Of a stretch of DNA of 64,000 nt, positions 1-64,000 are shown piece by piece. Below the pieces are notes generated by a model that was not told the origin of the DNA, ran no database searches, and saw nothing but the letters and a program-made list of their open reading frames with translations. The DNA comes from Flammula alnicola (Eukaryota; Basidiomycota; Agaricomycetes; Agaricales; Strophariaceae), in contig JADNRV010000058.1 of assembly GCA_015499995.1 (NCBI GenBank), positions 238,316 through 302,315 of the forward strand, written 5' to 3'. A program made the translations under genes and the position numbers. Position 1 is the first letter of the stretch. Each line of letters begins with the position of its first letter.

Positions 1-2131
<2,131 letters not shown>

Positions 2132-2295
2132 CAGAGTTTGTTGAGAGAGGGAAATTTAGATAAATGACGAAAACCCTCCGATCATATGTCTCTCTCAAAG
2201 CCGTTACATAACACACACAGACATCAGATAACCTGACATAACCAACGGATAACAGGTAGGATTCGATTCTGCGTCTCCTGATCTCCATCTCTAAC
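2132..2295. promoter_or_regulatory. Divergent intergenic promoter region
   Basis: Only 164 bp separate the start of the Trm4-like gene (minus) from the start of the aldehyde dehydrogenase (plus), so both promoters must lie here or overlap the 5' ends. I see no convincing TATA box. The assignment rests on gene arrangement only. Confidence 0.5.
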
Positions 2296-4479
2296 ATGGC
2301 TCCAGTCATTCAAACAACCATTACTCCTCATAGTCAAGAACCTTACGTTACTCGAACGTACCCGTCTCAAGGCGAACTAGATAAGTTCATCCAGAATGCT
2401 GCTCTCGCACAGAAGGCATGGAGCGCGGTCCCTGTCGAGGAGAGGATTGCTATCGGGAGGAAATTCACGGTGAGCTGATTGTGTTCTCTCAAAGTCCTTA
2501 CAAATCTAAATCCAAGAAGGATGAATTCAGACAAATGAGTGATGAAATACCCCTAGAATTAACGCTCCAGATGGGCCGGTAAGTCTACCACAACCGTTGT
2601 TCATCATCAGTTTATATAACCAGCCTGTGCTAGGCCTGTATCGCAGGGCGCGGGAGAAATTCGCGGGTTCCTCGAACGAGCGAATTATATGCTTGACATC
2701 GCAGCCACCAGCCTCGCCGATGTATCCCTGGAAAGCACGGATAAACCTGGTTTCCGACGATATATCAAACGAGTCCCTCTCGGCGTTGTCCTTGTGATTG
2801 CCCCATGGAAGTTAGTGTGTACCCTGCCTCTCTGCCTTTGGCTCTTTTATTCATAAAGGATAGTTTTCCATACCTAGTTTCCATTAACTCCGTTCTTCCT
2901 GCTATCATTGCAGGGAACGCAGTACTATTGAAGCCCTCACCCCAAACGCCTCTGACTGCTGAACGGTTTGCACTTGCCCTGACGCGAGCAGGAGTACCTA
3001 AAGATATCATTCAAGTCATTCATATGTCACCCGAACTCACGACACACGCTATCAGTAATCGCTCGATCGATTTTGTATCCTTCACCGGCAGCGTACAGGG
3101 AGGAAGAGCGGTCGCAAAGTCGGCTGCTGTCGCAGCAGGATTTACCGGTGTTGCTCTGGAAGTGGGTCTTGAAACCAGACATCTAATGTCATATATCTAA
3201 CCTCATCTTGGTAGCTTGGAGGCAAAGACCCTGCCTATGTTAGGCCCGACGCCGACTTGAATTACACAGTCGCAGAGCTTGTGGATGGTAATTCTCGACA
3301 GAACCGTCTTAATAATAACCATCACTGAATCTCCTTGGGTTACAGGTGCATTCTTCAATTCCGGACAAAGCTGCTGCTCTGTTGAGGTTCGTGCATTAAG
3401 TACTATTGTGCTATCATCGATGCTCATATGTTTCTTTGCCCTTAGCGGATATACGTCCATGAATCAGTATACGAGGCTTTTGTCAACAAATTCGTTGCCA
3501 CCACCGAGGCAGGTCGTCTTCTCCAGTCCAGTGATATATAACTGAACCTGTATAAGACCTACAGGCTAGGCGATCCAACCTTGCCCGGAATCAATCTTGG
3601 TCCCGTTGTCAGTCTCGCCAGTGCTGAGCGTATTCGTAAACAAGTTGCCGACGCAGGTAATGAATGCTTTATCGACAATTAACATCTGGCGCTAAATTTT
3701 GTGCAGTGAATGCTGGAGCAAGGCCTTTAATCCCAGAAAGTCTCTTCCCTCAAGCCAAAATGTATGTTTACCCAAAAAATAGTGAATCAGACTCACTGGA
3801 CCGATGTCACATTAGCGGAACGACCTATATCGCCCCTCAAGTTCTTGTTGATGTTGACCACAGTACGGGATTATTCTTCATGCTGGCCTTTTTTGTACTA
3901 ACATTTGGTTAGCAATGGATGTTATGATGGTACTCATAATGAAACTTGTCATCTCGAGCCCACATCTCATTATGAACAGGAAGAAACATTCGGACCAGTA
4001 GTTGGCATCCAGAAGGTCAGTTAGAACTGCCAAGTTTTGCACATGATATATAATGGTGTAGATTTTTAAAATATAGGTCTCGTCGGACGAGGAAGCCCTG
4101 AAACTCATGAATGATTCACCTATGGTCTGACTGCCTCGATATGGACCAATGCCGAGAGCAATCCGGAGTCGGAAGAAGCCTTCCTAAAGTTCGTTGATGG
4201 ACTGGAAACTGGAACAGTTTTTCTGAATCGGTGAGAATTATAGAGCACCTGCTGTAGCTGTTGGCCAATGTATCTTGATATTTTCAGGTGTGATTACCTT
4301 GATCCTGCCCTTGCATGGTGTGGTGTGAAGGATAGTGGGCATGGGGTCAGTCTGAGCAAGTTGGTTCGTTCATCTGGTCACCCTCTTTTACCAATTATTC
4401 AAGTCTGATGACTTTTTATCTAGGATATGACCAACTCACCAGAGCGAAGTCGGTACATATGAAAATCAAGACTTCATAA
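2296..4479 (+). CDS. Aldehyde dehydrogenase (NAD(P)+), with one apparent frameshift
   Basis: Multi-exon ALDH-superfamily gene, ATG 2296, stop TAA 4477-4479. Visible landmarks in order: the ELTLQMGRP segment, VPLGVVLVIAPWK near 2790, the NAVLLKPSPQTPL cofactor-binding segment, VSFTGSVQGG, LGGKDPAYV near 3215, FFNSGQSCCS with the catalytic Cys near 3360, EETFGPVVG near 3985, and the C-terminal DQLTRAKSVHMK. Introns are about 45-80 nt with GT-AG ends. Role: oxidation of an aldehyde to the acid; the substrate cannot be read from sequence. At about 4118-4122 the reading frame of the expected NDSPYGLTAS segment is lost by one missing base (CACCTATGG), after which the correct frame resumes to the stop. 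This is either a pseudogenizing deletion or a sequencing error. Confidence 0.85.
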
Positions 4480-4611
4480 TTAGCTACCACCCGTGAAAAT
4501 TTGTCTGCAACTAGAGTCTGATTCTTGGACATGGCTTGAATATTGTAGTTAGTCCATGAAAATCTGAGTTTTGGAAATTCTGGAGTCCAGCTGTCTGGGA
4601 TGCCCCACACT

Positions 4612-4930
4612 TAGGCAATGGCATGGGTTCGGGTAACCTGCACGGGTTAACAGGTAGGGTATTGCATGGGTAGGGTATGGGTTAATTTCTCCTACCTGTG
4701 AGCTTTCGATCAAGCCCTGGAACATCCCAAATGGATAAATTTTGGGTCATGTACAGTCAAAATGATTAAATACAATCATTTGAGTGTATCTCCCTCAAAA
4801 CCTGTCCTATTTCGACGTTTTAGGGCTTGTTTTGATGGGTAAACCCGTGGAGTTACAGGTAGGGTTGTTCTATGAGTAGGGTATGGGTTGCTGGGGCGAT
4901 ACCCATGGTTTACCCATGCCATTGCCTACC
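4612..4930. mobile_element. Small inverted-repeat element (MITE-like)
   Basis: AGGCAATGGCATGGGT at 4613-4628 is repeated as its exact reverse complement at 4912-4927. The hexamer CACACT flanks the element on both sides (4606-4611 and 4931-4936) and may be the target duplication. The interior contains several GGGTA-TGGGTT blocks and no coding potential. At 319 bp it fits a non-autonomous DNA transposon; the superfamily is unknown. Confidence 0.6.
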
Positions 4931-4936
4931 CACACT

Positions 4937-6338
4937 CTTTTAATATTCCAGTAGATGCTACTGCTAAGTGTTAGTAGGCATTACAGAAAGGCTCACCTTA
5001 GCATACCAAGAACTAGCCTGCTGAGTACATGACTACCTACATGACTAATGTTGGCAGGAGCCCCACAGCAGCAATTTATTTTTAGTTTTGTCTTCTGATG
5101 TCCAGTGTGTGCCTCTGAATCAAAATCCATCTCTGGCAGGCACAGCAGCTTGTTAGATGTGTGTGAAGGTTGTGTGAAGGTCCCTCTTTTCACAGAAAAA
5201 GTTAAAGAATTATGCTGCTTTTTATGTTGAATATAAAATCTCCAAGCTCATTTACCCATATGTTTCATTTTTAAGATAATCCAAGACTGTTGAGCACCGT
5301 AGTTACCATCAGACCCATCTAATTAGAGGAGGAGCCTTGGTGAGTTACCACCTCTAAGTAGAGGTCTTATATCGCTATAGTGCTTGTTCCTCTAACTGCT
5401 TCATTAGCTAGGAGAGCTTCGATGTATTTCCCCCTCTCCTCACTAGTAACTGGGTGATGCTGCCAGCGCTTGGCAATACCTGCCTATCAACCATGCGGCA
5501 TCATGGGCATGCGCCCATCACTGTCCTGCCAAATGTGGACATGGCTCCCACCCATTGTTGGTGCGCGTGCACGCTCACTGTCTGCAAGGATGAGCACTGT
5601 TATTCCACTGTTTCCCCTTTGTTTCCCTTGATTTCTCTTTACTAGAGCAACATAATGAAACCATATAGCAGTAATATAGAGTCAATAACATGTAGATGGT
5701 CCCTGTAATAGCACAAATGCATGTATAGATATATATGATGATGACCACCATCAGCAAGATTACATGCAACTTGGCGCAGTTGGCCAGGATCACCAACCAT
5801 CGCCAAGCTGGTCCAAGTCCGCCAAGGCACCCAGTTATTTTGAATTGGCCAGAAAAAGAGATTGAGGTCAAGTTCCTCACCAACTGTTCCCAACTCATTC
5901 CAAGTATTTAGAACTGGCCAGGTTTTTCAATAAATATGACTCTCAAAAATGTATTTTATGGGTATTAATACAGTGTTATACTATGATAAAATCACTTACT
6001 GCAACTGGAAGCCACATCTGCCCATCTAATTGTCAACACTGGAGTGCCAGCAAGCAGTGTGAAGAACCCTTCTGCGACAATGATCACAGCCTCCACAGCT
6101 GTGCCAAATTCTTTCTGCATCATGCCCTGCCCAATCAATATCGAACCTTTCCTCAGCATACCACCGCCCAATGTGCCCATGGTGCTCAACTGTGCCTTGC
6201 CATTGCCATTCCTCACATCTGATGAAGAACACAGGGTGCTGCTCTATATGCGGGTTGCTGCCCTGCCTGGTTCTCCACCTGGTGAAACATGGCCTACCTA
6301 ACATGAGTTTGAGATAAATGGAAGTACATGAAACTTGA
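4937..6338. other. Non-coding or unrecognised sequence
   Basis: No open frame here resembles a known protein and the frames are short on both strands. I see no tRNA, rRNA or clear repeat boundary. The stretch 4480-4611, between the dehydrogenase and the MITE, is likewise featureless. Confidence 0.4.
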
Positions 6339-6707
6339 TCAATGAAAAAACTCACAGCTCCATTGAAATAGCCCACTCAATGAACTCGAGGCTGGTATGT
6401 TTGCCAATCTTGCAGTGTCAGTTAATTCTTTGGCACCATCAAAGGCTTGAATAAATACATTTTCGGACCCTGATGGGTCCCGAGGATGTTCGTGCTCAGT
6501 GCCATGATGCTTCCGAGCTGTTTTCTTGCTCGGTGCCACAATGGTGCTGATGTATGTCTGTTCTGAGTATTTTGACAGTGCCAAGGAACACAATTCTTCA
6601 GCACCATCAACACCCTGCATAACTAAATTTTTGGACCCATCAGGGTCCCGAGAAGGCTCTTTCTTTATTTCATAATGATGCCAAGCTGTGTCCTTGCTTG
6701 GTGCCAC
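6339..6707 (-). CDS. Unrecognised open frame with an internal 168-bp tandem duplication
   Basis: A 122-residue frame made of two related blocks about 56 residues apart. Each contains an APSK-x-TA start, an HH pair, an RDP-x-GS-x-N core and a DGA-x-EL end. The same similarity exists in the DNA, so it is a tandem duplication. I do not recognise the protein. It has no signal peptide or membrane segment and could be a fragment of a decayed gene or a repeat that happens to be open. Coding status is uncertain. Confidence 0.3.
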   Translation of the reverse strand: MAPSKDTAWHHYEIKKEPSRDPDGSKNLVMQGVDGAEELCSLALSKYSEQTYISTIVAPSKKTARKHHGTEHEHPRDPSGSENVFIQAFDGAKELTDTARLANIPASSSLSGLFQWSCEFFH

Positions 6708-6737
6708 AATGGTGCCAAAGTATCTCTTTTCTGCCTA

Positions 6738-7011
6738 ATATACACCACAAGGGGCCGAAAATCGACCGGTACCCGAGGAAGGCAATAGCTCGGTAGGCAA
6801 GCAATTACCGAGACAATAGTGGCCCTGGGTCGGGCCCTGCTCGGAACTCTGGTGCATGCAGACGGATCCGTCTGGACCGTGATCCTCGTGACATTGTAGC
6901 CATTCTAGGCTAGACTGTTTCCCACAGTACATATGTTGTTCCTGGCTGGGTCCGTCCAGCACCATGACTATTGTGACATTGTTGGTTCCTTAGTAACTGT
7001 TATATACACCA
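6738..7011. repeat. Segment bounded by 10-bp direct repeats
   Basis: ATATACACCA occurs at 6738-6747 and again at 7002-7011, bracketing about 254 bp just upstream of LINE A. The segment could be an insertion with a target duplication, but I find no matching terminal inverted repeats and no coding potential. Confidence 0.25.
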
Positions 7012-7029
7012 TAGTTACACTGTCCCATG

Positions 7030-8489
7030 TGCACGCACATTGTGCGTGCAGGGTGGGCTAAGGGTTTAAAGACTAGCGTGGTCACTTTTGATCTCGCTCA
7101 GTTTTTCCCTTCACTTAATCATGATGCCCTCATGATTATCCTTCGTAAGCTTGGCTTCCCCCCTTTGGTGGTCAAGTTTTTCACGTCTTACCTGGTAGAG
7201 AGGAAGACACGCTATGCGTGGAATTCCTTTTTGTCAGACCCTTTGCAGGCAGACATGGGGGTGGGCCAAGGGTCAGCCTTGTCCCCTGTCTTGTCGGCTA
7301 TCTATCTGGCGCCTATTATGCGCCTGTTTGAGAAGCGGTGCCTCGACCTTGGGTTGCGGGTCGACCTCCTCTCGTATGTTGATGATGGCACACTCATCAT
7401 GCAGGATGAGTGGCTGGATCACAATATTGCGATGCTTAAGAAGGCATACACTGTTATCTTCGAACTGTTCAAGGCATTCGCTTTGGCGCTCGAGCACGAT
7501 AAGTCTGAGATCTATCACTTTGATAGGTCTCATGCTTATTATAATCCCAGCATTGATCTCGGGTATGCACCTTACACCAGAGATCATGCGAACTATCTCA
7601 AGCCTAAGCCATTTTGGCGGTACTTGGGCTTTTACTTTGATCGCAAGCTCACTTTTAATGAGCATGTTTGGTATTATTCCACCAAGGGGTTCACATCGGT
7701 CGTATCGATGTGGATGCTTGGGTCATCTACTCAGGGGCTTCTGCCTATGCAGAAGCACCTCCTCTATCGTACGTGCGTGATTCCCATATTTACGTATGGG
7801 TATCGCATGTGGTTTTTCAAGGGCGCCCGGAATAAGGGCCTCATTAAACAGCTTGTGCAGGTTCAGTGCAAGGCTGCTCTTTGGATTATGGGTGCGTTCT
7901 ATACTTCACCTTTGGGAGGGGTGGAGGCCCTTGCGGGCCTCCTACCCATCCCTATACTTCTCGAAAGATTGCACGACCGCTCTACAGTGCGTGTCACCAC
8001 TCTTTCAGACACTCACCTGATCCGGTCATTCATGTCCAGATCATCACTTAAGCGCGCAACCCCCCATCCCATGTCAGTTGAGCGTATGCCCACTGCCCAT
8101 CGCCGAAAGGTGACGGGTGCTCTTATGGATAATGTCAATTATTCCAGTGTTCCTGTTGAGTCTACGGAGCCTTTTGCTCCTGAGGCCCGCCCGGGTTATC
8201 AACTTCTTGATCGGTATGCCGATCGGTTCAAATGGCTGGCCAAGCCATGCTTTAGCAGGTCCGAAGATCCTGAAGCGGCTTGGAAGCTAATCTTGGATGC
8301 ATCTCTCGAGTCTCTTGAGGACGATCTGGATGCTGCATATGCTGGTGTTGACAGCTCCTGCCCCCCCCGGGGTGGCAGGCGGCCACTGGTGTTATTATCA
8401 AACGGCAGGGCGCACAGGTTTATTCTGGGTGTCATGCTGCCGGGAGGGCTTCGTCTACGGATGCTGAACTCTTTGCTATTTGTGTTGCC
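7030..8489 (+). pseudogene. LINE A, 5' part: reverse transcriptase to RNase H (5' truncated)
   Basis: The open frame 7027-8577 reads into a non-LTR retrotransposon polymerase from mid-palm onward: FDLAQFFPSLNHDAL, GQGSALSPVLS and the catalytic YVDDG, then thumb and connection sequence, then the start of RNase H (AYAGVD near 8338). An eight-C run near 8350 shifts the frame, so RNase H continues in another frame up to GCTATTTGTGTTGCC at 8475-8489. LINE B is inserted there, and copy A resumes at 32,160. The true 5' boundary is about 7030, where similarity to the other copies begins. RNase H-containing LINEs of this kind resemble the fungal Tad1/I group; the clade is inferred. Confidence 0.85.
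8475..8489 (+). repeat. Target-site duplication of LINE B, left copy
   Basis: GCTATTTGTGTTGCC, identical to 32,160-32,174. It is part of LINE A's RNase H coding sequence, duplicated when LINE B inserted. Confidence 0.9.
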
Positions 8490-8582
8490 CAGTATGATCG
8501 TGAATGGATCGATGCCAAATATGCCCAGGTACGTGATTATTGGCTTCAATGTAAGGGACCCCACTCACATAATGTAGCTTAA
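8490..8582 (+). CDS. LINE B ORF1, C-terminal end
   Basis: The first LINE B bases encode about 30 residues ending DYWLQCKGPHSHNVA followed by TAA at 8580-8582. No domain can be assigned to so short a piece. By position it is the end of the ORF1 (gag-like) protein, whose N-terminal part is seen in another copy at 60.7-61.8 kb. The stop codon overlaps the ORF2 start in the string TAATG (8580-8584). Confidence 0.6.
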   Translation, partial: QYDREWIDAKYAQVRDYWLQCKGPHSHNVA

Positions 8583-9305
8583 TGCAGGCACAACCCATGC
8601 TTGACGAGATACGGGTGTTGAGTTGGAATGTGGCGCGGGATGGGATATCCCTCAATGTAATACTTAGTACATGCGTTGAAATATATGATGTTTTATTCAT
8701 CTAAGAGCCTCCCTGGAGGCATATAAGAACCGCCCCCTCTGCAAAGAGCAGGAAGAGTGAAGATGTAATTGGAGCGCCCAACCACCTGACTGGCTGGCCA
8801 TGGTGCGCCCCACTACCCCTGATGAGTGACCGCGGGTCATGACCTATGTTTCGACTAGGCTGGCCTGGTATTGCCCGGCTCAATGACGGGATGTGATTGA
8901 TCACCCCGATATCATGGTCCTCTCACTCTCTGCGGGCGAGGTGACCTTCTATCTCATGAACGTGTACTTGGACGCTGATCATGGGGCCATTAACTGGCTC
9001 AATCATCACGACCATGAACTTCCGCGCTTCCATTTCATGGGAGGTGATTTCAACGCACACTCTCTGGACTGGGACCCAGAGTTCCGGTCTCGCGAAGCAC
9101 TCTATCTCTCCAGCAATCTGCTGCTATTCTTGGGCTTGAGCTTGCTGCCTTTGGCAACCCAGGTCCCACTCATATCCCCCGAGATCCCGCCAAGTGTGGC
9201 ACTGTGATCGATCTTGCCTTCGTTCCCCCTGATCAGGTGGTGAATGGATCTACTGTCCGATGTCCGGACATCCAACTTAAATCAGATCATATCCCGATTT
9301 ATACT
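8582..9305 (+). pseudogene. LINE B ORF2: AP-like endonuclease domain (broken)
   Basis: ATG 8582 opens ORF2. LSWNVARDG near 8615 is the first motif of the endonuclease/exonuclease/phosphatase fold. GGDFNAHS near 9045 and SDHIPI near 9290 are the later catalytic motifs, giving a complete domain of about 240 residues. This enzyme nicks target DNA for target-primed reverse transcription. A TAA stands where FIQEPPW is expected (near 8700, consistent with C to T), and frameshifts occur near 8760, 8840 and 9150. A solo LTR interrupts directly after SDHIPIYT. Confidence 0.8.
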
Positions 9306-9684
9306 TGTTAAAACTGCCTACACATGTCTCCAAGTTATCTTATCTTATCTTATCTTATCTCTTATCTTATCTCTTATCTGCACTTCCTCCTTTTCACTTG
9401 TTGTGCATTTGTAGATTAGATTCTTATCATGTTCTAGATCATCTCTAGATAATCTCCAGATCATTTCTAGATCCTTTCTATTTTGTATATAAAGTCTTTT
9501 GACATTTGCCAGAAGTCTTTAGTTACTCACTCTGGACTTCAGGCAAGTAGTTAGTATTTTGCCCAATACAATTAGTTACTCACTCTGGACTTCAGCTCAC
9601 TGTAGCTCCTGTGTCCCTCGCTTCGAGTTGCTCATATTAGGCACACAGCTGTGTCACATGTTCCCACACTTGCCACCTTTAACA
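9306..9684 (+). mobile_element. Solo LTR of a Ty1/copia element (379 bp)
   Basis: Begins TGTTAAA and ends TTTAACA, perfect inverted termini. Flanked by ATACT on both sides (9301-9305 and 9685-9689), a 5-bp target duplication. It contains a TATCT-repeat tract, a TATATAAAG box near 9488 and a repeated ACTCACTCTGGACTTCAG. It has the same 379-bp length and termini as the LTR at 52,814-53,192, which belongs to a copia element, so this is what remains after LTR-LTR recombination. Confidence 0.9.
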
Positions 9685-9689
9685 ATACT

Positions 9690-11255
9690 GCACTGGACAT
9701 CTCTTCTGCCCCTGATGGGGCAGTTCGGATGTCACTCCCCGTGGACGCTATTCCGGTGTTCGTTAATTCTATCAGCTCTGGACTGCGGACTATCGATCTG
9801 ATTGCCCTGCTGACTACTGAGGATCAGATTGAGACTGCAGCCCAAGACGTGGCACAGGTTTTCTCTGAAGCATGGGATTCCCATGCCAAGGTGACCTCTC
9901 TTACTCGGCGTTCAAAGCCCTGGTGGACCCAGGAGTGTTCGGACGCTCTCGACGAGTTCCGGCGTAGTCATCTACCCAAGGACTGGAAATCCTTTCGGAC
10001 TGTCGTCCATTCCGTCAAGCATGATTTCTTCGATCAATGGATCCATGAGATTGCGACCACTAACAAGCGCCCATGGGACCTGATGAATTGGGTCCAGCAG
10101 TGAAAGCTCCCCCCTAGTGAGGCTATCCATTATTGTGGGCAGCCCTGCAATGACATGCCATCTCTTTGGGAAGCACTTCACGGCACGTACAACTCAGCCT
10201 CTGACCGGACGTACAATGCTGCTACACTCGACTCCATCCTGAACCTTCCTGTTCGTGAATAGACTCGCTTTTCCCAGCTGGAACTCACGGAGGCCCTCTC
10301 TGCATGTTCCAGCCTTTCTTCTCCAGGCCCGGATCATATCAATTGGTCCCACCTGAAGCAGATTGTACATCGGGACCCTCACTCTGTTGAGGTCCTGCTC
10401 TCCATTGCCAATGCCTGCATGCGTGTGGGGTACTGGCCGTCAGTATTTAAGAACTCCATGTCAGTTATTATCCCCAAACTGAACAAGCCGTCTTACTCTG
10501 CGCCTAAGGCGTTCAGGCCTATTGTGCTCTTGAACACCATTGGCAAAACTTATCGAGAAAATGATCTCGAACCGGATTCAGTTTGACGCTGTCGGACTGG
10601 ATATATTCCATCCCAATCAGGTTGGGGGCGTCAGGGGATGCTCCACTAAGGACGCCGGCCTGTTCCTCACGCACATCGTGCATGCAGGATGGGCGAAGAG
10701 GCTTAAGACTAGCGTGGTCGCTTTTGACCTCGCTCAGTTTTTCCCTTCTCTTAATCATGATGCGCTTGTGATTATTCTCCAGAAGCTTGGTTTTCCACCC
10801 CTGGTGGTCAAGTTTTTTGCATCATATCTGGTAGAGAGGAAGACACGCTATGCGTGGAACTCCTTTCTGTCAGACCCTCTCCAGGTGGACTTGCTTTCTT
10901 ATGTCGACGACGGCACCCTGATTGTTCAGGATGAGTGGTTGGACCATAACATAGAGACCCTTAAAAAGGCCTACGCTATCATATTTGAGTTGTTCAAGGC
11001 TTTTGCCCTGGCTCTCGAGCACGACAAGTCTGAGATCTTTCATTTCGATCGATCTCAATCTAGCTATAATCCTAGCATCAATCTTGGGTACGCGCCGTAC
11101 ACTGGGGATCGGGCTAACTACCTCAAGCCTAAACCATTTTGGCAGTATCTTGGCTTTTATTTTGACTGCAAGCTTTCCTTTCAGGAGCATGTGCGTTATT
11201 ATTCCACCAAGGGTTTCATGTCGGTTGTATCGATGAAAATGCTTGGGTCATCTAC
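9690..11255 (+). pseudogene. LINE B ORF2: linker and reverse transcriptase (deleted in the palm)
   Basis: Continues directly from SDHIPIYT across the solo LTR. The linker contains TTEDQIETAAQ and KPWWTQECSDALDEF, then RT starts (GPDHINWSHL, SVIIPKLNKPSY, KAFRPIVLL, FDLAQFFPSLNH). Between the DPLQ and VDLLSYVDD segments about 37 codons are missing compared with LINE A and C, removing the GQGSALSPVLS motif, so this RT cannot work. Further damage: TGA at 10,101-10,103 and TAG near 10,261 where other copies have sense codons, and a frameshift near 10,545. E5 interrupts after TCATCTAC. Confidence 0.85.
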
Positions 11256-12488
11256 GGAGGTCTTTGCTGTGCCCCCTCTATTCCTACCGGAATCCAGTGG
11301 AATCCAGTGGAATATCCTGCCAAAATTTGGAAATTTTTTGAAAAAAGGGCAAATTCCAAGATTCCACTGGAATGGTGACCGGAATGCCACAGGAGTGGAA
11401 TGGCTGGAATGGAACAACCAGGTATTCCGCTGGAATGAAATAGAAATGTGTTATGATTTGGTGATTTCTAATGTCTATATATAGAAATTGACATCAGTAC
11501 CTGTCAGTGGTATTGAAATAAAATTGGAAAGTGTGCTAAGACATATTCCAAATTAGGAAATTCAATATTTGAATCAGGTGATTTTGAAAAGACTTGGATT
11601 TGGGCGAGTTTTTTGCATTTTTCTCATCAACAAAAGCAGCAAATCACATGATTTCAAAAGGTACATGGGTTTTGGAGCAGGTGCTATAATTGCCTTTTTG
11701 GGCATAAAATTCCCATGGTTCCAAAGACAGCCTAAATATAGTAATATTGCCTGTCTGGATCACATGATATAGATATATTTAGAATCTCCTCAAAATTCTA
11801 AATCTGATGGTACCTTATTGACCCTGAATCACTCACGAGTCAGTCACATATGTATACAATCGAACCCCTCATAACCCATACCCCTCGGTGAATGGCCCAC
11901 GCTATGGGTTATGGGGGGTTATGGGTTATGAGAGGTCAATTTTGGTGTAAATCTCAGTTCGGTAACTGCTAAAACTTATGGGATATGAGGGGTTATGGGT
12001 TGCCAGAGGTATGGGTTATGAGGGGTTCAACTGTATATCTCAAATAGACAAATAGAATATATAAAGGAGTTGATTTGTACAGGTCACACAGGTGTGACAG
12101 ATGTGACCTATGACCCTGTGTCTGAATTTTTGATTACAGACACCAGCCAAATTAGGATGGACCCTGCAGTTTTAGCAACCCATTTTAAATGATTTTGGAC
12201 CCTGAATTTCTATATTTAGATTTGGTTTTTACTGGATGGTTTTGGCTAAAGGGTTTGGGATACTGGATAAGTGTGACTTTTTTTGATGAATTCAAGGGCT
12301 TGTGACATGTGACATCTAAATTAAACAAAATACAATGTATTTCAGTCTATTCTAGTGGATTCCAGTCCCATTCCAGTCTATTCTAGTCTCATTCCACTGG
12401 AATCCGGTCCATTCCACTGGATTCCAGTCCTATTCCACCAGATTCCAGTCATTCCTACCGGAATAGGTGGGGCACAGCAAAGTACTGG
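11256..12488. mobile_element. Element E5: GGAAT-end inverted-repeat element
   Basis: Flanked by TCATCTAC at 11,248-11,255 and 12,489-12,496, an 8-bp target duplication within LINE B. The termini are inverted repeats reading GGAGGTCTTTGCTGTGCC on the left and CCAGTACTTTGCTGTGCC (reverse complement) on the right, followed by arrays of CCGGAATCCAGTGGAAT-like units. The 1.23-kb interior is AT-rich with no transposase, so it is non-autonomous. Its ends resemble E2 and E3 at 48.8 and 58 kb. Confidence 0.8.
11857..12033. mobile_element. Small MITE nested in E5
   Basis: 177 bp, flanked by TA. The left end CAATCGAACCCCTCATAACC matches the reverse complement of the right end (CAGTTGAACCCCTCATAACC) with two differences. 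TA duplications and this kind of end fit a non-autonomous Tc1/mariner (pogo/Fot1-type) element; the superfamily is inferred. Confidence 0.65.
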
Positions 12489-12496
12489 TCATCTAC

Positions 12497-13098
12497 TAGG
12501 GGCTTGTCGCCCATTCAAAAGCGACTCCTCTATCATACGTGTGTGGTACCCATTATTACCTATGGGTATCGCATGTGGTATTTCAGAAGCACCCGTAATA
12601 AGGGCCTCCTTAAGCAACTCTCGCAGGTCCAGCGTAAGGCTGCACTGTGGATCACAGGTGTATTCTGCACCTCACCCTCGGGTGGTGTTGAGGCTCTTGC
12701 GGGCCTCCTCCCCATCCCCATACTTCTCGATAGGTTGAATTCTAGGGCTGTTGCCCGGATTTCCTTCCTGTCTGATACTCACCCAGTCCGCTCATTTATG
12801 GCAGGCCCTCTACTTAAGAGAGCCATCCCTCACAGGATGGTGATCGAGCATATGCCCGACAACCATCGCCCTAAGGTGACTGGTGGTCTTATGGGGAATG
12901 CTCTGTTCCACCCCTCTGGTCTTGAGACTCTAGAGCCTTTTGCTTTGGAGGCTCGGCCTGGATATCGTCTCATGGATCGGCATGCAAGCCAGTTCAAGTT
13001 TCTTAACTACCCAAGATGCTCTGGGCTGCAGACCCCAAGGCGGCTTGGAAAATCATACTGGATAAGCTTGTCAAGAAGTGCGACAATGAACCAGGTAC
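12497..13098 (+). pseudogene. LINE B ORF2: thumb/connection region
   Basis: Resumes LINE B after E5: KRLLYHTCVVPIITYGYRMW, then VQRKAALWITG and GVEALAGLLPIPILLDRL, as in the other copies. Open from about 12,504 to 13,010. Frame is then lost near 13,020, and the TA-flanked element interrupts at the start of RNase H. Confidence 0.85.
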
Positions 13099-13100
13099 TA

Positions 13101-13686
13101 TGGTGCGGTTGGACTTTACACCTCTACTTTTGTAGAGGCGCCAAATCGGCTGGCTGAAAAAAAATTATATACATACACAAAAAATAGTTAATTTAATGTA
13201 GATAAGTATGCACCACAGAACAAAATTTTACCGGATATAAGGAGCGCAAGCTTTACAACGAAATCTTCAACTATGGGTCGATGAAATGGATGTTCAGAAG
13301 GGGCATCCCATGCATGCAAAGGTCACCATTGTAAATGCCATCCTGTGATTGACCCACAGAGCAGGTCTTGGAGCAAAGGAAGCTCAGCTGCAGGCTGGCT
13401 GCAGGATAATAAGTTCAGTTCCCGTCAATACACCTCCCACAGAGTAAATCTAATCTAATCATTCACGTGATTTATTACCTGATGTGGACATGCGCATGGA
13501 CCTGCACCAAATTCGTGATTACAAATTTATCAACTTCGTCAGTTTTGAATATTTTCCTTATCCCTCTGGTAGATTTCTTCTTCTCACCAAATGGAGTGTT
13601 TTTACTAGAGGGATAAGAAATCCGTGAAATTTTGGGCGACGTGATTGACTTATTCAAAAGTAGCAGTCTAAAGTCCGACCGCACCA
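13101..13686. mobile_element. TA-flanked inverted-repeat element (586 bp)
   Basis: The target TA is duplicated (13,099-13,100 and 13,687-13,688). Removing the insert restores the RNase H reading PGT-IYAGV of LINE B, confirming the edges. The terminal inverted repeat is about 33 bp, beginning TGGTGCGGTTGGACTTTA, with a mismatch at T/C. A minus-strand open frame of 70 codons (13,475-13,687) is not recognisable. It fits a non-autonomous Tc1/mariner-type element. Confidence 0.8.
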
Positions 13687-13688
13687 TA

Positions 13689-14164
13689 TCTATGCTGGAG
13701 TCAACGGCTCGGTCCCCCTGGGGCCCTGGCAGGCGGCTACTGGTGTTGTACTTAAGCAGCAGGGGGCACAGGTTCTAGCCAGGTGCCACTCTGCCAGGCG
13801 CGCTATCAGCACTGATGCTGAGCTCGCTGCCATCGCGATTGCCATCTCCACCACTGCTGCATTCGGAGATGTCACCGGTATTGTCATTTTCACTGATGTG
13901 ATGCATGCTGCACACCTATCAGTGGACCCTTCCCTGCATTTGAATCAGGCTTCATCCCTGATCATCTGTCGGACACTCGAGCGATGGTTCTGTGATGGCG
14001 GTAACTGTAAAGTCGTCTTCGCAGAGTCTCCCTCCGATATGGAGTGGGGAATTCATCAAGAGGCTCATGACCTCGTTCTGGGGTTTCCTGGGGTACACAC
14101 TACCCCGGATACTCCTCTATCAGTAGCCTGGCTTAGGGCCAAGGCTGACCAAGTCGCTCAGTGA
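13689..14164 (+). pseudogene. LINE B ORF2: RNase H domain
   Basis: RNase H fold with its acidic residues in place: YAGVNGS (Asp replaced by Asn in the first motif), STDAELAAI (Glu), VIFTDVMHAAHLS (Asp) and ESPSDMEW. The Asn at the first position would abolish metal binding. It ends at KADQVAQ where the next insertion begins, then resumes near 15,944. Confidence 0.8.
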
Positions 14165-15943
14165 AGAGACCGCGAGCGGCTAGCTGTGAACGGACTACTA
14201 TTCTTCTTACCTGAGCTATTTTTAGCACTTAGTAAAGCTTATAATGTAGTCTAAATGTTACAAGTCCGGACATTACAATGATGAGACTACTAAGGACTAG
14301 AGGAAACTATGCAAGATAACGAGGAATGTGTGGTTAATAAAGACATTATCACTAGTAACTATTGAGATAACAGTCAATACATCTAACGAAGTGTATGGAA
14401 ATAGGCGCCTTTCAGTAATATCTTAACCATCTGGCCTATACAGCGAGGGCGCGGATCTCTAGATTAAAGAACGGACATCTAGGCACACTACAGGACAGGT
14501 CGTGTGATATTGCCGAGGGCATCGAGGACAGTGGAGCAGCTGGGGCAAAGCAGATGCCCATAGACACGCCTGTAGCAACGCCGATCAAAGCTCGGATCAG
14601 AGGGATACCTAATTGGGAACACATACCATATCGGGTAATAACTGGGTACAGGAAGATTTCTGGGGTGCATAACTCGACACAGCGAGATCCCAGATGCATG
14701 CGGAGGGTACCAGAGTATCGGGTACAGAGGACAAAGGGTTACAACCCTAATCACGAGTATTATCGTGGACAGAACGTGTGTGGATTGCGCGAAGAGTCTC
14801 TGATGAGACATAGGCGCTTCGATGCTCCGGTCAGTCAATAACCAATGACAGGACAAGGTACCAATGAAAACAGAAGGTCACAAGCCTGTATACCACGCGG
14901 TCGAGGAGGATTAAGTCTTAGGCGCTTAAGTTAGCCGAGCCGACGACGATCTAAACTCCTGATCCATCCAAAAAGGCATAATTAGTGGATGAGCATGGAA
15001 ACTGTACTCCACAAGGCTGCCGCTCACGCACAAATGCCCATGAAATCTCTATATTCTCGTCATTGCATCTATGTAATAACATATCGTCTCAGTAGTATAT
15101 AAGCAGCCTTGTAACACTGTAGAATACAAGCAATTTACCACCCACGAGATACAAGCACCTAAGAGTTATATCTTAAGTGTTTCGCCTCTAAGTACCAAGT
15201 AGCTTCAAAGCGAGAGTCCCATAATATAAAAAGAAACCAAGTAACAATATAACGAACTGTTAAAGATGAGAACACGTGTCTAAGTGATTCGCCAAGACAA
15301 GTAAGAGAGTTATAAGCCAAGGAACCTGTCTAAGTGACTTGTCCAAAACTTACCCTTTGTCAAAGGACATCTGGGGACCTGGACTGTAGTGCCGGTAGAC
15401 AAAGCATCTATGCGCCTCTGGCCATTGTTAAGGGACTGTAGTGTTGGCGGATAAGACATCTGCGTGCCTCTTTCCACAAGTATAGTTTTTGAGACAAGTA
15501 AAGACAAGTTAAAGGGCATAGAGCCATCTTCTCAATTGGAGAACAAGACAAAGCGAGATCAGTTAGCAGTTTGTGCATAGAGCACTAGTTTCCGAGTACC
15601 AGACCAGAATTTACACAAGTCTATTGGACTTAAAACGACCCATTGACTATAAGTGCGCCTAAGGCCTTGCCTGAGCCGTTACATAGTTAAACACCTTCTT
15701 TTATTGCACACCTACTATCAGGTATTGATATTCTAAAACTATTATCCTCTCCTTGGATGAACTAAGTCAACTAAACATTGATTTGGGTGTTTGAGTGTAG
15801 TAAAGTAGTTATCAAAAGTGAAGCAAGTCAGAATTGATAGTATCTCTTTAGTAGGCATTAACAAAGTCTATTAAAAGCAACTACTTGACTATTCAGTAGT
15901 TCACACACACCCCGCACTAAGCATCTTTATCGGGCTCACTGAA
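14165..15943. mobile_element. LTR-like insertion without genes
   Basis: LINE B is interrupted here by 1.78 kb with no meaningful open frame. A TG...CA segment can be drawn: TGTGAAC at 14,185 and GTTCACA ending 15,905, with similar adjacent bases, which looks like a solo LTR. I could not find a convincing target duplication. Internal direct repeats occur near 15,375 and 15,430 (GGACTGTAGTG). A TATATAAGCAGCC box lies near 15,095. Family unknown. Confidence 0.45.
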
Positions 15944-16574
15944 AGACCTCGGTCGACGAGCAGCCCCATTTACTTGGTTCCAATTTTCTGGAACTTGAGG
16001 ATCTAAAGGGTAATCCTCTCCGTCTGACCCCCATTCGCGGTGGGCCGTGGCTTGAATCAGGCGGCTGCAACTCCCAGTTGTTTGCCTGCATGTGCCATAC
16101 TATTACGAATCATGCACCGATCAGCTCGTATTACGAGCGGTTCAAAATCGATGACCTGTTGGCTCTCGGGTGTATGTGTGGGGCTTATCCTCAGACGTGC
16201 ACGCACTTATTCAGGTGCCCCAAGTTCCTGATGCTGCCTCACAGGGCACCGCACTTGGTGTGGGGTCTTGTGAAATTTCTGGAAGATAATGCGAATGCAT
16301 TTGCTTTCAACCGGCCTCAAGCCAGAGTCAGATGAGGGACTCTGGATGGAGGGCGATCCTGGGTTTGAGCAGGGCCATGGTCAAAGCATCCTGCTGCCCG
16401 CAGCGAGTTTCCATGTTGGACTGTTCTGGACCTGCAAGGGCGAGGGGTACGTTCGTGGCGTACTTCCCTTGGTGGCCTTTAGGCATCTTGGGGCATGATA
16501 TCCCGTGGAGGACCCGACCTGGTTGACGGCGGTTGGGGCTTCGGCCCTGGCTTAGCTATGACCACGTAGATTTT
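15944..16574 (+). pseudogene. LINE B ORF2: C-terminal zinc-binding region and 3' UTR start
   Basis: Continues LINE B: LLGSNFLELEDLKGNPL, then the cysteine/histidine segment CMCGAYPQTCTHLFRC (CxC...H...C) that closes ORF2 in all copies, then stop at 16,333-16,335. The 3' UTR runs to 16,574, where the gypsy element enters at ACCGG. Confidence 0.8.
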
Positions 16575-16579
16575 ACCGG

Positions 16580-18022
16580 TGATGGGGCGCGGCGCGGTCC
16601 ACCCGTGGAATTTTGCGATTTCCCAATCAATCAACCTATTACACTAGGGAAACAAGGGTAGGCAGCATACCTCGTGTTGGCCGACTAAGTGGGTTACACG
16701 CGGGAAACCACATAACCAAGTACAACGGAAGTAACTATCTACGGTCCGGCGGGCCTGGCTAGTAAGCTCAGAAGTACGCGTAGAACTAAGGTTGGTGCCA
16801 AAGAAGCATGACCTCCGTGTGTCCCTGCAAATCAAACAAGAGGCTTCGACTGGAGAAACCCGCGCAGAATGAGAATCCCGAAGTCTTGAGGCACGACTAG
16901 TCCAATATGGAGACGGCGTTAGACGCGTCGATCGCGGGCCAAAGAACACGTGACCAGGCGGTCCACATTGTCCCATACACCTATCTGTCCATTATACGTG
17001 TAGAACGGCCAAGTAGTTCGGTCCCGAACAGACCGAGCGTTCAAAGACCAGCTCATAAGTAAAGCACGCGGGAAACGCCGCCATAGAGGCGGCGGCTCTC
17101 ACTTAACCGACGACCGTGCCGCACCGGGAGAAGAGAAACCCACGCTAAACGTGCCGTGCATCCCAATCGGGCAATAATGTGTCTAAATACGGACCCAACT
17201 GTATTGATCCCAAAAGAGGGTGTTCCGCGACATAGTGGTTCATTCTTGAAACCAAACATACGCCAGAAAATGGGGACTCACCAGTAACCGTTACCGAATG
17301 AACCCGTAATCACGACACCATGAACCAGTAGAAATAGTGCTATTAGACGCGTAGAATCATATGCAACATGTAGAGGCTTGGCACTCAGTAGGTATAAAAT
17401 ACGCTTGTAATGCACGTAGTAGAGTAGGCAATCCACCCCACAGTTGACACTTTAAAACCAGTGAAAACACTTAAGGGAACGATTTAACCTCGTCGCACCA
17501 GACTTAATTTAATAAAGACCAACATTTGACGCTTCAAAACAGCCTTGCGATCATTGCAAGCTTGAGAAGTAGTTAACCAGAGTTTGACGCGTGTTTCTGT
17601 AAAGTGTAGCGTGCGCCCGTCGTGACCACGTGAAAGTTGTAGCGCGATCCCGTGTGGTAGCGTGAAAGTTGTAGTGCATACTCGTCGCGGTCACTGCATG
17701 AAAGTTACAGGTTGTTAAAGTCAAGTTAAAGTCAACAGTTCGTATCAGTCGTCAAGTTAAAGGAAGTCCGAGTCGGCATTGTTTTGAAGTTAGAAAGTCA
17801 CCACACCAGTTCTACGGAACTAAAACCCGCCCCATACCAAAACCCGCGTAGACTTGTTTACAAGTCAAAGCACTTCTCCTTTTTCATACTTTACCCCCGA
17901 GACTCGCACACAAGACTACGTCTAGTCAAGTTGTTGGTTTTGTGGTTTGGTTGTGTTGAGTGTAGAGTTCTTTCTGCACCACTAGCTAGATCATTTCCAA
18001 CGTAGACGAAACCTAGCACTTT
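16580..18022 (+). repeat. Gypsy 5' LTR
   Basis: Starts TGATGGGGCG. The end is set at CACTTT because the 3' LTR diverges there. A GGTATAAAATACG box near 17,391 is a plausible promoter TATA. Direct repeats of GTGAAAGTTGTAG lie near 17,630-17,710. The end does not show the usual CA. Confidence 0.88.
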
Positions 18023-18025
18023 AAC

Positions 18026-18041
18026 TGGAGCCCACTGCGAG
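18026..18041 (+). promoter_or_regulatory. Primer binding site
   Basis: TGGAGCCCACTGCGAG starts 3 nt after the LTR. A PBS begins with TGG because it pairs with the CCA end of a tRNA. I did not identify which tRNA. Confidence 0.6.
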
Positions 18042-18395
18042 AGGGGTGAAAGGACAAGTCATTTTCGAGTTTCAAAAACAAAAACACGCGCAGTTTAGTG
18101 TTCGCACTAGACGCGTAAAATTACAAAACCATAAAAAGTCACAATTCCGGGACCATCTGCTCCACCGAGTAGGTCAACCAATAGACAGACTAGGCCATCG
18201 TCGAGTCAACCGAATTCTGAAAGATCAAGAACTACCGCATGAGCAACTACGGTTCCCGCGTCTTCCTCTGTGCCCGAAACAAGACCAGACTTACGCAGAA
18301 CTCGTTAAGCGCAGGACTCTTCCAGGATTAGAACCATACGCCAGAGAATTTACGCGTAGAAGTATCCCCTCTACCGAAATCCCTCCATTCCCCAA

Positions 18396-19527
18396 ATGTC
18401 TACCCAACCTCTGCTACTGTGCAAGCACCAGCGGTCGCCACGATGTCAGCAGCGGCATCCAAAATGCCTATGCCTTCATCAAGGGACGCACCCAAGTTTG
18501 ACGCGGAAAAACCGGCAGAGTTGAATCGATTCATTAAGCGAATGGAAGATTTATACGCGAAGCATAATGTTACAGACGATGATGAAAGAATTAGAATGCT
18601 GGGGAAATACGCGGATGCGTGCACGGAAAGAGAGTGGGAAACGCTGGAGAATTAAAAAGCAAAGATTGGAAGAGGTTCAAGAAAGAAGTTATTGAAGAAT
18701 ATGAAGAAGCCATGGATGAGGACAGAGGCTCGTTGAAAAGACTGCAAACTGTGTGCAAACAGCATCGCGGGATTAGCATGTCGGACTTGTCTGATCTCCA
18801 AGCGCTAAAACGTGCGTTCCGCGCAGAAGCCTTGAGACTCCAGGAAGAACCGGTACTGTTGTCAACCGCAAGCTGTAGACATGTTCCTGTCATGCTTAAC
18901 CCCCGAGTTCAGACAATTAATACAAAATCAACTGGACTTATTAGACAGAATCGGCACTAGCGCGGCTACTGCTGCTGTCCGACGACCAGAAGACAAGTAC
19001 AAATTGAATGAGACCATTGACGCAGCGATTGACATGGCTAAGGGTTCGCGAGTCACATACAAAAATGTGGACGGTGGAGGCGGCTATGAAAGGATCAGCT
19101 CTACCTCTATTAAAATCGAGGAAGTAAATCAAACGGTAGCCGCGCTCAAAGACCAGTTCAATATACGCGAAAAACAACTAGAGGCGCGCAAGCCAAAATG
19201 TCTAATCAGTTAGGCGAATTGGCACGTCTAATGCAACAACAGTCCACTATGCAGCGTCAAGTCAGCCAACAGCAGTTTATGCCTCCTATGGGTCCACCGT
19301 TACCACAGCTGTATAGACCACAGCAGCCGATGTACGCGGGAAACAATGCGCCTCGAAGCAGTGGATGTTTCTACTGCGGCGAAGACGGTCATATGAAAAA
19401 TGAATGTCCGCATCGTGCACATCACCTAGACGCTGGCTGGATCACTGTAGATTCGCTAGGGCACGTCAGAATGATCGATGGGCTCCCGTTCCATATGAAG
19501 GCGGAGCAACGACAAAAGAACGCGTAG
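18396..19527 (+). pseudogene. Gypsy gag (capsid and CCHC nucleocapsid), frameshifted
   Basis: Reads as a fungal gypsy Gag: FDAEKPAELNRFIKRMEDLY, then KDWKRFKKEVIEEYEEAM and MFLSCLTPEFRQLIQ capsid-like segments, RRPEDKYKLNETIDAAID, and a zinc knuckle CFYCGEDGHMKNEC (CX2CX4HX4C) near 19,370. The frame changes near 18,651 (a base missing in an A run), 18,870 and 19,195, so no single open frame covers it. The start may be ATG 18,396 or 18,443. Gag would form the cytoplasmic particle. Confidence 0.8.
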
Positions 19528-20142
19528 AACACGCGTGTCAGAAAAAGACGACAGCGGCTCTACAATCCGCAGCAAATAGAAACAGTTTCTATACTGGAGT
19601 AAATGCGCCGGGTATTATACAGTTAGCACAGATCACTCAGCCGCAACCGCCCCAAACGCAAGATAAAGTAGAGGAATTATTGGACCTCCTTGACATAGAG
19701 GACGTACATCAATACCTTATTTCTCGCAGGACAAGGGGTGTTGAGTCTGAGGATCTGGAGGATTCGGATTTCTGAACCGTTCAATGAAGGGAATAGCTGG
19801 TGCTGGGAGAATGACTAAGTTCCCTTCATCGAAAGCCCCGGAGGACCTATATAATTTTAGTCAGACAAGAAACATGTGGAAAAACAAGAAAACAGTTGAA
19901 GTTGTAATACCACCAAGACCTGCGGCGAAACACATGGTTAGAATTGCTGAACCTGAGGTCCAGGAATCCGCGGACACCCAACCGCCCCCAGAGTTGCCAT
20001 TCCTCGAAGTCCCTCCACTCACCGAAGTTGCGAGAACAGACAAAGAGAGACCGGCGCCTGAGAAGGAAGGACCGCGTACCGAACTCAGGCCCCAGTACAG
20101 AAAGGCGCGTTAAACCGAGAGGTTGCCGAAGCCATACTAAAC
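19528..20142 (+). pseudogene. Gypsy gag-protease linker
   Basis: Low-complexity proline- and glutamate-rich coding segments in changing frames: VEELLDLLDIEDVHQYLISR near 19,670 and PPELPFLEVPPLTE near 19,990. No domain. It joins Gag to protease in the ancestral polyprotein; frame shifts near 19,525, 19,775 and 20,110. Confidence 0.5.
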
Positions 20143-20991
20143 ATGCCTATTGGCGCAACAATCGGTCAAGTGCTAGGGTCATCACTGGCAGTCATGAAAG
20201 AAATGGCGCGTCAAGTTACGCGTGTGCGCGTTCCTACTACGCCCACGAACAACCACTTCGCGGCCACGGTTGAAGATGTACCCGACTCAGAAGAATCAGA
20301 AAGCGATGAAGGAATAGTGAATAGCGCGCCCGCTAATAGCAACGTACTTATCGCAGAAGTACCTGAAGATAGCATAATGTTAGAAGATCTACCGTACGCG
20401 GGCTATATGGTCCTAACAGAAGACTGTGAGGATGGCCCAAAGGGTGCCATTATGGTGCATGATCCCATAGTGCAGTACCTGAATGATTTACCGGAAGGAG
20501 AGAAACCGAAGACTATCTATGGCGCGAGAGACTCGCACGCCCTTAGAGCTATCTATCCAACAGTTAACAATGTTGACGAGGAAGAAGCACTATTGGACAG
20601 CGGGTCACAAATTGTCTCGATGTCTAAAGATATAGCGGTAACACTGGGAATCAGCTGGAATCCCGGAATAACGATTAACATGCAAAGCGCCCAAGGCCAT
20701 ATAGAATCAACCTTAGGTTTGGCGCGTAATATACCATTCAAGTGCGGCGACATGACGCTCTTGTTACAAGTCCATATCATAAATGGCCCGGCATATAAAA
20801 TCCTATTAGGGCGTCCGTTTGACGTGTTAACCGCAAGTAACATTCAGAACGCGATGGACGGCGATCAAACAATCACACTGACTGACCCTCAGTCTGGCCG
20901 AAAAGTAGTGTTACCTACTTATGAACGCGGGCGGCCACCCAAGTACCTAAGGAAAGGGACTGGGCAGGCTTTTCAGATCTCGATGAGTTGA
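20143..20991 (+). CDS. Gypsy aspartic protease region
   Basis: Open for 282 codons. The retropepsin active site reads ALLDSGSQIVSM near 20,590, with the flap and ILLGRPFDVL near 20,810 typical of gypsy proteases. It would cut the polyprotein. The stop overlaps the next frame in TGATG (20,989-20,993). The reading continues in the other frame upstream of the junction (GFSDLDELMN), so a single-base change near 20,950 has probably separated protease from RT. Confidence 0.8.
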   Translation: MPIGATIGQVLGSSLAVMKEMARQVTRVRVPTTPTNNHFAATVEDVPDSEESESDEGIVNSAPANSNVLIAEVPEDSIMLEDLPYAGYMVLTEDCEDGPKGAIMVHDPIVQYLNDLPEGEKPKTIYGARDSHALRAIYPTVNNVDEEEALLDSGSQIVSMSKDIAVTLGISWNPGITINMQSAQGHIESTLGLARNIPFKCGDMTLLLQVHIINGPAYKILLGRPFDVLTASNIQNAMDGDQTITLTDPQSGRKVVLPTYERGRPPKYLRKGTGQAFQISMS

Positions 20992-22511
20992 TGAACAGTC
21001 AAGGAGAGACGGCCGTGGTATTCGACTATGATGAGAATACAAAAGAGGTGAAGATAGTAGGATACACTACATCGCAGAATGGAACATTTACCCAAGCCGG
21101 GTTAATGAACGCGTTTCTCGAACAAGCGGCGGAACACGCGGACATTGAGGATAGCGAAAAAGAGAAAATAAAGAAATTTATGGGTCAACGATACGGCGGG
21201 AAGCAGTTTTACACGCAGGAAATACTGGACGGTGCGCGCGTAAAAACCCGCGCAAAACCCAAATCAAAGGCGCAGTCTCCTCCCAGGACTAAAGCTCAAA
21301 TCATTCAGATGAAGAGTCAGTTCGCGGGAAAGAAGTATAAACCTGTGGCAAAGAAAGTAAAGCCAGTTTTCCAGGACTTGCCTGAGCGCTTCAGAATCAA
21401 GCGTGATATCAAAGGTGATCCTTTAGCAGAAATGCCGACTCTGACTCCCAATCCACCGGACTTCGTACCTACAGGGCGATATACTGAGGAAAGAAAACAG
21501 CAATTTGATGAGGTACACTCAGAAGAATTCTTGTGGGATGAGGAAAAGAAATTAATGCACCACCTTATGATGCTACAAAACGAAGCGTTCGCCTGGGATG
21601 AAACCGAGAAAGGGCGCTTCAAAGAAGAATACTTTCCACCGGTAGAAATCCCAACAATAGAGCATAAGCCTTGGGTGTTGAAAAACATACCTATCCCGCC
21701 AGGAATATATAAGGAATTGTGTGATATGATCATAGATAAAAGACGCTCCAATGTATATGAGCCTTCCAACTCGCCCTATCGTTCGCGCTGGTTCGCTGTA
21801 CTAAAGAAGAATGGGAAACTGAGGATCGTGCATAGTCTGGAACCACTCAACGCGGTGACCATAGCGCACTCAGGAGTACCGCCCGCGACGGACGAATTGG
21901 CGTCGCATTTTGCGGGGCGAGCGTGCGGTGGTATGTTCGACCTATTTGTTGGATATGACGAAAGATTACTCGCGGAAAGTTCGAGGGACTTAACGACGTT
22001 CCAAACGCCCTTTGGCGCGATGAGACTAGTAACGCTACCTATGGGTTGGACAAACTCGGTCCCTATCTTTCACGACGATGTAACGCATATCTTACAACCA
22101 GAAATACCAGACTATACTATCCCTTACATTGATGATGTCCCGGTCCGCGGTCCAGCTTCGCGGTACCAAAATAAAGATGGTGAATACGAGACCATCGCAG
22201 AAAATAAGGGGATACGGCGGTTTGTATGGGAACATATGAATAATGTTAACCGCATCCTCCAGAGAATGAAATATTGTGGGGGAACGTTCTCAGGACATAA
22301 AACCGTAATCTGCGCTAGTGAAATACTGGTAGTAGGACACTTGTGTACCTTTGAAGGGCGGAAACCCACTACAGAAAGAATCAAAGTCATTACGAACTGG
22401 GGACCTTGCGAAGACAAGAGCGGAATACGCGCGTTTATTGGCACTGTGGGCGTATTGCGCATCTTCATACCAAACTTCAGTAGAAGAGCCAAGCATCTCA
22501 GTAAATATTAA
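20988..22511 (+). CDS. Gypsy reverse transcriptase region
   Basis: 507 codons. N-terminal linker, then RT: NSPYRSRWFAVLKKNGKLRIV, GGMFDLFVGYDERLL, FQTPFGAMRLVTLPMGWTN and the catalytic YIDD at 22,124-22,135, then FIGTVGVLRIFIPNFS of the connection. The palm motifs are intact. The frame stops at 22,511 where the tether should continue into RNase H. Confidence 0.9.
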   Translation: MMNSQGETAVVFDYDENTKEVKIVGYTTSQNGTFTQAGLMNAFLEQAAEHADIEDSEKEKIKKFMGQRYGGKQFYTQEILDGARVKTRAKPKSKAQSPPRTKAQIIQMKSQFAGKKYKPVAKKVKPVFQDLPERFRIKRDIKGDPLAEMPTLTPNPPDFVPTGRYTEERKQQFDEVHSEEFLWDEEKKLMHHLMMLQNEAFAWDETEKGRFKEEYFPPVEIPTIEHKPWVLKNIPIPPGIYKELCDMIIDKRRSNVYEPSNSPYRSRWFAVLKKNGKLRIVHSLEPLNAVTIAHSGVPPATDELASHFAGRACGGMFDLFVGYDERLLAESSRDLTTFQTPFGAMRLVTLPMGWTNSVPIFHDDVTHILQPEIPDYTIPYIDDVPVRGPASRYQNKDGEYETIAENKGIRRFVWEHMNNVNRILQRMKYCGGTFSGHKTVICASEILVVGHLCTFEGRKPTTERIKVITNWGPCEDKSGIRAFIGTVGVLRIFIPNFSRRAKHLSKY

Positions 22512-23092
22512 AAGACGACGCGCCGTTTGAATGGGGTCCTGACCAGGAAGAGAGTATGCGAATGCTCAAAGATGGACTGTTAGTAGTAAAGCTCTGCGAC
22601 CTATTGATTATGATGGACAAGGCGCGGTAGTGTTAGCTGTCGATACATCCTACAAAGCGGTCGGGTATTACATCTTTCAAGAAGACGCGGAAACCCAAAG
22701 AACAAATTCTACGCGCGTTTCGGGTCCATACCCCTTAACGAGAGAGAAGCAGCTTCTCACAGCCCAAGCGTGAATTGTTTGGAATGATGCGGGCGTTATA
22801 CGCGTGTAAAACCTGGCTCATAGGCGTGCGAAAACTCATCGTAGAGACAGACGCATCCTATATCATTGGAATGTTGGAAAATCCTGACATGATGCCTAAT
22901 GCAACTATTAATAGATGGATAGATAATATCAAGCTATTCCATTTCACGCTTAGACATAAAGCAGGAGCGACATTCGGCCCTGATGGATTATCGCGCAGAC
23001 AGCGCTACCCAGGGGATGATGAATACTCTAATATTGATGAAGACGAAAGGACCCAGGAGGGCCGCCTAAGTTGTTATTGCGGACCCAACTGA
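22512..23092 (+). pseudogene. Gypsy RNase H region, frameshifted
   Basis: APFEWGPDQEESM and GQGAVVLAVDTSYKAVGYYI (first RNase H strand with Asp) near 22,630 lie in different frames from LFGMMRALYACKTWLIG (Glu motif expected just upstream) and LIVETDASYIIGML near 22,840. PDGLSRR closes the domain. At least two frame changes. Confidence 0.75.
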
Positions 23093-23165
23093 GCCTCAGC
23101 CAATTCCGATTGAAGAATTCCGCGACAAAATAGATACCAGAGGGGGATACTGTATAGAGATAGTA

Positions 23166-24950
23166 ATGGCAGACGCGAGTCAACCTCGTCCAATCCCAAT
23201 CAGCGAGTTCTATGATAAAATCGATGACAAGGGAGGCTATTACGAAGGTTTCGCGACCTCGATAGTTGACTTTGACGCGGAAAGCCTTAAGGCGCAGAAA
23301 GACGCGTGGAACGACCGCACAGAATTAAGTGCGTTCTGGCAAAGCAAGACCGACCATAAACCCGAGCAAGTCTCAGTCCTGGTATCGAAGATATTAAATA
23401 ATGAACTACTTCCTGATCTGGAGGAGAGGGATAGCCCTGAGAAATGCACTCCCTACCTGGAGGAACACCGTGGGAAAATCGGCGCACATTATGATTCCTT
23501 GTTACCCATTGTAAAGAAATGGTTACAAGATATAAGTGTACAACCCTATCATTGCAAAACAGGAAAGGAGTATAAAAAGTTCAGGCGTTGGGCTAGTAAC
23601 TTCTTCTTGGATAAAGAAGGGCATCTATATCGACGCGGGGAAAATTCCATGCACAAGTTAGTTGTGGAGAAAGAGCACCGCATGTATATGTTGAAATCGG
23701 CGCATGACAGTCTGGGACATCGCGGAGTGTACTCAACAAAAGAATTGATCGGGCAGAGGTTTTGGTGGCCTGAGATGGCTAAGGACGTTGTATGGTATAT
23801 TAAAACCTGCAATATGTGCCAAGAACGCCAAAAGGCGCTAATAGAAATCCCGCCGATTGAAACGCACACTCCGTCAGTATTCCAGGTAGTCCACGCAGAT
23901 ACTATGCACATGACGCCTAAGTCAAATGGGTGTAAATATATTGTTCACGGTCGTTGTCATTTAACTTCCTGGCCTGAGGCGAGAGCGCTCATAACTGAGG
24001 ATGCCGCGTCAATTGGGAAATGGATGTTTGAAGACATAATTTGCCGTTGGGGATGTTTAGTGGAAATTGTGACAGATAATGGTGGACCCTTCAAAGCCGC
24101 TGTACGCTGGTTAGCGGACAAGTATGGTATAAGGGGTATACGCATATCACCATACAATTCCCACGCGAATGGGTCCATCGAGCAGCCGCATTGGGACATC
24201 AGACAAATGTTATACAAAGCAACGGGCGGCAATGTCGCTAAGTGGTTCTGGTTCCTGCATCATGTACTGTGGGCAGACCGCATCTCGGTTAGGAAAAGGT
24301 TGGGTTGCTCGCCGTTCTTCATGGTAACCGCAGCACATCCTATTGTACCGTTAGATGTGATTGAAGCCACCTGGTTAGTTAAACTACCAGGCAGAGTATT
24401 ATCAGATGCGGAGTTAATTGGTTTCTGCGCCAAAGCGTTAGCCAAGCACTCGGTCCACATTGACAGAATGAGGGAACGCATGAGCGAAGAAAAAGCCGCG
24501 CGTTTACTGAAATACGAGAACGATCGCCAAGCGGTGATCAAGGACTTCGATTTCAAACCAGGTGATTTAATTTTGGTCCGAAATAGCTCGATTGAATCCA
24601 ATCTCGACAAGAAAATGAAGCCACGCTATGTGGGACCAGTAGTTGTCATAAGGTGAACTACGGGCGGTTCATATGTAGTGGCGGAAATGAATGGCGCTTT
24701 ATGGCACCACAAAGTAGGCGCATTCCACGTACTCCCTTATTACGCACGTGAAAAGATAGAGCTGCCGGAGAAAGTATTAGACTGGCTCACGATATCTGCA
24801 AGAGGCCTGCAGAAAGTGCTGGACTTAGATGAACCGGGAGAAGAGGACTATGATGGTACCAAAGACTTGACATTTGCCAAGGTGCCTATTAGAGACTTAG
24901 ACGATGCAAGCGAGCCAGACTTGGAATCGGACAGCGATGAAGATGCATAG
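23166..24950 (+). CDS. Gypsy integrase with one in-frame stop
   Basis: The HHCC zinc domain (H...H...CNMCQ near 23,700-23,820) is followed by the DDE core: HADTMHM (D), IVTDNGGPF (D, near 24,075) and SIEQPHWD (E, near 24,180). A C-terminal domain ending in an acidic stretch runs to 24,950. TGA at 24,654-24,656 interrupts in frame where CGA (Arg) would read through to TTGGSYVVAEMNG. A preceding short segment near 23,095-23,165 resembles the integrase start in another frame. Role: insertion of the cDNA. Confidence 0.88.
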
Positions 24951-25142
24951 GTAGCATTGAGGGAAAAACTCTACGCGAACAAGTACAAATTGACGATGTA
25001 CTACTGGAAGTGAACATTTCCGTGCGTTGGAGTGGAAAAACCTCTTGCTACAGTATCAGGTCGGAAGTCTGACAAAGAGCGGTTGACGCGTCTAATGAGG
25101 AACGGGGCAACCTATTGAAAGAATGAGAGCATCAGACAGGGA

Positions 25143-26527
25143 TTAGAAACACGCGCGAAACGGGCGCGCACCAGGGTCATGCTCCTCGCTCCAGCGGGTA
25201 AGCTCGCCGATAACTATCTCGCGCATATGCAAATTGTACCGCAGGTGATAGTTGTGTTCGTCAAGTTGACCAAGTAGAATCTCGCGCGTTTTAAGGATGC
25301 CTCGACGAGTAGAAACAGTTAACTGTTCCTCGTCTTGTAGGGCTTTAACGCGGTCAAGGGCATCTGCAACTTGAGAATCACTAACGATGGCTGAAGCTGC
25401 GCGTATGACCTTAACGAAGAGCGTTTCATGCGGAAAATTAAGCGTACCAGGCAAAGGACTGGCGGTGACGGTCATAACGGACGCAGTAGACTGCTGGCAC
25501 TTGCTGGAGGTAGTCGCTTTGCTGCTGCCGCGAAGAACATATTTGGAGGCCTTGCGATATTCTGAGGAGTTAGTATTGACTCCAGAGATGAACGCTAAAG
25601 GAAGAAAGCGCACCTCGGGGCGACGCTCGGACTAAGGATGAACGACACGTGTAATCAGCGGTCTGAGAAACAGGCGTATAATCAAAAATGCACGCACAGT
25701 GGTTTCCTTGACCATGTTATGGGGCCGAGTAGGGGGCGTCTTACCCTTCGGAGCTTCAGCGGACGGTGCGGGACTGGCATCCTTCGAGACAGAGGTGTTG
25801 TCGACATGCATCTAATAAGTTTGGTGTTAGTCAGGATAAACAAAATAGAGTGGACCATTTACTGGCTCTCCCTGAACTGGGGGTGTCTCGCAGTCACCAG
25901 TGATAACAACAGGTTCCATGTCTTCATCAGTATCAGTGAGGGCGGCCTTGGATTTGACGCGGCGACGGCGAGCCTGGCAGTAAAGTTAAACAAGAGATGA
26001 CCGAAAAGTGTAGTATCTTACCTCCTTGGCGGTGCGCTTGGCATTCTCCCTGAGCTGTGCTTCGGAGATATGGTCGCACTCCTTACCCTTCAACGCTTCA
26101 GCACTCTTCGGGTTCCTATGAGTATAAATTCGATAGGTTATGTTGAGCAGGGCGATGAGTGGTTGAGGTGGCTGGTATCCGAGGCCTGCAAGGTCTTTGA
26201 GTGACAGGTGTTCTTTCCGCATGTGAAGTAACAAATCGCAGGTGGCCTGGTTGGCGAGCAGCACGTCTGTGGTTGCGGCCCAAGGAAGCTACGAAAGACG
26301 CGTGAAACGGACGCATCAGTTTTAAAAAGATTCAGTACCATTGATGGAGTAAAATAACTACGCACAATGGGCTTGACAACCGCCATGAGCTCATCAGCCA
26401 AGTATCAGACGGTGACACTAGGCAAACGACCATAAAGCGCGCGAAGCGCGATATAGTTGTCCAACGAGCTGACAGCTGCGTCGAAGCCAGGTAAACCGTC
26501 TTTGGCCGTAGAGTCCTGAAGCGACAT
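25143..26527 (-). CDS. Antisense gene 2 of the gypsy element: five-exon unknown protein
   Basis: Exons read 26527-26339, 26288-26022, 25973-25863, 25811-25698 and 25631-25143. All introns are GT-AG, 48-66 nt, and every exon is a multiple of three, giving 389 codons. Exon 1 has a TGA at 26,407-26,405 (codon 41); the same frame continues as YLADELMAVVKPIVRSY, so it is a nonsense change or an unrecognised small intron. The product is helical, with a basic stretch ARRRRVKSK at about residue 153, an acidic patch after it, and a leucine-rich C-terminal part. I do not recognise a family. It lies opposite to gag-pol, directly after integrase. Confidence 0.65.
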
Positions 26528-26771
26528 AACACGGGAGGATGCGAGGTTAGAAACGCTGAAGTCCCTGACTTTCGCTGGTCTGTCAACTTGGGTTTTTATA
26601 CTTCCCGCGTCTTTCTGATGCTCGAGCCAGGGAGCGGGGCGTGTCGGGTCAAGAGCCTGCGAAAGGAAAATTTTACGAGCAAAACCGCCTAGTTACAAGC
26701 GGGCGTCCTGGTCCAATGAAGGTGCCTTGCACATGAAAAGTCAGCTGGCATGGTACCTCCGATGGCACACA

Positions 26772-26822
26772 CTCGAAGTTTGACTGAGGACAGTCAAGTT
26801 GTAAAGTGTGGGGGAGGGAGGC
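26772..26822 (+). repeat. Internal copy of the PPT region
   Basis: TTGACTGAGGACAGTCAA, then AGTGTGGGGGAGGGAGG. The same arrangement, TTGACTGGGGACAGTCAA then AGTGTGGGGGAGA, precedes the 3' LTR at about 30,360-30,397. The first part forms a 7-bp hairpin in both places. Confidence 0.75.
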
Positions 26823-27619
26823 ACTAAGGAGCGTTCAAAAAGACACCAGATTCCGGGAACGTTAAATCTACGCGGCAAACACAGACGAAAAAGTCTTATA
26901 AATCTGAGACAACAGGAGCTAGAAAGACGCGCAAAATGCATCAACTAGCTATGAGTCAATGTAGCCTACCAACGGCTAAGTCTTGAGCCGAAAAATCAAT
27001 ACAAAAACGGCTTCAATCTAGTAGAAACCTGAAGTGAATAGGCCAAGTCGAAGACGGACAGTCTATAATTAGATAACTGAGCGGCAATCAGTGTTCGCGA
27101 GCCTCGGTCAAAACTACTACCGAAAATTGAATGAGTAACCTAAATATAGAACACATTTGATTGACGCGGGTTTCGGCCAAGTACAAGCAAGACGCTATGC
27201 TGGGGCAGACTACACTAAGGATGACTTAGTCAAAATAAAACCAACATGGTCAGGGAGTAGAAGTCATGGGTGGCTCATCATAGAATGGTGTAAAACAAGA
27301 AACGGACGACGGACGAGGAGTAAAATAACAATCGAGTGTCGTCGGATTGACTTTATCCACCACCAAGCTTGAGTCCAGACTTACGTACCCAGAAACCCGC
27401 GTGGAAATGGCGAAGTATACAGGCGCATATCGTTCCAGGCGAAAATCAGTCAAAGATGGTGTCTCGGAAACTTAGGGATTTAGCAACACCAGATCACACA
27501 GGAGAGGCCAAAGTTAATACCAAGTCCACTCAAGTGAACTTGGTAGGCTATATTAAACAAAGGGGGCTCTACCAAAGAGCGAACCCCCTCACACAAAAGG
27601 GCTATAGAACTATATACTG

Positions 27620-27690
27620 TGGGTAGCTTAGCCCCTACCCTGGGCAGTATAAAATATGTATAGACATGGGCTCTAATAGATAGAGCCCAT
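27620..27690. terminator. Paired hairpins 3' of antisense gene 1
   Basis: ATGGGCTCTA (27,666-27,675) and TAGAGCCCAT (27,681-27,690) form a perfect 10-bp stem with a 5-nt loop. Just before it, GGGTAG and CTACCC form a second, shorter stem. They sit about 160 bp beyond the stop of the minus-strand gene. A role in 3' processing or RNA structure is a guess. Confidence 0.35.
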
Positions 27691-27847
27691 TCAAAGAAAA
27701 AGACGAGGCGCCCGACCAAGAACGACGCGCGGGAATCAGGAGCACGGTAGGGTAGCTAGAAACGAGGTGGTTTAGCAAAAGACGGGTGGAAAGAGGAGAA
27801 CGACTTGCCAAAAAGAGAGGTACTAGAGTACCTCCTGACGAGTGGTC

Positions 27848-29925
27848 CTATGCCTCTTCCCCCGACCGACTGTTGACCGACTCGCCCTCGTCGTCGCTGT
27901 CGCCATCGTTGGGTTGACGCGGGGAATCCTCGCCGCTCTCATCATCACTCCCTTCATCGCTCGGCGCCTCCTCGGCCTCCAGGTCCAACAAGTCGTCAAT
28001 CGCCGCGGAATCTGCGATGGAAGTCTCCTCCTGTTCCTGCGACTCGCGGTACAAACGATACTGAAGGACAGTATGTTCCCAGCTAGTAGTTGGGACGCGT
28101 TCGAACACATTGGGGTCTAGAAACAAGAGTAGCTCATCGATAAGCGGGAGGCTGTGGTGACCAAGCTCGGCGGCGTCGACGTTCGACGCGCGTTCCAGGA
28201 CGAAGTCGACGCACTGCTGACTAGTAAAGACTGATCGCGTCAGGGCGGCCGGGAAGTCCTCGTGGTACAAATCAATAACGCGCTGAGTGAAGCGGCCTGC
28301 GAGACGGTCGGCCTGTCCGTATGAAGACTCTGCTTGACGCGCGGAAATCAGACCTTGACTGCAGTGGAATTGAATGTCCCATAAGTCCTCCTGGAAGCCT
28401 ATCAAGTAGAACAGTTCAGTCGCGAATACTGGAGATAGGCAGGTCAGGACTTACTGGTCAACGAATTTTGACCCAGCGAATACGCGTGTTCCCTGTAGTA
28501 GGCGCGCTCCTCGGGTGACCAGACGAACGAGCATCGACCGTGTTTGTGATGCGTACAAGGAGGGCATCCCTTGTTGAAACCAAGGAACTTGCAGTGTTGC
28601 TCGGTATCGCCCATAACGCAAGCAAAGCAGGGAGCCTTGACCTGTATGAAGCAAAGAGTCAGGAAAAACGCGGAAATTTTGGTTAGAAAGGCCAACGAAA
28701 CGTACCTGGGCCTTGAAGCCACGACGAAACACCTTGAGTTGGGCAGCGTCAATAAGAGGAGGGGGTTCGTTAGCACGAAGGCCTGCAGGAGTCTGTTGCC
28801 ACAGTGAACGGGCATCTTCGAGGAACGCCTCCTGGGATAAGATCTTGGTATGCGGCCAGAAAGGGGCATACTTGGCTTTCTTGGATGGTCCGGCGGAGGG
28901 TAGTTGGGCATCCTCATCGTCATCAGTACTGGAGATAGTAGCCTTACTCTTGGCTAATTGACGCGCAGATTGGCGCGCGCTAGATGAGTGTTTGCGTTTT
29001 CCCGTGGTTTTTGATGACTCGGCCCGTGGTGGGGAAGGATTGCTCTGGGCGAAATCACCGTCAGAAAGGGGGATTAGGGACTGGAAACCTAAGTAAAAAG
29101 GAGTGAGAATTGTAGGGCAGAGAAGAACCCGCGCATGGTGAACTAAGACCACACACCTGACTGGGCAAACTCGAGCGCCGCTTGACGATCCGTCTCTGAT
29201 TCACGCGTCAAATCGGCCTGTCGTTGCAGCTCGGCCTGTCTGGCCACCTCTGCTCGCTCGATGGCTTGTTGCGCCCAGCGTTCGCGCTTCGCGCTTGCTT
29301 TTCGCTCCCAGCGTTCGCGCTTCTCGCTTGCTTTTCGCGCCGCAATCCGTTTTGCGTGCTCTTCATGTTGTTTCACCATAAATTCTTCGGCTAGTTTCTG
29401 CCGCTGGGGTGTGAAAGGGAGGGAGCCAGCCTGGGCAGGAGGAAATTCATAGTCTAGGGGCAGGGGTTGCTAGAATAAATAATGAGCGTTTAGCATGGCA
29501 TAACAGGGGCAGGAAACGAAAAACCTACCCGCCCTGGGTTATCGATAACCCAGTCCTCACACCTGAGTGCTACAAGTTGGTCGGGGGACAGCAATTTGGC
29601 AAGGTTCGCGTGGAGCTGGCGGAAGGAGTGAATATCATCAGGGATTAGATATTCACTACCAACGATCTCCGCGAAGCATAGGAAGCGACTCTGCAATACA
29701 AAATAAAGAAAGTCAGGGCCACGTAAATACACGAGTTCTACAAAAACTATGCACCATGAAATACACTTGGCTCTGCAAAGCACCGTAGGCAGATTCCACG
29801 TCGACCTCATCCTGAATACAGTCCTTGAGGGCCCGAAAGGCAGGGCGAATGAATTGGTATATATCAAAGACGCCAATAGCGGCGTCAAGGGTGGCCAAGG
29901 GAGATGGTTCTGGAGGGGTGGACAT
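27848..29925 (-). CDS. Antisense gene 1 of the gypsy element: nuclear-type protein with hexacysteine cluster
   Basis: Six exons: 29925-29767, 29690-29529, 29469-29157, 29088-28706, 28641-28455, 28398-27848. Introns are 76, 59, 68, 64 and 56 nt, all GT-AG; phases match at every joint and the total is 1,755 nt, 584 residues without a stop. Order of features: helical N-terminus; Arg/Glu/Ala-rich coiled coil at about 138-211; basic KTTGKRKH...RQLAKSK at about 238-260; cysteine cluster at about 344-376 with spacing C-X2-C-X8-C-X8-C-X2-C-X7-C, close to the fungal Zn2Cys6 pattern; helical C-terminus; Asp/Glu/Ser tail from about 530. This suggests a DNA-binding regulator, but function is inferred. 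It lies between antisense gene 2 and the 3' LTR, with about 470 bp of upstream sequence. Confidence 0.75.
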
Positions 29926-30385
29926 GGCAGAAAAAGCTGAGATTGTAAAGTGGAAAGCAAGCGAGCGGTTGGAGTGTGTAACGGAGACTGTTAGACTCAG
30001 CGTCAGAACCGACGCATTATTTATTGAGTCCTATATGGTCTGTGCGCCAACGGCGAACCACGCAGAGATCTGGAGAAACAATGGGCGGCGCGTTTCATGA
30101 GTAGAGCTTAAAAGCTTGAATGGTTGGGCGCTGCACGTACCTCGACTTCTAGACGGGCGCTAAAGTTTGAGACAAAACATACAATGGGCGCGTGTTGTGA
30201 TGGATGATGTCATAATCAAATTCGATCTTGTGGCGTGTATCGGCTTGATCGGCACAATGAGATAGTGGTGTGCGAAGGCTTAGGCATCACGGGAATATCC
30301 GTGCGGCATCTTGGCCAGTACCAAGGGCTTAGGGAGAAACATACTCGGATCACGCGGCATTGACTGGGGACAGTCAATATTATAA

Positions 30386-30397
30386 GTGTGGGGGAGA
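30386..30397 (+). promoter_or_regulatory. Polypurine tract
   Basis: GTGTGGGGGAGA, purine-rich and ending exactly where the 3' LTR begins (TGATGGGG at 30,398). It would prime plus-strand cDNA synthesis. Confidence 0.8.
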
Positions 30398-31840
30398 TGA
30401 TGGGGCGTGGCGCGGTCCACCCGTGGAATTTTGCGATTTCCCAATCAATCAACCTATTACACTAGGGAAACAAGGGTAGGCAGCATACCTCGTGTTGGCC
30501 GACTAAGTGGGTTACACGTGGGAAACCACATAACCAAGTACAACGGAAGTAACTATCTACGGTCCGGCGGGCCTGGCTAGTAAGCTCAGAAGTACGCGTA
30601 GAACTAAGGTTGGTGCCAAAGAAGCATGACCTCCGTGTGTCCCTGCAAATCAAACAAGAGGCTTCGACTGGAGAAACCCGCGCAGAATGAGAATCCCGAA
30701 GTCTTGAGGCACGACTAGTCCAATATGGAGACAGCGTTAGACGCGTCGATCGCGGGCCAAAGAACACGTGACCAGGCGGTCCACATTGTCCCATACACCT
30801 ATCTGTCCGTTATACGTGTAGAACGGCCGAGTAGTTCGGTCCCGAACAGACCGAGCGTTCAAAGACCAGCTCATAAGTAAAGCACGCGGGAAACGCCGCC
30901 ATAGAGGCAGCGGCTCTCACTTAACCGACGACCGTGCCGCACCGGGAGAAGAGAAACCCACGCTAAACGTGCCGTGCATCCCAATCGGGCAATAATGTGT
31001 CTAAATACGGACCCAACTGTATTGATCCCAAAAGAGGGTGTTCCGCGACATAGTGGTTCATTCTTGAAACCAAACATACGCCAGAAAATGGGGACTCACC
31101 AGTAACCGTTACCGAATGAACCCGTAATCACGACACCATGAACCAGTAGAAATAGTGCTATTAGACGCGTAGAATCATATGCAACATGTAGAGGCTTGGC
31201 ACTCAGTAGGTATAAAATACGCTTGTAATGCACGTAGTAGAGTAGGCAATCCACCCCACAGTTGACACTTTAAAACCAGTGAAAACACTTAAGGGAACGA
31301 TTTAACCTCGTCGCACCAGACTTAATTTAATAAAGACCAACATTTGACGCTTCAAAACAGCCTTGCGATCATTGCAAGCTTGAGAAGTAGTTAACCAGAG
31401 TTTGACGCGTGTTTCTGTAAAGTGTAGCGTGCGCCCGTCGTGACCACGTGAAAGTTGTAGCGCGATCCCGTTGTGGTAGCGTGAAAGTTGTAGTGCATAC
31501 TCGTCTCGGTCACTGCATGAAAGTTACAGGTTGTTAAAGTCAAGTTAAAGTCAACAGTTCGTATCAGTCGTCAAGTTAAAGGAAGTCCGAGTCGGCATTG
31601 TTTTGAAGTTAGAAAGTCACCACACCAGTTCTACGGAACTAAAACCCGCCCCATACCAAAACCCGCGTAGACTTGTTTACAAGTCAAAGCACTTCTCCTT
31701 TTTCATACTTTACCCCCAGACTCGCACACAAGACTACGTCTAGTCAAGTTGTTGGTTTTGTGGTTTGGTTGTGTTGAGTGTAGAGTTCTTTCTGCACCAC
31801 TAGCTAGATCATTTCCAACGTAGACGAAACCTAGCACTTT
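30398..31840 (+). repeat. Gypsy 3' LTR
   Basis: 1,443 bp, the same length as the 5' LTR. Differences I could see: mainly G/A and C/T exchanges (for example within the first 100 bp), one extra T and one missing G. Confidence 0.92.
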
Positions 31841-32159
31841 ACCGGTGAATCGGGGAGGGCCTGGCAGGCTCTTCTTGGATCTGGGTGACCCCCCTGTCCC
31901 CCCAATACTCCCTATCTGCCATCTGTGCAGTAGCGTTAACAACGCTGCAACAACAGACCATGTGGGCTGCGAGGTCCATTATATGGGTTTCAGGCTGCTG
32001 CACAGTCTCACCTGCATCACGCTCACGCACGCCACATGCTCCCCTGCGAGCACCCATCTTTCTTTTGTAGTTGTAGTGCAGCATGTTTTTGTATTAGTTT
32101 GACACCCGGACTGTGTGCGTGCACCGGTTATATAAATTGTTGATTTAAAAAAAAAAAAA
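31841..32159 (+). other. LINE B 3' UTR and poly(A) tail
   Basis: Resumes GGTGAATCGGGGAGGGCC exactly where the gypsy target was cut, contains CTGGGTGACCCCCCTGTCC seen in the other copies, and ends GTTGATTT then A at 32,146-32,159. Confidence 0.85.
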
Positions 32160-33063
32160 GCTATTTGTGTTGCCATCTCCAATGCCATTGGCTTGGGAGA
32201 CGTCAAGTGCATTACCATTTTCACTGATGTGATGCATGCTGCACGCCTCTCAGTGGATCCCTCTCTGCACTCCTTCCAGTCTCAGTCACTGATGGTGTGC
32301 CATATACTTGAACCTTGGTTTAGGTGCTCGCCAGACCACAAGGTTACTTTTATCGAGTCTCCCTCTGATATGGAGTGGGACATTCATCAGGAAGCACATG
32401 ATCTCATTGCTGGTATGCATGGCATTGCCGTCGCTCCTACCACCAAACTCTCTCTCCAGTATGTCCATGACTTCGTGGACAAATTGGCATGCGCAGATTG
32501 GAAACAACAAATTTCCGATAAGCTGTATTTGCTTGGCTCCAACTTTATGGAGCTTCAAGGGTTAAACGGTGACCCTGTCCAGCTGACCCCTGTTCACGGA
32601 GGGCCTTGGCTTGAATCTAGTAATTGGAGCATCTCGCTCTTTGCCCGCATGTGCCGTCTGATCACGAATCATGCACTGATCAGCTCGTACTACGAGCAGT
32701 TCCGCATCGACGACCCTAGGGCCCTCGGTTGTGAATGTGGGATTTATCCTCACACTTGTGACCATATCTTCAAGTACAAAAAACAGCCTTGGACTCACTG
32801 GAAGCTGAAACTTGTTTCGGAGCTGGTGACTTATTTGAAGGAGCACCCTACGGCGTTCTTCTTCTCCTGGCACCCCACTGGAGTCAGATGAGGGACTCTG
32901 GGAGGGGGGCGATCCTGATCGCAGAGTGGGCCGCGGTCAAATCTACTCGACTGCCCATGATGTGTTTCCGTTTGGCGGTGGTGACATTCTGCAAGTGCTT
33001 AGGGCCCTGGTCGTTCCAGGGCTGGTGGCATCGACTCTTTGAGCTGGTGTCATGCGCCATCAG
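32160..33063 (+). pseudogene. LINE A, 3' part: RNase H, CxC...H...C region and 3' UTR
   Basis: Begins with the second copy of the 15-bp duplication and continues the RNase H of LINE A: ITIFTDVMHAARLSVDPS and ESPSDMEWDIH, then MELQGLNGDPVQLTP and CECGIYPHTCDHIFKYKK (the last Cys of the motif is Tyr). Stop at 32,889-32,891. 3' UTR to 33,063, where element E1 starts; no poly(A) tail is left. Confidence 0.88.
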
Positions 33064-35126
33064 CAATACTTTTCATTCCTCCACTGATTCCTCCCAGAAT
33101 GACCGGATTCCAGAGGAATAGACTGGAATCCACAGGAATGGACTGGAATCTGCAGGAATGGACTGGATTCCGGAGGAATGTAGACCGGAATCTGCAGGAA
33201 TTACAGGTTTGTGCATAAATAAGCACAGTGCATCATTTTTCTCATGCTTGTTTGCATGTCTTTGCATGTGCATGAAATGGGATGTTGCCCTCACAGGCTT
33301 CCATGAGCCATCAGACATGGATGGGAGATCCCTCCATAGTCGAAAAATGGCTAATAGCACCCTGTTGCCAGGTCAATCTGGCCACAACCTGTAGACTAAT
33401 GCAACAGAATTTGAAAACATCTGGCCCTGCTCTTGCTGTCTGGCTCATGCAGCCCCTTCTCGTAGGTCTCTCCCTTGCAATTCCTCATCGAGTTGGTTGA
33501 TTGTGGCCATCCCACACTGGCCACATCGCTGTCGTCGTCATCAGTGTCAGTGATGGTATTGGCATTGTCATTGCTGCTGCCGTCGTGTGCGGCGTCAGCG
33601 TCAGTGTCGTCATTGCCGCAGCCACCATGTTCGATGGTGGTGTCGGTGCTGCTGTCGTCGGGCCTGCTCTCACTGCTACCGTTGTCATGGCTGGTGGTGG
33701 CGGCCTTTGTGGTGGTGATCTCGGGTTCACGGTCGACATGAGCGCGGGTGGTGGAGAGACGGCGAGTGGTGGAGAGACGGCTGATGGTGGGGATAGTGGA
33801 TAGTGGAGACGGCGAGCGGTGGAGACGGCGGGTGGTGGAGATGGTAGGCGCAGGGGGCAGCACGGAGGCCGTGTACGAGGCCGGAAAAGAGGGGGGTACG
33901 CACCTCGTTTTCCCTGTACATAGCTCGCCGTGGGTTTTGGTACCCGCGGCATCGTCACCTGTGAGAATGGGAGTGTGTGGGGGGATTAGTGGTGGTTAAC
34001 GGCAGGGAGGGGTGGTCTGCGCCATACCCGGTGGCCGTTGTGGTTGTCTTCGCGAGCTGTCGCAGCATCAGCATCATGTTTCGGAGGCACGGGATGCGAG
34101 GTGGCCACTCCTGTGGTCCTCCTCATGCTCTTCCTCCTCAGCATCATCGCGTTTGTGGGCCATCCATTCGCTTGTGATGCACGACGGCTACGACGAGCCA
34201 TCGTGGCTCATCAGCGCGCATTCCCGGGGGCTCCTCATGGCTGCCGTGGGGTCATCGTGAGGAGCAGCGGTGACGCTGGGCCCCTGGGTTCCTGCTGGGG
34301 GTGGTAAACGATGGGTTAGGAGGGGAAATGGCCAGAAACGAGGGGGTACGCACCTGGTTTTCTGCTTGCCCACGGTTTCCTTCCCTTTCCGCCCCTTCTG
34401 TCCTCCTGTCCGCCCCTCGTTTTCCTCCTCTGCATCGTTGTCATCGTCGCTGGCGTTGGCGTCCGCGGGCTTGCTCCATTTACTCATTATTGTCATCATC
34501 GGCGTTGGCATCCGTGGGCTTGCTCCGTTTGCTGGCCGACTCGTCGGCGTTCAACTGCTGCGGTTTGCAGCTCGTCGACTTCGGTTTGATGGTGGGAGGG
34601 GCAGAGAGCACGCTGGTGCTGCAGTTTGCAGCGCGCTGGTCATGCGTGCTCATCGACACCGGCGCTGGTGGTGGGGACGGAGCCATGGGGTGGTGAAACG
34701 GGGGTGGATGGTGGTGGGGGAAAGGAAGATGAGGGAGGGAAAGAAAGAATGGCCAGCGGATATGATTGCGTGGCATCTGGGTTCAGGGCACGGTGTTTGC
34801 CGTGTCACGTGATTCGGCGTTTCAGCACGCGCATTATTAAATAACATTAAGTAATAATATTAACAATAAATCATAATATTAACAATAAATCAAAGTATTA
34901 ATAATAAATCATAATATTAGCAATAAGTCATGGGTGCACCGGATTCCGGTGACCATTCCGTTCTGGTCATTCTGGTTAGGTATTTTGGTCTCGGGTCATT
35001 CCGGTCTGCATTCCGCCGGAATGAAATCATGCATTTTGGCTGGGTTCTCAGCCAAAACTGATTTCTCTGGAATGACCGGATTCTGCCGGATTTCGGTAGG
35101 AATCAGTGGAGGACAATAAAGACCTC
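33064..35126. mobile_element. Element E1: GGAAT-end element with GC-rich interior
   Basis: The left end CAATACTTTTCATTCCTCC equals that of E2, and the right end reads GACAATAAAGACCTC as in E2. Both ends carry several copies of GGAATGACCGGATTCC-like units. The interior (33.4-34.8 kb) is GC-rich, with frames open on both strands that look like codon-composition artefacts, and an AT-rich AATAAATCATAATATTA repeat at 34,855-34,930. No transposase recognised. No 8-bp duplication is visible and the right flank is not LINE A, so one end may have been exchanged. Confidence 0.6.
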
Positions 35127-35257
35127 CATGGCAGGTAGATTGGCAGTACAAATTCGGTCCATGTTGGAAGGATTGCTTTATATGGAACGGGCCCGTTCTT
35201 TCCTGTAGCCAGATCTACACCACCGGGTAAGCTTTCAATTGTTCTTTCTCGCTATTG
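35127..35257. other. Short unassigned segment
   Basis: Sequence between E1 and the companion gene; no feature seen. Confidence 0.4.
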
Positions 35258-36462
35258 CTACTCACTGTAATGCTTGGCCACATATGCGCGAATGATTTGT
35301 TGCCGTGTGATATTTGTTTCAATGCTGTTCGAATTCCGGATTGGATCTGGCAGCCGCGGGAGGCCTGAGGGCTCGCACTTGAGATCTGCCATGGTGAAGT
35401 TGGTCACTGTGTTGGCCGCAGGCGATGTCCCTTTTTCGATCGAGGCTATGTGCTTGATGTACTTCAGGTAAGCCTTCTTCATGGCTTGGTATGCCATGGG
35501 ATCATATTGGGAAAACATAGGAACTTGTCTGACCCTGCAGTATCCGGTGGAATTCGAGTCCGCTGGAGTCGACAATGTGCTGTTAGCCACTAAACTCTGT
35601 GTATCAAAACTGACTACGAGTTTAAGCCTGGTTGATAAAATAATATCAGTATAGACTTACACAGAATATGACATCTTCCCCTCGGTATTATAGTGGCATT
35701 CAAAGGAAAATGTTCTCATTCTCATGCTTTTCCACTTCAGCTGGTCCATTTTGTAAATAAGTTTCTTGCCATGTCGGGATGCCGTCCTGAATGGATCAGT
35801 CTTGGCCACCAAGGTGCGGGCACCAGATCACTCACTTGGCTTGGACTTCCTTTGGAATGCCCGCGGTCTTCCATTCTTCCACATCCTGTTCATACTCCTC
35901 TCTCTCGGCCTCCGACAATGTCTCCTTGATCGACTTCTTGGCAGTCTGGTAGTAGGGTAACCATTTCTTTATATCTTCGCTGCTACCGGACAGCCGCCTA
36001 GCCTCCTCCTGGATCTCCATCTTTTTTTTTGCCTGAACCATGGTATCAAATGTGATGTTAAAGTTGAATCCTGGGATCTTCAAACCGCGCTCGGTGGCCG
36101 CATGGTTCCCAAACCAAGTGAATATTTGCTATGGGCCTGAATAAGAGTGGGTCCATGGACACCGACCAGCACTCACATATTTCTTTTTTTCCCACTTCTT
36201 TTTAATCGCGCGGTCCTTTTTCATGTTCTTTTTGTCATATCGGCCCTTCCAAGTCTCTTTGATTTTGGGAACGACTGCAGTGGCAACATAGGAGGACTTT
36301 GTTTTCCGCGGGGCCCCTCAGTAACCTTCAAGGTGCGCTTTCAGTATCATCTTTTCCTTAGCAGTCCAAATCTGGGAGTCCGGGGTGTCATTGTCGAACT
36401 CGAAGGCTGGTCCATCGTCGTTCAGAATTGCCAGAGGATTCGTTGGGGGTGGGTTCGGTCAT
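35258..36462 (-). pseudogene. Decayed multi-exon gene of a KDZ-associated type
   Basis: From ATG 36,462 the pieces read WTAKEKMILKAHLEGY, then a TGA at 36,320-36,318 where Arg is expected (CGA to TGA), then VVPKIKETWKGRYDKK and RAIKKKWEKKK, an intron, FTWFGNHAATERGLKIPGF, EARRLSGSSEDIKKWLPYY and EAEREEYEQDVEEWK, and a last exon near 35,590-35,258. One frame change lies between the first 14 codons and the rest. It is a lysine-rich, helical protein. From general knowledge, similar proteins are abundant in agaricomycete genomes near KDZ elements; the function is unknown. Confidence 0.55.
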
Positions 36463-37694
36463 CTTAGTTAAGACAATACGCAGCTGAGACTCTTATAAGG
36501 TGATCATGATCTCGGCTAATCCTGATTATCAATGATAATCAATGGAGGCTATGTGCCTTGAGGTTGATCAAGATAACCCACATGTTGGTGCCCTGCTCTT
36601 GCTGAGGGTAGATCACCGGTGGCCGATCCTGCATTGATGTCATATGATGTCATTGTGCCTAATCAAGATCACAATTTATGAATTTAAGCATGGTGATCGA
36701 CAGTGCCTGCTGAGCCTATTCTCTAAATGACAGTTCTTATTGCCAAGATCTGCGTTTTGAGGCGACGTCATCCTCCACTGTGTTCATTGCAGAGGAAATG
36801 ATACATGAATATCTCCACCTGTTTTGCTCTCCTGGGGTCAAAACTTGGTGAATGAGGTTATGTACCTGCCACCCTTGGGGGCCCATGGTTATTTCAATTT
36901 TTTACCGAATATCTACCCCCTGGGACAACGTTTTACTGACATCCGGTGATATAAACATGGGAAGTCCTGAAAGCCACCCCATACTTCCCTGCTCGAGGAA
37001 TATGTTCTTTCAACCTACTGGTCCAACATGTCCAACAGGCTAGTACCGGCTTTGCATTTTGCACCTGGTAGAAAATGTCCTCGGTGTCTGATGACAACCA
37101 TCCTATTTCCTCCTGCACAAAGCTATTCGGGGGAAGTTTAATACAAAACAAAGTGGAAGCATATAAATCTGTAAAGTATCAACAGAATGAGATACTCTGG
37201 AAAGGATTCCCAGCAGTGGTTCTTGAGATATTTCTTTTTCTCTTCAGAAAAGTTGAGATCTGCACGAGGATTCTTGATTTCTTCTGTAGTTTTGTGTTTT
37301 GATCATGCTCCCAAGCTGTTATGGAGAGTCTTTTTTCATATCTTGGCAACATCTGGTCAGATTGCCTTCCGGATACATCCATTTTCTTTGTATTGAGACA
37401 CTGAATATATTTTATTAAGGCAGTGAAATACAGAAAGTGAGATGGGGATCTCAAAAAAAAGAAACACCACATGTGTCTGGCATGTGGCCTGCCATCCCTC
37501 ATGTCTTCCTCATGTCAGTTGCTCGTGTTCCACCTCATGTTCTCCTAGTACGAATTTATTTTTCAGACGTCTTAATGATGATCCGATAATGACAGGGGAA
37601 TAGATAACAAGGAGGGAAACACTCAAAAGAAGGGGTGAAGATGAATCTTCTCTTCCCTCCAACATTCTTTCCCTCCCTGCTTCTGTTTTATCTC
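36463..37694. other. Unassigned region between companion gene and KDZ gene
   Basis: No recognised gene. Minus-strand frames of 72 and 107 codons (36,933-37,151 and 37,179-37,502) have no known motif. The part next to 37,695 would contain the KDZ promoter. Confidence 0.35.
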
Positions 37695-40600
37695 ATGAGC
37701 ACTCACGTCCACACCCTTGATTCCGGTGAGTCCAGTGATGATGAACCACAGGAGATGGGATGGTGGAAAGAGAACAAGGGGAGACCACAAAGGAAAGGGA
37801 AAGGAGGAAGCAAGGCTAGAGTGGTACCCAAAGTGCAGGAGCCGTGGCAACCTGTGGAGCCTGAGGTTTACCTCGGCGACCCGACGGAGCAGGAAGTGAT
37901 TGATAATGTCCAAAATCTACCAGAAATACGGCCCGGTGGCAAGGTAAGCATGCCAAGGATGACCGTTGGATGACCATTGGAGAAGTTCTAATCCCTCTGG
38001 CACTAGTCCCAAAATGATTTCTTGCGGGAATGGGTGCCTTGGCGACCTGACTATTTGAAGACAATCTTGGCCATGGAAGCACCGTGGGATCCCATGGAGA
38101 AATGCGAGGCATGTGACCATCGGGCAGGCAAATGGCGCTGTAAACAATGTGCTGGTGGGTGCATGCTTTGTGGTCTCTGTTTCCAGAAGGAACACCAGTT
38201 TCTCCCCTTTCATTGCGTCGAGACATGGAATGGGTGTTATTTCAAGGTCGGAGCTCTGTGGCAAGTTGGCGTTAAACTATACCTCAGCCATCATGGAATG
38301 CCATGCCCCGGGTTGGTGACAAGGCCGAGGGAAACTGAGCAATCTGATGGTGAGCTACTATCATACTGTTGAGCTAACACTGATTGTGCAGCAGACAATG
38401 CCGAGGGATACAACCTCGGCCCCACCCCGGCTGCCACTGCAGATGCTGGCTTCGAGGGCGACATGTGGGCTGATCCTGAAATCCCCGTGGCCGCCGAGGG
38501 TGACGATGATGATGACGACGATGTCGATGTCATGGAGACACCGACAACTGCACATCCGAGCACTCTCCTACGGCCTCCACCATATGACAATCATGGTAAT
38601 CCTTTTATCACGATTGTTGATGTTTCCGGGATCCATCATCTGCCAGTCATTGGATGTTCATGTAATGACGCCGACTCTGACATTGACATTGCCTACCTGA
38701 AGATGGGTTTATTCCCGACGAGCTTCATCTGAATTCAAACTGTCTTCACTTTCAGCATCCTAAAAGACTATCGATTATCCAATCTGGAATGCAAAACTTC
38801 ATCATACCAATACTATCAGAAGTTGAGGAGGTTGACATGTCCTGCATTCCCCAAAGCAGTTCTCAACAGATATCGGGAGCTCCGAAGGCTTAGCAGGAAA
38901 TACAGAAATATGAAAAAGTGGAAAATGCATGGCCGTGCTCATGATGAGCCCGAGGGCATTCCTCAGATGCCACTTCCCTCAGGCCCCCTCACCACGGGAA
39001 CCAATGATGGTGCACCACCGACGGAGCCCATGGCCTGGGGTGAACGTTCAGATCTGAATGATAGTGGAAACCCGATGGCCGCGGACAATGTACCTCGAGG
39101 AAAGTTGGCGTCCTTCTGCCCAGCATGTCCCCAGCCAGGGGTGAATCTCCCTGCTAATTGGCAGGATGACCCTCAAAGGTATTCAGTCAACAGTTCATGC
39201 ATAAATTGGTATCCAAATTCACTGTCCATTGTAGGGAGTTATACACCAGGGTATTCACGGCAGATGGGAATTTCAAGGCCGAGCATCTCACTCCAAAAAA
39301 TGAAGCTGACGACGTGCACCTCACCCACGGAGAAGGCTTTATGACTGCCCCCAGCCCATACCAGGAACATTTAAAGGATGCAACTGCCAAGGCACCCTGT
39401 TACACACGAGTGAGTTGATTCTTGTTGTGTAACGCGATGTGTCTGTGCGGTAATGACCTCGGTGGCCGACTGGTACTCACATCAGTGGCCGAGGAGGAGT
39501 CATCGGTGGCTGATCGGAGGAAGGCATCAGTGCCCGAGGAGTCTCGCATATCAGTCGCCGACGTGCTTCCCACTCGGGCACCGATGTGTGAACACATGGT
39601 CGCCGATGTGTGAACACATGGTCGCCGATGTCAGAGACTCCTCAGTCACCAATGCCTTCCTCCAATCAGCCACCGATGTCATGCACCCCTCAGGCACTGA
39701 CATGAGCAACCACTCGGGCACCGAGATAGTTGATAGCTCGGGCACTGGTGGTTTGAACATCTTAGGCACCGGTGGTTTGACCATCTCGGGCACCGATACA
39801 CTTACCCACTCAGGCACCACTGTAGTTGACTACTGCATCTGAGATCTAGCATGTCAGGTCACATGTACTGATATTGTTTCCTTTCTCAGAAGCCAGCTTG
39901 CAATTCCCATCGTGCTGTTCTGGATGGTGAGAAGAGTGGTCCTGGAAAATGTGCTCAGGGCATCAGTGCCAATGCATGTGCTCGCCATGGGTGCTTCTGC
40001 CCGAGCAGTGTGGTGGATTTCCAAAAGGGTGAGAAGCAGATGAATATGGACTATTCGTTCTCTGAAGCACTCAAAACCACCAACATCGGCTCCATTGAAA
40101 TGGTCGCCCTAATCTATGATATCATGTGTGAATATGGCATCCACCTAGATGACCGTTTCTATGACCACACAGGCCTCACCCTCCCTCAGGGCATTGCAAT
40201 CATCAAGGCCATCAGCTTATTTCATGTTCATGGTCATAAAGACAATTGCCTCCCTCGGTATGCTACAACGTACATTCCTGGCCTCGGTGTGATAGATGGT
40301 GAAATCCTCGAGATCCTGTGGGCTGTGCTGAATGCAATCTCTCGAAGCCTCCGCTTGGCCACCACCGCCCACCGGACCGAGGTCATCGATGACCATATGG
40401 AGGACTCCAATTGGAAGAAAACAATCAACATGGGTGAGTGCTTCCATCACTTTGGTTGCTCAATTATGTCTCAATATATGCAGATTAGCATCCACCATAG
40501 TGAATAAGTATGTACGTGCAGTTAAGGAGCAGGGAGAAAGTGAAAAATACTTTGATGAATTCACCGAGGCCTGTCCTCAGGACTTGATTCTGGTGTGGAA

Positions 40601-41966
40601 GTGAGAAATTGAACAGGCCGAGGCACGCCGTCAAGAGGATGTCAAAAGCATGGACTACATGAATCTGAAAGTCGACAAACGTTAGTCTTCAGTACATCTT
40701 GCTAGTATGGTAGCTCAATGTCACTCCCTGCAGCTCTCACTCGATGTGAAATCGAACTCAAATTATCAGAGAAAGAATTGCACACCAGCGGGCAGACTGG
40801 GCAAGCAACATGGATCTCAAAAGGTCTAAAGATAGAAGAATCACAGTAAGTGGTTTGACCATATGTGGAATCAGAAGCTAATCTGAGGGCGTGAGATTCA
40901 AACTTCATGATCATGTATGCAAGCTATGTCGGAGGCCGACAACTGCGCAGAAGCTGGAGTTGGCTAACAAGCAACGACAGCTCAAAAACTGAATCCGAGC
41001 TTTTACAAAGACTGGCATTGAATATCTTGGAGAAGATGCCGAGGACAGCATTTACGCTGTGGAAGAAGTTGTTGTGGATGATGATGTCAGCGAGGAAGAG
41101 GATAGTGGAACAGAGCACCCAACCATTAGTGCAGCGGACCCCGAGGGCCAAATTCTTCCATTCTCCTCGGCCATTCCAGAAGACTTCATCGCCACCCTCC
41201 CCGCGGAGCACCAAGCTGTCATCGCAGCCCTCCGGCAAAATGAGCTCAACATTTGTGAGGGCCACGGTGATGATGCACTAGATCTGGTTCAGACAGCAGT
41301 CATACATCTTTCTTGGCAGTTCACAAACAAGGTCCGAACTGCGAGGCCGGGGGTACAGACAACGCGGGCCTGGGATCAAGTCAAGTTGCTGAACCGGACA
41401 TGGAAGCTTCACTGACGGGTGTACAATCACAACAGGACTGTCATGATGACCCTTGGCAATCACGACACTGTGGCTATCAAATATCCATTCCTGGAATTAG
41501 AGCATTGCCGCATCAGTACTACCATTTCCAATCCCAATTCAGCTGGCCAAAGTAGGGACCGCCTCCCGTGGTTTTGGAGCTCATCTGCTCATCTGGTAGT
41601 GACCTCGGCCACCGACACTGAACACCAGAATGAATGTAAGCTCTCTTCTTGGCCCTCTGAGAGTATCCAAACCTAATTATTGCATCAGTTTATAGGGTAA
41701 ATTGGCTACGTGCGAGAGCTCAGAACAATCGCTGGGCCGAGGAGCTGAATCTGACAAAGCATGAAATGCAATGGACTGTCCGGTGGTATGTGCACATGGC
41801 AGAAAAATGGAAGGCGCACAGGGACCCAGCGGTGGAAGTGTCCCGTGGGCACTGAGCCTATGCCGAGAAACAAATGGCAATGTGGAACGAGCTCGGGCGG
41901 GTATCAGAAGTTATTTTTTCTAATGCTAACAGTAGTCATGTGTCCGTATGGCGCCTTGTACTGTAG
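37695..41966 (+). pseudogene. KDZ-superfamily DNA transposase (CxC2-type), inactivated
   Basis: Exons in order: acidic N-terminus (SGESSDDEPQE); CxC2 cysteine cluster at 38,095-38,300 (CEACD, CKQCAGGCMLCGLC, PFHCVETWNG, YLSHHG); QTVFTFSILKDY; RRLTCPAFPKAVLNRYREL; FCPACPQPGVNLPANW near 39,120; the ADGNFKAEHL segment near 39,265; ACARHGCFCPSSVVDFQKGE near 40,000; IYDIMCEYGIHLDDRF; FHVHGHKDNCLPRYA near 40,225; VIDGEILEILWA; RWAEELNLTKHEMQWT near 41,735. KDZ transposases are predicted to cut and paste large DNA elements. Stops at 38,730-38,732 and 41,853-41,855 (both TGA where Arg fits), and a minisatellite in the middle, make it inactive. The end is set at TAG 41,964-41,966. Confidence 0.85.
39440..39840. 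repeat. Minisatellite inside the KDZ gene
   Basis: Degenerate tandem units of about 25-36 bp built on TCAGTGGCCGA / CTCGGGCACCGA, including an exact duplication of TGTGTGAACACATGGTCGCC near 39,582-39,625. It separates the HLKDATAKAPC and KPACNSHR segments of the transposase; in an intact gene this would be a short intron or coding. Confidence 0.6.
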
Positions 41967-41985
41967 TTCAAATCTGTGATTATGG

Positions 41986-44001
41986 GAGTACTTTTCACTC
42001 CCCCACTGATTCCACGTGGAATGGGAGGGAATCCACATGGAAGGAAGGGAATCCATGTGGAATTGGAGGGAATCCACATGGAATGGAGGGAATTCATGTG
42101 GAATTAGAAGGACTCCACGTGGAATTAGAAGGACTCCACGTGGAATTAGAAGGACTCCACGTGGAATTAGAAGGACTCCACGTGGAATTAGAAGGACTCC
42201 ACGTGGAATTAGAGGGAATCCACATGGAATTAGAAGGACTCCACGTGGAATTAGAGGGAATCCACATGGAATTAGAAGGACTCCATGTGGAATTAGAGGG
42301 AATTCCATGTGGACTCCAGAGAGCAATGAGAAAATCATAGCACTTAGATAGCAATGTACTGGGGGGAGGAATTCAAATATATTTATTTAAACTATAAATT
42401 ACATGGTATACTACAAAAAGAAAAACAGAACAAGAAAACGAGCCACAGGTATTCCTGCGGCTCATTTTCGACGTACCAGGAGTCCTCGCCCACTGCATGC
42501 ACCACCTCGTGCTCGACCTTGACCTTTGGCGCATTAGGCCAGTCCTCCTGCGATGGCGGTGTCGTTCTTGCGGGTCATCCGTGGGCGCTTCACGTCCCGG
42601 CGGTCGCGTGGCGGTTGCTGCTTTCGTGGGCGGTCCACCGGCCACATCACCACGTCGTTCTGCTTGTCCTCGCATGCTGGGCTGGTTGTTACCGCCGTTG
42701 CTGTCGTCGTCGTCATCGTGGTGCTCTTGGCAGCCCCGGCCGCGCTCATGCACCTGCAGGGTCGTCGTCGCGTCCGTGGTGGCGTCAACGGTGTCTGCGT
42801 CGTCGCGTCGTTGGCCCTTCCGTGTTCGCGGCGTCGTCGCTTCCACCGTTGCCTTGTGCGTGCTTCCGCGGTCGCTCGTTGTCGCATCCATTCTCATCCT
42901 GTCATTGTCGCGTCCACGGTCGCAGGGGGGTCGCCCCCTCGGCGCATCGTCGGCGCCTCCGTGGTCGCATCGATGCGCCGACCATGCTCGGGGGTGGTCA
43001 CCTCTGTCGTCATCGCCTCCGTCGTGCCTTCCGTAGTCGCGGTGTTGGGCCTTCATCGTTGTGTCGTCGCTGCGTCGCCGTCGCTTCCGTCGTCGCGGTG
43101 TCGTCGCGTCGGTGGTCATGTCGTGGTCGCGTCGTCACTGCGTCTGTCATTGCCACTGCCCACCCGATGTCAGAACGACACGGGAGCACGACATGGTGCT
43201 CCCGCTGTCATTGCCGTGGCGTACCCGTGGCGTGACGGTTCTGGTTGCAGTGGGCCATGTGCGACGTTGCCGTCGGCGTCATTTTACATGCCCGCGGCAT
43301 GGTGCATCTGTAAGAGACGCAGTGGGGGGTCAGCCATTGTCACGGGGTCATCGTTTACGACGTACCGTGTGGGCCTCCCATCCCTGGGTCCCCCCTTGCT
43401 ATCCAACACCCCCCGCGGCGCGTATTCCCTTACGCGCCACGTTGTCGCATCCTGCCGGCTCGGTTTTGCATATCCGTGTCGCTGTCATTGTGTGCTGCAG
43501 TTGCCATTGTCGTCGCCGCGGTTGTGCGGTCGTGGTGTTCGTGGAACAGCGGGTGGTCCGCGTGGAGGGATGACAGGGTACGGGATGGTGGGAGGGAGAA
43601 AGGGTGGTGACATGGCAACATTGGAGCTGCGTCACCATCACGCGGAACGGGTTGCCGGGTTGCCGAGGTCACGTGCACTGACCGGCCTGTTCGGAATCCA
43701 TCAATTCGTGGAATTAATAGGAAATCATTAATTAATTACTTAATACATTAATTATACAATAAATATATAATAAATCACTGCACAGCTGATCGGATTCCAT
43801 TTTCCATTCCGTTTTGCGTTCCGTTCTGGCAAATTCTGGTGCCCATACCGGATTCCAGGCCAATCCGGTACCTATTCCACCGGACTGACATCCGGTATTT
43901 TGGCTGGTCCCTGTGCCAAACCCATTCCACTGGAATCACCCGGAATCCATGTGGATTCCGCCGGATTCCACTAGGAATCCGTGGGGGACACATAAGAACT
44001 C
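41986..44001. mobile_element. Element E4: GGAAT-end element with GC-rich interior
   Basis: The ends form an inverted repeat: GAGTACTTTTCACTCCCCCA on the left against GAGTTCTTATGTGTCCCCCA (reverse complement) on the right. Each is followed by TGGAATCC-type units, on the left expanded into a tandem array. The interior is GC-rich and CGTCG-repetitive with frames open on both strands, followed by an AT-rich tract (about 43,730-43,775), the same plan as E1. No clear target duplication and no transposase. It starts 20 bp after the KDZ stop. Confidence 0.65.
42090..42310. repeat. Tandem repeat in E4's left end
   Basis: About ten units of 21 or 24 bp, consensus GGACTCCACGTGGAATTAGAA. Each unit contains the palindrome TCCACGTGGA. 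Reads as a repeated peptide in every frame, which is a consequence of unit length. Confidence 0.9.
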
Positions 44002-44935
44002 ATGCTTGGTGACGATCAGCCATGGAATCAAATTCGAGAAACTCTTCATCAGTGATGCTGTACCCTCCACATCCTTGATCTACCAGAGCTTCCTAGCACA
44101 CATCCCTCATTAGCAGCACAGACCATATACAAATACAATGCTTTTACTACCACTGACCATCTGGCCGTCATCATGGCATGAGTAAAGTTTTCAGTATGTG
44201 GGGTGAGTTGAGAAGAGTTCATTGTATAAATTTCTAATATGGAAAAGGCCTTCTACTATTCATTGATCTGTACTTTCTTCATAATCCATAGAAATAACAT
44301 GTATGCATGGGTAAAAGTATACCGATATGAATGCACTGTAAATGGTTTCAAAGCCCATGTTTGAAAAAGTTGATCATCCACAAGTATATCCTTTGGTGGC
44401 TTGTGTTCCCATCCTTCCAATTCAGAAATGTCAAGAAACTTGTACGCATAGAGCACACTTATCATTATACCAAATTGAATGTCGCTTGTTGGCTTACCTC
44501 TTCTCATGTGTTAATTCCTGGCCTTGAGGCATCTTCCAGCCAAGGTGAGGCAGTCGAAACACCTATCTGCCAATGTGCTATCTCTGCCTCTTCAGAGAAC
44601 CAACATCCTCTATATTTCAAACTGGGGTCAGTGAGGTTGGCCTTGATTTTGGCGTCCTCTTCCTCATACTCTGCCAAAGGTTTTTCACCTAGGATGGCTA
44701 ACCAAGGAGAGGGACGGTTAAAAAATTTGACCACATCTATCTCAGAGGTAGGAGTTTCCGCTCTGTTTTGAGGCAGAGTCAGTGGATCTGACACTGCATT
44801 TTCCGGCGTTGGATGATTATCACCCAAAAAATATGAGTCTGAAGGAAATATTAGGTTGGCAAAGTTGTTGTCAAACACTGGTGACCACGACCTGGTTGTG
44901 AGAGGTGAAATAGTGTCATCTATTTGGATTGATGG

Positions 44936-44938
<3 letters not shown>
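44002..44938 (-). other. Host or decayed sequence with a possible gene fragment
   Basis: The minus-strand frame 44,878-44,504 (124 codons) has normal-looking composition: SDSYFLGDNHPTPENAVSD and WLAILGEKPLAEYEEEDAK. A further segment (44,507-44,256) may be a second exon (DISELEGWEHKPPKDILVDD). I do not recognise the family. Its upstream part is cut by the LINE G insertion at 44,939. Confidence 0.35.
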
Positions 44939-44975
<37 letters not shown>

Positions 44976-46076
44976 ACAATTTATATTCCGAAGCACAATC
45001 GCAGCTCGGACCCTAACTAATACAAACGAGTACGCTACAATACTCAAAGCAAAAGAAAGAAATTGGTTGCGCAGCAGCCTGAAACCCAAATAACGGACCT
45101 CGCAGCCCAGGAAATGCAGATGTGTGGCATTGTTAACACTACTGAGCATAAGGAAGATATGGATTAAAAGGGTGGACAGGGGGATCACCCAGATGAAGTC
45201 AGAGCTTGCCCGGCTCTCCCCACTTCATTGGCAAACTCGACATTGTCGTTACACCATGGCGGGTCCTCCAAACGATGCGTGCAATAGACTCATAAAGTCA
45301 CAAGCGAAGCCATACAACAGACACAGCTGCGGCCCTCGTGGTATTTATCGCACCAAAATGGAAACACCTGCGGGCACTAGGTCTTGGGCCAAGGCCCCAA
45401 CTGCACCCAGGATCGCCCTCCATCTGAAGTCCCTCATCTGACTCCGGCTGGGGGCCGGTTGAAAGCAAACACCATAACGTTGTCAGTCAAGAATTTCTCA
45501 AGACCCCACACCAGGTGCGGGGCCCTGTGAGGTAGCATCGGGAGCTTCGGGCACCCAAAGAGATGATCGCGCATCTGAGGATAAAGCCCACACATGCAAC
45601 TGAGAGCCAACGGGTCGTCGATTTTGAACCGCTTGTAGTACGAGCCGATCGGAGCATGATTTGTGATAGCACGGCACATGCGGGTGAACAACTGAGAGTT
45701 GCGGCCACCCACTTCAAGCCACGGCCCACCGCGAATGGGGGTCGGATGGAGAGGATTACCCTTTAGATCCTCTAACTCCAAGAAATTGGAGCCAAGCAAA
45801 TTGGGAATCTCGTCAACCTCTGTTGACCAGGCATCCTGCGCTACAGTGTCAGCTCTATTCTTGAGCCAAGCGATAGATAGAGGGGTATTCGGCATAACAT
45901 GTATGCCTGGAAACCCAAGGACGAGGTCATGAGCCTCTTGATGAATGTCCCACTCCATATCGGAGGGAGACTCTGCAAAAACGACTCTCCGGTTTCCACC
46001 ACCCTGGAACCATCGTTCAAGTGTCCGACACACTATCAGGGATGAGCCCTGATGAGAATGCGGGGAGGGGTCAATG
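44939..46076 (-). mobile_element. LINE G: 3' fragment (RNase H to poly(A))
   Basis: Poly(T) at 44,939-44,969 is the poly(A) tail of a minus-strand copy. ORF2 is open from 46,076 to a stop at 45,434: SSLIVCRTLERWFQ, FAESPSDMEWDIHQEAHDL, LLGSNFLELEDLKGNPL and CMCGLYPQMRDHLFGC. 5' truncated inside RNase H. Confidence 0.85.
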
Positions 46077-46440
46077 TGCAGTTTAGGCCCCCCCTTGCGG
46101 GGAGACCGATTGGGGGCGATCTTAATGCCACTCCCCCAACATTGCCGCTTCAACTTAACCTGAATTGGAACTTATTATGCCCAATCAAGCGACAGTGGAT
46201 ATAGATCTGTCGAGCCAGTACAAGGGGACTATCCGAGTACCGCTACGGCCCAGCTGACACTAGGGCGCTACCCCCAGCCATACATTCCCGTCCCCCGGCA
46301 GGTGGTTCACTAATGCCTTTCAGCGCGGATCCCCAATCCTGTCCAGAGTCACTGTCTTGCCGCGATCAAAACCCAGTAGTGCTTCACATGCCACAGCCTA
46401 CATAGCCTCCCACATGGCAACCGGGAGATAAGCCATTTAG
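46077..46440. other. Unassigned GC-rich segment between two LINE copies
   Basis: No open frame of interest. It starts with GGCCCCCCCTTGCGGGG, reminiscent of the SINE at 49.8 kb, but I cannot align it by eye. Confidence 0.3.
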
Positions 46441-47191
46441 ACTCGTGACTAATGACGCCGCTCACTACTCTATTGTGACACTCTCCGGATTGGGACCCTG
46501 GTTCCGCTCGGGAGGGATGTGCCTTATCGCTGCAACAATCTGCGGCTATCCTTGGGCTCGAGCTTGCCACATTTGGCAACCCTGGGCCCACGCACATTCC
46601 GAGGGATCACACCAAATGAAGTACGGTGATCGATCTTGCCTTTGTTCCTCCCGATCAGGTTGTGAACGAGTCTACAGTCCGATGTCCGGACATCCAGCTT
46701 AAGTCGGACCACATCCCGATTTACACTACACTGGACATCCTTCCTGCCCCTGCTGGGGCAGTTCGGATGTCTCTTCCTATGGAGTCTGTTGAGGCCTTCG
46801 TTAAATCTATCACTTCGGGACTTGCGGCCATAGATCCAAAAGCCCCGATGACTACCGAGGATCAGATTGAGACTGCGGCCCAAGAAGTAGCGCGGATTTT
46901 CTCAGAAGCATGGTCTGCCCATGCCAAAGAGACCTCTATTACTAAGCATTCGAAGCCCTGGTGGGCCCAGGAGTGCTCTGATGCCCTGCTCAAATTTCGA
47001 GGGGATCGCTCCCCCGAGAATTGGAAATCTTTTCAGAGAGTAGTCCGGGAAACGAAACGTGTTTTCTTCGATGACCGCATCGGAGAGATCGCGGGTACCA
47101 ATAAGCGACCATGGGACCTGATGAATTGGGTCCAGCAACGGAAGCTCCCTCCCAGCGAGGCTATCCAATATCGTGAAGAGCCTTGCAATGA
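46441..47191 (+). pseudogene. LINE H: endonuclease end and linker
   Basis: The endonuclease C-terminus is in shifted frames up to 46,625, then open: IDLAFVPPDQVVNESTVRC, SDHIPIYTTLDILPAP, KPWWAQECSDALLKF and VQQRKLPPSEAIQY. This copy has Arg where LINE B has a stop. It is interrupted at CCTTGCAATGA by LINE F's poly(T). Confidence 0.85.
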
Positions 47192-48742
47192 TTTTTTTTT
47201 TTTTTTTTTAAATCAACAATTTATATACTGCTGCATGATCGCAGTGCGGTCCCTAACTAATACAAGCGAGTACGCTACAATACCCAAAGCAAAAGAGAGG
47301 AGTTGGTTGCGCAGCAGCCTGAAACCCAAATAACGGACCTCGCAGCCTAGGAAATACAAACGCGCGGTGTTGTTAATGCTACCGAGCGTAAGGTAAATAT
47401 GGATTAAAAGGGTAGACAGGGGGGTCACCCAGATGAAGTCAGAGCTTGCCCGGCTCTCCCCACTTCATTGGCAAACTCGACGTTCTCGTTACACCATGGC
47501 GGGTCCTCCAGAAGATGCGTGCCATAGACTCAGAGAGTCACAAGCGAAGCCATGCAACGAACATGGCTGCGGCCCTCACGGAATTTGTCGCACCAAACTG
47601 GAAACACCTGCGGGCACTAGGTCTTGGGCCAAGGCCCCAACGACACCCAGGATCACCCCCCATCCAGAGTCCCTCATCCGACTCCGGCTGGGGGCTGGTT
47701 GAAAGCAAACGCCGTAACGTTGTCAGTCAAGAATTTCTCAAGACCCCACACTAGGTGCGGGGCCCTGTGAGGTAGCATCGGGAGCTTAGGGCACCCAAAG
47801 AGATGATCGCGTGTCTGAGGATAAACCCCACACGTGCAACTGAGAGCCAACGGGTCGTCGATTTTGAACCGCTTGTAGTACGAGCCGATCGGAGCATGAT
47901 TTGTGATAGCACGGCACATGCGGGCGAACAACTGAGAGTTGCAGCCACCCACTTCAAGCCACGGCCCGCCGCGTATGGGGGTCGGACGGAGAGGATTATC
48001 CTTTAGATCCTCAAGCTCCAAGAAGTTAGAGCCAAGTAAATTGGGAACCTCGTCGACCTCTGTCGACCAGGCGTCCCGCGCTACAGCGTCGGCTCTGTTC
48101 TTGAGCCAAGCGATAGATAAAGGGGTATTCGGTGTAACAGGTACACCCGGAAACCCAAGGACGAGGTCATGAGCCTCTTGATGAATGTCCCACTCCATAT
48201 CGGAGGGAGACTCGGCAAAAACGACTCTCCGGTTTCCACCACCCTGGAACCATCGTTCAAGTGTCTGACACACTATCAGGGATGAGCCCTGATGAGAGTG
48301 CGGGGAAGGATCAACGGACATCCAAGCGGCATGCATTGAATCTGTGAAAATAACTATCCTGGTGACGTCTCCGAACGCTACCATTGCGGAGATGGCCACC
48401 GAGATGGCATTGAGCTCAGCATCAGTGCTAATAGCTCGTCTGGAAGAGTGGCATCTGGCCAAAATCAGTGCACCCTGCTGTTTGATAACAATGCCATTGG
48501 TGGCCTGCCAGGGCCCCGGAGGGACCGAGCCGTCGACACCAGCATATGCGGTTCCTGGCTCATCGTCACACTTTTCGATGAGTTTATCCAGTATGATTTT
48601 CCATGCAGCATCAGGGTCTTCAGCCCTGCTGATACAGGGTTTAGCCATCCATGTAAACCGGCTTGCGTGCCGATCCATTAGACGATATCCAGGCCTGGCG
48701 TCTGGAGCAAAAGGCTCCAGCTCCTCCGGAGCAGCGGGGTGG
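47192..48742 (-). mobile_element. LINE F: 3' fragment with open RNase H
   Basis: Poly(T) 47,192-47,209, 3' UTR, then ORF2 open from about 48,742 to the stop at 47,674: LEPFAPDARPGYRLMDRHAS, TAYAGVDGSVPPGPW, STDAELNAISVAIS, VIFTDSMHAAWMS, ESPSDMEW and CTCGVYPQTRDHLFGC. The RNase H acidic residues are intact. Similarity to other copies stops at about 48,742; the 84 bp beyond, up to E2, are unassigned. Confidence 0.85.
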
Positions 48743-48826
48743 TGTTCTATCCTTTCAGACCCTTTATGGGCTGCTATCCGAGGTGCCCCAATACGGCTTT
48801 GCCCGAGCCTGGCCGACTTACCGACC

Positions 48827-49780
48827 CAATACTTTTCATTCCTCCACTGATTCCTCCCGGAATGACCGGATTCCGGAGGAATGGACCGGAATCCGCAGGA
48901 ATGGACTGGAATCCGCAGGAATGGACTCAATTCCGCAGGAATCCTGACCGGAATCCACAGGAATGACCGAAATTCCGGTTAGGACTTCAACTTGGCGGAC
49001 TTAGACAGAACTCAGAGAAAAATATCACTCAAAGATTTTGCATCTTTCAGGAATTGAACCCAGAGCCCCGGAAGAAATCCAGTAGCTAATATCCCAGACC
49101 ATGTAACCATTAGACCAGAGAACTGTTGCTAACCTACCAAAAACATCGGACTACATACCCTATCTATCTATATATTTGTAGATTGCGTAACCAATTCTGA
49201 GAGATTCAGGGTCAATGGGGTACCATCAGATTCAGAATTTTAAGGAGATTACAAATATGTATATGTCATCTCACTCAGGTAACGGAAATCACCTTATTTG
49301 GTCTGTGTTGGGGACCGTGGGAACTTTTTGCCAAAAAAAGTAACTGTAGAGCATGCTTCCAGAATCACAAATATATCAAAATCATGTGACTAGCTGCTTT
49401 CGTCATCGAGAAAAACACAAAAAACTCGCCCGAAGCCGGCGGTTTTGAAAATTGCACTTGCTAAATATGGAATATCTTGATTAGAAATAGGTCCCACAGT
49501 TTCATTTTGATGTCATTTTATGTAATAGTGTGATATTTTCACATTGTTGCTAAAAATAACCATATTTCCTTTTTTGGAAAAACCGGATTCCGGTGGCCAT
49601 TCCGTTCCGGCCATTCCTGTTGGGTATTCCGGTTGCAGCTTATTCCGGTCTGCATTCCTCCGGAATGAAATTTCGCATTTTGGCTGGCTTCTCAGCCAAA
49701 ATGACCCAAAAATTATTTCTACGGAATGACCGGATTCCGCAGGATTCCGGTAGGAATCAGTGGAGGACAATAAAGACCTC
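48827..49780. mobile_element. Element E2: 954-bp GGAAT-end element
   Basis: TACCGACC flanks it at 48,819-48,826 and 49,781-49,788, an 8-bp target duplication. The left end CAATACTTTTCATTCCTCC and the right end (reverse complement GAGGTCTTTATTGTCCTCC) are related, followed by several GGAATGACCGGATTCC units on each side. The interior has no transposase. Nearly the same element is at 58,054-59,006 in the opposite orientation. Confidence 0.85.
49050..49117 (-). promoter_or_regulatory. tRNA-like pol III A and B boxes within E2
   Basis: On the minus strand TGGTCTAATGG (49,117-49,107) matches the A box and GGTTCAATTCC (49,060-49,050) the B box, at tRNA-like spacing. The acceptor stem does not pair, so this is not a functional tRNA gene. 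Confidence 0.5.
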
Positions 49781-49796
49781 TACCGACCTATAAGGC

Positions 49797-50103
49797 TTTT
49801 TTTTTTTTTTTTTTTTTTTTTAAAATCAAAAATTCCCGAGCTGTAGGGCCCCCCCGAAGGGAAGCCCTACCATCTTGCACCCTTGCGGGGCAGACGCCAG
49901 CTTGCGCTGGTACCCGGAATCAACTTAGACTCAATACCTGGCTAAATCAGCCAGGTGAACCGACAGAGGATTTAGTGCTCTACTCGAGCCGGGTCGCAGG
50001 GGACTGCCCTGGCCCGCTACGGCTCGCGTCTCCCTGGGGAGTTCATATAGAGCCCCGAGTACTCGGTTTTCTGTTGCAGGGCAGCTGGTTCGCTTAAGCC
50101 ACT
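49797..50103 (-). mobile_element. SINE-like retroposon with 12-bp target duplication
   Basis: GACCTATAAGGC occurs at 49,785-49,796 and 50,104-50,115. Between them is a 307-bp sequence that begins (plus strand) with a T run, i.e. a minus-strand retroposon with a poly(A) tail. Its 5' end has TGGCTTAAGCG, similar to an A box. No coding. The 3' end before the tail (GCCCTACAGCTCGGGAATTT) differs from the LINE tails. Confidence 0.65.
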
Positions 50104-50115
50104 GACCTATAAGGC

Positions 50116-50568
50116 CGAGCGACAATCCCAAATGGGCCAGGGTCGATTTTACATCAGCATTCCGCGGAATCGCTTGGACCCTGGACACTCTGCACTGTCG
50201 ACGTAGGCCTACACAGTGCTCATCATGCCCAACCCCTGTGGCGGCCCTTAGGCCATTGCTCACTACAGCGAGGAGACCGTCCCACGGTGCACCTGCTACG
50301 CCCCACAACATGGCGGACGATTTATGCCAGCTCCAAAGTATGCCCCCATGTCGCCCAAAGGTGATCGCAGTGGTCCGCCCAGGCCCTTAGACCACTCGAC
50401 ACCGACAATGCGCCCAACAGCAGATGAATTACATCAGCATTCCACAGAATGGAACCCAGGTCACAAGCTTATGGTACTTGCTATGTGCAGGAATCAAACC
50501 CACAACCTCTTGGATGGTGCACAGCCACTCTTAAAGGCAACGCAGTAACCGCTAAGCCACCATGCCCC
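50116..50568 (-). mobile_element. Second SINE-like element with tRNA-related head
   Basis: At 50,568-50,485 (minus) the sequence GGGGCATGGTGGCTTAGCGG contains an A box (50,559-50,549) and GGTTTGATTCC is a B box (50,500-50,490) within a pairable T-arm. It starts exactly where the recombinase coding sequence stops making sense, so it is inserted there. The rest of the segment to 50,116 is GC-rich without genes and has two copies of ACATCAGCATTCC. The poly(A) end is not clear. Confidence 0.45.
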
Positions 50569-50890
50569 TGGCGCGAGGATAGTTGCGTGCTGTCGGAGGT
50601 ATTTTTTGTATGAATCCCCCGACCAGCAGCTGTGAACCTTAATCATTTCGAAGAAAAGACCTCGAAGGAGATACTCAAGGACACTACCAATACGGAGGCT
50701 ATGTCCCTGGATGTGCGGCAAACCAGCTGCCACCGCGGCGGTGTTAAGGCGTTTGAGAAAGTTCGTCTGCATCAACGGGCAAATCTTTCCATCAGTGTGG
50801 GTATAAGAGAAAAGATGCGCTTCTTGAGGAGGCTTGTTTACATGGAGATGGTTTGCGAATGCAGCGTGGGGGTCGCACACGCCATCCTGG

Positions 50891-50892
<2 letters not shown>
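50569..50892 (-). pseudogene. Tyrosine recombinase (Crypton-like), C-terminal catalytic part
   Basis: Reads QDGVCDPHAAFANHL, FSYTHTDGKICPL, then the HxxR box GHSLRIGSVLEYLLRG and HSCWSGDSYKKYLRQHA with the likely nucleophile Tyr. Tyrosine recombinases cut and rejoin DNA; in fungi they occur in Cryptons. It continues the N-terminal half now at 59.2-59.98 kb. It is cut on one side by LINE D (GCCATCCTGGGG at 50,881-50,892) and on the other by the tRNA-headed SINE after ATILAP. Confidence 0.75.
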
Positions 50893-50926
<34 letters not shown>

Positions 50927-52018
50927 ACAATTTCTATTCCGGAGCACGATCGCAGCCCGGTCCCTGACTAATACAAACAAGTACGCTACAATACCCAAAG
51001 CAAAAGAAAGGAGTTGGTTGCTCGCAGGCGAGACTGCGCAGCAGCCTGAAACCCAAATAGCGGACCTCGCAGCCCAGGAAATACAAACACGTGGCGTTGT
51101 TAACGCTACCGAGCATAAGGTAGATATGGATTAAAAGGGTGGACAGGGGGGTCACCCGGATGAAGTCAAAGCTTGCCTGGCTCTCCCCACTTCGTTGGCA
51201 AACTCGATGTTGTCGTTACACCATGGCGGGTCCTCCAACTGATGCGTGCAATAGATTTAGAGAGTCACAAGCAAAGCCATGCAATGAACACAGCTGCGGC
51301 CCTCGCGGGATTTATCGCACCAGACTGGAAACACCTGCGGGCACTAGGTTTTGGGCCAAGGCCCCAACCGCACCTAGGATTGCCCCCCACCCGGAGTCCC
51401 TCATCTGACTCCAGCCTGGGGCCGATTGAACGCAAACACACTTGGGTTGTCCGACAGCTCAAAAACTTCTCAAGACCCCATACTAGGTACGGGGCCCTGT
51501 GAGGTAGCATCAAGAGCTTGGGGCACTTGAACATATGTGCACAAGTCTGTGGATATTTCCCGCACACGCACCTGAGAGCCAGCGGGTCGTCGTTTTTGAA
51601 CCGCTCATAGTACGAGCTGATCGGGGCATGATTCGTTATTACACGGCACATGCGGGCGAACAACTGAGAGTTGCAGCTGCCCACTTCAAGCCACGGCCCG
51701 CCGCGAACAGGGGTCGGACAGAGAGGATTACCCTTTAGATCCTCTAACTCCAAGAAGTTGGAGCCAAGCAAATTGGGAACCTCATCGACCTCTGTCGACC
51801 AGGCATCCCGCGCTACAGTGTCAGCTCTATTCTTGAGCCATGCGATAGATAGAGGGGTATTCGGAGTGACAGGCACACCGGGAAACCCCAGCACGAGGTC
51901 ATGAGCCTCTTGATGAACGTCCCACTCCATATCGGAGGGGGACTCGGCAAAAACGACTTTACGGTTTCCACCACCCTGGAACCATCGTTCAAGTGTCCGA
52001 CACACTACCAGAGAGGAG
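50893..52018 (-). mobile_element. LINE D, 3' part (inserted in the recombinase gene)
   Basis: Poly(T) 50,893-50,920. ORF2 from CRTLERWFQGGGNRKVVF through FAESPSDMEWDVHQ, LLGSNFLELEDLKGNPLC and CVCGKYPQTCAHMFKC, with a frame change near 51,460. The target duplication GCCATCCTGGGG is at 50,881-50,892; the matching copy is at 59,972-59,983 on the other strand. Interrupted by LINE E at 52,018; the missing 5' part is at 59,984-60,163. Confidence 0.85.
52005..52018 (+). repeat. Target duplication of LINE E, left copy
   Basis: CTACCAGAGAGGAG. The second copy is inverted at 60,150-60,163. Confidence 0.85.
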
Positions 52019-52813
52019 GCACGCGCAGATTGGAAACAAAGAGTTTCCGATCAGCCATTTCTGCTTGGCTCCAACTTTATGGAGCTGCAAGGGTTGAACG
52101 GGGACCCTGTCCAGCCTAGTCCCACTCGCGGGGGACCTTGGCTTGAAGCCGGCAGTCAGAGTGTTTCGCTCTTTGCCCGCATGTGCCATTTAATTACGAA
52201 TCATGCGCTGATCGGCTCGTACTACGAGCGGTTCAAAATCGATGACCCTAGGGCCCTCGGTTGTGAGTGTGGGGTTTATCCTCAGACTCGCGATCATATC
52301 TTCAAGTGCAAAAAACAGCCTTGGACTCGCCGGAAGCCGAAACTTGTTTCGGAGCTGGCGACGTATCTGTTGGAGCACCCTACGGCGTTCTCCTTCTTCC
52401 GGCACCCCGCTGGAGTCGGATGAGGGACTTTGGGCAGGGGGCAATTCTGGGTGTGAGTGGCGCCGCGGTCAAAGCAGCCTGTTGCCCACAGGTGTTTCTG
52501 CATTGAGTCACAGTGATGGCGGACTTCGCGAGAGGCGAGAGGGCTGGTCATTCCAGTCCTGGCGGGGTCGACTCCCTGAGTTGGCTTCGTGCATCACTTG
52601 CAGAGGACCCGACCTGGTTGACGGCGGTGGGGGCTTCGGCCCCTGCTTAGCTATGACCACGTTGATTTTACCGGTGAATCGGGGAGGGCCTGGCAGGCTC
52701 TTCTCACATCTGGGTGACCCCCCTGTCCATCCCAATATTCCAATCTGCCATTCGTGCAGTAGCGTTAACAACACTGCAACGTCGGACAATCTGTAGTTGC
52801 GAGACTACCTATC
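52019..52813 (+). mobile_element. LINE E: 3' fragment, split by copia
   Basis: 5'-truncated at GCACGCGCAGATTGG. It codes for the ORF2 end (FLLGSNFMELQGLNGDPVQ, CECGVYPQTRDHIFKC, stop 52,421-52,423) in an open frame, then the 3' UTR to CTATC (52,809-52,813), where the copia element starts. The remainder of its tail is at 60,164-60,368, inverted. Confidence 0.85.
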
Positions 52814-53192
52814 TGTTAAAGGTGGCAAGCACGGGAACATGTGATGCAGCTGTGCGCCTAATATGAGCAACTCGAAGCGAGGGACACAGGAGCTATAGTA
52901 AGCTGAAGTCCAGAGTGAGTAACTGATTGTATTGAGCAAAATACTAACTACTTGCCTGAAGTCCAGAGTGAGTAACTAAGGACTTCTGGCAAATGTCAAA
53001 AGACTTTATATACTAAATAGAAAGGATCTAGAAAGCATCTGGAGATGATCTGGAGATGATCTAGAACTTGATAACAATCTAATTTACAAATGCACAACAA
53101 GTGAAAAGGAGGAAGTGCAGATAAGAGATAAGATAAGAGATAAGATAAGATAAGATAAGATAACTTGGAGACATGTGCAGGCAGTTTTAACA
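52814..53192 (-). repeat. Copia 3' LTR (379 bp)
   Basis: TGTTAAAGG to TTTTAACA on the plus strand, the reverse orientation of the solo LTR at 9,306. It lies downstream of pol on the minus strand. The flank CTATC is the 5-bp target duplication. CCCCCCGT after it would be the PPT on the minus strand. Confidence 0.9.
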
Positions 53193-53255
53193 TCCCCCCG
53201 TGATCTCACAAGTCTCCAAAGTAGAGTCCATAGATAAAAGTAAAGTAGAAAGAGA

Positions 53256-54869
53256 CTAAGGCCTAATGCCCATTTGGTCTCTACAAAATTGAACCTTGGG
53301 AGCAGGGAGTGGTTTGGTAAGAATATCTGCAATTTGTTCTGCAGTAGGAATATAAGAAGGGGCAATGCGTTTGTCATTAACAGCATCCCTAAGCCAGTAA
53401 AAGCGCAGATCCAAGTGTTTCATGCGCCCATGATGCTCAGGATTCTTGGACACACTGATAGCAGACTGATTGTCCATGTGTAAAGTAGATGGCTGGTCAA
53501 CAATATAGCCAAATTCACCAAGGATATTGTGCATCCAGGCAATCTCCTTGCCAGCCTCAACTGCAGCCACATACTCAGATTCAGTAGTGGACAAAGTAAC
53601 TAGACTTTGCAGTTTACTGCCCCAGCCAATAGCACCACCAGCCATCATGGTCACATAACCACCAGTAGAGCGGCCAGTGTCAATGCAATCACCATGAGCA
53701 GCATCAGAGTAAGTGGTGAATAGCTCAGAGCCAATTTCACCAGAATACTGCAACTTGTATTCTAAGGTGCCCTTGAGATAGCGGAACAGATGCTTGACAG
53801 CAGCCCAATGCCTGGGACCAGGATTGCAGTTAAAGCGTGCCAAATAGGACACAGCATGCGCAATATCAGGGCGAGTCATAGTAGCCAAATACTGCAAAGA
53901 CCCAATAGCACTGAGGTAAGGAGTATTGCGCATAGCTTCCACTTCTGCGGCATTCTGAGGACCCATCTCTTTGGACAAGACAGTGCCAGGTGCAATGGGA
54001 GTGAGGACAGGGTGCGAATCAGTCATACTGTAGCGCTCAAGCATGTCCAGAATGAATTGGCGCTGATGGAGTGACACAAGATGCTTCTGGCGATCTCTAG
54101 TGACTGCAACACCAAGTAGAAACTCAGTGGGTCCGAGATCGCGACATTTGAAGTGCTGAGCAAGTTGCTTGACCGCATTGTCAACAGCTGCAGTGGACTT
54201 GGATGCAAAGGTAATGTCATCAATGTAAATGGGCACAAAGATCTTGACCTGTCCATTAGAGTAGATATAGACAGAGCGGTCAGATTCAATGCGTTTGAAG
54301 CCCATCTCAGTGAGAGCAGCATGCAACTTGATATTCCATTGACGCGCAGACTGCTTGAGACCATAGAGGGATTTTCGGACTCTGCAAACCATATTAGGTC
54401 CACCTTGGTGAAAACCTTCAGGTTGCATCATGTATATCCACTCATCTAGGTCACCATTGGTAAAAGCAGCTGAAATGTCTACAGAGCGCAGTTCAAGGTT
54501 CTCAAGTGCAGCCAATGCAAAGATCATGCGCAGAGTTGCAGGACGGAATGTGGGAGCAAAGACCTCATGATAATCGACTCCAGGGCGTTGACTATAGCCC
54601 TTGGCGACCAAGCGAGCCTTGTAGCGCTCAATAGAACCGTCCGCATTGCGTTTGACTGTAAACACCCAACCAGAGCCAATGGCCTTTTCTCCAGGTGGGA
54701 GATCAACTAACTCCCAAGTGCCATTCTGGAGCAAAGTATTGTACTCTGCATTTGCAGCATCACGCCACTTGTCCGCATCATCGCCCTTCATTGCCTGCCT
54801 GTAGTTGCGAGGATCTGAAGTCGATGCAGCACCAGCAAATTGCACATACTCAAGACCTTCATCATCAGC
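53256..54869 (-). CDS. Ty1/copia reverse transcriptase and RNase H (C-terminal part of Pol)
   Basis: 529 codons open from 54,845 to the stop at 53,256, and the frame is also open up to the LINE C junction. RT: WRDAANAEYNTLLQNGTWEL, GSGWVFTVKRNADGS, YKARLVAKGYSQRPGVDY, LRSVDISAAFTNGDL, GLKQSARQW and the copia-type catalytic box YIDDI. RNase H: YSDAAHGDCIDTGRSTGGYV, STTESEYVA, DNQSAISVSKNPEHHGRMKH, then the closing ADILTKPLP. No stops. Gag, protease and integrase are missing; the gene is cut by LINE C's poly(T) at 54,870. Confidence 0.92.
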   Translation of the reverse strand, partial: ADDEGLEYVQFAGAASTSDPRNYRQAMKGDDADKWRDAANAEYNTLLQNGTWELVDLPPGEKAIGSGWVFTVKRNADGSIERYKARLVAKGYSQRPGVDYHEVFAPTFRPATLRMIFALAALENLELRSVDISAAFTNGDLDEWIYMMQPEGFHQGGPNMVCRVRKSLYGLKQSARQWNIKLHAALTEMGFKRIESDRSVYIYSNGQVKIFVPIYIDDITFASKSTAAVDNAVKQLAQHFKCRDLGPTEFLLGVAVTRDRQKHLVSLHQRQFILDMLERYSMTDSHPVLTPIAPGTVLSKEMGPQNAAEVEAMRNTPYLSAIGSLQYLATMTRPDIAHAVSYLARFNCNPGPRHWAAVKHLFRYLKGTLEYKLQYSGEIGSELFTTYSDAAHGDCIDTGRSTGGYVTMMAGGAIGWGSKLQSLVTLSTTESEYVAAVEAGKEIAWMHNILGEFGYIVDQPSTLHMDNQSAISVSKNPEHHGRMKHLDLRFYWLRDAVNDKRIAPSYIPTAEQIADILTKPLPAPKVQFCRDQMGIRP

Positions 54870-57800
54870 TTTTTTTTTTTTTTTTTTTTTTTAAGTCATC
54901 AATTTTATACCGGTGCACGAAAGCAGTCCAGTCTCTAACTAATACAAACGGAGGCGGTAAACTACGCGTGCAAAAGAAAGAAGTTGGCTCGACGGCGAGC
55001 ATGCGATGCGCGGGCAAGACGGTGCAGCCGCCCTGAAACCCAGATAGGTAGTCTCGCAACTACAGATTGTCCGACGTTGCGGCGTTGTTAACGCTACCGC
55101 ACGAACGGCAGATAGGAATATTGGGATGGACAGGGGGGTCATCCAGATGTGAGAAGAGCCTGCCAGGCCCTCCCCGATTCACCGGTAAAATCAACGTGGT
55201 CATAGCTAAGCGGGGGCCGGAGCCCCCACCGCCGTCAACCAGGTCGGGTCCTCTGCAAGTGATGCACAAAGCCAACTCAGGGAGTCGACCCCGCCAGGAC
55301 TGGAATGACCAGCCCTCTCGCCTCTCGCGAAGTCCGCCATCACTGTGACTCAATGCAGAAACACCTGTGGGCAACAGGCTGCTTTGACCGCGGCGCCGCT
55401 CGCACCCAGAATTGCCCCCCACCCAAAGTCCCTCATCCGACTCCAGCGGGGTGCCGGGAGAAGGAGAACACTGTAGGGTGCTCCAACAGATAAGTCGCCA
55501 GCTCCGAAACGAGTTTCGGCTTCCGGCGAGTCCAAGGCTGTTTCTTGCACTTGAAAATATGATCACGAGTCTGAGGATAAACCCCACACTCACAACCGAG
55601 GGCCCTAGGGTCATCGATTTTGAACTGCTCGTAGTACGAGCCGATCAGCGCATGATTCGTAATTAAATGGCACATGCGGGCAAAGAGCGAAACACTCTGA
55701 CTGCCGGCTTCAAGCCAAGGTCCCCCGCGAGTGGGACTAGGCTGGACAGGGTCCCCGTTCAACCCTTGCAGCTCCATAAAGTTGGAGCCAAGCAGGAATG
55801 GCTGATCGGAAACTCTTTGTTTCCAATCTGCGCGTGCCGATTTGTCCACAAAATCGCGGACGTACTGGAGAGAGAGTTTGGTGGTAGGAACGACGGCAAC
55901 GCCGCGCATACCAGCAATGAGATCGTGTGCTTCATTTTGAATATCCCACTCCATATCGGAGGGAGATTCGATAAAAGTAACCTTGTGGTCAGGCGAACGC
56001 CTGAACCACGGCTCAAGTATATGGCACACCATCAGTGACTGAGACTGAAAGGAGTGCGGAGAGGGATCCACTGAGAGGCGCGTGGCATGCATCGCATCAG
56101 TGAAAATAGTAACGCGTTTGACATCCCCAAAGCCCACGGCATTGGAGATGGCAACGCGAATAGCAAAGAGCTCTGCGTCCGTAGACGAGGCCCTCCCGGC
56201 AGCATGACACCCAGAATAAACCTGTGCGCTCTGCCGTTTGATAACAACACCAGTGGCGGCTTGCCACCCCGGAGGGCAGGAGCCGTCAACGCCAGCGTAT
56301 GCAGCATCTGGATCGTCCTCGAGAGACTCGAGAGATGCATCCAGGATTAGCTTCCAAGCCGCTTCAGGATCTTCGGACCTGCTAAAGCGAGGCTTGGAAA
56401 GCCACTTGAACCGATCGGCATACCGATCGAGGATTCGATAACCCGGACGAGCCTCCAGAGCAAAAGGCTCCGTAGACTCAACCGGGACACTGGAATAATT
56501 TACATTATCCATAAGAGCACCCGTCACCTTGCGGCGATGGGCGGCAGGCATGCGTTCAACCGACATAGGATGGGGGGTCGCGCGCTTAAGTGATGATCCG
56601 GCCATGAATGACCGGATCGGATGAGTGTCCAAAAGAGTGGCGACCCGCACAGTAGAGCGGTCACGCAATCTTTCGAGAAGTATAGGGATGGGTAGGAGGC
56701 CCGCAAGGGCCTCCACCCCTCCTGAAGGCAAAGTACGGAATGCACCTGTAATCCAGAGAGCAGCCTTACGCTGAACTTGCGTAAGCTGTTTAATGAGGCT
56801 CTTGTTGCGGGCACCCTTGAAAAACCACATGCGATACCCATAAGTGAATATGGGGACCACACAGGTGCGGTACAGGAGACGCTTCTGCATAGGCAGTAGC
56901 CCCCGAGTAGAGGAACCAAGCATCTTCATCGAGACAACCGATGTAAAACCCTTGGTGGAGTAATAGCGCACATGCTCATTAAAGGTGAGCTTGCGATCGA
57001 AGTAAAAGCCCAGGTACTGCCAAAACGGCTTGGGCTTGAGGTAGTTAGCACGACCTCCGGTGTAAGGTGCATACCCGAGATCGATACTAGGATTATAATA
57101 AGCATGAGACTGATCAAAATGATAGATCTCAGACTTGTCGTGTTCGAGCGCCAAAGCGAACACCTTGAACAGCTCGAAGATAACAGCGTATGCCTTCTTG
57201 AGCATCGCAATATTATGATCCAGCCACTCATCTTGCACGATGAGTGTGCCGTCATCAACATACGAGAGGAGGTCAACCCTCAACCCAAGGTCGAGGCACC
57301 GCTTCTCGAATAGGCACATAATAGGCGCCAGGTAAATAGCCGACAAGACAGGGGACAAGGCCGATCCCTGGCCCACCCCCACGTCTGCCTGTAGCGGGTC
57401 TGATAAAAAGGAGTTCCACGCATACCGTGTCTTCCTCTCTACCAGATAAGATGCGAAAAACTTGACCACCAGTGGAGGGAAGCCAAGTTTCCGAAGAATA
57501 ATCACAAGCGCGTCGTGATTAAGTGAAGGGAAAAACTGAGCGAGGTCGAAGGTGACCACGCTAGTCTTTAAACCCTTAGCCCAGCCTGCGCGCACAATGT
57601 GTGTCAGGAAGAGCCCAGCATCCTCAGTGGAGCGCTGACGCACTCCACCCACCTGGTTAGGATGGAAGATATCCAGCCCGACAGCGTTGAACTGAATGCG
57701 GTTTGAGATTATTTTCTCAATTAATTTACCAATGGTATTCAGGAGGACAATAGGCCTGAATGCCTTAGGTGCAGAGTAGGACGGCTTATTTGGCTTGGGT

Positions 57801-58053
57801 ATAATTACCGAAAGCTAATCCTTAAATACAGATGGCTAATAGCCCACACGCATGCAGGCATTGGCAATCGAGAGTAGGACCTCAATGGAATGAGGGTCGC
57901 GACGTACTATCCCCTTCAGGTGGGACCAATTGACATGATCTGGACCCGGAGCGGATAGACCAGAACACGCAGAGAGAGCCTCCGTGAGTTCCAGCGCAGA
58001 AAAGCGAACCCACTCCCTAACAGGAAGCGTAGGGAGAGAGTTCAACAAGTTGG
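54870..58053 (-). mobile_element. LINE C: longest LINE copy, inserted in copia pol
   Basis: Poly(T) 54,870-54,892, 3' UTR 54,893-55,432, ORF2 from 58,053 to 55,433. The piece 57,653-58,053 is coding (SVIIPKPNKPSY, GPDHVNWSHLKG) but holds two in-frame stops (near 57,840 and 57,817). The 5' side ends at element E3. The 3' tail (TATACCGGTGCACGAAAGC on the plus strand) is the same type as that of LINE E. Confidence 0.88.
55433..57652 (-). CDS. LINE C ORF2: reverse transcriptase, RNase H and C-terminal zinc segment
   Basis: 739 codons without a stop, the best-preserved LINE polymerase here. RT palm: FDLAQFFPSLNHDAL, GVGQGSALSPVLS, catalytic YVDDG at about residues 131-135. RNase H at about 450-575: YAGVDGS (Asp), STDAELFAI (Glu), IFTDAMHA (Asp), ESPSDMEWD. 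C-terminal CECGVYPQTRDHIFKC. It would copy element RNA at the nick and remove RNA from the hybrid. The real ORF2 starts much further upstream with the endonuclease, missing here. Confidence 0.9.
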   Translation of the reverse strand: MGGVRQRSTEDAGLFLTHIVRAGWAKGLKTSVVTFDLAQFFPSLNHDALVIILRKLGFPPLVVKFFASYLVERKTRYAWNSFLSDPLQADVGVGQGSALSPVLSAIYLAPIMCLFEKRCLDLGLRVDLLSYVDDGTLIVQDEWLDHNIAMLKKAYAVIFELFKVFALALEHDKSEIYHFDQSHAYYNPSIDLGYAPYTGGRANYLKPKPFWQYLGFYFDRKLTFNEHVRYYSTKGFTSVVSMKMLGSSTRGLLPMQKRLLYRTCVVPIFTYGYRMWFFKGARNKSLIKQLTQVQRKAALWITGAFRTLPSGGVEALAGLLPIPILLERLRDRSTVRVATLLDTHPIRSFMAGSSLKRATPHPMSVERMPAAHRRKVTGALMDNVNYSSVPVESTEPFALEARPGYRILDRYADRFKWLSKPRFSRSEDPEAAWKLILDASLESLEDDPDAAYAGVDGSCPPGWQAATGVVIKRQSAQVYSGCHAAGRASSTDAELFAIRVAISNAVGFGDVKRVTIFTDAMHATRLSVDPSPHSFQSQSLMVCHILEPWFRRSPDHKVTFIESPSDMEWDIQNEAHDLIAGMRGVAVVPTTKLSLQYVRDFVDKSARADWKQRVSDQPFLLGSNFMELQGLNGDPVQPSPTRGGPWLEAGSQSVSLFARMCHLITNHALIGSYYEQFKIDDPRALGCECGVYPQTRDHIFKCKKQPWTRRKPKLVSELATYLLEHPTVFSFSRHPAGVG

Positions 58054-59006
58054 GAGGTCTTTATTGTCCTCCACTGATTCCTACCGGAATCCTGCGGAAT
58101 CCGGTCATTCCGGAGGAATAATTTTTGGGTCATTTTGGCTGAGAGGCCAGCCAAAATGCGAAATTTCCCGGAGGAATGCAGACTGGAATAAGCTGCAACC
58201 GGAATACCCAACAGGAATGGCCGGAACGGAATGGCCACCGGAATCCGGTTTTTCCAAAAAGGAAATATGGTTATTTTTAGCACCAACATGAAAATATCAC
58301 ACTATTACATAAAATGACATCAAAATGAGACTGTGGGACCTATTTCTAATCAAGATATTCCATATTTAGCAAGTGCAATTTTCAAAACCGCCGGCTTTGG
58401 GCGAGTTTTTCGCGTTTTTCTCGATGACGAAAGCAGCTAGTCACATGATTTTGATATATTTGTGATTCTGGAAGCATGCTCTATAGTTACTTTTTTTGGC
58501 AAAAAGTTCCCACGGTCCCCAAAACAGACCAAATAAGGTGATTTCAGTTACCCGAGTGAGATGACATATACATATTTGTAATCTCCTTAAAATTCTGAAT
58601 CCGATGGTACCCCATTGACCCTGAATCTCTCAGAATTGATTATGCAATCTACAAATATATTATAGATAGATAGGGTATGTAGTCCGATGTTTTTGGTAGG
58701 TTAGCAACAGTTCTCTGGTCTAATGGTTAAATGGTCTGGGATATTAGCTACTGGATTTCTTCCGGGGCTCTGGGTTCAATTCCTGAAAGATGCAAAATCT
58801 TTGAGTGATATTTTTCTCTGAGTTCTGTCTAAGTCCACCAAGTTGAAGTCCTAACCGGAATTTCGGTCATTCCTGTGGATTCCGGTCAGGATTCCTGCGG
58901 AATTGAGTCCATTCCTGCGGATTCCGGTCCATTCCTGCGGATTCCGGTCCATTCCTCCGGAATCCGGTCATTCCGGGAGGAATCAGTGGAGGAATGAAAA
59001 GTATTG
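58054..59006. mobile_element. Element E3: inverted near-copy of E2
   Basis: 953 bp, starts GAGGTCTTTATTGTCC and ends GAAAAGTATTG, the reverse complement of E2 with few differences (for example one A-run change). The flanks are not duplicated: LINE C on the left, a truncated copia LTR on the right, so at least one flank was exchanged or lost. Confidence 0.85.
58716..58783 (+). promoter_or_regulatory. tRNA-like pol III A and B boxes within E3
   Basis: TGGTCTAATGG at 58,716-58,726 and GGTTCAATTCC at 58,773-58,783, both unchanged from E2. Confidence 0.5.
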
Positions 59007-59198
59007 AGACTTTATATACTAAATAGAAAGGATCTAGAAAGTATCTGGAGATGATCTAGAGATGATCTAGAACATGATAAGAATCTAATCTACAAATGCA
59101 CAACAAGTGAAAAGGAGGAAGTGCAGATAAGAGATAAGATAAGAGATAAGATAAGATAAGATAAGATAACTTGGAGACATGTGCAGGCAGTTTTAACA
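59007..59198 (-). repeat. Copia LTR fragment (minus orientation)
   Basis: Begins AGACTTTATATAC and ends CAGTTTTAACA, matching the distal half of the 379-bp LTR in the minus orientation. Cut on the left at the E3 border. No copia internal sequence follows. Confidence 0.8.
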
Positions 59199-59983
59199 GC
59201 CGTCGCCCCTGAAGCACTACCGGAACAACCTTGTGCTGGCGCCATCAGTAAACAGGCCGTTTTGCATAGCTGGTGAGTGTCTTCATCTATGGCTGCCATC
59301 TCCGCTGCCTGCCAACCCTAATGCGGGTTACATGCCCTTGTCGATGGCATCAGCTAAGTGCGTGCTTGATTTTTTGAACAATGCTTATGCGCCTGCCACA
59401 AAAGAAACATATGGAACCAGTTTGCTGGTTTTTCATGTCTTCTGCGACCAGAAAGATCCACCGGTACCTGAGCACCAGAGGGGTCCGGCGAGCGAAGCCC
59501 TCATTATGGAATTCATCTTGTCCTGTGCAACCACATCTGGCGATGTGGTACAAAACTATACCTACAGAGTCAAGGCTTGGCACACACATGATCCACGGCC
59601 TCCCATGGACAGTTGATGACACTTGCTTACAAGCTGCGCTTTTAGCAGCTAAGCATGTGGCACCCGATTCTGGAAAGTGTGCGCCTCGTCCTCCTATGCT
59701 GGTTGCCTCCCTCGCGCTCTTACGTGAACAGCTGGACCTCACTTTGCCCCTCGACGCCGCAGTGTTCGCTTGTCTGACGACAACTATCTGGTCTTCCTCT
59801 TGCCTTGGAGAATTCACTGTCCCCTCCCTGAAAACTTTTGATGCTTCCATTCACATCAAACCTTCCAATGTCACTGCGGCCAGCGCAGATGGACCAAGCC
59901 TTCCTCTCACATCCTTCTATTTGCCTTGGATGAAAATCTCCAAGCACCGAGGCGAAACAGCCCACTGGGCACCCCAGGATGGC
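59199..59983 (+). pseudogene. Tyrosine recombinase (Crypton-like), N-terminal part
   Basis: Two frames joined near 59,585 (one-base shift): SAKCVLDFLNNAYAPATKET and GTSLLVFHVFCDQKDPPVPE form the SAM-like core-binding domain, then GLPWTVDDTCLQAALLAAKH, LREQLDLTLPLDAAVFACLT and SSSCLGEFTVPSL. In the last motif tyrosine recombinases carry the first catalytic Arg (R-x-G-E type); here it is Cys, one C to T change away. Ends in CCCCAGGATGGC (59,972-59,983), the duplication that links it to 50,892. Confidence 0.75.
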
Positions 59984-60161
59984 ATCATTCTTCCGGTCAG
60001 GCAATAAGCACTGATGCTGAGCTCGATGCCATCTCGGTGGCTGTCTCCGCAATGGTAGCGTTCGGAGACGTCACCAGGATAGTTATTTTTATGGATTCGA
60101 TGCATGCTGCTCGGATGTCCATTGATCCCTCCCCACATTCTCATCAGGGCTCCTCTCTGGT

Positions 60162-60163
<2 letters not shown>
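59984..60163 (+). mobile_element. LINE D, 5' part (RNase H)
   Basis: Starts directly after the duplication with ATCATTCTTCCGG, then AISTDAELDAISVAVS and VIFMDSMHAARMS, ending SSLV. This is exactly the part missing from LINE D at 52,018. CTCCTCTCTGGTAG (60,150-60,163) is the second copy of LINE E's target duplication, inverted. Confidence 0.85.
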
Positions 60164-60220
<57 letters not shown>

Positions 60221-60368
60221 ACAATTTTATACCGGTGCACGAAAGCAGTCCGGTCTCTAACTAATACAAACGGAGGCGGTAAACTACGCGTGCAAAAGAA
60301 AGAAGTTGGCTCGACGGCGAGCATGCGACGCGCGGGCGAGGCGGCGCAGCCGCCTGAAACCCAGATAG
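60164..60368 (-). mobile_element. LINE E tail: 3' UTR end and poly(A), inverted
   Basis: T run of about 51 nt (60,164-60,214) and then the 3' UTR in reverse, up to CCAGATAG. GATAG (60,364-60,368) is the reverse complement of CTATC at 52,809-52,813, so this is the other flank of the copia insertion. Confidence 0.85.
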
Positions 60369-60589
60369 TGTTAAAACTGCCTGCACATGTCTCCAAGTTA
60401 TCTTATCTTATCTTATCTTATCTCTTATCTTATCTCTTATCTTATCTCTTATCTGCACTTCCTCCTTTTCACTTGTTGTGCATTTGTAGATTAGATTCTT
60501 ATCAAGTTCTAGATCATCTCCAGATCATCTCCAGATCCTTTCTAGATCCTTTCTATTTAGTATATAAAGTCTTTTGACATTTGCCAGAA
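60369..60589 (+). repeat. Copia LTR fragment (plus orientation)
   Basis: Begins TGTTAAAACTGCC directly after GATAG and follows the 379-bp LTR to TTGCCAGAA, about 221 bp, then leaves it. It contains an expanded TATCT tract. This is the copia 5' LTR end, truncated. Confidence 0.85.
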
Positions 60590-61820
60590 TCTCCTCCTTA
60601 TTCGGTAACCACTTCGTGCGACCGTGGGAAACAACTTCAGCAACACCTCCATCGTCCCCCACAGCTCCTCCTCGTTGAGCGCTCCTGAGCGCTACTTTAC
60701 CAATCGACAGATAACACAACAATGCCCCCCCAAACCCGGTTCTGGTGGCGATCCGCCGAGCGGATCTCGCACATCGGAGAAACTGTCTGGATTTGTGCCT
60801 CGGTGCACTCCTGGAGTTGGCTCGTCATCTGCTTCGGCGGCGGCAGCCTCTACCCCTGCGTCTCCCTCTCCCCAGAGGCAGACGTACTCGTCTACTGTCC
60901 CTCAACAACAGCGGGACAAAACCCCAGTCAGTGAGCGCGAACGCACTCCTGTCTTTACTCCGTCGGCCCTGCCACCTCAGCAGGATCCGTCCCATTACCT
61001 CAGGGATGAGGATGTCGTTCTCGACTATGAGGCGACTCCTCCTCCTGCTTCTCAATCAACAGCAGATCCCGCCCTGGAGGGTGAGCTCACATCTGTACTC
61101 GATGATATGTCCCGGAGTGCGAGGGCCATTGCAGCATGGATGAGGGGAAACCCGAGTTCATCTGATGATGCCCTCGCTCGTCCTGCAACTGATCTCGCTG
61201 CTGCGATCGCCTCCTTGGTGTCTGCAGCTGAATCTACCGGATGGACCAACATTACTGCGTCCGTCGTCAGAGACAAAGCCCTCTCTCTGGGGTATGTCAT
61301 CGGAGAGACCATCTCAGGCCCAGACGACACCGTCATGAGGCCCAACACTGTCCCATTCGACCAGATCGACCCTCATTCCAGTGATGCGGAGTCATCTGCC
61401 ATGGAGACTGACACCACCTCATGCCCTCCCCCTCCTCGTCAGGATAAAGGGAAGGGCAGAGCCCCGAGCAAGGTGGGGCCAGCTTCGTCGCAGCCTTCGG
61501 CTGCGCCGAAGCAGGGCCCTCCTGCTCCCCGCCAGTCTCGCAAGAGGCCGGCGGATTCTTACTTGAGGCCTCCGCCGCCTGTTCCCCCTCGACCTCAGGG
61601 TTGGAAAGCTGGTGTTCCTTGGAGCGCCGGTCCCCGTAAGCGCACATTTGCTGAGCTTGCGGCGGCCAACCCTCTGTCGCAACGAGACCCTGCCATGGGC
61701 CGTAGTGCTCTTGCCAGGTATCCACCTCCGCCTCGCGTCCCTGCGATGCAAGCGGCCATTGATGAGCGGGTTTCTGCTGCCAAGAGGCAGAAGAAGCACC
61801 CCTCTTTCACCACTGCTTTG
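60590..61820 (+). mobile_element. LINE K: 5' UTR and ORF1 (N-terminal part)
   Basis: The only copy showing the ORF1 start. ATG 60,722 is followed by seven C; with six, it would continue into the long frame KPGSGGDPPSGSRTSEKL. The long frame (60,624-61,895) is Pro/Ser/Ala-rich with a helical middle (LTSVLDDMSRSARAIAAWMR), a basic RQSRKRPADSYLR stretch and KRTFAELAAANPLSQRD. Such low-complexity basic proteins are usual for LINE ORF1 and may bind RNA. Cut at 61,820 by LINE I. That this is ORF1 of the same family is inferred from context. Confidence 0.6.
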
Positions 61821-64000
61821 TTTTTTTTTTTTTTTTTTTTTTTTAAATCAACAATTTATATTCCGAAACTCGAACGCAGCTCGGACTCTAACTAATACAA
61901 ACGAGTACGCTACAATACCCATCGCAAAAGAAAGAAATTGGTTGCTCGCAGGGGAGCATGCGGCGCGCGCGAGCGCGACGCGGGCGAGACTGCGCAGCAG
62001 CCTGAAACCCAAATGACGGACCTCGCAGCCCAGGAAATACAAACGCGCGGCGTTGTTAACGCTACCGAACGTAAGGTAAATATGGATTAAAGGGTGGACA
62101 GGGGGGTCACCCAGATGAAGTCAGAGCTTGCCCGGCTCTCCCCACTTCGTTGGCAAACTCGACGTTGTCGTTACACCATGGCGGGTCCTCCAAATGATGC
62201 GTGCCATAGACTCAGAGAGTCACAAGCGAAGCCATGCAACGAACATGACTGCGGCCCTCGCGGGATTTATCGCACCATAATGGAAACACCTGCGGGCACT
62301 AGGTCTTGGGCCAAGGCCCCAACGACACCTAGGATCACCCCCCATCCAGAGTCCCTCATCCGACTCCAGCTGGGGGCCGGTTGAAAGCAAACGCCGTAAC
62401 GTTGTCAGTCAAAAATTTCTCAAGACCCCACACTAAGTGCGGGGCCCTGTGAGGTAGCATCGGGAGCTTCGGGCACCCAAAGAGATGGTCGCGCGTCTGA
62501 GGATAAACCCCACACGTACAACCGAGAGCAAGTGGGTCGTCAATTTTGAACCGCTCGTAATACGAGCTGATCGGAGCATGATTCGTTATTACACGGCACA
62601 TGCGGGCGAACAACTGAGAGTTGCGGCCGCCCACTTCGAGCCACGGCCCGCCGCAAACGGGGGTCGGACGGAGAGGATTACCCTTTAGATCCTCTAACTC
62701 CAAGAAATTAGAGCCAAGCAAATTGGGAACCTCGTCGACCTCTGTTGACCAGGCGTCCCGCGCTACAGTGTCAGCTTTGTTCTTAAGCCAAGCGATAGAT
62801 AGAGGGGTATTCAGTGTAACGGGTACACCTGGAAACCCAAGGACGAGGTCGTGAGCCTCTTGATGAATGTCCCACTCCATGTCGGAGGGAGACTCTGCAA
62901 AAACGACTTTACGGTTACCGCCACCCTGGAACCATCGTTCGAGTGTCCGACACACTACCAGAGAAGAGCCCTGATGAGAATGCGGGGAAGGATCAACGGC
63001 CATTTGAGCGGCATGCATCGAGTCCGTGAAAATGACTATCTTGGTGACGTCTCCGAACGCTTCCATTGCGGAGATGGCCACCGAGATGGCGTCGAGCTCA
63101 GCATCAGTGCTAATAGCTCGTCCGGAAGAGTGGCATCTGGCCAACACCAGCGCACCCTGCCGTTTGATAACAACGCCGTTGGCGGCCTGCCAGGGCCCCG
63201 GAGGGACCGAGCCGTCGACACCAGCATATGCGGTACCTGGCTCATCGTCACACTTTTCGATGAGTTTGTCCAGTATGATTTTCCACGCAGCATCAGGGTC
63301 TTCGGCCCTGCTGATACGGGGTTTAGCCATTCATGTAAACCGGCTCGCATGCCGATCCATTAGACGATATCCAGGCCTGGCGTCTGGAGCAAAAGGCTCC
63401 AGTTCCTCCAGACCAGCGGGGTGGAACAATGCATTGCCCACGAGTCCGCCACGCAACTTTTCGCGTTGACGCTCGGTAAAATTCTCGATCGCCATCTTGT
63501 GAGGGACGGCTCTCTTAAGTAAAGGACCAGCCATAAATGACCGGGACCGGGTGTGTATCAGACAAAAGAGAGATCCGGGCCACTGCCCGAGAGTTCAACC
63601 TGTCCAGAAGTAGGGGCATGGGCAGGAGGCCGGCGAGGGCCTCGACGCCATACGAGGGAGAAGTGCGGAAGCACCCAGTAATCCAAAGCCCAGCCTTACG
63701 CTGAACATTGGTAAGTTGCGCAATAAGCCCCTTGTTCCGGGCCTTGCGAAATACCACATGCGGTAGCCATAAGTAATTATGGGGATAACGCACGTGCGGT
63801 AGAGGAGCACTTGAGATGCGGCGGCAGCCCTCTGGTAGAAGACCCAAGCATCCTCATCGATACAACCGATGTGAATCCTTTGGTGGAATAGTATCTCACA
63901 TGCTCCTTGAAAGTGAGCTTGCGATCAAAGTAAAACCCAAGATATCGCCAGAACGGCTTAGGCTTGAGCCATTTGCCTGCAGTGTAGGGTTCTTCACCCA
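61821..64000 (-). mobile_element. LINE I: 3' half, continues beyond the window
   Basis: Poly(T) 61,821-61,844 and 3' UTR, then ORF2: open from 63,330 to the stop at 62,356 (RNase H: TAYAGVDGSVPPGPW, STDAELDAISVAIS, VIFTDSMHAAQMA; then CTCGVYPQTRDHLFGC). Upstream, connection and thumb segments (KGLIAQLTNVQRKAGLW, GVEALAGLLPMPLLLDRL) lie in shifted frames up to 64,000. The 5' end is not seen. Confidence 0.87.

Follow-up and report, generated by a model that had tools for sequence, protein, structure and literature searches.

How does an LTR retrotransposon keep intron-bearing genes on the strand opposite its gag-pol, and what would such genes do for it? The question is raised by a 15.3-kb Ty3-type element of Flammula alnicola, contained in the 64,000-nucleotide stretch of DNA analysed here (the window). 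Two genes, A and B, are located in the interval from integrase to the 3' LTR, antisense to gag-pol. Comparison across element copies shows both to be protein-coding and under purifying selection, with six exons each and, in the copies inspected, a conserved TATA-like box. We consider it fairly probable, taking all parts together, that these are antisense-transcribed, spliced genes for nuclear accessory regulators of the element, with a candidate dyad as target and exchange of gene A as a cassette.

The element and its two antisense genes

The LTRs show nine differences in a 1445-column pairwise alignment (99.4% identity). These near-identical repeats enclose protease, reverse transcriptase and integrase in the Ty3/gypsy order, with a weak reverse transcriptase match (E 4.9e-4). 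The gag-pol ORFs of the window element are fragmented. A 15-base candidate PBS (18029-18043) has a single exact match in the genome, that in the window element; by exact-match search it is absent from the other copies.

Table 1. Features of the element, in window coordinates.
Feature	Position	Strand	Basis or remark
5' LTR	16580..18023	+	LTR-LTR alignment; possible start at TG two bases upstream
Protease ORF	20143..20991	+	Pfam Asp_protease_2, E 6.5e-6
Reverse transcriptase ORF	20988..22511	+	Pfam RVT_1, E 4.9e-4, below curated cut-off
Integrase ORF, downstream of reverse transcriptase (Ty3 order)	23166..24656	+	Pfam Integrase_H2C2, E 3.6e-18
Gene B exon 6 and stop	25143..25396	-	copy comparison and splice sites
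Gene B exon 5	25448..25631	-	copy comparison and splice sites
Gene B exon 4	25698..25811	-	assembly and splice sites in copies
Gene B exon 3	25863..25973	-	assembly and splice sites in copies
Gene B exon 2	26022..26288	-	assembly and splice sites in copies
Gene B exon 1, with TGA at codon 41	26366..26527	-	spliced-ORF assembly and copies
TATA box TATAAAAA, 66 nt before gene B ATG	26593..26600	-	TATAAAA in 6/6 copies shown
Internal duplicate of 3' polypurine-tract region	26780..26816	+	84% over 37 bp
Swappable gene A cassette, limits approximate	27171..30397		identity steps between copies
Four-hairpin array directly downstream of gene A	27515..27710	-	folding and copy comparison
Gene A exon 6 and stop, acidic tail	27848..28398	-	spliced-ORF assembly, copies/public models
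Gene A exon 5, Cys/His cluster	28455..28641	-	six Cys and three His invariant in seven models of A2
Gene A exon 4, basic NLS-like stretch (by eye)	28706..29088	-	spliced-ORF assembly, copies/public models
Gene A exon 3, charged coiled-coil-like repeats (by eye)	29157..29469	-	spliced-ORF assembly, copies/public models
Gene A exon 2	29529..29690	-	spliced-ORF assembly, copies/public models
Gene A exon 1, ATG at 29925	29755..29925	-	public models and copy comparison
TATA-like AATAAATAA, 92 nt before gene A ATG	30017..30025	-	last 8/9 bases identical in 7/7 copies shown
3' polypurine-tract region adjoining LTR	30360..30396	+	sequence comparison
3' LTR	30398..31841	+	LTR-LTR alignment; possible start at TG two bases upstream

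An earlier note on this DNA had assembled gene A as six exons with GT-AG introns (29925-27848, minus strand; 1,755 nt without a stop, 584 residues), and that assembly is reproduced exactly. The exon structure holds, with one correction at the first donor: intron 1 starts at 29754, 12 nt further on than the 29766 proposed. The intervening 12 nt are coding in public gene models P0001-P0007, and the donor of the other copies is 29754; the corrected product has 588 aa. Seven public models were mapped, P0008 and P0009 being left out. Five of them have the same five introns, in phases 0, 0, 1, 0 and 1; the mapping of P0006 ends at residue 460 and is short of intron 4, and that of P0007 has eight introns. 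Seven copies seem to have an in-frame stop at codon 178, which was rejected: it adjoins an alignment gap, and the public models for two of these copies, C734 and C745, are open.

Gene B had been described as five exons of 1,170 nt with one TGA. The TGA and a spliced minus-strand gene at 26527-25143 are both found, but a five-exon reassembly gives 1,143 nt, and the gene has six exons (363 aa). The supposed exon 5 hides a 51-nt intron (25447-25397), the length of which varies among copies; several copies are in frame only once it is removed. It is invisible in one copy because 51 nt is a multiple of three and the intron is stop-free here.

The best spliced ORF with up to five GT-AG introns was compared with those of 60 dinucleotide shuffles. 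From one sequence alone, gene A exceeds chance (1,839 nt versus a shuffle mean of 1,091 and maximum of 1,554) and gene B only just does (1,143 nt versus 816 and 1,116).

Purifying selection and splice-site conservation across copies

Genome matches to A and B (E <= 0.01) all lie within element copies, except for one gene B fragment. The comparison set comprises the window element and 18 others, many of them in partial decay. The window and 15 of the 18 fetched copies have both genes, in some cases as remnants; C117, C9 and C214 have gene A only. Representatives for dN/dS (omega) were drawn from the 19 copies, six for gene A and seven for gene B, and further pairs were added.

The earlier note had looked to homologous copies for open frames and coding constraint, and both are present. 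Omega for gene A is 0.068-0.127 in 11 of the 15 class pairs, the other four being saturated; in the off-frames of class pairs it is 1.2-2.8, and the introns are mismatched at 53-68% of positions in 14 of 15 pairs (27% in the closest). For gene B, omega is 0.029-0.184 in 20 of 21 pairs, a level of purifying selection similar to that of integrase, for which one close pair gives 1.08 from five changes. Among the additional pairs, close ones have high, noisy values, and the outlier C545/C702 (gene A omega 0.75) owes its value to non-homologous sequence in the upstream part of C702. One sense-strand frame also has low dN/dS (0.18-0.29), yet it contains 24-30 stops per pair.

Splice sites are conserved to the same effect. 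Gene A retains GT at 76/80 and AG at 75/80 sites at the projected base in 16 of the 19 copies; the count omits C702, C601 and C214, which together keep GT at 8/15 and AG at 10/15. Gene B retains GT at 79/80 and AG at 80/80 (16 copies, omitting C117 and C9, which are without the gene). Many element copies are decayed: 10 of the 18 others carry length differences that are not multiples of three in one or more gene A exons, and of the 15 other copies of gene B, 7 fail to stay open across the 363 residues. Selection and splice sites nevertheless bear out the earlier proposal of two antisense, intron-bearing genes between integrase and the 3' LTR of a Ty3-type element.

The two genes would each be transcribed antisense from their own promoter and spliced to mRNA. 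Introns would survive retrotransposition because what is packaged is genomic RNA of the complementary strand; there they appear as CT...AC and would escape splicing. This argument, also made in the earlier note, fits what is seen: introns are kept in the copies inspected, among which no intron-free copy was found.

Gene A alleles, hairpins and the CGCG dyad

Gene A falls into at least five deep allele classes. Copy-to-copy identity drops near 27170 and returns at the LTR or slightly ahead of it. Between C71 and C545, dS is 0.032 for integrase and 0.129 for gene B, and pS for gene A is 0.773 (saturated); between C745 and C12, integrase dS is 0.012 (126 codons) and gene A dS 2.46. Alleles saturated at synonymous sites thus sit on nearly identical backbones and the cassette has therefore been swapped; gene A, with its old alleles, would move as a cassette from one element to another. 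Such old versions on near-identical copies hint at a role in self-regulation or anti-silencing. In C117 and C9 the same cassette stands behind unrelated sequence, which includes an antisense ORF judged gag-like by eye.

The hairpin array was compared arm by arm for hairpins 1, 3 and 4 (hairpin 2 is outside that count), because a MAFFT alignment misplaced the arms. In lowest-energy folds of the plus strand, C71 is without hairpin 4 and C545 without hairpin 3. The block is absent from C734, and it differs (79%) between the window element and C246, which share a gene A class. An Rfam search over 27400-27900 gave no credible match.

A dyad, RWT-N3-CGCG-N3-AWY, is scattered across the element, coding parts included. 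One spacing holds 53 of 254 half-sites, versus a mean of about 15 at ten other spacings (binomial P 2e-14), and eight other retroelement loci lack the peak. ACGCG occurs at 6.6/kb in the element, versus 0.95/kb elsewhere in the window and 0.84/kb in those loci. The peak is found in nearly all cassettes scanned, although it is not the top spacing in C71, C6, C734 and C214; the motif thus shows no sign of tracking gene A specificity. The dyad is a candidate DNA target of A or B, and together with the hairpin array it offers a concrete object for binding and RNA tests.

Possible functions and known systems

Protein searches with gene A (the 584-residue query, 8,000 candidates scored; P0001 residues 300-545, 3,286 scored) matched F. 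alnicola only. The gene B search (8,000 scored; query the five-exon version, including 17 residues now judged intronic) gave no match at E <= 0.001. The method requires shared exact words, so remote relatives could escape detection. First-pass models of either gene have no Pfam match up to E 1, bZIP and Zn_clus included; nine gene A proteins do not match PF04195 (TRP28, Transposase 28) up to E 5, and a PDB sequence search with the gene A alignment found none. Paralogy of A and B was rejected as unsupported (profile comparison probability 1.2%). The gene A cysteines are spaced C-x2-C-x8-C-x8-C-x2-C-x7-C; the Zn2Cys6 spacing of Zn_clus is C-x2-C-x6-C-x5-16-C-x2-C-x6-8-C. Since Pfam and PDB gave no match, DNA binding and nuclear location are read by eye from composition: both products have basic NLS-like stretches, to which that of gene A adds a charged coiled-coil-like segment, the invariant Cys/His cluster and an acidic tail. 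A and B are most likely nuclear accessory regulators of their own element, acting on transcription, silencing or copy number and comparable in function to HTLV HBZ or maize Grande GENE23.

Other explanations differ in how they treat these data. Open frames produced by chance through the choice of GT-AG pairs would suit the bare margin of gene B over its 60 shuffles, but dN/dS among copies, splice-site conservation and the public models contradict this idea; the comparative data refute it, and its probability is negligible. A nested foreign transposon, or a recently captured host gene, with no role in the element is disfavoured and very improbable. The internal polypurine-tract copy upstream of the gene A cassette speaks for it, as do C117 and C9 with their unrelated flank. 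However, the genes recur among the copies as described, selection on them is integrase-like, no host copy of either was found in the F. alnicola genome, and no terminal repeats were seen around the region in a few comparisons.

Two further readings concern what the genes do. Gene A could be a self-recognition or immunity cassette, comparable to phage immunity regions: elements with unlike alleles would spare each other, so that rarity of an allele would be an advantage and cassettes would be exchanged. Saturated gene A beside near-identical integrase in both pairs, the identity steps and the deep classes agree with this, but old separate lineages with backbones later homogenised by template switching would explain deep alleles equally well, and the hairpin block is not always matched to gene A class; we regard the idea as possible but doubtful. 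Slightly more doubtful is a composite, a two-gene antisense control module in which a conserved nuclear B would stand beside a swappable, anciently polymorphic A, the alleles of the latter setting element-specific self-recognition or escape from silencing; the module would act through the CGCG-centred dyad and structured RNA in the gene A 3' region, and stay intron-bearing through antisense coding. It is unlikely, in turn, that A and/or B are anti-silencing proteins which bind the dyad and protect the element from methylation, in the manner of VANC of Arabidopsis VANDAL elements. The ACGCG enrichment and the CpGs of the core favour such a role, and VANC21 is described as acting via dense element-specific motifs (PMC5735166); its sites are, as outlined there, mainly non-coding, whereas dyads here also occupy coding parts, and the peak is common to nearly all cassettes. 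VANC proteins resemble A and B, from that outline, as a transposon-encoded accessory family with dense short motifs, but VANDAL is a DNA transposon and VANC binding was shown experimentally, against motif enrichment here.

The preferred reading, nuclear accessory regulators encoded antisense, has several known counterparts. Boty-like retrotransposons of Botrytis cinerea are briefly described as having an additional gene in antisense, brtn (Zhao et al. 2011; PMC7264820, PMC8365987, PMC4227169). The novelty that the earlier note saw in an intron-rich antisense pair of a fungal element is therefore narrower, spliced antisense genes being known in HTLV as well. By these brief descriptions, rather than by sequence, Boty differs in its ascomycete host and in having one named gene versus two. 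The present element documents clearly, for a fungus, that a retrotransposon can maintain antisense genes rich in introns, the genome by itself being enough to show selection on them, and its saturated gene A alleles beside almost identical integrase make element-element or element-silencing conflict testable in a mushroom.

Plant Ty3 elements have antisense genes of the aORF-3R type: maize Grande gene23, rice RIRE2 and Silene Retand with TRP28. GENE23 is reported as nuclear, with its own promoter, and Retand TRP28 as a predicted DNA binder (PMC7264820, PMC11963269). Neither paper mentions introns in its main text, versus five per gene here; the fungal element further differs in its host, in the absence of TRP28 (PF04195) or other Pfam match and in the deep allelic cassettes of gene A. 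Spliced antisense genes are known in HTLV, and the account in PMC3185765 has the HBZ transcript start in the 3' LTR; HBZ is a nuclear regulator (PMC11963269 for nuclear location). HTLV-1 HBZ and the antisense proteins of HTLV-2, -3 and -4 are, on these accounts, like A and B in being spliced antisense retroelement genes, those here being predicted from sequence. HBZ is a bZIP protein started from the LTR, whereas A and B have no bZIP match and their TATA boxes and start codons are internal.

Gene models and coding constraint

Genes A and B, which lie antisense to gag-pol between integrase and the 3' LTR, almost certainly exist. The earlier note had assembled gene A from six exons totalling 1,755 nt without a stop, and this model is rebuilt exactly. 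Its gene B is rebuilt with the five exons and the single TGA, at 1,143 nt. Gene B also has a fifth intron that had been overlooked: at 51 nt and free of stops in the window copy, it had been taken for coding sequence. With it removed, gene B is open over 363 residues in 8 of the 15 other copies that carry the gene; the remaining seven have frameshifts or a stop. When five GT-AG introns are allowed, the longest spliced ORF of the A stretch is 1,839 nt (maximum 1,554 in 60 shuffles). For the B stretch, the margin of 1,143 nt over a maximum of 1,116 in 60 shuffles provides only thin single-sequence evidence.

Splice sites were followed through the copies, which are named here by their contigs (C handles). 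At the projected base, gene A has GT at 76/80 donors and AG at 75/80 acceptors in 16 of the 19 copies; the count omits three copies that retain 8/15 GT and 10/15 AG. Of the non-GT donors, those of C819 and C745 have a GT at most two bases off, C6 is deleted at the site and C117 has AT, while each of the five non-AG acceptors has an AG a few bases further. The corresponding figures for gene B are 79/80 GT and 80/80 AG (16 copies). Seven public F. alnicola gene models related to gene A were mapped onto their own copies. P0001–P0005 have five introns with phases 0,0,1,0,1 (P0002 with one extra), and P0006 and P0007 depart from this pattern. The mapped models shift the first donor of gene A by 12 nt, giving a product of 588 residues.

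The comparison of dN/dS across copies that the earlier note proposed gives low omega in both genes. Between representatives of the classes, gene A values are 0.068–0.127 for 11 of the 15 pairs, the other four being saturated. Gene B stays at 0.029–0.184 in all but one of its 21 pairs, the exception being a close pair (15 changes) at 0.36, and integrase yields 0–0.17 in 14 of 15 (one pair with five changes, 1.08). The two wrong frames of the gene A region give 1.2–2.8; on the sense strand, two frames lie at about 1 or above and the third at 0.18–0.29, but with 24–30 stops per pair. In the introns of gene A, the share of aligned sites that differ is 53–68% for 14 of the 15 pairs and 27% for the closest. 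Exon-length differences in gene A are all multiples of three in 8 of the 18 other copies and include at least one exception in 10, so that many copies have decayed. The gene is free of in-frame stops in the window, C246, C69, C776, C545, C223, C47 and C12. It is concluded that the products of A and B serve the element as accessory proteins, for which it has been under selection.

The element, its copies and divergence of the gene A cassette

The order of ORFs in the window element (protease, RT, integrase) is that of Ty3, the RT match being weak; in this copy, the reading frames on the sense strand are broken into pieces. Its 5' and 3' LTRs show 9 differences over 1,445 aligned columns. The 15 bases just 3' of the 5' LTR have no second exact occurrence genome-wide, other copies included, and therefore no exactly matching tRNA gene was found for the primer site. 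At 3' LTR ends, the shared terminal TTTA is followed by the triplet [ACG]CG in 12 of 14 insertions, the window counted (exceptions C117 and C9), which suggests a CpG preference in integration.

Features of the window element and its surroundings, and classes of gene A
Feature	Position in window	Remarks
Ty3-type LTR element	16580–31841	15.3 kb; paired LTRs
Bases just 3' of 5' LTR	18029–18043	
Internal copy of polypurine-tract region	26780–26816	84% match to 30360–30396
Gene A cassette	about 27171–30397	swappable segment
Four strong hairpins	27515–27710	directly downstream of gene A, between the two antisense genes
Dense nest of further repeats	1–16500 and 32000–64000	inverted pairs up to 1.3 kb, 89% identity
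Gene A class		window, C246, C69, C776; side branch C117 and C9, dS 0.70
Gene A class		C71, C6, C734, C214
Gene A class		C545, C702, C163, C223
Gene A class		C819, C745
Gene A class		C47, C12

A search of the 74.4-Mb F. alnicola genome finds 55 matching stretches. Eighteen copies besides the window were followed up (19 in total), among which there are at least five gene A classes; copy C601 is heavily decayed. Whole-genome protein searches with one query each return 108 matches to gene A and 89 to gene B. All belong to the window and the followed copies, bar a lone gene B fragment (C545:272988-273212), and no intron-free copy is seen among them. Gene A is antisense to the element in 19/19 copies.

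Copies are 94–99% identical to the window over the first integrase kilobase compared, and 12 of 16 are 97–99% identical over the last LTR part (C69 and C601 are without that part; the sequence of C6 and C819 does not reach it). Across the cassette, ten aligned copies of other gene A classes are about 48–85% identical to the window. C246, C69 and C776 match it at 93–99% through gene A and then at 61–79% directly downstream; C117 and C9 reach 75–86% in gene A. Between C71 and C545, dS is 0.032 in integrase and 0.129 in gene B, against a pS of 0.773 in gene A; between C745 and C12, dS is 0.012 in integrase (126 codons), 0.116 in gene B and 2.46 in gene A. Members of one class resemble each other in gene A to about the same degree as in the remainder of the element, except for C702. 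Judged from this divergence beside near-identical integrase and LTR, gene A must have been swapped between elements. Maintenance of old gene A alleles by balancing selection is an attractive explanation of their age; the plain alternative is that they come from separate ancient lineages, later homogenised elsewhere in the element.

C117 and C9 (stretches L012 and L014) represent a chimeric element, in which unrelated sequence precedes the cassette with gene A and the 3' LTR. This upstream sequence includes an antisense ORF that is gag-like by eye, and the cassette junction lies close to the internal polypurine-tract copy, which may be a central plus-strand primer or the scar of a module fusion.

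The proteins and their possible role

The gene A protein has basic stretches, a charged segment and an acidic tail. Nine Cys/His residues are invariant over the seven models, out of nine, that were aligned (C348, C351, H359, C360, C369, C372, H374, H375 and C380, P0001 numbering). Neither protein has a match in Pfam or in a PDB sequence search, and comparison detects no relatedness of A to B. Word-based protein searches, in which remote relatives may be missed, return nine relatives of gene A, all annotated Flammula alnicola and none outside this species, and none of gene B. A and B are probably regulators, most likely nuclear; anti-silencing and allele-specific self-recognition are unproven, specific versions of such a role.

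A fungal antisense gene, brtn, is reportedly known already. Plant elements have antisense ORFs downstream of pol and ahead of the 3' LTR, with indications of nuclear location or DNA binding, as covered by a review (PMC7264820) and a further study (PMC11963269), and HTLV has antisense genes with splicing (PMC3185765). Literature in which subscription papers are thinly covered yields no recognised case of a basidiomycete element with two antisense genes rich in introns, and no paper joining 'Flammula alnicola' with 'transposable element'.

Putative promoters, hairpins and a dyad motif

On the minus strand, a AATAAATAA box lies 92 nt upstream of the gene A ATG, its last eight bases identical in 7/7 copies compared, and a TATAAAA box, present in 6/6 copies compared, lies 66 nt upstream of the gene B ATG. 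From these conserved boxes, each antisense gene appears to have its own predicted promoter.

On each strand, the predicted fold of the hairpin array is more stable than those of shuffled sequence, with z of -3.7 (0/200 as good) and -3.6 (1/200). In six representatives, z is -2.4 to -5.1 on the plus strand and -3.3 to -5.0 on the minus strand, against 60 shuffles each (for the C71 plus strand, two were as good). Stems are retained among copies through paired changes or wobbles. With arms positioned by hand, hairpins 1, 3 and 4 in eight copies comprise 187 pair cells, which are not independent events because the copies are related: 171 are Watson-Crick, 11 minus-only wobble, 5 plus-only wobble and none other. 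This bias mildly favours structure in gene A's own transcript. An Rfam search of the region gives no credible match.

The motif RWT-N3-CGCG-N3-AWY is dispersed over the whole element, on both strands and in coding and non-coding sequence. With both strands counted, ACGCG occurs 101 times in the element's 15.3 kb, versus 46 in the other 48.6 kb of the window. RWT half-sites stand three bases from the CGCG core in 53/254 flanks, versus 11–24 at ten other spacings; 16 are expected, and the binomial P of 2e-14 is a guide only, because spacing and consensus were picked after inspection. The peak is absent from the window outside the element and from eight other retroelement loci. Most single cassettes have it, those of the C71 class being without it. 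Over the whole genome, the forward and reverse counts of RWTNNACGCGNNNAWY are 442 and 417 (reversed control 216 and 161). The highest share of half-sites is in the LTR, at 10/28 flanks.
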